In this document: positions 1 to 36,577 of the stretch, piece by piece | Position numbering within the stretch: position 1 is the stretch's first letter | Layout of the letters: every line of letters starts with the position of its first letter | NCBI GenBank assembly: GCA_030180075.1 | Contig: JASNJN010000097.1 | Coordinates: forward strand, 1-36,577 | Origin: Mikrocytos mackini | Taxonomy: Eukaryota; Endomyxa; Ascetosporea; Mikrocytida; Mikrocytiidae | Length of the DNA stretch: 36,577 bases | Direction: 5' to 3' | Notes under the pieces: generated by a model | Seen by the model: only the letters and a program-made list of their open reading frames with translations | Databases searched by the model: none | What the model was told of the DNA's origin: nothing | Made by a program: the position numbers and the translations under genes

Positions 1-91
1 CTTTAACCCCAAAATAACAGCACTTCATAAGGGTCTGCCTCGACTTCTTCACAGCAATCGATGGAATTGTCACAAGAATCTCACTTCCAAC

Positions 92-807
92 CAGGGTTCG
101 GCAAATTCGGGATGTCGTAAAACACAGAACAATCCACGGAATCAGAGTAAATACTTTGGATTCTGTCTTTTTTGTATTTTCGAAAAATATTCAAACACTT
201 TCAACGTTGGTCGATGTGAAGTTGTTTCCCAATCATAATATGATCTTAAACACACGTGAAAGGAATTATTCGATGAATAGTAACTAAACAATAAATGTTT
301 TAATAATTTAAGGATTTTCATTTGGATGCTTTGTGTTTTTTGGAAAAAGTTTTATTTATCTTCCATAAAACCCTTATTTAATTTTTTGAAACAACCCATA
401 TTCGTACCAAGACACCACAACCTAGGCCCATTTGGGTTTAGACGAGTTTGGGATACATATAAATTAATTTTACATTTTACTGTATTTTACACCATAATTT
501 TCAAAAATTATGTGGTTCAGATATCTCACATGCGAGGACTTTGAAACTTATTTTATATAGAAAACTCAGATCTTCAACATATGTTATTTTTGAACATTCT
601 GCGCAATAATTTTAATTTTTTGTGTTTTTACTACTCATGAAATTTTTGAAAAATATTTTTGAAAATATTTTTTTGTTCCAATAAACAATGCCTACTTTTT
701 CATTTTGTTTAGAAAATTTTCTTTTCAAAAATTTAACCACCAAAAAATTTGAGACGGAACAAACCACGGAATCGACCCCAAAAAAACACGGAATTTGCCG
801 AACCCTG
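92..807. mobile_element. Non-autonomous hAT element (MITE), 716 bp
   Basis: The ends are inverted copies beginning CAGGGTTCGGCAAATTC, and the CAG start is typical of hAT termini. An exact 8-bp direct repeat CTTCCAAC flanks them (84-91 and 808-815), the target-duplication length of hAT transposons. The interior is AT-rich and non-coding; short open frames inside it look like chance. It must have been moved by a transposase encoded elsewhere. I see nothing recognisable in the flank at 1-83. Confidence 0.88.
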
Positions 808-815
808 CTTCCAAC

Positions 816-2153
816 TCATCGACTAAATTAAAACCCTCGAAGTCTAGATTTACTATGGTTTCCATCTGATGAAGGAAAGCACACTCTCAGGAGTCTACTT
901 TTTATTCGTAACGTTTTTAACTCGAACTACAAGGGACATACAAAGCCATTCCAAAGAATAAACAACCACTAACATTTCAAAGCGAAGGGAAATTATTTAA
1001 AATTGAAGACACAAGGAACTATATGGAAGAGGGGCGGTTGCATTCGTTATATGGTAGAACATCCCCTCCATTGTCTCCTTCTGTATCATTTTTACTCAGA
1101 AAATTGGGGAAGCCTCCAGGTATCTGTTTTCACACAAATTATAACAAAATACAGAGGTGTACACACAATCCTGGACTGCCGTTAATTATACAACCTTCTC
1201 CTGAACGAATAAAATAAATGGTAGAAGAGATCATATAAAACAAAAAGGTTTACATCAAAGAAGCTCTACCAAAACATGATTAGTATGACCACTGAAATTT
1301 TGATGCAATGCATTAGGCATGTAACCAATAAGTCAAGGAAATAACAAAAGTTCGAATATTTACAATAAAGAACCCATTTGGTTGAAAGAAACCGTCTTAG
1401 TGGGAAACAACTTCTTTGGCAGACGGGCCGGGAACTAAAAAGGATGATAAAAGGAAAGTTATANGTTTAAAAGTTTTATTATGATGGCGNTTTTTAATTA
1501 ATAAATTTTTATTCAGTTAAATATCTTAAAATATAAATAAATACTATGTTACATAAATTTATATTATATCCAGGAAAATTAATCATTTAATTATTTATTT
1601 ATTTATTTAAATTTGTATAATAAAATTTTGTGAATTATGTTATTGTGTTTCAATAAAATTTGCAATATAATTTGTTATTATATTTATTGAACTCACCTTT
1701 GTAGGAGTTTGAGATCATTTCTCGAGGATCCGCTCATGGGGTACTCTCGTAGCGCCCTAGATAGTGGGCATAGGGACCGGTTTCAGTTGTATACGCTCAT
1801 TTAAAATTTTATCTAAGTGTTAATTTCTTTGATAATTTGATGGTTAAAGTTAATCAATTTGTCTTGAACTACTTGAGCGTATTTATATTGGGGATATCAC
1901 AATGTTAACGGATGTTGTAATATTCTCCGACATTGGGAGTTTTTGTTGTGGTATTTTAAAATTTTTAAATCTTGAAAATGCTTTATTGCGTTTTTAAAAG
2001 GCTAGAAATTGCATATATTGCTTTTATAAATAAAAAAGTTATTTATCGCAAAAATAACTTTTTCATATAAACAAATATTTATATATGGATGCAATTATAA
2101 GTATTATTATACGTTGTTATGATCACATAATCAAATTGCGTTTATAGACTTTT
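816..2153. other. Non-coding stretch, no recognised gene
   Basis: No recognisable gene, RNA or transposase. Open frames near 1003-1217 lack an ATG start and resemble no family I know. Two unresolved bases lie near 1465 and 1490. From about 1490 to 1690 the sequence is almost pure A/T. A less AT-rich patch at about 1700-1790 includes CTCGAGGATCC, a pair of overlapping XhoI and BamHI sites, which may be chance. Confidence 0.5.
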
Positions 2154-2163
2154 GGTTGCCCTA
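2154..2163 (-). repeat. Solo hAT-like terminus (GGTTGCCCTA)
   Basis: GGTTGCCCTA is the same terminal sequence, in the same orientation, as the right end of the hAT-like element at 8392-10102, and the base before it (T) precedes further weak similarity inside. No inverted partner was found upstream in the window. It is probably one end of a related element whose other end is lost or diverged. It abuts the open frame starting at 2165. Confidence 0.45.
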
Positions 2164-2164
2164 G

Positions 2165-2407
2165 TTATTAGTGTGTGAACAGGGCGACGATTACTCTTTA
2201 AAACAATCCATAGATCTGGAATATGGAAAATTGGCCATGAATATGACAGAATTAATAGTATTATGTTCAAAATTACGTACAGAAGGAAATGTCGAATTCG
2301 CTAGTAATAAAATTAGTGGAATTAAGGAATATATACAGAAAGAATTGAAGAAAGAGAAAGATTATAGATTTGAAAAAATCAAAATGAAAAAACAAAAGAG
2401 TAATTAA
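2165..2407 (+). pseudogene. C-terminal fragment of an unrecognised protein
   Basis: This frame is open from 2165 to a TAA at 2405-2407, about 80 codons, with no ATG at its beginning; the first ATG is at the Met-Asn-Met-Thr sequence about 24 residues in. The encoded peptide is helical and ends in a Lys-rich tail. The frame begins right beside a hAT-like terminus (2154-2163). I infer the 3' end of a host gene whose 5' part was removed or displaced by the transposon. The family is not recognised, and a short functional ORF from the internal ATG cannot be excluded. Confidence 0.4.
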
Positions 2408-2419
2408 TAAATGTTGCAA

Positions 2420-2663
2420 TATATGAGTTGTTTTGTATCAAAATGAGTCCTCTCAAAATTTTTTACCAGTTTTATATGGCATCGTTATTTTCATAAATTC
2501 AACCTTGGACGTTAAAACTCCAACATTCCATACCAATGACACAATAAATTTAATTCTGTAAAAGACCGGAAATAAAATAAGCAAAATATTCATGATAAAT
2601 TCTAATTTGAAAAAGCACCCAAAAATTTTTAAGGACTCATTTTGATACAAAACAGCTCATATA
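2420..2663. mobile_element. Short inverted-repeat element (MITE), about 245 bp
   Basis: The left end, read from 2420, and the reverse complement of the right end share about 30 bases of the form TATATGAG(T/C)TGTTTTG followed by TATCAAAATGAGTCC. The centre is AT-rich and non-coding. Only TA or TATA is repeated at the borders, which would suit a Tc1/mariner-type target duplication but is weak in such AT-rich DNA. It lies 12 bp past the stop of the 2165-2407 fragment. Confidence 0.65.
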
Positions 2664-3320
2664 TAAAAAGAATTAAGTATAATATAAAAATCCAGCTATT
2701 TTATTTAGAATACACAATTAAAGTAATTTATAATTTGAACATCCATATATATCTCGAATAGTAATGATTATATAAAAGACGTCTATATTTAATAAACAAC
2801 ATCAGTGAACAAAATATCATTTCAAATCACCCGTTAACTTGTTCATTCTTTTGGATTACATTGTTTATTTGACTGGAATGGAACTGTATTTATAATAATA
2901 TTCCATTTACAAAATTCATAGTCGAAACAGGTGTCCCCCAAACTGAATTGTCGTGTGTATGTAATATCATGCTTCGATCTTATCTCGGTTATTCGTATTA
3001 ACACCATATCCTGTGTGTAGCTTCTGTGCGAGGATTTAACAAGCTCTTTTCTATGGATTTTGTTTATAGGATGGCAAGCACTTGATAACAACTACATTAA
3101 TAATCGAAGTAAATCTAGGCCTGGGTTTCAATAGATATTGAGCAAAATCTGTGCTAGTATAGGAGGCATGCTATGTTCTACTTTATCTTTTGTTATGTAT
3201 CTATACAAGGGTGTACTAATGTCATAAGTGAACGATCGACTATTTGTATGAGTATTGACGAAACCATGTTCGTCAAGAGAAGTTTGGAAATTTAAGAAAT
3301 AAATAAATATACATAAAAAC
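2664..3320. other. Leader of the Gag-like ORF, no gene seen
   Basis: No gene is recognised here. If the Gag-like ORF downstream belongs to an LTR retrotransposon, an LTR and primer-binding site would be expected in this stretch. I could not identify either, nor a second LTR copy elsewhere in the window. Confidence 0.4.
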
Positions 3321-3653
3321 ATGGTCAACAATAACTTTTATAATCAAGAGCCTCCACTTAAGAAGGCTAAAATAGTAACCCATTACGATGACGCAGAGTC
3401 ATACTACACTTCAAATCCGGAAGCCGGGCACGACATTTTGAATTCAAATAGTCACACAAAAATTGAGAGAAAATTTCCTATCACAACTGTAGAAGACAAC
3501 AGCCTGCAACTCAACATCATGAGAACAGAGAATACAGATGACAGACGCAGGGAATTGAAGACTAACTACTATCAAGACACTAAAAACCAGAATAGATCAA
3601 GAGGAGCAAGAAATACAAAAAGAAACAAAGATATTGGTCACAACAACTTCTAA
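3321..3653 (+). pseudogene. N-terminal part of a retrotransposon Gag-like protein
   Basis: A 110-codon frame opening with ATG and encoding a polar, charged sequence rich in Asn, Lys and Arg with no recognised domain. It overlaps the next frame (open from 3559), which carries the Gag core, so the two look like one gene broken by a frame change of the +1 sense between about 3559 and 3653. A shift used during translation is possible, but with no pol, LTRs or zinc knuckle in sight, decay is simpler. Confidence 0.5.
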
Positions 3654-4500
3654 AGCCGGTATAAACAAACCGCTTCATGTCTGTAGAGACACTAAAAAAG
3701 AAAGACTCCCAGAAACTATAGTAGTATCTGAGGAGCAAGAAATAAAAGAAAAAACATTGAGATCCGAAGAAAAAAGGACGAAACAAGCTACAGAAGATAG
3801 CATAAACCCTGAAAACACCAGCGGTAAAGAACAAATACAAACAATAGAGAATGAGGTATCAGGTTTGATATTCAAACAGCCTGACAGTTTCTTACCGGAG
3901 GTCGGAGAACCCCGGGTTGATTGGCGAAATTGGTTTGAAGATTTCCGAGTATTTATGACCGCGAATAATTACGATGGTTTTCCTCAGGATAGAACAGTAG
4001 CTATTTTAAAGCTTTGTCTAGGAACTGAAGGAAATAAACTAGTAAGAAGTTTCACAGGTCCATTATTATCTATTGAAAATATAAATAGGGCAATGGACAA
4101 TCACTATTACAAAAAAGAAACCGCAACCATTAAAAGGTGCGAGTTTATAAACAGGATTCAAAGAAATGGAGAATCCGTAGAAAACTTTATAAAAGCGTTA
4201 CAAGAGATTGCTGTAGAGTGTAACCTTAAGGAAGAGGAGGATCACTGGATTAAGGACATTCTTATAAATGGTCTTCGGGATCAGTCAATGCGCCATTCTT
4301 TATTGTTTAAAAATTTGAAGACCCTTGAAGAGGTCTTGGCATTCATTGAAGAACAAGAAACGAGCATAAAAGAATACTCCAGGCCTTTTGGATATAATTC
4401 CAGACCAGTGCCAGGATATTATGAACCCATGAGGTCAAATCCAGACAATAACAGTTACCCACCTCAAGGAGTAAAAAGACAATATACAAGTCAAGGTTGA
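3559..4500 (+). pseudogene. Retrotransposon Gag-like protein (Ty3/gypsy type), truncated
   Basis: The frame is open from 3559, first ATG at 3634. The N-terminal 90 residues are charged. The following region has the retrotransposon Gag signature: a DWRNWFEDF motif (residues about 95-103), then FMTANNY, the ILKLCLGTEG block, a helix-rich stretch and a VENFIKALQEIAVEC block, the spacing of Ty3/gypsy capsid domains. Gag forms the particle shell around the element RNA. The usual CCHC zinc knuckle is missing: the protein runs into a Pro/Asn/Tyr-rich tail and stops just where the CCACAA iteron array begins (4501). No protease, reverse transcriptase or integrase follows, so this is a remnant. Confidence 0.65.
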
Positions 4501-4621
4501 ATTGAAAAATGCCACAAAAATTGAAAAATGCCACACGAATTAAAAAACGCCACAAAATTTTGAAAAATGCCACAAATTTTGGAAAATGCCACAAAAATTG
4601 AAAAATGCCACAAATTTTTGG
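4501..4621 (+). repeat. Six-copy CCACAA iteron array
   Basis: About six tandem units of 18-20 bases, each with a GCCACAAA or GCCACAC core followed by ATT and a run of A (typical unit TGCCACAAAAATTGAAAAA). The array directly truncates the Gag-like ORF. The CCACAA core recurs in the arms of the MITE at 18674-19087 and in the repeat at the window's right end. No inverted partner was found nearby. Confidence 0.75.
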
Positions 4622-5021
4622 TTTTGATTGCCCCGGAAAATAGCCATGCTCAGAAAAATTTTTTTTTTAAAACAACAAATTATTTTTCGGGCAAAAATTT
4701 TATGGGAAAACGCTTCCAAAAATTTTTTATCCCAAAAAATTAATATTTTTTTCCATTCTAAAAAAAAAAATTTCGAACATGAAAAAAAATTTTTTGACCA
4801 AAAACACGTTTTTATCACTTTTTAAACATTAAAAAAAAAAAATTTTTTTGAATTTTCAAGGGGGTGGTGCATTAAGGAAATTTTCAAAAAAGTTGAAGTT
4901 CAAAAACACAAAAATTTTTGAGAATTTTTTTTGGAAATTTTTTTAACACGTGTATTTTCAAGAGATCTACAAAAACAAACTTTAAAAAAATTTTGAAAAT
5001 ATTATGATCGATTTAATATAT
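4622..5021. other. Homopolymer-rich AT spacer
   Basis: Long A and T runs with no gene. The exact left limit of the outer MULE is hidden here. Similarity to the right end is clear from 5022, and weaker AT-rich similarity may extend outward to about 5001 (ATTATG, against 15690-15695 on the right). Confidence 0.5.
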
Positions 5022-5733
5022 TTTTCGAAACCATCTGCCTTGATATTATTTTCTATAACTTATAAAATTATATTATTTTAACAGTAGTTTGTTATACGCA
5101 TCATTACTAATTGCAACTTTTTGTTTTGTTATTATAAGGTTTGTAAACTTTGATTTTGGTTTTTTTTTACATTTCTAAATTTTAAATTTTGTTTTTTTAT
5201 TTTTAAGTAAATGGTTGTCTGTGAGTGCGGTGACACGTTTAAAATAAGCGTGCACTTAATATACATTTGAAAAAGGTTCATACTAACTATAATGGGCAAC
5301 TGCTCGGAGGAAACGAAGAATCGGAACTATCACTTGAAGGGGAATGTAGAAATGGCAACAGATCGGCAGACCATACTCAATACCCCCAATCCGCGGAAAA
5401 TATAGACATCGGCATCAAAGACAACAAACAGCCACATATAGAACGCCCTATTCCTGACGATCACAATGAAACAAGAATCGCCACTACAACGCCTACCGAA
5501 AGACGACCAGGGAAAATAACATGTACTACGCCAAGTCCTCTACAAGGTGCTGACCCCACACATATCTATAATACTGTCAAAACATACAACTGTAATTATT
5601 GTGGATTTAAAGATAAAGGCAAAGAAGCAACTATTAGACACATCGGAAAATTTCATAATGCAAACAGCAAATGTCACCGAACCACACTATTCGACTACAA
5701 TGCTTTCCTAGAGTGGCTTAACACGTATATTGA
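5022..5733 (+). repeat. Left TIR of the outer MULE (about 712 bp)
   Basis: Inverted copy of 14952-15664. It begins TTTTCGAAAC and stays nearly identical through the first part of the transposase reading frame until TATTGA at 5733, after which the two sides diverge abruptly. I saw roughly a dozen to twenty mismatches by eye. The repeat carries the 5' leader, the start codon and about 170 codons of the transposase gene. Confidence 0.88.
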
Positions 5734-5785
5734 TCTTTTAGTGTGCAATAAAAACGGTCGGAGCGATCTTATCATGCTAGCTTGA
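5211..5785 (+). pseudogene. Transposase N-terminal copy within the left TIR
   Basis: The ATG at 5211 opens a 19-codon frame (MVVCECGDTFKISVHLIYI) that is the first half of a C2H2 finger. Its second half, HLKKVH, lies in the -1 frame, which runs to a TAG-free end at 5785. The second frame has Ser/Pro/Thr-rich linker sequence and another finger-like motif, CNYCGFKDKGKEATIRHIGKFH (residues about 111-132 of the frame starting at 5267). It matches the minus-strand copy at 14513-15418 nearly residue for residue up to WLNTYI, then runs into unrelated sequence and stops. It has no catalytic domain. It could be inert, or make a short DNA-binding peptide; nothing shows expression. Confidence 0.65.
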
Positions 5786-6169
5786 TTGGATATAAAAATA
5801 AAGCATTCTTACCTGTTGTTGGGATACTTGGGAATGATACCATGTTAGGAACTATGGAATTTTGAATGGGAATTTAAAACGTATACTATTTCCAATCAAG
5901 AACATTTCATCTATATAATTAATGTTTGGATTAAATATTATTAATACAGCCTATTTTTATTGGAAATAAGAAGAATGTTTAAATATATTGTAATATGTGT
6001 CTTGATAAATAGATTTCAATTTAAATAATAACAAACAGTTTAAAATGATTTTAAAATAAATGATATCTTTATTTAATCGATTAATTTAATGACAACACGT
6101 ATATTCCCCTGTTTCTTCTTCCTCTAAAGGATCGTTTCTGTTAACACATTTTCTAGGATAAGATCAGGA

Positions 6170-7609
6170 TCATAGTACACACCTTATCCAATTGAAAGTA
6201 AAATTATCACCTTCGAGTTTTTCGGATTCGACTTTGCATTTATAACATTTCAGTTTGCTTTCACTTGCAAATCGAACCATCTTTTTTCTCCCTGCCTTAA
6301 TAATCCTTTTTTCTAGTTGTCTTTGTGTACCTTTTTTACGTTTGTCATTATTATTCAAATCTCCCCAAAAGTCATTTTCATTTGTAATATTAATATTTTC
6401 ATATTTGATTTTTAATAGTTTAAAGTCGTCAATGAACGCCTTAATTCTCTTTCTATTGCTCCCGTCCTTAAATATGGTTATAATTTCATTCATTGTATTA
6501 TTAATAGTTTTTATTTCTGGTTTGAAGTCAATTGGTGATTTTACCAATTCTTTAATAACCTGTTCTTTCATAAAAGCGTCATTTCCGCTCGTTGTATTTG
6601 GTTGGTATGGGGGTTCTCTAGATATAGCAGTAACGTTTCTGTCCGAGAAGTTTGTTTCTTGGTTTGAATTGAAATCTTTCTTTTTGTTGAGTTTGTGTAT
6701 TGTCAAACAGTAGTGGATGTGTTTGCAGAAATTTCGGCTTCTTCTGTAACTAAGGTATGTACAGGAGAACTGGTGAAAGCAGATATCACAGCTTTTACAT
6801 TGTAATTTACAACTTTCATCACAGTTCACGTTTTTCTTTCTTTTTATGAAATAGTTGTTGAGAGTAAACCCATAATCATGATTTTCCATCCTATATTTTT
6901 CGGCAGACATATTTTTAATTTTATTATGATCTTTCATAATATTTGTCTGTTTGTATGATTTGAAGGATGACTTATTGCTATTATTTTCTTTGTCAATCTT
7001 GATTGCTGCATCGTCTAAGAATTCCAACATTACTGAATAAAGTGTGTCCATTCTATTATGGACATTTCTATCCAAATTTCCATTTTTAAATACTCCAAAT
7101 CCCGATTCAACACGCATATTGGTACTGACAGGGCATTCCTTTGTATACGCCAACCCCCAATGCTCTTTGTTGTTAGCGTAGTATGTTTTGAAGTAATTGT
7201 AGAACTTTAAACTTTTTGATTTAATAAGGACTTCAAGCTTGGACAACTCACTATCGAAAATTTCTCTGTTTAGGCAACCATCCAACTCTTCAATTTTCCG
7301 CTTAATCTCATTTCTAATGTCACTAGCCTTTATATATTTGTACAAGACCTTGTTTAATGCTTTTTTGACATGAAAGTCACACCATATCCAAGAAAATCTG
7401 TCTTTCCAGATTTCTTTACAAGCATTATTGTAAAAAGAAGCCATGTCACTCATTAACCATCTAGGTGAAAATGTAAATTGTATTTTTTAATTAACTTTTC
7501 CATACACTGTAAAACTATTTGAGAATTCTCTTTCGTGCTTATAATCTGAAACACCGGAACACCAATCATAGCCTCGTCAATAACATAGAAAAAAATCACG
7601 ATGTAGTTA
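6170..7609 (-). pseudogene. Outer MULE transposase, 3' half
   Basis: Reading down the minus strand, 7609 to about 7455 encodes the part of the DDE core after the first catalytic Asp (NYIVIFFYVIDEAM, then IISTKENSQ). A -1 change at a T4 run (CATTTTCACC) leads into the long frame 7453-6170. That frame has the second catalytic Asp (MSDMA, residue 3), the CDFH zinc-like motif (25-28), the catalytic Glu in MRVESGFGVFK (115) and a Cys-rich SWIM-type finger (CKSC, then FSCTY and CKHIH, about 215-247). It ends in a basic tail. MULE transposases bind the TIRs and cut and join the element. The gene is inactivated by the MULE at 7619 and by frame changes. Confidence 0.85.
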
Positions 7610-7618
7610 TATTTGTTT
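7610..7618. repeat. 9-bp target-site duplication TATTTGTTT (left copy)
   Basis: Identical to 14377-14385 on the other side of the inner MULE. Nine bases is the usual duplication length for Mutator-like transposons. It lies inside the outer transposase codons Thr-Asn-Lys-Tyr. Confidence 0.92.
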
Positions 7619-7835
7619 ACACATCATAATTTTTAGGAAATAACTTTTTCATTCTATTTTTTTTTACTCTATAAAATATTTTTCTGCTAATATTACTTAA
7701 TACAAACACATTTATTATTTATTTTTTTAATTATATATTGTCATTAAAGCATAAATTCGTTTTATTGTGAAATTTTTTTTTCAAATTTTAAAATTACAAC
7801 TCACAGAAAGCTTCAACTATGACTCCACCTGAACA
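7619..7835 (+). repeat. Left TIR of the inner MULE (217 bp)
   Basis: Near-identical inverted copy of 14161-14376: I found only about three substitutions and one indel in a T run. Similarity stops at CCTGAACA, a few codons past the transposase ATG, so this TIR also contains a copy of the transposase leader and start codon (ATG at 7819). Confidence 0.93.
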
Positions 7836-7971
7836 TCGAGAAATAACAAATTACAAAGTAAGACTTTCTGATAACCAATTACACTATGACTCGTCATTCT
7901 ACAGTTCCCATTACTCTGGTGTCAAACAACAAATCCTATTAAACAAGTATCGTTGTAGCAGTTTTCTTTAG
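7819..7971 (+). CDS. 50-codon ORF started by the left-TIR copy of the transposase ATG
   Basis: The duplicated start (Met-Thr-Pro-Pro-Glu-His) continues 44 codons into unique DNA before a TAG at 7969-7971. The continuation does not match the transposase. If the TIR carries the promoter, as its leader suggests, this frame would be transcribed from the left end. A protein product is speculative. Confidence 0.2.
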   Translation: MTPPEHREITNYKVRLSDNQLHYDSSFYSSHYSGVKQQILLNKYRCSSFL

Positions 7972-8383
7972 CTATTACTATATGTCTTATATATAGCACT
8001 TCGCCGTTCCTACTGGTTCAATGCGTAATTTCTCGATGGATTTCTATTTATACATATATCGGGTATAAATATCATGAATCGCCATTGTCGACACCTTCTA
8101 ATACAGTTTTACATTAATCCAAGAAATAAAGACGTAATACATAGATTCTCTTTAATTTCTATGTATTATATGCAACAGTGTTTGCTCAGACAAACACATT
8201 TGTGACTTCAACTCCAATCTTAGAATCTAAGAATACACATATTAACTAGTAAAGTTAACGGATTACTGATTATAAGAAATATGGAGAACTTGTTCATTTC
8301 CGAGTATTGTAGGGTAAGTTATGATTAACAACATGAAATGTCTAGCGTTTCCAGATTAAAAAATAGTTCACACATATGATATT
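7972..8383. other. MULE interior, no gene seen
   Basis: AT-rich unique DNA between the left TIR and the hAT-like insertion. No recognisable coding sequence or RNA. Confidence 0.5.
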
Positions 8384-8391
8384 GTTATCGA

Positions 8392-10102
8392 TAGGGCAAC
8401 CCATTTATTGCGCAATAAAAATGCATTATTTGCACTAACGTTTTTTTGTTTTTGTACATAATTTGCAGTAAAAACTGGTTGAATAATCACATTATCAAAC
8501 CACTAAATTCATTATTTTCTATAAAAATTAACTATAGATATTTTATATAACGTTTATATTGTGTAGAGTTTCCATTTCCGAGTTTTTAATTTATCGTGAA
8601 TTGATCATGTATTTTAAAATCTATTTTCCAAAGAAGAGGGCGAATTTATCGAGAAATTTTATGTATAAAATTCCAATTCCTAGGAATTAAAATTTTTTTT
8701 CGTTGATCTGTTCAATAACATAAACATTCCGATTTGATATAAATGTCAACGAGATAATATAACACAAAATGCTGGGCCACAAGATAAAAGCTAATGAAAC
8801 AGAAAAACATATCGAGAGACACCAGAACAGCTTCTAATATATTCATATCAAAATAGTATTGGTGAAAGGCGACTGAAAAGCGCCCTGACATTTCTTCTTG
8901 ATATAATAGCGATTGCTCATGTTAGAAATATATTTAACTGTTGGCAATGTAAGGATCCAGTATGGGGCCGACCAAAGATGTAAATATAAAATAAAAATAA
9001 ATATTTAGAAGTTGTGTAATCCTAGATCAGATTTAGGGTTTCCATTAGGACTTTCAAAATTACCCAGTTGAGTTGCTTGCAGTGTCATCAATTATTTTGA
9101 AAAACCACTCGGTTCAATCTATTTAGTATAACAAAAGTTATTTTTCATATTAATGACTATATAATCAGGGCTATACATAAAAGAAAATTAATATTAATAT
9201 TTTATTAAATAAAACCCAAGAAAATATTTGAAATATGCATAGTTTTTTACGGGTTTAAGCACCTGATTAAAACCGATGGATAATACTGAGGTTTGAATGG
9301 GGTTACGTTAATTTTTACCCGAAATTCGAGGTAGCTTAAATGCTTTTTTAATTATAATATTTGGAATATGTATCGACATGCGAAAATTTATCCAGATGGC
9401 CTAAATTGCAAAATAACTTACGAAAAGAAATTTCAGGAAATTTAAAATGAAAAAATCATAAAATCATAAAATCCAAATATAACAATTTTTTTAGGAAATT
9501 ACTTTTCATGAAAGATAATAATTTCCTCAAAATTTCTCCACATTTTGTTAAATATGCACAACATTATAGAAAATGCTCCAGAATTTATTAGAAATAATTT
9601 TTTTAAATTTTGATTTTATACTGAAAATGTGTGGAGTAAACTGGTATAAACTGGTTTAAACCTGTTTATACCCAAATGGGAGATATTATTATAGTTTTGT
9701 ACACTTTATAACAACATTGAAATAAGGTATTTTATATAAAATAAATCTGATTTGATTCTATCATTACATATGAATATGAACAAATCACTATCTTAAAGTA
9801 AAAAATAAGTAATTTATTTTATAGAACATTCCAAATGTCGCTATCTACTCATCTTTTGGGTGATTTACGCATATTGGCATGTATTTATAAAATATCTCGT
9901 TCAATAAACGATAATTAACAAATTCACGGGTGAAGAATTATAAAAAAATCAATTTTTGTACATAATTTGCAGCTACGTTTTTATTTGCATTTATAACTTT
10001 TTATAGAGACGACTACATACAATTTAGAGACCAGAAAACGACTTTTCAGGGTTCATTGACCAACATACAAAAAATTACAAAAATTGCATTTGGGTTGCCC
10101 TA
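8392..10102. mobile_element. hAT-like element without transposase, 1711 bp
   Basis: Both ends read inward as TAGGGCAACCC, and an exact 8-bp duplication GTTATCGA lies outside (8384-8391 and 10103-10110), as expected for a hAT transposon. There is no coding sequence of note inside. A 20-base direct repeat, TTTTTGTACATAATTTGCAG, lies near both ends (8449-8468 and 9953-9972). A 30-base near-perfect palindrome is at 9643-9672. Because it lies within the inner MULE it is the youngest of the three nested insertions. Confidence 0.85.
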
Positions 10103-10110
10103 GTTATCGA

Positions 10111-11111
10111 AATAAAAATTGAAATAATGCATATTACTAAAGGAATGGTAGATTGACAATAAAATATGAAATAAATAAGAAAGCTTGATAGCGAAAAGTA
10201 AAAGACAATGATTTCAAATCAGGTGAAACAAGAAACAATGAAATTTATTGAAAGTGGGAACTGGTAAAATAATTATTAAATAGAATAAAGAGAAATCGAT
10301 AATACAATTGTACATTAGTTGTTTTAATTTGAAAATTTTAAAGTGTATAAATCTATATAATTATTTAAATTTTGTAATTAATAAATTTCTTTATTAAACA
10401 AGAAACAGAAATATAAGTCATTGTAGATCATATTGACCTACTTTAAGATATAAATAACAATACTAACAAATATTATGTTTAAAATATTGTATTAATTAAA
10501 TAAATATATCTATTTTCTACAATTCGCAGACAATACCGCCTAATATAATCATTTATAAACTTCTTTACACAATTCAATTTAATCTAAACATGGAAATAGT
10601 ACATTGATCTCCAAATTCCAATATATTCAATGTTGTCTTTATGCTACGGCAAAATGAAGACAAGTATATTATTGGTCTGTTATTTTGTTGATGTTGTTCA
10701 TAAACAACTTAAAGTATGAAGTCTGTAGTTTTAGAAAATTGTCACTATAAATCGTTGGGCTTTCAGTTATATATGCATTCAAAAGCATTCAGCAATTTAT
10801 TGTTATTCTTTCTCGTTTTGTGTAAGTAAAAAACTTCATCATATTGTTTGTTTGCTTTACAATGGAAACTGTGGATGTAAATAGCTCAAAAAAACAATAG
10901 TATAACTTGGAAGAGAGTCCATATCAATAACGGAAATCTTTAGAGAAATTCTTAGTGTGTTTATCTTCTTTGTGCTTCCTGTTGTGTTTAGAATATGGTT
11001 TTATCTTTTCACATTTTTAAAATTTTAAATTTTACTAATCAGCGAATATCTACTTATATTGCACAGCGGATTGCAAAGAAATACAACAAATAAAGTCCAT
11101 TTATATAACTC
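10111..11111. other. MULE interior, no gene seen
   Basis: About 1 kb of AT-rich sequence with no recognised gene, RNA or repeat family. Confidence 0.5.
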
Positions 11112-11333
11112 ATGGCCAAACAAACAACGCGTTTTGAATTCTCGGAAGCTGTAATAGCAACTTACGAAGAAACTCTACTTAAGCTACCAAGCAAACAATT
11201 ACACAATAAGTCTAGACATATAAACTTCGGTTCCAACGGAAAATATATAAGCTGTTACATAAAAGAAATAATATTCGAAACAGATATAATGGGTTTACGA
11301 GGCTATGCACAAGGGTTTTCACAAGCGATTTGA
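11112..11333 (+). CDS. Small hypothetical ORF inside the inner MULE
   Basis: A 73-codon frame with an ATG start and TGA stop. The composition is ordinary for a protein (no homopolymer stretches) but no domain, membrane segment or signal peptide is visible. It is on the opposite strand to the transposase and about 380 bp past the transposase gene's 3' end. It could be captured host sequence or chance; I do not recognise it. Confidence 0.25.
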   Translation: MAKQTTRFEFSEAVIATYEETLLKLPSKQLHNKSRHINFGSNGKYISCYIKEIIFETDIMGLRGYAQGFSQAI

Positions 11334-11713
11334 TACTAGCCCGATCTAGAACCATCAAACGATTACAATCTCCACAAAACAAAACTATGACCGCCTGGTT
11401 TGAATAGAATATATAAATCTAGCCATAGTTCTAATAAATTCAAAGTTCTAGACTACAATATATCGAAAAAGAAAGTTCTTCAATGATTGTTCCTACTCCG
11501 TTTCTTTCGGGTGATCACAATTTAACAATACGAATTATGTGGTAATACTGAATATTTTAATATTCCCCGACTTATTAATAAGACATAACATATAAATAAA
11601 CCATCTAAATGTATTGAATAATCAAATGATAATAAATAGATGTGTATAAATAAAAAACAAGGTGGAATTACAATCATGTAGTTAATAAGTATATATAGAG
11701 GATTACCAATATT

Positions 11714-14177
11714 TTATTTTATTGTTTTGCGCGTCTTATACAACCTTTGTTTCTGGGATTTGTAACTAACTCTGTTATCAATTTTTTCAAATCCTTTTGG
11801 CGTATTGGTATTATCTTCATGTAAATGCAATGCCACGTCTAGTAAGGAATTGATTTTGTTAATAAATGTGATAGATTTAGTATTTTTAATCTTTTCTTTT
11901 AATTTCTTTGTCTTTTTAATGAGCTTCTTTGATTTTAAAGAAATGTATTCTTTGGTAGTTATTATATTTTGCCTTACTTCTTTGTCGCAATGGCTAATTT
12001 CTTCGGATCTATTCGTAACGCCATCAGAGTACGTTTGATTATGTTGTTGTAGCTCATATTCTGACTGGATTTCGAGCGTTGTATTGTGTTTAAATCTCGC
12101 GATTTCTTTGTTGCTCATATTGTTTGCGTTTGTCGTCTGTTCTTCGGGTAATTTATCCAATAAGGTTTTGCCCATTTCCTTGCTTAGGTCTAATGATTCT
12201 AATAAACTAGTGTTAGAACGTTTGTTAAAATCAGAAGAAATTAAAGTGTGTACTTTGTGAATGTGCTTGCATTGCTCCTTCTTAACTACGAAGGAGTAAC
12301 AAGTACATTTGTAGCTATTCTTACAGATATGGCATTCTTTACATAAGAATCTACAATTGTGTGAGCAGTTATAACAAGACCCCTTCTCAATCTTGTATTT
12401 TTTATAGTAGAAAATTCCTTTGCGCTTGTGAAATTTGTTATCTTTTAAGTTAAGAGATTTTTTGTGCTTTTTTAACGAGTTTAATTCCCTATATCCCATA
12501 AACTCTTGATTCTTAGATATATTATTGAGATGGTAAACCAAAGAGCGTTGACTATCATAATTGATTAACATTGTAAGGAGGTAGTCAAGCCGGTTTCTTG
12601 AGATTTTATCCAAAAATTCATTCTTAAAGGCCCCATGAAAGCTTTCTAGGAACATATTGTTGTTAAGTTCCGATTCAACTCTAAATGGGGCCGCCCACCT
12701 TTCTACGCAACTGTCATACGTTGAAACAAAATATGCATGTAGTGACTCGTTATTATACTCCATTGATCTTAAAATGTGTCATATTTTTTTTTAAATTTCT
12801 TTATATCATAGGTTTTAATCATATTTTCAAAACTCCTTGTAATAGTCTTCCTAGTATCCTTATCATGAATTCGTGACATTATATTTCTCCGCACAGCGCG
12901 TTTAAAGTGCCAGTTGCAATATAACCACTGCAACTTAGTAGGGAAAACGGTTTTCCAACTATTTACATACACGTGTGACAAATCTGTTATCAATGTTCTG
13001 ATTGTTGTCGGTAACAAATTTTTGTCTTTAAACTTCTTTAGAACATACGAAATCGTTTGTTCGGATTCCGAATCAGTGATTATTGTTAATATGGGTAGAA
13101 ATCTCTGATTGTGAGTAAGGACCGCGAATGTAGATAGATAGTAACCATATCTATTCGTTCCATGTGTAGCATCTGCCATCAAAAACAATGGAGACTCTGA
13201 TTGTAAAGCTTCAAACTGGCTGGTGGTTTGATAAGCCAATATAAAATTTTTTGTAACTTTGTGAGAAAGGGGATCGGCTTCATTCTTCCTCTTCATAATA
13301 TAATGGGATATTGTTCCATCATTTAATTTCATCTCAAGATACTCCTTTGAATTTAAAAGTCGTCATTGCCTGCTCCAAAATTCTTTCGATATTCAAATTT
13401 TAATGATCTAAGATAATTTTTAGTAATAGTGTTCAATTTGGTCAAGTTTTTTATACACACATTTTTCGTTATATTCCTATATATCTTTTTAATAGGAATG
13501 TCGTCTTTGATTTTATTGTATAATTCGGATTTTTGTTTTTTTGATATTTTAGCTTTATAAATATTTGGTAAATGATTGTGCTGGGTTTGGAATGTAATCT
13601 GTATCTCTTTATTATTATCAACATATTTGATAAAACAAGAGCAATCCGAATGTTCTTTTAGCTGATTACTTATATAATAGTCCACAACACCGGTTTTGCC
13701 CCGTTTATAGCCTGTTGATTTGGTGAAACTGTATTGGCCATCATGAATAATTCCGTCTAAATATTCGCTGGCCTTGTGTATATCATCAAAAGTTTCATAA
13801 TTAAATGTCATATAATCTTTGTGTTTTTTTAGTATATGGTTTATAAGACAAAGTCTTTTCTTTGATTTGTAATCACAATGTGAGCAAATGAATAGTATTT
13901 TGTTGATTCTATGTGCAGATGACTTGTGGTTACGGAGAGATTGTTCGGAACTGTACTTTTTAGGGCATTGTGGGCATTCGTAGGACTTAATACGTTTGAT
14001 GACTTTTGGTTTGCCGGATTTAGCGACTTTGTTCCGCGCATGAGCTACATTGTAATCCGAATCGCAATTGTTGGTTTTGGGATATATGAACTTAGAATAA
14101 ATATCTTCATCAGGTTCATAGTCTTCATCGATAAACCCATCGGTGTACGAATATTCGGAGTGTTCAGGGGGAGTCAT
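11714..14177 (-). pseudogene. Inner MULE transposase (C2H2 fingers, DDE core, SWIM finger), two frame breaks
   Basis: Three consecutive minus-strand frames make one transposase of about 810 residues. Frame 1 (14177-13353) has an acidic N-terminus, two C2H2 fingers (C68/C71/H84/H89 and C98/C101/H114/H119) and a CSC...HNH zinc motif like WRKY-GCM1 domains. Frame 2 (13332-12769) has catalytic Asp in LMADATHGTN (54), Asp in LITDLSH (117) and the CNWH motif (139-142). Frame 3 (12763-11714) has the catalytic Glu in MFLESFHG (40) and a SWIM-type CTC...CKHIH finger (153-168). Both junctions are -1 changes at ACTTTTAA and CATTTTAA, where open reading continues. The ATG lies in the right TIR, with AAATTTT about 30 bases upstream. 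All catalytic residues survive, so one or both breaks could be base-calling errors. Confidence 0.88.
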
Positions 14178-14376
14178 AGTTGAAGCTTTCTGTGAGTTGT
14201 AATTTTAAAATTTGAAAAAAAAATTTCACAATAAAACGAATTTATGCTTTAATGACAATATATAATTAAAAAAATAAATAATAAATGTGTTTATATTAAG
14301 TAATATTAGCAGAAAAATATTTTATAGAGTAAAAAAAATAGAATGAAAAAGTTATTTCCTAAAAATTATGATGTGT
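14161..14376 (-). repeat. Right TIR of the inner MULE (216 bp)
   Basis: Inverted partner of 7619-7835. It contains the transposase leader and ATG (14175-14177). Confidence 0.93.
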
Positions 14377-14385
14377 TATTTGTTT
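14377..14385. repeat. 9-bp target-site duplication TATTTGTTT (right copy)
   Basis: Identical to 7610-7618; it marks the right border of the inner MULE. Confidence 0.92.
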
Positions 14386-15474
14386 GTCCCGAAAGTGCTA
14401 TCGGCCATTATAGTGTTGTTTCCATATTTTGCAAGTTTGGAAAGCTGAAATGGTGTCGTAAAGCAGAAAATAAAATCTTTGTTGGCTTCATCTGGTAGTT
14501 TCTTGTAAATTTCTATTCCTTTTTATTTTCTAAATTGTAGCTATTTAAAGCAACGAAGCTTGACAAGTCTGATTCTCCGGGTACGAATGAGCAATATCTA
14601 TTTTTCAGTGAACGAATGTAGTCTTTTGTAATATAATATTCTCTGCAATCAGGCGATGGGTATTCTTTATTCAAGCGTCTATATATTTCTGAAATTTTAA
14701 TCTTTTCTTTTAACTTGGCTATAATCCATAGTTTGACATCTTGTTTTAATTTTAGAATCTCATAATTGATCTCGTGGTTATGAAAGAAACAATATCTTAT
14801 ATAAACCCCTTTTCTGTATTTCTTTATTTTGACAAACGAAACGCAATTTACATAACTGTTTTTTGATTTGAAATTGCACTTATAGTTGGAAATGGTTGCA
14901 ATATCAGCTTGTATGTCTCCTTTATCCGAAACCATGGTATGAGAATCTAATTCAATATACGTGTTCAGCCACTCTAGGAAAGCATTGTAGTCGAATAGTG
15001 TGGTTTGGTGACATTTGCTGTTTGCATTATGAAATTTTCCGATGTGTCTAATAGTTGCTTCTTTGCCTTTATCTTTAAATCCACAATAATTACAGTTGTA
15101 TGTTTTGACAGTATTATAGATATGTGTAGGGTCAGCACCGTGTAGAGGACTTGGCGTAGTACATGTTATCTCCCCTGGTCGTCTTTCGGTAGGCGTTGTA
15201 GTAGCGATTCTTGTTTCATTGTGATCGTCAGGAATAGGGCGTGCTATATGTGGCTGTTTGTTGTCTTTGATGCCGATGTCTATATTTTCCGCGGATTGGG
15301 GGTATTGAGTATGGTCTGCCAATTTGTTGCCATTTCTACATTCCCCTTCAAGTGATAGTTCCGATTCTTCGTTTCCTCCAAGCAGTTGCCCATTATAGTT
15401 AGTATGAACCTTTTTCAAATGTATATTAAGTCCACGCTTATTTTAAACGTGTCACCACACTCACAGACAACCAT
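14386..15474 (-). pseudogene. Outer MULE transposase, 5' half
   Basis: The ATG at 15474 opens half a C2H2 finger (MVVCECGDTFKISV). The finger is completed in the -1 frame, which runs 15418-14513. That frame has a polar linker, a CNYCGFKD...HIGKFH finger, and a region with YCFFHNHEI and ITKDYIRSLKNRYC, equivalent to the HNH zinc motif and helix of the inner transposase. At an A5 run (AATAAAAAGG) a further -1 change leads to KKLPDEANKDFIFCF, then the first catalytic Asp in MADSTFGTN, where the inner MULE interrupts. The rest is at 6170-7609. About 155 codons lie inside the right TIR. Confidence 0.82.
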
Positions 15475-15664
15475 TTACTTAAGAATAAAAACAAAACAAA
15501 ATTTAAAATTTAGAAATGTAAAAACCCAAAATCAAAGTTTACAAACCTTACAATAACAAAACAAAAAAGTTGCAATTAGTAATGATGCGTATAACAAACT
15601 ACTGTTAAAATAATGTAATTTTATAAGTTCTAGAAAATAATATCAAGGCAGATTGTTTCGAAAA
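14952..15664 (-). repeat. Right TIR of the outer MULE (about 713 bp)
   Basis: Inverted partner of 5022-5733, ending GTTTCGAAAA at 15664. The first bases outside (GTGTTTTTT) do not match the left flank, so no target duplication is evident. Confidence 0.88.
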
Positions 15665-15790
15665 GTGTTTTTTAGTGATATTAAAGAGGCATAATCTTAT
15701 TAAAATACTTTTAAGAGGGACAAATATATTTTGTTTTTTATAAGGTTAAAGACATTCGGATTGATGATTTGTAGTTATCTCGGGATGATA

Positions 15791-16150
15791 GTGGAGATTG
15801 GACATTTGCAAAATGTACGAATATTTGAAGCATGATTTTCAAAGGACACGAATATTTGAATAATCTTCGGAATTTTCAAATGTTTTAATATACTGAAAAT
15901 TTCAAAATAAATTTACTTCAAATATCTATTTCGTCATTCTGGTTTTAAAATCTAAATTTAGCGCATTTTTTATTCAATTCCAAAATTTAATTTTTCAAAT
16001 CAAAAAATCGACGAATATTCGAATATTTTTGAAAATTTTCGCAAAATTTTAAACTATTTTAAAAAATATTCGGAAAACGAATACCAAAAATTTTATTTTT
16101 GACGAATATTGAAGTTTTTTAAAACGAATACTCGTATGTCCAATCTCTAC
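15791..16150. mobile_element. Inverted-repeat element (probable hAT MITE), 360 bp
   Basis: The ends match as inverted 16-mers: GTGGAGATTGGACATT on the left and the complement of GTAGAGATTGGACATA on the right. The interior is AT-rich with several CGAATATT or TCGAATAT motifs. No 8-bp duplication is seen. Its right border lies directly at the 3' end of the hAT transposase pseudogene, so it either inserted there or belongs to that element. The TAGAGATTGG end resembles hAT termini. Confidence 0.55.
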
Positions 16151-16153
16151 CAA

Positions 16154-17895
16154 TAACACATCTATATCGGGCTTTTCCTTACTTAGTGCCGCAACAAGCG
16201 TGTCTTCTGGATCTATCATATTCCTGGTTTTACTTTATATCTGCAACATGTAGAAAAACTACATTCACATAAATATGTGCTTGCAAAAGGAACCAGGGAT
16301 CGGAGTACAAGGGTTGAGATTTGTGGATATGATGCATAGCTAGCGCACCAGAACTTCTCATACCCCTTTGCTTTAAAGACAGCTTTCAAATGACTATCTG
16401 CGCACAAATCAATGAATTCGTCTTTTAGAATTTGGCATTCAAGAAGGGAAATGTCATAAATATAAGGATTTACTACTAAATCCTTTATTGAGTCTAATGT
16501 ATTGGGAATGTATCTTTGAAGTGAAGAAGACAACAATTGAAGGTGTGAAGTTATATTTCTTTTAAGAGAAGAAGAGACTTCTAATGGTGCCAAATTAGGA
16601 AAGTGTAAAATTTAGACAGGTTTATTTCTTCTAAGCAACAGTTAATTTTGTTAGTCAATGCACGAACTTCATCGCATAATTGAATCATATTTGTGTGTTC
16701 TCCTTGTAAATTTAAATTTGATTTATTCATAATGGAAAATATGTCAGTTAAAAGATAAATTATGAAAAAATTGTGATGTTGTTAATTTTCAATAATTTTT
16801 TGTGCTGTTCTGATTTTATTGATTCAAATTCGTTTTTGAATATTTTAATATTGGATCATATAATTCTGGAAATTTATGAAGCATATTACCATGGCCTAAC
16901 CACCTTACCCGCGTATAAAATATATATATATAACATGTTCTTTGTCCAAATCTTTACAAATTTCATCAAAAATTCATGAATTTTCCGGGCTCTTCTTTAT
17001 TGTAGTTATACATTCAATTATTCAATTGATGTCTTCGTTGAAAATTTTCGGTAAACTTTTTGTAGCAAATGCAACACGGTGTATTATGCAATGATTAAAG
17101 GTGCAAAATGGGGATTTTTTAAAACAAAAGATTCTAAACCTGATTTGTGTCCGATCATTGCAGGTCCACCGTCTGTACACAAACCAACTAAATTTTTCCA
17201 TTCTAAATTATGTTTTTTGGTAAATTTTCTATTATTCTAAAATATCTTCACTTTTTTGACGTTTCTATTTCTACCATTTTAAATATATTTTCTTTAAAAC
17301 CTCGGTTGTCTGCCCACCTAATAAAAATTGATAATTGTGAGGAATTTGCTACATCTGTAGATTCGTCGAGTTGTAAGCTAAAAAACCATTTAAAGCATAA
17401 TTGTTAATAGTATCTATGATCTTTGAAATAATTTGTTTTGACATTTTTTGAATTCGTGATTTAATTGTATTAGAAGAAATTGCTAATTTATTTCGAAGCT
17501 CTTTTTTGGTTCAAAGTATTTCATTGTTTTTTCAAGAATAGGCTGAATTAAAGTGTTGACGATTGTATATGGAGCTTTATTTTCCCCAATCATGTAAGAA
17601 ATTTCATAGGATGTTTTTTGTATGTCATAGAAATATTGTCTTTATGCTTTGCATGGTTTGTAAGTTTATTTTTAATAAAGAGTTTTTCGTGTCTTTGATA
17701 GTAATCCTTTGGTTTCTTGGTGTGGCCTTTATGTTTTTTCTCCATATGTCTAAGCATCTTATTTGGCCTTAAATAGTGATTGCTGAACCTTTCATCACCA
17801 AATAGGCACTGTGGCCGGTATGTTACCTTCTCTTGATTGTTAGTAAAATCTAGAAGCAGGTATTCTTTAAGATATTTGTTAACAGTTCGAGGCAT
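16154..17895 (-). pseudogene. hAT transposase pseudogene (SCAND3/ZBED5-like)
   Basis: Minus-strand fragments in the order expected of an animal-type hAT transposase. 17895-17590 gives a BED-like N-terminus (YLKEYLLLDF, then LRPNKMLRHMEKKH) in which the second zinc Cys has been lost. Around 17400-17330 is LDESTDVANSSQLSIF with the conserved Asp. Around 17200-17150 is LCTDGGPAMIGHKSG with the second conserved Asp. 16593-16216 encodes the C-terminal dimerisation region, including KFWCASYASYPQ and FASTYLCECSFS. About 16210-16154 gives ALSKEKPDIDVLL. Stops and frame changes separate them, so no functional enzyme can be made. This type is best known from animal genomes, which raises transfer from a host. 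Confidence 0.8.
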
Positions 17896-18244
17896 TTAAG
17901 ATTAAAATTTTTAAAATATCAGATTTAGGTAATGTTTCAGATTTTTGATTTTAATATATTGTTTTACAAGAATCCAGAATAATAAATCTAAATTTCGCGT
18001 TGGAAAATAAAATAACTGCAAAATAACCATTATTTATAGATTTACGTATCGAAATATTCGTTTATATTTTCACTATTTTAGGGTCCGGGCCTCCTATACA
18101 TGTCGTTCCTTTCGTTTTTTTATCCCTGCTCTTACAGATGTTCTTAATGATATTATTTCAAGGGAGTATGGCAATTAGGCGAAATAACGTATATTTAATA
18201 TAAATAATCTAGTTGAAGACAATATTAAAAAAGGGAAAACAAAT
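17896..18244. other. AT-rich spacer, no gene seen
   Basis: Leader side of the hAT pseudogene. A GC-richer patch, TAGGGTCCGGGCCTCC, near 18080 could be a degenerate hAT terminus, but no inverted copy was found at the other side. Confidence 0.4.
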
Positions 18245-18252
18245 CCATGGAA

Positions 18253-18410
18253 TAGAGTTCCCAATTCCCGGGAACTGGACTTTTTATATCAAAATTTTTC
18301 GAAAATTTTCGAGAATTTCGAGAATTTTTTCTCATTTCCCGGGAAATATGGCCAAAAATCCGTTTCTCGATTCTCGATAAATTTTAGGTTCGAGGAATTT
18401 GGGAACTCTA
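18253..18410. mobile_element. hAT MITE, 158 bp
   Basis: The ends read TAGAGTTCCCAA-TTCC inward on both sides. An exact 8-bp duplication CCATGGAA flanks them (18245-18252 and 18411-18418). The interior is rich in TTTTCGA, CGAGAATT and TTCCCGGG segments that can fold. It is non-coding. Confidence 0.9.
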
Positions 18411-18673
18411 CCATGGAATCAATTTCAGTCAGGACATTTGGTGTAGAATAATTTTGCTATAATGATGCACATATTCGGGGAACGGTAATACGGACTAACT
18501 AAATTCGCAGAATTCATAGAAAACTATGAATAAGAATCGTGATAACATATGTTATGGGAAGGAGAGCTTTCATAATAGGGCATTACGAGTTATTTCCAAA
18601 TACTCCGCACAAAGTCTCATTAACCTTTTAAAGAGTTCCTGTAAACATCAGATAACCTCCTGGCAAACAAACC

Positions 18674-19087
18674 GGCACCATTCTTCACAGCCACAAAAAG
18701 TGCCCACAGCCACAAAAAATGACGACAGCCACAAATTTTTTTTCAAAATCACAAAAATCTGATTAATCGAAACAAAATTAATTTTAAATTATAGATAAAT
18801 ACATGAGAGATATTATATAGAAAATATGTAATATAGATAGGATAGTTTATGATCAAATACAAATTTATTCAAATTCTAAAATAATGTTAATATCGATTTA
18901 TGAAACGATAATAACAATATCTTGGTAAAAAATAATTTATTCTAAATACCAAAATTAACTTTCCTAGATACATTAATTTTTTTCGAAAAATAAATAAAAA
19001 ATTAGAATTATTGATAGTGAAACATTTTTGTGGCTGTGGGCATTTTTTGTGGCTGTGCGCACTTTTGTGGCTGTGGGCACTCGTGCC
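18674..19087. mobile_element. MULE-type MITE with CACAGCCACAAAA iterons, 414 bp
   Basis: An exact 9-bp duplication AAACAAACC flanks the element (18665-18673 and 19088-19096), the length used by Mutator-like transposons. Both ends begin GGCAC and, seven bases on, each carries three spaced CACAGCCACAAA-type repeats (left 18686-18735, right 19023-19075), inverted relative to each other. The centre is AT-rich and non-coding. The flanking DNA has short open frames but no gene I recognise. Confidence 0.85.
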
Positions 19088-19096
19088 AAACAAACC

Positions 19097-19588
19097 AGAT
19101 GCGTGTCCAAACGATCAACCATCTCATTGGATAAATTCAAAATGTGAGGTTGAAAGGGTCATTGGTGATATACATCTGACTAATGGGATCGGCCGGATCG
19201 TATTGTGATGAAACAGCAGATGAGAAATATTATTTTATTAATTAGTTGCTTTATCTTATAAAAAAGTTATGGAAACATTAAGACATAAAATCATCTAATT
19301 GAAGATAAAATGATTCTTGCAATAAAAAAAAATTATTTTTATTTTAAAATCTATATTTCCTGCCAAAATTATCACTTAAATATAGAACATTTCAATTATT
19401 CGAAAATGTCAATTTGTCTCTAATTTTTTAGAAGATTTGGAATATCTTTTACTTATTTTATTCTTGCCCATTTTAGTACAAAATATATTTTCGAAGAAAT
19501 TAATTATTTTGCAAAACTATATTCATGTGTTAGCCGAAAAACTAAAAAGTAGTCAATTTTCATTTTTATCCTAGCTTTAGTTATTTAG
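19097..19588. other. Spacer, no gene seen
   Basis: The first 110 bases are less AT-rich and can be read as a short peptide (CEVERVIGDIHLTNG), but no family is recognised. The rest is AT-rich 3' flank of the gene ending at 19589. Confidence 0.4.
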
Positions 19589-20704
19589 TTACATACTGGA
19601 TAATAACTGGGCCAATTCAACAAGTTGACTCCAACATTTATTTCCCTTCACATTTTCATTGTCTATTTTCTTATCTATTTCAAATATAATATTTTCACAA
19701 TTTTTCAAGCATTCAATATGTTTTCTTTGTATCGCAATTTCCTTAAAAGTCCCTGTATTTTTATTAGTCTTTATATTATCTATAAAGTCTTTAACTATCA
19801 CCACATATCCATCAACCATCAATTCTTCATCAATTTTAAATACGGCAAAGTAAATAAGATACTTTGTGTAACAAATTAGTTTCTTAAAGTTCTCGTAATT
19901 TTCTATTATTCTTAATTCTTCCTCATCGTTTTCTCCTATTTTAATTGGGTATTCAATTGTTGTAAAAGTATGGTTTGTTAATGCTTTCATATCTTTTAAA
20001 TATTTCGATATTTTCTTACACAAACTTTCATTTTCGAAGTAATTCTCGTAAATTTCGGCCAATTCGTTTTTCCATATTCCTAAAGTGTAATATATTATCG
20101 CAAGAATTTCACCGAAAGTTAGATTTCCAATAAGTAACATTATTATGCCATTGTCGTCTTTTGCATAAAAATCTATCAAAATGGAAGGTATTATCTTTTC
20201 TACTTCGTCGTAAATGTTTACGAATCTAAAGATAGCATTACAAAAGTATTTTATTTGTTCTGTTTTCCCTAATTTGTCGAAATTTTCTTCACTGTACCTT
20301 CCAGTATCATAAAAGTTGTAAAATTCGATTAGAAACGAAGTGTTTACTTTTTCTGGTTCAGTGTTTAAGTTTGATGCTTTAAGTATCCGTGTAAGTCCTG
20401 TTTGTTTATCCTTTGGGCTTGCGTTCACAAGGATTGGATGTAGGGTAGTGGATAGTTCTTCTCTTAGGGAAGAAAGTAATTCTATGTTCTTGGTGCGGGG
20501 ACGGTTTGTGGGAGATGAATTTTCATTGTTGTATGGCTTTGGGTTGGCTGTTGAGTCCGTTGTTTTGGCTTTGGAGCGTTTTACAAGAATTGAGATGATG
20601 ATAGCTAAAGATATGGTGATAGTGAATGCTAAAGAAACTAAGATTTTGATTTTGTTTGCCTTTGTTAGCTTACAAGCTTTCTTTGGTAGTTGTGTTTCTG
20701 TCAT
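19589..20704 (-). CDS. Single-pass membrane protein, paralogue of 21630-22724
   Basis: About 371 codons from the ATG at 20704, ending in TAA. I chose this ATG over the in-frame one at 20749 because an AAAATTTAAA signal lies directly before it. The protein has a short basic N-terminus, a hydrophobic helix (about residues 19-40, ILVSLAFTITISLAIIISIL), a Ser/Asn/Pro-rich stalk and a long, charged helical domain, suggesting a type II or signal-anchored protein. Blocks shared with its neighbour include IWKNELAEIYENYF, IENYENFKKLICYTKYLIYF and the C-terminal NKCWSQLVELA. Function and family are unknown to me. It is probably lineage-specific and could face the surface, a vesicle or the parasite-host boundary. 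Confidence 0.8.
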   Translation of the reverse strand: MTETQLPKKACKLTKANKIKILVSLAFTITISLAIIISILVKRSKAKTTDSTANPKPYNNENSSPTNRPRTKNIELLSSLREELSTTLHPILVNASPKDKQTGLTRILKASNLNTEPEKVNTSFLIEFYNFYDTGRYSEENFDKLGKTEQIKYFCNAIFRFVNIYDEVEKIIPSILIDFYAKDDNGIIMLLIGNLTFGEILAIIYYTLGIWKNELAEIYENYFENESLCKKISKYLKDMKALTNHTFTTIEYPIKIGENDEEELRIIENYENFKKLICYTKYLIYFAVFKIDEELMVDGYVVIVKDFIDNIKTNKNTGTFKEIAIQRKHIECLKNCENIIFEIDKKIDNENVKGNKCWSQLVELAQLLSSM

Positions 20705-20714
20705 AAAATTTAAA
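20705..20714 (-). promoter_or_regulatory. AAATTT-like start signal
   Basis: AAAATTTAAA on the forward strand (TTTAAATTTT on the gene strand) touches the ATG at 20704. It matches the AAATTT-like motif described upstream of microsporidian start codons. Confidence 0.6.
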
Positions 20715-20749
20715 GTATGGGTGTGGAGATGAAATTTGAATTCCATCAA

Positions 20750-21629
20750 TCAAATAAGTATGCATCATCAGTAAATCGTGTAGTTTAGCTGGGTGGGGTT
20801 ATAGAATCCTGTTTGGGCTGTAAGAAAGAATTTTAAAAAGTAAAAAGTAAAATTATGAAAATGCCAATAACTTCGCACATTTGAAAACGACGTACAAACC
20901 GTTCATTCTACAAACAAATTAACACCTCGGATAATGAATAACTTTTGAAAGACTCATTTTATTCCCTTCACTGCTCAAAGAATGATATTAATTATTCGTA
21001 GATCGCTACAGCCCCAAACAAAGCGTTTAAAGACACAATATAATACAAAAGGCATTTACTAACACATTACAGGTGCTATATCGAAACACGGCCCCTGACA
21101 TCATCAGAAAACAAAACAACACTTCTTACTTAGCCAAATAGACATATTACAACTTTTGCAGCTGAAATTAGTCTTTATTGTTTTATCAAATGAATCATGG
21201 ACTTAATATGAAATGAACTAAACCCATATTAATGAGAAATTACGTTTAAGAAAACAATATATATTCATGAATGTGTATTAAAGAATATAAGACAATAATA
21301 AGGCTTTACTTATTCGAAATTCGTTAAATTGAGCTTTAATTGATTTTAAGGGAATTATTGTCTTATTGTACTCGTTTGACCGGTAAAATGAGCAGGAGAG
21401 AACAAATATTAAGCAAAAAAATATTCAAAATATTCTTTATTTCATGCTTCAACTAATCTTAGTAAATTTTAAATGAGAAAACTTTGTAATTTATTAAAAA
21501 CTTTAGACAATTCTGAAATATAAAAGAAGAGAACGTCTTCAAATCAAATCGTTAAATTTAATTGTTTAATTTGGTTTTTTATTTTTTATAAAGTAAAATT
21601 AAAAACCTAAATCTGCTTTATTAAATTAT
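20750..21629. other. Intergenic region, no gene seen
   Basis: About 880 bp between the two paralogous membrane genes. AT-rich, with no recognisable gene, RNA or repeat. Confidence 0.5.
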
Positions 21630-22724
21630 TCATTTGTCCAATTCAAACCAACGAACTAATTCGTCCCAACATTTATTTTCAGGGCTTTTCCAGATAAATT
21701 CTTTTGTTTCGGTTTCATTGATAAACTTCTCATTTCACTTCAGCATAGCGTTTTTACATTCTTCTTTTGTATATTCTCCTAAACTTGTAAAATATTGTTT
21801 AAATTCATCCTCGAAAAAGTAAGATAATCCTAACATCTTTAAATTGTCATCCATTTTAAAAATAGTAAAGAAAATTATGTACTTCGTGTAATAAATCAAC
21901 TTTTTGAACTTGTTATAATTTTCTATAAGCTTCAGCTTGGTTTCAATATCGCCAACTAAAATAGTTTTGGGTTCTTTTGAATAGGTATCTTTTATTAAAT
22001 CTATAATTTTATCTAAATAATCAAAAATCAGCTTGTTTAGTCTTTTACTGTTTATGTATTGATCATAAATTCTTATAATTTCATTTTCCCAAATCTTGAA
22101 CATTTTTAAAGTGTTTGATGTCATACGCATAAACAATAAGTTACCAACAACAACCCTTATTTTGAGATCTCTTTCATTTTTATATTGATCGTTTGTGTCA
22201 AGTAAAACTTTATCTGCTATTTTAGAATATATGTTTATATATTTTGCTAAATTTATAAACCGTGTAATAATATTTTTAATATTCAATCCTGGGATATTCT
22301 TTTTATCTTTGCCATACTCAAATTTGTCGTTGTAATAATTTTCTAAACTTATTAGTATCCAATTTGTATAATCGCCAAAATCTTTATTGGAAATTAAGAA
22401 AGTTGCCATTCGAGGGTTTCCGAGGATAAAATTAATAGGAGTGGCACCCAATAAACTGAGCCTTTTAGTAATGTCGTTATAAAAGTCTTTTCCCTTTTGT
22501 ATGCTACCTCCTAATTGATATGCGGGAGCGCTTTTATTGATTTCAATAGTTTCACTGTTATTCTGATATGTATTTGTGGAAGTTGAGTTAGTTGAATGAT
22601 TTATTTTGTATTTTATATATGCAACAAATGGCATAAGAGTTAATACAACTATCCCAATAATCAATCGTTTTCTTCGTTTCTTCTTATTCGCGTAGGACTT
22701 TCTTAAATCTTTCTTTGAATCCAT
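21630..22724 (-). pseudogene. Paralogous membrane protein with an in-frame TGA
   Basis: The ATG at 22724 opens 329 codons to a TGA at 21735-21737. The same frame continues for 34 codons to a second TGA at 21630-21632, and this tail contains PENKCWDELVRWFEL, matching GNKCWSQLVELAQLL at the C-terminus of the 19589-20704 paralogue. The protein has a basic N-terminus (KKKRRKR), one membrane helix (about residues 23-38), a Ser/Thr/Asn stalk and the shared helical domain, including ENYNKFKKLIYYTKYIIFF. So the TGA is a recent nonsense mutation, a read-through stop or a base-calling error. TGA ends TAF6 nearby, so it is a normal stop here. The 329-residue product may still function. Confidence 0.75.
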
Positions 22725-22726
22725 AG

Positions 22727-22734
22727 AAATTTTA
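22727..22734 (-). promoter_or_regulatory. AAATTT-like start signal
   Basis: AAATTTTA on the forward strand lies three bases upstream of the membrane-protein ATG at 22724. The 157-bp gap to TAF6 is divergent, so both promoters share it. Confidence 0.55.
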
Positions 22735-22861
22735 TGACGTTTTTTCTAAACAAAAAATCTAGGTATATTGTGTATCGGAGTTAATAATCAAATTCCCTCA
22801 AATTGTAGCTATCATGCTTCCCGTATAAAGCCAGCAATTGCATATTAATATTTTCAATTTT

Positions 22862-22870
22862 AAAATTTAA
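22862..22870 (+). promoter_or_regulatory. AAATTT-like start signal of TAF6
   Basis: AAAATTTAA, 11 bases before the TAF6 ATG, in the position of the microsporidian AAATTT-like signal. Confidence 0.6.
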
Positions 22871-22881
22871 CTTTTATTTCC

Positions 22882-23940
22882 ATGAAAGAAAAAAGAAGCC
22901 TTAAATCTTATATCGAGGCTTTATTAACTTCAAAAAACCTAAACATTACCGATTGTGGTGAGACATTGCAGTATACTGAAAACAGATTAAATTGTACTAT
23001 TCTAAAGATTCTTACACTTGCAAACAAGCTTCACGAAAACTCATCCACCAATGAAATCGCCCCCGACCTTATACGTGCATCAGCCAACAACATACTGTCC
23101 AAATCCATACTCAAGAATTTTGAACAATCACCGCCGAATAACACTCAGAAAGAACCACTGGATATAAATTTAGAGTGGCTCACCCTTACAGGGCGAATTA
23201 ACAACCCAAACCTAAGAACAGATATTTATACAAACAAGGACGTATTAATAAAGAACTACGTAAAGCATGATCTAAGCTCCGAGCACATGAAACTGTTAAG
23301 TATACTTAAAAACAAAATACAAACCCGTGACAACACAGTAAAAGCTATACTAAAAAAAGAACATATAATCGAACAACTTATGCCCTATTTAATTTCCTAC
23401 CTAACCAACCGAATTTTAAGCCATTTACTAAAGATTCCTTTATTTGATTTGGAATGTTTTGAATCAATTTCCCACAACACAAAAATATCAAGTGAGTACT
23501 ATCTTCAACAAACTCTTCCTCTTATACTAACTTGTTTACTCAACAAACAAATAGTGAAAACAGTCTGTAGTTTAAAATCCAAAGAACATCAAAATGCAGT
23601 AAAATTTATTTCAATAGGCGTTAATATTCTTACTAATATAATTGAGAAATATAGTTTAACTTACCCAGAATTGGAAACTAAAATTCTACACAAATTAAAA
23701 CAGATAATAAGTGAAGAGGAGTGCCATTATAATTTAATAGGTTGTTTCTGGGTTTTAAAGAAACTTATATTTAACATATTTGAGTTAGATATTACTTTAT
23801 ATGATAAAATAGAAGAAGTATTAAAAAGTAAAGATAAAGTTATTGTAAAAGAAACGAAAGAATATTTAAAGTTTGTAAATGAAAATTTTGAATTAAGCAG
23901 GGAAGAAAAGAAAAGAATTAAATTGCTATTAAACAAATGA
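22882..23940 (+). CDS. TAF6: TFIID subunit 6 (TAF6-like), reduced
   Basis: A 352-residue protein. Residues about 5-75 fit the TAF6 histone fold, which pairs with TAF9 in TFIID. EPLDINLEWLTLTG (91-104) corresponds to the conserved PLD...HWL.IEG segment. VKHDLSSEHMKLL (127-139) corresponds to the KHxLSxE start of the C-terminal HEAT domain, and YYLQQTLPLILTCLLNKQI (206-224) to the signature HEAT helices (YLHxLIPxxxTCxxxxxL). It acts in the nucleus in assembly of the RNA polymerase II preinitiation complex. Human TAF6 is about twice as long, so the copy lacks the long tail, as expected in a compact genome. It ends in TGA, 24 bp from the convergent gene at 23965. The identification rests on motif order, not a search. 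Confidence 0.72.
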   Translation: MKEKRSLKSYIEALLTSKNLNITDCGETLQYTENRLNCTILKILTLANKLHENSSTNEIAPDLIRASANNILSKSILKNFEQSPPNNTQKEPLDINLEWLTLTGRINNPNLRTDIYTNKDVLIKNYVKHDLSSEHMKLLSILKNKIQTRDNTVKAILKKEHIIEQLMPYLISYLTNRILSHLLKIPLFDLECFESISHNTKISSEYYLQQTLPLILTCLLNKQIVKTVCSLKSKEHQNAVKFISIGVNILTNIIEKYSLTYPELETKILHKLKQIISEEECHYNLIGCFWVLKKLIFNIFELDITLYDKIEEVLKSKDKVIVKETKEYLKFVNENFELSREEKKRIKLLLNK

Positions 23941-23964
23941 AAATTTATATAACAATTGATTTAT

Positions 23965-24579
23965 TTACTTTATTTTTAGAAAATAGTATCCTAATTTAGC
24001 ACCTAAACTTAAATACCAAAGTTCTTTTACGGTTAGAATTATTAAAAATCCAAATTCTACAACAGCCTCAACTTGTATGAATTTTGCAATGGCTCTTGTT
24101 TGTTCAACACGGTCATTTACAGAGTTTCCTAAACTAATTCCCAAGAAATCGAACATTCTTATCTTCTGTGCGTCATTAAATAAGTGTAACATCACAGGAG
24201 CTTCGTATTTATAGTTGTGGTCGTAACTTAAAAGCTTTATTTTCCCCTGTAAGAAAACAGAAAAATAAGCGAAGACTATGTATGGAACCATGGAAGAGTA
24301 TAAGAGCCAAGAAAGCATTCTGAAGTAAATCCCAACCATTGATAGTACCTCACTGATTAGTGCAAACATACACACTCCCGAATAGACAAAGAGTGAAGAT
24401 GATAGGTGCGTGATGTATAAGTAATTCTCTGTATACTCGCTAACTTTCCCAATATCTGCTAACTCAATGAACTGATAAGATAGATACATGAATATGATAC
24501 ATACTACCAAGTAAAGAAACATATTAATGATAATATGAACGTTAACGTAGAGTTGTATCTGTTTTAAGTTCTTTGTCAT
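23965..24579 (-). CDS. Four-helix integral membrane protein, unknown
   Basis: 204 residues, ATG at 24579. Hydrophobic stretches lie at about 10-35, 54-80, 86-110 and 172-200; between the third and fourth is a hydrophilic loop of about 60 residues (KIKLLSYDHNYKYEAPVMLHLFNDAQKI). The C-terminus is short and basic. No transporter or channel signature is recognised. It is convergent with TAF6 and lies downstream of NSA2 on the same strand, 259 bp away, so it is probably transcribed on its own. Confidence 0.75.
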   Translation of the reverse strand: MTKNLKQIQLYVNVHIIINMFLYLVVCIIFMYLSYQFIELADIGKVSEYTENYLYITHLSSSLFVYSGVCMFALISEVLSMVGIYFRMLSWLLYSSMVPYIVFAYFSVFLQGKIKLLSYDHNYKYEAPVMLHLFNDAQKIRMFDFLGISLGNSVNDRVEQTRAIAKFIQVEAVVEFGFLIILTVKELWYLSLGAKLGYYFLKIK

Positions 24580-24586
24580 CCCAAAA

Positions 24587-24596
24587 GTTAAAATTT
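24587..24596 (-). promoter_or_regulatory. AAATTT-like start signal
   Basis: GTTAAAATTT on the forward strand (AAATTTTAAC on the gene strand) ends eight bases upstream of the ATG at 24579. Confidence 0.55.
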
Positions 24597-24838
24597 GTTT
24601 TAAAAATACTTTACAGTTAAATTGAGAGTATCAAATCCATAACTATCATTACAGAAGCGCTGATTCTATAAGAACATAATGTGGTTGATTTTTTATATCA
24701 TTTTGTTATCCTATGGTGTATTTACTTTCAAAAAAGCCAAATTCACACATTCTACATCACCTCGTCTTTTAATTAAACTAAAAAATCATCTACAATTAAA
24801 CAAAAACACAGTTCATATTCTGTTATATTATTTATTAA

Positions 24839-25609
24839 TTAAACTAACAATACAGCGTTAATACATGCATCTAATTCAGGTTTATTTGTAACTTGTGCGT
24901 ATTTAGCCCAAACTACTTTCCCTCCAACGGTCACTTTTCCTAAAGGCGCAACATTCACTTCTAATATTGTCCCTTTAGTTATAATCCCTAAACCACTGTA
25001 CAATTTTGATTGAGGGTTTTCCTTCACACCTATAATATCCAAACAAAAAGTCGTATTTAATGTCGGGTGGATAACATTAACTTTTTTATGTCTTAAGGCA
25101 CTAGGTCTAATATACTTTTCCAGTTTGGGTGGTTTTCTAGTGAAGTCCTCTCCTACAAATGTAACTTTCCTGACTACTCTCTTCCATGATTTCTTTCCTT
25201 TCTTTCCTGTACGTAGTTCTTTTAAAACCTCAAACTCGTTTATTGCGGGAAGCTTTACAATCGGAGCAATTTTTGATTTTGCCATTTCTTTTCTTTTCTC
25301 TTTGAAATCGTTTGATATCTTTTTTGATTGACTTACAGGTTGGCCAAGTAAAAAGACGGGAACAGGAGCTGCGTTTGAGTCCCGAGGTTTAGCTTTTGTG
25401 ATACTGGTTTTCTTGGCTTTGATTTGTTGTTTGAGTAGAACCTTTTCTTTGTATTTCTTGTTTGCATCAGTTTTCTTGCTTACTATTTTGATGAGCTCTC
25501 GTTTTGGAAGATTGGGCTTGGATTTTGAAAGTACATCATTTGTTTCGTTGAAATCAAACCGTCTTTTGTGAGATCGAACACGCTGTTCGACATAATTGTT
25601 CTGTCCCAT
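24839..25609 (-). CDS. NSA2: NSA2 ribosome biogenesis factor
   Basis: 256 residues, the normal NSA2 (TINP1) length, and recognisable throughout: the MGQNNYVEQ start with a basic helix (HKRRFDF), PVPVFLLGQP (83-91), the RTGKKGKKSWKRVVRKVTF block (133-151), GEDFTRKPPKLEKYIRP (153-169), and the eS8-like barrel ending YAQVTNKPELDACINAVLLV (237-256). NSA2 joins late nucleolar pre-60S particles and is needed for 27S rRNA processing. It is intact and uses an ATG with an AAATTT-like signal just upstream. It is the best-conserved host gene in the window and shows that the local sequence is reliable here. Confidence 0.96.
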   Translation of the reverse strand: MGQNNYVEQRVRSHKRRFDFNETNDVLSKSKPNLPKRELIKIVSKKTDANKKYKEKVLLKQQIKAKKTSITKAKPRDSNAAPVPVFLLGQPVSQSKKISNDFKEKRKEMAKSKIAPIVKLPAINEFEVLKELRTGKKGKKSWKRVVRKVTFVGEDFTRKPPKLEKYIRPSALRHKKVNVIHPTLNTTFCLDIIGVKENPQSKLYSGLGIITKGTILEVNVAPLGKVTVGGKVVWAKYAQVTNKPELDACINAVLLV

Positions 25610-25614
25610 TCAGG

Positions 25615-25626
25615 AATTTAAATTTT
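25615..25626 (-). promoter_or_regulatory. AAATTT-like start signal of NSA2
   Basis: AATTTAAATTTT on the forward strand begins six bases upstream of the NSA2 ATG. Confidence 0.6.
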
Positions 25627-25672
25627 AGTTTTTAAAACAAGACCAGATCGATTTTAGTGTTAAACATATTAC

Positions 25673-25682
25673 TAGGGCAACC
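25673..25682 (+). repeat. Solo hAT-like terminus (TAGGGCAACC)
   Basis: Matches the left end of the element at 8392-10102. No inverted partner was found in the next several kilobases. It lies 23 bases before the next MITE. Confidence 0.4.
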
Positions 25683-25705
25683 GTAATAGGCGCCTTACTA
25701 TTTAG

Positions 25706-26262
25706 CAGTGTTGACAAAATTATTAAATTTAATTTTTTTATCCATGAAAAATTATAAAAAAATTAAATTCGTTGTTTTGAAGATTTTTGGTAAAATATAC
25801 TTTCATTTGATGTTTATGATGGTTTATAATGATTCTTCGTAATTCTAACCAAAAAAATTAAACTAATTTTGAAATTTAATTTTTTGTAATTTTATGATTA
25901 CGTAATTTTTTAATTTCATAAAAATACCCCTATTCCGTCCAAAATGGGCATTATTTTCGTTACCTAGCGGAAATGACCCAAATTTGTATAGTTATAAGTT
26001 ATCACAATCGATAAAACTTCTATATAGACTTCTATATGTGGACATTTCGATTGAATGCATCTCAATTTCCATTCAAAAAAATTTTTATCCTAAAAGACAT
26101 AATAAACTCATTTAATACCATAAAGGTAGAATATAAACGTGAAAAACCCAAATTTGCGGATTTTGAAAAATTAATCATCGTAATTTTTTTAATTATCATT
26201 TTTGCTAATCGAAAAATTATTAATCAAAAAATTTTTTTAATTTTTTAATTTTGTCAACACTG
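25706..26262. mobile_element. hAT MITE, 557 bp
   Basis: The ends are inverted copies beginning CAGTGTTGACAAAATTA. An exact 8-bp duplication CTATTTAG lies at 25698-25705 and 26263-26270. The interior is AT-rich with TTAATTTTT tracts; a short open frame inside looks accidental. Confidence 0.9.
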
Positions 26263-26429
26263 CTATTTAGTCAATAGTCGTTAATAAAATTGATTTATAG
26301 AACGTTATAGTCCTTTATAAGTATCATTGAATATGGCGTACTGATAGGGAGTCAGTCCGTTTAAAACTTTATTTTGTTTTGTAGTTACATCGATATGAAT
26401 AGCGCATTTAATACAATTATCCATTAGCC

Positions 26430-27438
26430 CAGGCAAATCTTTCTAACGTTCCATTTATGATATACGCGCTTGAATTTTGCAAATAAAGATTCGCAGTAGT
26501 TGTTAGTGTTAGATCCACAGTCGCCACGTAGATGTAGAGCCCATTTTTCTTTTGCATGGGCGTAATTATTAATAACGTAATTATAGAAGTTTTTTGAGTT
26601 ATCTTTGATGTATGATGTAAATTTATCATAATTGACATTGAATAATTCCGCTGTAGTGGCCCGCTTGAAATTGTTAAATAAATTAGTAGATATTTGTCTT
26701 TTTTCATCGTCACGAATTAAAAACCCTAACTTCTTTATGACAGCTTTGGCAAAATGGAAATAACATCAAATTTACTGTTTTGTATCTGGAAATACAGTTT
26801 TCCAAGCATTCCAAATGTTGTTTGCCATATCACTGACAAAGAAGAGAATTTTCTCAATCCTGGTAAGTTGTTTCTTAAACCTTTGAAATATCGGAAGTAG
26901 GGTTTGTTTGGCTTCTGTGTTTGTAATGATATAAATGAAAGGGCATGCCAATTGCAAGTCGTTGGTTACTATACCCACCGTTAAATAGAACTTATAACGG
27001 TTTGTAGAGTGCGTTGTGTCAAAATAAATTTCTTTATTTGAAAACTTATCAAAATTAGAAATCATCGATCTGGTTGTAAAGGCATACTAGAAAATCTTCT
27101 TTTCGGTGTCATTGTTTATGATTTTGTTTTCATCGATAAGTGAAATAAACGTGTTATCTCTTTTTTTTCACGTTTATAAATTCTAAAAGCACTTTGAAAT
27201 CATTATCTTTTACTGTGTTATGTGTTAATCTATAAGACATAACACGAAGATAATTTTTAGTGATAAAATTACTCTTACACATAGTTTCCGATAGATTTCC
27301 TATTTGATCTTCATATAGTCGTTGTATAGGGATTCCTTCTGCCAATTTTATTTTATAAATATCAGTAGTAGCTTTGGGATATGCTAGTTTTGATATTTCA
27401 AATTCATGATTGTGATCGATAAATAACTCACTTGTCAT
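26430..27438 (-). pseudogene. Decayed MULE transposase (third copy)
   Basis: 27438-27154 encodes IDHNHEFEIS and the helix ITKNYLRVMSYR, equivalent to the HNH motif and following helix of the other MULEs. A +1 change at an A8 run leads, with one in-frame TAG, into the frame 27065-26772. That frame has the first catalytic Asp (IYFDTTHSTNRY), the second (FFVSDMANN) and WNAWKTVF. The same frame continues after TAA and TGA with CYFHFAKAV, then WALHLRGDCG and the catalytic Glu in YCESLFAKFK, and ends near 26430. It has no N-terminal fingers and no SWIM region. It begins right at the inner edge of the palindrome arm at 27439. Confidence 0.8.
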
Positions 27439-29435
27439 ACAAAATAGGAATTCACATTCGATTTTTTTAGCTTAAAAATTCAAAATTTTTGTGTTAGTCT
27501 ATTTATATAACTATAATTTGGCATTTCGCCCACCATTTTGTATTATAAATGCGTGTTCACAGTTTTGTTTAAATAATTTATAAACTAAAAAGTTAAATTT
27601 TCAAAAATGTAATTTATAATTTATAACCTACGGGGTATTCAAAGTGTGTTTAAATCATTTAATATTCGAATATACATACGTATACGTCGTTGGTATGGGG
27701 TGGGCATGCTCAGCTTCTTCCTAACTTTGCAAACTCAATATTTTCTAAACATGCCATTTTTGAAAACTACAGATATTATCCAGCATTGTTTTAAATTGTG
27801 ATCTGTAAACAAATAGTTAGGCGAATCGATATAGTACTAACTACTATCGGTATAATGAATGAAGTTCATGAGCACGTTTTTTAAAAACAAAAATTTACTT
27901 TTAAACTTAACATCCTTCTACACCACTGTACAGAGACCGACAGCTTTATACAACAAAACGACTTCATCCACACTATCAGCAGAACGACAACGATGTCTTT
28001 CTTTCGAGAATTATATACACGCAACTCCAAAACAACCTTGTGTTTTCTTTTGGAGACAAAATCCATAACACTTTCCCAATAATGCCGTCGTTTAGATTAC
28101 AAATACAACAAAGCACATATTGTAAAATGGAATGTTTCTATTTTATCAACAGGAAGTATCAAATAAACAATCTTCATTTATCTTGAAACAATATCGCCCC
28201 ATAAGATTATAATAGATCATACAAACACGTAAATTCGATGACAATTTTCATAAGCAAAGATAAAGGAACAGCTGTAAGTACTAGGAACAAATGACAGATT
28301 AAATATGAAATAATAACTGATAAAACAGAATTGTAATATTTGCTAGTGATTGATTTAAAATATGGGGATATATTCGTACNANTGTTCTTTAATTATAAAT
28401 AAGGAAATTTATCAATATGAATAAATAAACGATTGTCGAATAATTTAGAGAAAGAATTTTATGTATTTTAAAAACATAGAATATTTAACAATATACGAAT
28501 ATATCCCCATATTTTAAATCAATCACTAGCAAATATTACAATTCTGTTTTATCAGTTATTATTTCATATTTAATCTGTCATTTGTTCCTAGTACTTACAG
28601 CTGTTCCTTTATCTTTGCTTATGAAAATTGTCATCGAATTTACGTGTTTGTATGATCTATTATAATCTTATCGGCGGGTATTGTTTCAAACTAAATGAAG
28701 ACTCCGTATTTTGCTACTTTATGTTGATAAAATAGAAACATTCCATTTTACAATATGTACTCTGTTGTATTTGTAATCAGAATTATGGCTTTATTGGGAA
28801 AGTGTTATGGATTTTCTGTTCAAAAGAAAAAGCAAGGTTGTTTTGGAGTTGCGTGTATATAATTCTCGAAAGAAAGACATCGTTGCCATTCTGTTGATAG
28901 TGTGGATGAAGTCGTTTTGTTGTATAAAGCTATCAGTCTCTGTACCGTGGTGTAGAAGGATGTTAAGTTTAAAAGTAAATTTTTAGTTTTTAAAAAACGT
29001 GTTCGTGAACTTTATTTGGCATGTCGACAATAGTCAGTACTATACCAATACACCTAACTATTTGTTTGCAGATTGCAATTAAAAACAATGCTAGATAATA
29101 TCTGTAGTTTTCAAAAATGGCATGTTTAGAAAATGTTGAGTCTACAAAGTTAGGAAGAAACTGAACATGCCCAACCCATACCAACGACGTATACGTATGT
29201 ATATTCGAAGATTGAATTATTTAAACACACTTTTAAAGACCATGTAGGTTATTAATTATAAATTACATTTTTGAAAATTTAACTTTTTAGTTTACAAATT
29301 ATTTAAGCAAAACTGTAAATACATATTTATAATACAAAATGGTGGGCGAAGTGTCGTATTATAGTTATACAAATAAACCAATTCAAATTTTCGAATTTTT
29401 AAGCCAAAAAAATCGAATGTGCTTTCCTATTTTGT
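27439..29435. repeat. Large imperfect palindrome (arms about 940 bp, spacer about 110 bp)
   Basis: The left arm (27439-28378) begins ACAAAATAGG; the right arm (28490-29435) is its inverted copy, ending CCTATTTTGT. The arms are alike along their whole length but carry scattered substitutions and small indels (for example near 27730, 27950 and 28140 against their partners), so they are old and separate, not an exact copying artefact. Two unresolved bases sit at the left arm's inner edge (28380 and 28382). No coding content is evident. No target duplication was found at the outer borders. The arms may be long TIRs of the decayed MULE that abuts the left arm. Confidence 0.85.
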
Positions 29436-29861
29436 TTTTTTAGTGCCCGTGTGTTGAAAATAGCAAAGTTCGTACATTTTCATGTGTTATCGGAGAATCA
29501 CTAGATGCTAAAGAAGAGAATTGTGAACAAATTAACTTTGAGTGCTCAAGTTGATAGCAAATAATACGTTACATAAGGACATTAAACTTTATTATTAATA
29601 ATTAATACATTGTTTAGCGGTGGTAGTAGTTTATAAGTTCTCATTTAAGATAAATTAAGTAATACATTTCTTTTATACAAATATAAATTGAATAAGAAAG
29701 AATAAACTAATATTTATTTATCATAAACAAAGGCCATTTGATTCATCTTAATAATTAGAATAAGTAGAAGTTTATATAAATATTTTATGAACATAAAAAG
29801 AACCAAATAATAAATAATAATAATTCATTTTAAATACCACTCTGTGTAAAAAACTTCACAG
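29436..29861. other. AT-rich spacer, no gene seen
   Basis: No gene or repeat recognised; 3' flank of the gene ending at 29862. Confidence 0.5.
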
Positions 29862-30461
29862 TTAATCTTTTTTATTAACTTGTGAATTTCCATCGCTTAA
29901 AAAGAATTTTCTAACACGTTGCATTGAATGTGCTTCTTTAAATGCAATTCTCTTTTGATGATTAACCCATTTGAATACTATAAATTTTCCGTTCCCATGT
30001 TTGTTTAAACCGGTATCGTAAATTCCATCTTCATTCTTAATTCCGCTTACATATACATCTTCATTAGTATATGCATCGTATTCATCTTTATCTTTATCTT
30101 TATCTTTATCTTTATCTTCATTTCCATCTTCATCTTCATCACTCATATAACTCGCATAAACATATCCTGTATTGTGTAAATACCATAACACTTTAAGTTT
30201 AGCATTTGATATCCTTTTCACGTCATTTTCAAATAAGTGTATAAATTCTTTATATTTAATGCTAATTTTATAATAATGGTGATCGTTAAAATCTTTGCAT
30301 GTATCTTCTAACTCAGAGTAACTTTTCCAAAAATCTGTTGTTGTTAGTTCGGGTGAAGAACAGTAAGATTTCCTTAAACAAATACTTCCTTCGATTTCAT
30401 CAGCAGTCAAAAAGTGTAGCATACGTCTTATATCTAATTTAAAATGTTGTAGTTTCTCCAT
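29862..30461 (-). CDS. Unrecognised protein with a Lys-Asp repeat
   Basis: 199 residues with ATG start at 30461 and TAA stop. The first 110 residues are helical (MEKLQHFKLDIRRMLHFL) with a YKISIKYKEFIHLFE block. An acidic stretch with a (Lys-Asp)n run follows at about residues 113-126, and a C-terminal part contains TGLNKHGNGKFIVFKWVNHQKRI and ends in a basic tail. No signal peptide or membrane segment. The start is only 12 bp from the stop of 30474-31496 on the same strand, so the two may be co-transcribed. No family is recognised. Confidence 0.6.
   Translation of the reverse strand: MEKLQHFKLDIRRMLHFLTADEIEGSICLRKSYCSSPELTTTDFWKSYSELEDTCKDFNDHHYYKISIKYKEFIHLFENDVKRISNAKLKVLWYLHNTGYVYASYMSDEDEDGNEDKDKDKDKDKDEYDAYTNEDVYVSGIKNEDGIYDTGLNKHGNGKFIVFKWVNHQKRIAFKEAHSMQRVRKFFLSDGNSQVNKKD
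30084..30118. repeat. Hexanucleotide microsatellite (ATCTTT)n in coding sequence
   Basis: Five to six copies of ATCTTT encode the (Lys-Asp)n run on the minus strand. Because the unit is six bases, copy-number change keeps the frame. Confidence 0.85.
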
Positions 30462-30473
30462 TTCTAATTTATT

Positions 30474-31496
30474 TTATAATGCCACAATTTGTTTGTAAAC
30501 ATCTCTAGCATATTTGGCATGACTTCTAATCGACCGATTTGACTCAGCTATTTCTGCATCAAGTTTTTTCGTATCTTGTCCCGTAGTATTAGATTTTTTA
30601 TTTTCCATTAAACGCTCTTTAATCATTTTTGTTCTTTCATTTTCGTTGGAATTGTATTTGAATTGACTAATATTAAGGCTTAGTTTTGTGGTGAAATTCA
30701 TTAACCAAAGTGTGTGTGTTTTAAACGTTTTCTGATCTCTAGTAAGTGAAGTGATTGGCTGTCCGAATATTTCTAAGAAGAAAAATAGTAGGGCGTCTTT
30801 TATTCTATCTTTTTCGGAATATGTACCATTTTCTGATTCTTTATTCTCTCTCCGTAATTCCTGTTTCAAGCAATCTTTCCAAGCCTCTTCAATGGTGTTG
30901 GCTTCCTCTACTGTTAGTGATGTTTCCAAGTACGGTCTGATATTTTTTTCATTTTTCATAAGTCTATCAATTAACAGGTTTAAATTGCTAGGGTTATTTG
31001 AAGACTCTTTTTCGTTTAACAGTTTATGAAGGAAGTTAGGCTTGAACTCTCCGTATGAATCGAGGCTATTATTGTTAAATTCTGTAAATGTTATTAACTC
31101 TGGGTAGCTATTCGTTGTATCGCTTATTTCAAGCGGTAGTATAGAACAGAATATAAATTGAATGTTCGTAGTAGATTCATAATTTGGTTGAAATTTGCGT
31201 TCTTGGTTAATTTTGTTGTAAACAAAAAAATTGAAGGTCGATTTTACTATTTCTTCAAAAGTACTACTTTTGTTGTTTATTCTGGGAACATCAATTTCGT
31301 CTATTATAATGACGAGGGTTTTAATAACTGAATTAGTTGCTTTGTTGTCTGTTGTATTATCATTTTGTTTTTGTGTGGGTTTTGTTTTTACTGTTCCACT
31401 TTCAATCATTTTGTGCATTTCCTCTATAATATCGTTGTATAATTTTCTAGCTTCGTCCCTGTATTTATCAAATGCATGATTTGTTTTATTTTTCAT
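30474..31496 (-). CDS. Unrecognised protein with a Walker-B-like motif
   Basis: About 340 residues from the ATG at 31496, ending in TAA. TLVIIIDEIDVPRI (near residue 65) has the hydrophobic-strand-plus-DE form of a Walker B box, and NIQFIFCSILP about 50 residues on could be a sensor-1 strand, as in ORC/Cdc6-type AAA+ proteins. No P-loop (GxxxxGK) is present before it, so ATP binding is doubtful. The C-terminus is polar and helical. Upstream, in another frame, about 24 codons (SSLEEMLDTLEKYF) lead up to a GC-rich hairpin repeat, so the gene may have lost its true 5' end. Function unknown. Confidence 0.55.
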   Translation of the reverse strand: MKNKTNHAFDKYRDEARKLYNDIIEEMHKMIESGTVKTKPTQKQNDNTTDNKATNSVIKTLVIIIDEIDVPRINNKSSTFEEIVKSTFNFFVYNKINQERKFQPNYESTTNIQFIFCSILPLEISDTTNSYPELITFTEFNNNSLDSYGEFKPNFLHKLLNEKESSNNPSNLNLLIDRLMKNEKNIRPYLETSLTVEEANTIEEAWKDCLKQELRRENKESENGTYSEKDRIKDALLFFFLEIFGQPITSLTRDQKTFKTHTLWLMNFTTKLSLNISQFKYNSNENERTKMIKERLMENKKSNTTGQDTKKLDAEIAESNRSIRSHAKYARDVYKQIVAL

Positions 31497-31581
31497 AACT
31501 TTCAAAAGGTTTGCATTTCTACAGGAAAATTTATAAAATATTTTTCTAAAGTATCCAACATTTCTTCGAGACTGGAAAAAG

Positions 31582-31641
31582 TTTGGGCCAGCCCAATTTT
31601 GGGCTGGACCATGGGCTGGCCCAAATGTTGGTCCGGACCAA
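31582..31641. repeat. GC-rich hairpin repeat
   Basis: TTTGGGCCAGCCCA (31582-31595) is perfectly inverted at 31612-31625, followed by the 14-base palindrome TTGGTCCGGACCAA (31628-31641). The patch stands out strongly from its AT-rich surroundings. It may be a small MITE, though no target duplication is visible, or a transcript-end hairpin between two divergent genes. Confidence 0.7.
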
Positions 31642-31892
31642 ATTTATTTTACAAAACAATGAAAAACATTTCAAAAACTACAAATAAGTGAATAGAGTTA
31701 AAATAAAATATTCAAAACAACCAATCAACAAGAATAGTTTTAGTATTTAATACAAATAAATTTCTTTAATTAAAATTTAAATCAAAACCTCGGAAAACTT
31801 GGTATATAATTAAAAGCAAAGTAATATTTAAATTATATTTCATATACGTATAAACCTCGTGAGTTACAAATAGTTATTTTTTTAAAAAATAA

Positions 31893-31905
31893 AAATTTAA
31901 ATTTT
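31893..31905 (+). promoter_or_regulatory. AAATTT-like start signal of the intact MULE gene
   Basis: AAATTTAAATTTT touches the ATG at 31906, the same signal and position as the host genes TAF6 and NSA2. Confidence 0.55.
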
Positions 31906-33444
31906 ATGACAGATTCTCCTGACGTTCCAACAACTATAGAAATAGACGGGAAGTATTACAAATACAAAACCCAATTAGTCATGGGGAAAGTCAGTTATCG
32001 TTGCGTGCACCGTGGAAATTGTGCAGTCATACTACATTTTAAGGTTAATGATTTACAAACATTGAACAATGATGAAATTCGTCCTTGTAAAACAACAAAC
32101 CGACACACATGTAATGCCGATAGCCATAGTGTCCGTTCTACTAACAGTATAGGCGGCATGATTTTAAGTGCAAATGAAAAAAGAGCAGTTGCACTTATCG
32201 AAATGAATATAAACAAACCTTTGTCATTCCACATTGAAAACTTTAGAAACAACAATTTAAACTTTACGACAAATCAGGCTAAATACTTACTTCATAAAAC
32301 ACGGTCTGAAAAACTCGAAGGAGATTTGGAATTTCTATCGCATCCGTTTAATTTGAAAGTTAATCTCGCAAACATCAATACTCAAGAGAATTCTACATCT
32401 TTAAGACCGTTATGCTTATCATACACACAGTTATACAATCAGAAGAAAGACGTCAAAGAAGTTTTCTTGATATTCGTTACAAACTTTCAGTTAAAAATCT
32501 TGGCTCAAAGTACTCAGATTTTTATCGATGGCACATTCAAAAGTTGCCCCGGGAATTTCTATCAATTAATCACTATTCATGCACGGGATTCCCTAACTTC
32601 TGCGATAATTCCCGTAGTATTTGTCCTAGCAACTCACAAAACACTGAATATATATACGGCGATATTTACTTTTATTTCAAATCATATCAAGTCTTTAGAT
32701 CTGGAAATCAATTGGAAAGTTGTACACTCGGACTTTGAAAGAAGCCTGTATAAGTCCATTGTCTTTGTATTCGGGAAACTAGATTTCAAAGGTTGCTTTT
32801 TTCACTATTTGAAAGCTATATGGCGAAAGGCCAGGAAGTTTAGTTTGTTGTCGGGGTCTTGTAAACAAAATACATATAGTCTTTTATTTCTATTGAAGTA
32901 TTTATCGTTTCTTCATAACGAAGAGCGGGCAAGGTTGTTTGTCAAATTAAAATTAAATTTTATAAATTTCATCCGAATTTCTGACTATCCAACAACAACA
33001 CAGCAGAATTATGTGAAGTACATAAATTACTATAAGCAACACTGGATTTTATACGAGAATAGATGGGATTATGGGGAAAGATTTAACTTTGAGCCCCATC
33101 TTACAAATAATCCCTGCGAAATTTTCCACAAGAACTTGAATGAACAAGTGGGAATACGAAAGCCCAAAATAAGTTACTTGGCGCTTATACTTAAACGGAT
33201 CACAACAAACCATTTCGACAAGTACATAGACAGGATTACTTCACCAAAGAAAAGACCACAACAAACAGGGAGTTTTCAAGAAAAATTAACAATGGCTGAA
33301 CGAATCAACAGCTATTTCATGGATGGTAATCAGTTTCAATATGTGATGGAAGAGCCTTGGTTCAATAATGAAACGAGAAATGAGCTTAAAGAGTACATTG
33401 ATGATGACGAGGAAGAAAATGAAGATCCGATACAGGATGAATAG
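31906..33444 (+). CDS. Intact MULE transposase-like protein (FLYWCH-type finger plus DDE domain)
   Basis: 512 residues, uninterrupted, with an ATG directly after an AAATTT-like signal. Residues about 12-70 form a FLYWCH-like zinc module (YYKY...VSYRCVHRGNCAVILHF...RHTC). The MULE DDE core has Asp208 in FIDGTFKSCP, Asp276 in VVHSDFERS, the C297-x2-H300 motif and Glu405 in NNPCEIFHKN, in the usual order and spacing. The C-terminus is acidic (DDDEEENED). There is no SWIM finger, unlike the other MULEs here, so it belongs to a different subfamily. I found no TIRs or target duplication around it, so it could be a host-adopted gene or a MULE whose ends are too diverged to see. Confidence 0.88.
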   Translation: MTDSPDVPTTIEIDGKYYKYKTQLVMGKVSYRCVHRGNCAVILHFKVNDLQTLNNDEIRPCKTTNRHTCNADSHSVRSTNSIGGMILSANEKRAVALIEMNINKPLSFHIENFRNNNLNFTTNQAKYLLHKTRSEKLEGDLEFLSHPFNLKVNLANINTQENSTSLRPLCLSYTQLYNQKKDVKEVFLIFVTNFQLKILAQSTQIFIDGTFKSCPGNFYQLITIHARDSLTSAIIPVVFVLATHKTLNIYTAIFTFISNHIKSLDLEINWKVVHSDFERSLYKSIVFVFGKLDFKGCFFHYLKAIWRKARKFSLLSGSCKQNTYSLLFLLKYLSFLHNEERARLFVKLKLNFINFIRISDYPTTTQQNYVKYINYYKQHWILYENRWDYGERFNFEPHLTNNPCEIFHKNLNEQVGIRKPKISYLALILKRITTNHFDKYIDRITSPKKRPQQTGSFQEKLTMAERINSYFMDGNQFQYVMEEPWFNNETRNELKEYIDDDEEENEDPIQDE

Positions 33445-33446
33445 TA

Positions 33447-33595
33447 TGGATCAAATAACTAATAATATACTGTCAATAATACCACTAGTATACTTATTTT
33501 GTTTTAACTTTGTCTATTTAGCCTGTGAAATTGGTTTATTCAAAATACTTATAAAAACGCAAGATATTAGGGTTTCCAGGGGGCTTTGTCGTTAG
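33447..33595 (+). CDS. Small ORF with a membrane helix
   Basis: 49 codons from an ATG two bases after the transposase stop. IIPLVYLFCFNFVYLACEIGLF would form one hydrophobic helix. Close spacing is the only contextual support; chance is quite possible in AT-rich DNA. Confidence 0.2.
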
Positions 33596-34352
33596 TTGTT
33601 GCAATATACGCCATATAATAATTCCAACTAGCGGTGAGGTTAGCTACAATGTCTGTTATTTGAATGTGTTTAATTTTGTATGTATTTATAAGGTTTTCAA
33701 AATTTTGAAAAATCTAACTTGCTCTACAGACTAATACAGACAACTATATTGATAGGAATTTCAACCAACAATAGAGTAAACCCGCATATGGCTAGCGCTC
33801 TAGTAAAACGTCAAAGAAATCGCCAGTAATCATACTACGAGCTATACTATATTTCAGAAGAGACGAGACATAGACTTTGAGGCTTAAATGTGCATTTTGA
33901 CCATAGTCTAGTTCGAGGAAGTATTGGATATCGAGATCCAAACCAGAAGGCTTACCATTCGCACAATTCAACATTTGTTGACTCATAAATAGAGCAATCG
34001 TATCATTTATCAAAGGAAGATAAATTTCTAACACAACTCGAACACTGTCTTGTTTATGATCATGATCTTGACCTTTTGTTTAATTTTAACAGATGATAAA
34101 TCGGTCCATGATAAAGTGTAATCAATACACTGTTGACTTATCGAGATTCCACGTGTTAGTTGGGCGATATGTTAAAAGCGCAATTGATATTGTCAATGTA
34201 TGTAGTTGTTATCGGGAGACCACGAGTGGTTTAAAGGGGTCTAGGGTTTTAAATTAAATGTTCCTGGGTGCGCGATGTCCGAGAAAATGATATTAATAGA
34301 TCCAAGTTCATAAAAGTTTCTGTGCCGTTTATGATGCAGAGGTATATATGAG
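33596..34352. other. Spacer with one unassigned open frame
   Basis: The minus-strand frame 33792-34034 (no ATG start) reads like protein, with LEIYLPLINDTIALFM and GLDLDIQYFLELDYG, and could be a gene remnant in keeping with the decayed genes next to it, but I cannot assign a family. The rest shows nothing recognisable. Confidence 0.3.
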
Positions 34353-34688
34353 AATTTGGACACAACTTTACTTAAGCAAGAAATATTAGTCCAAAACCGA
34401 AGTTCTTTTGCCCAATGACGAGGGAAGAAAGCACATGCTCAAAATATACCTTCGACGTTGAACTTAAAGTATCTAAATGAAGAAGAGGCGAAGACTATAC
34501 TGAATAAGATTGTGAGTCTTAGTGAAGGATTTAATGGAGCAGACTTAAATAATGTGACTACTGATGCTGCGTACATGGCTATTAGAGCAGATCGAGGATA
34601 CTGTGAAGAACAAGATCTTTTGAAAGGAGTGAGAAAAGTTGCAGAAGAAAAGAAACTTGAGAAACAAATTGTGTATGAAAAAGCATAA
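34353..34688 (+). pseudogene. RPT4: RPT4 (26S proteasome ATPase) 3' fragment
   Basis: The end of an RPT4/PSMC6-type proteasome ATPase. NLDTTLL near 34353 matches the conserved (N)RxDTLDxALL segment. In a shifted frame, TEVLLPNDEGRKHMLKIYL matches the small-domain entry. Back in the first frame, LSEGFNGADLNNV, AIRADRG and VRKVAEEKKLEKQIVYEKA match the C-terminus of RPT4. The two frame changes (+1 near 34385, -1 at 34458) compensate. The Walker A and B regions are absent and the upstream DNA is unrecognisable, so this is a pseudogene fragment; the functional copy should lie elsewhere. Confidence 0.85.
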
Positions 34689-34947
34689 GTAATAAGCATT
34701 AAATAAATAAGTAAACAACGGAATAAACGAATGTTTGATTTATGAATCGGTTTGAATTACTTTCATTATTAATTATATTTTAAAATTATGAATTATAATA
34801 AAAATCAATTTAAAGTGTAATTAAATATTAAATAAACGTTAAATAAAACAAGTAAATATCAATCATTAATTTCTTTCTGTTTTTCTTTTTGTTCTTTCCT
34901 TTTTCCCTTTCTTCTTCAACTTTCTCAACTCTGCCTGGGAACTTCAA

Positions 34948-35589
34948 TTAAAAACTCTCATTCTTTGTTGCTCTGTTCAATGCCGCTGTAAATGGCTCCA
35001 TCTCATGTGCTTTTACATTTCCTTTTATTTCTATGTATTCTCCTCCATAGTTTTCGTCCTCAATCTCTCCCATCTTCTTACATACTGTTACTAAACTTCC
35101 AGCCAAAGATATTGAAGCTTTAATATAGTAATCCAATTTAGACTTCTTTAATTGTAGTTCCTTACCTAATGCCTTCACTACTTTAGCTCCTACTGATTTC
35201 ATTGAATTCGTTACAAGTGGAATACTTACAGACATACTAGTGACTACATTGATGTAATTAGAATGTATCTCACTTATTATCTTTGTTGTCTTTTCTTTGA
35301 CCATATTCTGCTTTTCAATAATGCTGTATGAGTAAGTTCCGTTCTTCAACATGAATTCAACAGCTTCCTTTTCAGTCTTGACATTGAATGTGTCTAGAAC
35401 AAGTTTAGTTGAAGCCCGATTTCCTTTGTGGATGTCTTTATAAATGTTGTAATTGTTAAGTATTTGTTTTGCATAGGCTTTTCTTTCCAAATATCGGGAA
35501 TACATCCCCTACTTAGACATGAGTTCGAAGTTCTTGCTGCGTTGTCTGTATCGAATCTCCTTATTGTTCATTGTCTGTTTATCTACCAT
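34948..35589 (-). pseudogene. SDO1: SBDS/SDO1 ribosome maturation factor with an in-frame TAG
   Basis: The likely ATG at 35589 (another at 35571) starts a frame with IRYRQRSKNFEL, equivalent to the SBDS VVRxKxxxKRFExA segment. It hits TAG at 35509-35511 and continues in frame: LNNYNIYKDIHKGNRASTK matches the VFxNVSKGxxAxKEDL segment, FNVKTEKEAVEFMLKNGTY and IIEKQNMVKEKTTKII match the GTxxxxEIxxxIxxKGE and SxKERxxxLE helices, and DENYGGEYIEIKGNV matches the C-terminal domain. SBDS removes eIF6 from 60S subunits together with EFL1. One stop codon in an otherwise continuous frame suggests recent decay, read-through or a base error. The protein is divergent, so the call rests on motif order. Confidence 0.68.
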
Positions 35590-35733
35590 ATTGTGTGTTG
35601 TGTTAGTTGTGGGATCAAATTTCTTTTTGAAAAATAAAACTTTAAAATAAAAGAAAGGTTCCTGACAACTACAAAGAAAGTCATACAACAAGAGTAATAG
35701 AAAAGACGAAACTAATTTATACTTACAATAGAG

Positions 35734-36232
35734 ATGACCGAAGAAAACAAACAGAAGATACTAGTCGAGTTTGACTACAACGGCACAGATTTTCATGGTT
35801 TGACATACCAAGACAACAAATCAGACACAATTTCGAAGCAGATAACAGATGCCATGCTTAGTACTAAACTAATTCCCAACAGATATTTCTAAGAGATACA
35901 ATTCAGCGGACAAACAGACAAAGGAGTGTGAGCAATACAGAATGTTCTATTTTCATTGAAATGTCTCTACTAGAAGAAGCAGCACGAAAAACATTGTAAA
36001 GAACAAACTTCCGAGGAATATCAGAGCCGTTAAATATGCCATTGTAGACGACGAATTTTCATGCTTGGAAATATGATTTAGAAGAGGATACAAATACTAT
36101 ATTCTAAACAAAGCCTACAATCCAACAATGAGAGGAGTGTATGCAAATAATGTTCTGCTGAATTTAACCTAGACAATATAAAAGAAGCATTTACTGAATT
36201 AACAGAAAACATGACTTTAGGAACTTGTGTAA
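35734..36232 (+). pseudogene. tRNA pseudouridine synthase (TruA family, PUS3/DEG1-like), broken
   Basis: The ATG at 35734 opens 52 codons (ILVEFDYNGTDFHGLTYQ, DTISKQITDAM) typical of the TruA N-terminus. TAA at 35890 interrupts, but the frame continues with the catalytic motif FSGQTDKGV, the expected Arg before the catalytic Thr-Asp being Gln. A TGA then replaces the usual Ser before AIQNVLFSLKC. After frame changes come NKLPRNIRAVKYAIVDDEF, RRGYKYYILNK, and NLDNIKEAF-like sequence, up to about 36230. These enzymes isomerise U38/U39 of tRNA. GLTYQ favours PUS3/DEG1 over PUS1. It is divergent from SBDS with a 144-bp gap. Confidence 0.72.
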
Positions 36233-36239
36233 GGTGAAC

Positions 36240-36577
36240 TTCGACGGTTTACTTTGATTTGTCCACAAATTTCGTACTTTGTCCACAAGTTTATGATTCT
36301 TCCACAAGTTTTTGATATTTTCACAGAATTCTGTATTTTCCACAAATTAATATGTAAAATGAATCATTTAATGGGTTATTCGAATGAATAAAACATACCT
36401 TTTACTATTTTTAGCAAAATAAACCTCTAATTCGAGCCAAAATTTTTTTTAAAATAAAAATTCTGTTTTATCCACAAATTTATGATTCTTCCACAAGTTT
36501 TGCAAATTAAAAATATAAAGTTAATTTTTCATGGTTGATGTTCACTTTGCACAAAATTTGTTCGTTTCCCTTAATTT
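36240..36577. repeat. TCCACAA repeat region, runs off the window
   Basis: TCCACAAAT or TCCACAAGT recurs at about 36262, 36282, 36301, 36340, 36471 and 36490. TTTATGATTCTTCCACAAGT is repeated at about 36290 and 36479. It starts where the PUS3-like pseudogene ends, so it is probably a transposon end inserted into it; the other end lies outside the window. Confidence 0.6.

What the first reader, a model, noticed from the sequence alone, without database searches (positions are those of the whole stretch)
5022..15664. Three-level nest: hAT-like element inside a MULE inside a MULE
Seen: the inner MULE (7619-14376) is bounded by a perfect 9-bp duplication TATTTGTTT and splits the DDE core of the outer MULE transposase between 14386 and 7609; reading resumes exactly across the site. 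The hAT-like element (8392-10102) has a perfect 8-bp duplication GTTATCGA and lies inside the inner MULE. The order of events is therefore outer MULE, inner MULE, hAT. Such complete, datable nesting is rarely described in compact parasite genomes.
Basis: partly seen in the sequence, partly recalled or inferred. Interest (0 to 1): 0.8.

Follow-up and report, generated by a model that had tools for sequence, protein, structure and literature searches.

The report
Nested transposons with a mispaired outer shell
A small mobile element sits inside a larger one that sits inside a third in the genome of what is almost surely an oyster parasite; the inner insertions look real, but the outermost element joins the ends of two different insertions, most likely an assembly artefact, so this is an ordinary case that needs read data to settle.

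Summary
The inner two levels are real at base level. The inner MULE (7619-14376) has 217-bp TIRs and a perfect 9-bp duplication; the two other outer-MULE copies found (C116, C717) are uninterrupted there and hold one TATTTGTTT. The hAT-like element (8392-10102) has a perfect 8-bp duplication; a second inner-MULE copy (C558) is uninterrupted there and holds one GTTATCGA. Topology gives the order outer, inner, hAT-like.

The outermost element is not one insertion. The window's left end shares its 9-bp duplication (ATTTAATAT) with contig C717, its right end shares GTTTTTTAG with contig C116, and in both cases the two flanks rejoin into continuous copies of other repeats. So the 2.7% TIR divergence compares two insertions and dates nothing; the properly paired TIRs differ by 2/712 and 5/713. 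Properly paired there is a fourth level: both outer insertions lie inside other repeats.

The organism is almost surely Mikrocytos mackini, transposon-rich and sequenced with Illumina reads only. Misassembly is likelier than recombination in vivo, but no reads were available. Ordinary transposon nesting; new members of known kinds.

The parts
4519..5019 (+). first half of a high-copy inverted-repeat (MITE-like) element into which the left-end outer insertion ('Y') went; its second half lies on contigs C717 and C466
   Evidence: 39 other places listed (40 of 269 candidates scored), 39 of 39 stop at the same base; arm and continuation in C706 and C282; uninterrupted site in C706 and C282
5011..5019 (+). 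ATTTAATAT, 9-bp duplication of insertion Y; partner copy on C717/C466, not in the window
5020..5733 (+). left TIR of the outer MULE, about 713 bp; carries a copy of the 5' coding part of the transposase
5267..5785 (+). truncated ORF (172 aa, TTG start) in and beside the left TIR, nearly the same sequence as the transposase N-terminus; zinc-finger match weak
   Evidence: Pfam E 0.037, under cut-off
5734..7609 (-). 3' part of the outer MULE transposase gene and tail; C717-like at all 22 informative sites of 5830-7494, C116-like at 5746, 7563 and 7603
7610..7618 (+). TATTTGTTT, left target-site duplication of the inner MULE
7619..7835 (+). left TIR of the inner MULE (217 bp)
8384..8391 (+). GTTATCGA, left target-site duplication of the hAT-like element
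8392..10102 (+). non-autonomous hAT-like element, 1711 bp, 12-bp TIR TAGGGCAACCCA, no ORF of 100 aa or more
10103..10110 (+). GTTATCGA, right target-site duplication of the hAT-like element
11714..12763 (-). inner MULE transposase, C-terminal piece with a CxC...CxH motif (SWIM-like, name recalled)
12769..13332 (-). inner MULE transposase, DDE-domain piece (PF10551, E 5.3e-12)
13353..14177 (-). inner MULE transposase, N-terminal piece with a C2H2 zinc finger (PF13912 over cut-off)
14161..14376 (-). right TIR of the inner MULE
14377..14385 (+). TATTTGTTT, right target-site duplication of the inner MULE
14386..15418 (-). 5' part of the outer MULE transposase gene (ORF 14513-15418), ending behind the first catalytic Asp
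14952..15666 (-). right TIR of the outer MULE; same insertion as the C116 4462 end ('X')
15667..15675 (+). GTTTTTTAG, 9-bp duplication of insertion X; partner copy on C116, not in the window
15667..15756 (+). second half of another repeat family that hosts insertion X; first half lies beside the C116 4462 end
   Evidence: query of the two flanks matches 40 other listed places, 40 of 40 continuously across the junction, at 74-81% identity

Best explanation
This is a stack of ordinary cut-and-paste DNA transposons. Copies of a MULE (outer family, about 3.9 kb) had inserted into other repeats. A second MULE of another family (inner, about 5.0 kb without its own insert) then inserted into the transposase gene of one outer copy, making a 9-bp duplication and cutting the gene behind its first catalytic Asp. 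A non-autonomous hAT-like element later inserted into the inner MULE, making an 8-bp duplication. Shown: both inner junctions and their order. Shown: the outermost element joins the left end of one outer insertion (Y) to the right end of another (X). Inferred: the join was made by short-read assembly across near-identical copies. Weakly inferred: the inner MULE sits in copy X, because the right end of the window is X's and the nearest informative variants on both sides of the inner MULE are C116-like. No unbroken transposase frame was seen in the three outer or the two close inner copies; the 16-17-base introns of this species might account for some breaks.
For: Perfect duplications. Uninterrupted outer copies on C116 and C717 with one 9-mer at the site, and an uninterrupted inner copy on C558 with one 8-mer. 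MULE domain in the inner transposase, E 5.3e-12, and across the insertion point in the uninterrupted C717 copy, E 1.3e-4, below Pfam's cut-off; two Asp of the DDE triad and the CxxH are invariant in the 7 sequences aligned. Swapped outer duplications, each confirmed by a host repeat: the Y halves rejoin as in C706 and C282, and the X halves match 40 of 40 other listed places across the junction. The TSD-paired TIRs are the two closest of the 10 TIR pairs: 2/712 and 5/713, against 6-19 for the other eight; the margin 5 to 6 is narrow. Variant pattern changes between 7494 and 7563. Of 20 same-contig hAT-like end pairs only the window's match over all 8 bases. Illumina-only data, MIRA assembly.
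Against: No reads were available, so misassembly is not shown directly; heterozygosity, gene conversion or recombination in vivo could give the same pattern. C116 carries the X left flank yet lacks the inner MULE, and its other end is a third insertion, so at least one contig switches copies or the site is polymorphic, and 'C116-like' is not a clean sign of copy X. Variants are mixed at 5612-5830, 14678-14943 and 15537-15630. The hAT-like element has no transposase and no autonomous partner was found. The inner copy on C558 also lacks matching flanks.
Confidence: 0.82

Rival explanations
1. The outer element is a true recombinant: copies X and Y (or many copies genome-wide) exchanged flanks in the living genome by ectopic recombination, gene conversion or alternative transposition, and the assembly is right.
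For: The same flank shuffling is seen in the hAT-like family: 8 distinct 5' 8-mers recur among the 3' 8-mers, 2.7 expected, P 0.002; without the window's own pair 7 against 2.7, P 0.011. Reciprocal exchange would give this too. Variants are mixed in parts of the outer copy, as gene conversion would make them.
Against: Some flanks occur on two contigs: C94/C152 share a 3' flank at 99.6% over 967 bp while their 5' flanks share nothing; C96/C211 share 99% over 1171 bp, C553/C669 a 5' flank identical over 342 bp, though there the opposite flanks were not compared. That only 1 of 20 pairs keeps its duplication would need extreme recombination (inference). Reads were at most 2 x 300 bases. Against this: C560/C615, also alike over 13 bases, are only 88% alike, so a repeated flank need not be one locus twice.
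Confidence: 0.13
2. The nest is an intact three-level, single-locus stack exactly as drawn, and the outer element merely lost or never made its duplication.
For: Inner junctions are perfect; no TSDs could be identified for the most complete Ghost MULE (PMC6446971, passages).
Against: Both 9-mers have perfect partners on other contigs at host-repeat sites, and the window's TIRs match those contigs better than each other.
Confidence: 0.04
3. The hAT-like element is not hAT but another 8-bp-duplicating superfamily (P-like or a MULE derivative).
For: No ORF of 100 aa inside it and no coding relative with the same TIR found (lists truncated).
Against: TAGGG...CCCTA ends, 8-bp duplication in the window, and flanks that fit nTNATNAn: of 38 ends T2 in 37, A4 in 38, T5 in 38, A7 in 35, like the hAT target consensus as I recall it.
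Confidence: 0.15

Closest known systems
MuDR/Mu of maize and MULEs in general
   Same: Inner element: TIRs of 217 bp with the transposase start codon just inside, 9-bp duplication, DDE domain; PMC2725143 gives about 220-bp TIRs and 9 bp for Mu (passages)
   Different: About 2.2 kb of the inner MULE has no ORF of 100 aa, where MuDR has a second gene (recalled); the outer family has about 713-bp TIRs, beyond the 14-500 bp surveyed in PMC6446971 (passages), and these TIRs include coding sequence
MULE genes of Mikrocytos mackini
   Same: PMC11069148 reports 346 genes with putative MULE domains in this species (passages); the scan here lists 150 matches (150 of 419 candidates scored) in 13.6 Mb
   Different: Individual families and nests are not described in the passages read
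TvMULE1 nested in an unidentified repeat, Trichomonas vaginalis
   Same: MULE nested in another repeat in a parasitic protist (PMC2725143, passages)
   Different: There the authors suggest that the repeat moved with the TvMULE1 insertion inside it; here each inner level shows its own duplication and empty site
hAT superfamily, non-autonomous members
   Same: TAGGG ends, 8-bp duplication, preferred target (superfamily hallmarks recalled)
   Different: No hAT transposase linked to this family here

Membership tests
MULE (inner element) | MULE DDE transposase | tested here: met
   PF10551 E 5.3e-12, 46.5 bits over cut-off 27.6
MULE (inner element) | 8-11 bp target-site duplication | tested here: met
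   9 bp perfect, single copy in two uninterrupted relatives of the host element; not met for the C558 copy
MULE (inner element) | long terminal inverted repeats | tested here: met
   217 bp, 2 substitutions in 216
MULE (outer element) | MULE DDE transposase | tested here: inconclusive
   uninterrupted C717 copy: PF10551 positions 2-98, E 1.3e-4, 22.8 bits under cut-off 27.6; 3 of 3 homologues found carry PF10551; catalytic columns align
MULE (outer element) | 8-11 bp target-site duplication | tested here: met
   not met within the window (ATTTAATAT vs GTTTTTTAG) or within C116; 9 bp met when the window's ends are paired with C717 and C116, with host-repeat sites
MULE (outer element) | long terminal inverted repeats | tested here: met
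   about 713 bp
hAT | 8-bp target-site duplication | tested here: met
   window copy perfect with uninterrupted C558; matching over 8 bases in 1 of 20 same-contig pairs, over 7 in 3
hAT | short TIRs starting TAGGG/CAGGG and target nTnnnnAn (recalled) | tested here: met
   12-bp TIR; T2 in 37 and A7 in 35 of 38 ends; the window's own 8-mer has G at position 7
hAT | hAT transposase in the element or an autonomous partner | tested here: inconclusive
   no ORF of 100 aa inside; 45 hAT-dimer matches in the assembly, none seen by eye within 5 kb of a listed TIR, but the TIR list of 161 matches was cut

The most novel reading that the evidence does not exclude
The shuffled duplications are biology, not assembly: in M. 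mackini, where Argonaute and Dicer orthologues could not be identified (PMC10245619, section 6), transposon copies recombine with each other so often that few copies keep their original pair of flanks, so that transposons act as genome-wide crossover points.
Probability: 0.1. Interest if true: 0.7.

Novelty: new member of a known kind. Interest (0 to 1): 0.27.

Why it matters
The nest is ordinary for a genome more than half of whose genes show transposon signatures. The useful points are practical. Two MULE families and a hAT-like family can be annotated with exact termini and target preferences. Matching target-site duplications across contigs is a read-free test of assembly integrity, and here it suggests that contigs of this draft switch copies inside repeats, so gene order, transposon counts and TIR-based ages taken from them need care.

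Tried and rejected
Tried without result: homologues of the inner C-terminal piece (none of 3058 candidates passed); autonomous hAT partner by family and TIR scans and in two hAT loci; second end of the diverged inner relative on C327 within the 6 kb held. Rejected: microsporidian origin, my first guess, because the NSA2-like ORF is 99% identical to a GAHX01 record that PMC9998036 lists as the M. mackini transcriptome (passage). Rejected: TIR dating of the outer element and dating of the hAT-like copy from private changes (12 of 1700 sites), because its first four 200-column blocks differ from L002 by 0-0.5% and the later ones by 1.5-7.1%. C560/C615 share 13 flank bases but are only 88% alike over 865 bp, which counts against the one-locus-twice reading; C311/C544 and C249/C403/C663, also alike over 13 bases, were not followed up. 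C717/C466 share 277 identical bases inward and 538 bp at 91% outward. The flank test used only ends with an exact TIR stretch and no G at the last place, plus ends; one flank with an N was dropped from the 8-mer set and from the permutation test. That test, mean within-copy match 5.26 against 4.99, was not significant (P 0.10). One of the 20 pairs (C296) was not checked as one full copy.
Full report
Where it comes from. The window is contig C89 of an assembly of 13.6 Mb in 733 contigs. Its ORF 24839-25609, an NSA2-like ribosome-biogenesis protein, is 99% identical to GAHX01000574, and PMC9998036 lists GAHX01 as the Mikrocytos mackini transcriptome (passage). The species is a rhizarian (Ascetosporea) parasite of Pacific oysters (PMC11069148, passage). 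The published genome is 49.7 Mb in 16,018 contigs, N50 4547, with 8075 of 14,372 genes of transposon signature (PMC10245619, abstract and passages), sequenced on MiSeq and HiSeq only (section 11) and drawn from a MIRA assembly (passage). That G000 is a subset of this assembly is an inference; the contigs whose lengths I saw are all over 10,000 bases.

Inner levels. The inner MULE at 7619-14376 has TIRs of 217 bp and TATTTGTTT on both sides. The two other outer copies found (one search lists 3 places, the window included) are uninterrupted at this point, C116 at 1865-1873 and C717 at 9605-9613, each with one TATTTGTTT and the same flanks on both sides apart from single substitutions. These are natural empty sites, so no insert had to be removed to test the claim. 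In C717 and C116 one frame runs through the point (motif MADSTFGTNKYNY), and the two window pieces translated apart carry its two sides. The uninterrupted C717 ORF matches PF10551 over positions 2-98 at E 1.3e-4, below the curated cut-off; its three homologues carry PF10551, and two Asp and the CxxH are invariant in the seven sequences aligned. The insertion separates the first Asp from the rest. The hAT-like element at 8392-10102 has GTTATCGA on both sides; the second inner copy, C558, is uninterrupted with one GTTATCGA. Topology gives the order outer, inner, hAT-like.

The outermost level. The window's outer element has no matching duplication. With termini A[C/T]TTTTCGAAAC, the left flank ends in ATTTAATAT, and the same 9-mer begins the C717/C466 flank beyond the element's other end. 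The left flank is the first half of a high-copy inverted-repeat element: 39 other places are listed (40 of 269 candidates scored), and 39 of 39 stop at the same base. C706 and C282 show that element uninterrupted, with one ATTTAATAT joining the window half to the C717 half. The right flank starts with GTTTTTTAG, and the flank at the C116 4462 end ends with it. A query joining those two flanks matched 40 other listed places in a second repeat family at 74-81%, 40 of 40 running across the junction (40 of 60 candidates scored). So the window's left end is one side of insertion Y and its right end one side of insertion X. The TIRs agree: of ten TIR pairs the two paired by duplications are the closest, 2/712 and 5/713 substitutions, against 6-19 for the other eight; the next closest, C116a-C116b with 6, is near. 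Sites that differ between C116 and C717 show the window C717-like at all 22 from 5830 to 7494, C116-like at 7563, 7603, 14455 and 14481 and at all 11 from 15035 to 15483, and mixed at 5612-5830, 14678-14943 and 15537-15630. A switch lies just outside the inner MULE, between 7494 and 7563. That the inner MULE sits in copy X is a weak inference, because C116 itself joins the X left end to a third insertion and lacks the inner MULE.

Assembly or biology. The same shuffling is seen in the hAT-like family (59 matches, some of them pieces of one copy; 40 of 137 candidates scored). Flanks fit nTNATNAn at nearly all of 38 ends, yet of 20 same-contig pairs only the window's match over 8 bases; three match over 7. 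Eight distinct 8-mers are shared between 28 distinct 5' and 30 distinct 3' flanks, against 2.7 expected (P 0.002); without the window's own pair it is seven against 2.7 (P 0.011). So at least some true partners lie on other contigs. Flanks also recur on two contigs: C94/C152 99.6% over 967 bp on the 3' side and nothing in common on the 5' side; C96/C211 99% over 1171 bp and C13/C692 about 470 bp without a mismatch but with one gap; C553/C669 identical over 342 bp; in the last three the opposite flanks were not compared. Against this, C560/C615 are only 88% alike. I judge misassembly across repeats far likelier than recombination in vivo, but without reads this is inference. The window's inner levels keep both duplications, which a random join would rarely give.

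Dating. Outer TIRs within the window differ by 19/709, which would look older than the inner TIRs (2/216), but they are not a pair. Correctly paired outer TIRs (0.3% and 0.7%) do not differ clearly from the inner TIRs (0.9%) or from the two inner copies (35 of 4574 sites outside the TIRs, 0.77%). All these levels look young and close in time; only the nesting gives the order. The hAT-like copy is mosaic against L002.

State of the elements. No unbroken transposase frame was seen in the outer copies (window, C116, C717) or in the two close inner copies (window, C558). The species has 16-17-base introns (PMC10245619, abstract), which I did not model. Outer TIRs contain the transposase start codon and about 520 bases of the coding region, so each element carries a second, truncated copy of the N-terminal region; from that ATG the frame is open in 1 of the 5 TIRs examined (C116a) and closes after 19 codons in the other four. 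The diverged inner relative on C327 keeps the terminal 31 bases unchanged although its coding DNA is 68% identical, which fits conserved transposase recognition (inference).

Literature. Searches with nested, MULE, hAT, protist and parasite terms (listings seen) and with Mikrocytos, nested and transposon (no paper) turned up no description of this nest; a nested TvMULE1 pair is known in Trichomonas vaginalis (PMC2725143, passages). Most subscription papers are not in that library.

Verdict. Real, ordinary transposon nesting; four levels rather than three if the outer ends are paired as the duplications say; the contig is composite at the outermost level.

Noticed in passing
hAT-like family, ends on 20 contigs: Flanking 8-mers fit nTNATNAn but 5' and 3' 8-mers differ in 19 of 20 same-contig pairs (3 of them by one base); more partners than chance would give appear on other contigs.
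   Followed up: partly
5020-5733 and 14952-15666: Outer MULE TIRs of about 713 bp include the transposase start codon and about 520 bases of coding region; the frame from that ATG is open in 1 of 5 TIRs examined.
   Followed up: partly
L050 2884-2914 (C327): A diverged relative of the inner MULE keeps the terminal 31 bases of the TIR perfectly while its coding DNA is 68% identical.
   Followed up: partly
92-807: Inverted ends CAGGGTTCGG with a perfect 8-bp duplication CTTCCAAC: a second candidate hAT-like element.
   Followed up: no
27439-29435: Very long fold-back: five nested pairs of inverted arms of 51 to 287 nt, 83-95% complementary, over about 2 kb.
   Followed up: no
26745-27029 and 31906-33444: Two further MULE domains in the window, one with two stops, one in an open 512-aa ORF.
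   Followed up: no
15794-16156: Repeat with inverted ends (by eye), 35 other places listed for its first 107 bases, close to the right of the outer MULE.
   Followed up: no
3634-4500: Gag-like ORF (PF03732, E 9.4e-4, under cut-off) next to a run of 19-20-base tandem repeats at about 4501-4620.
   Followed up: no
L079 2711-3091: About 380-bp element TAGGGTTTCCC...AAAACCCTA with 8-bp duplication GTTTTAAT, near a hAT transposase on C493.
   Followed up: no
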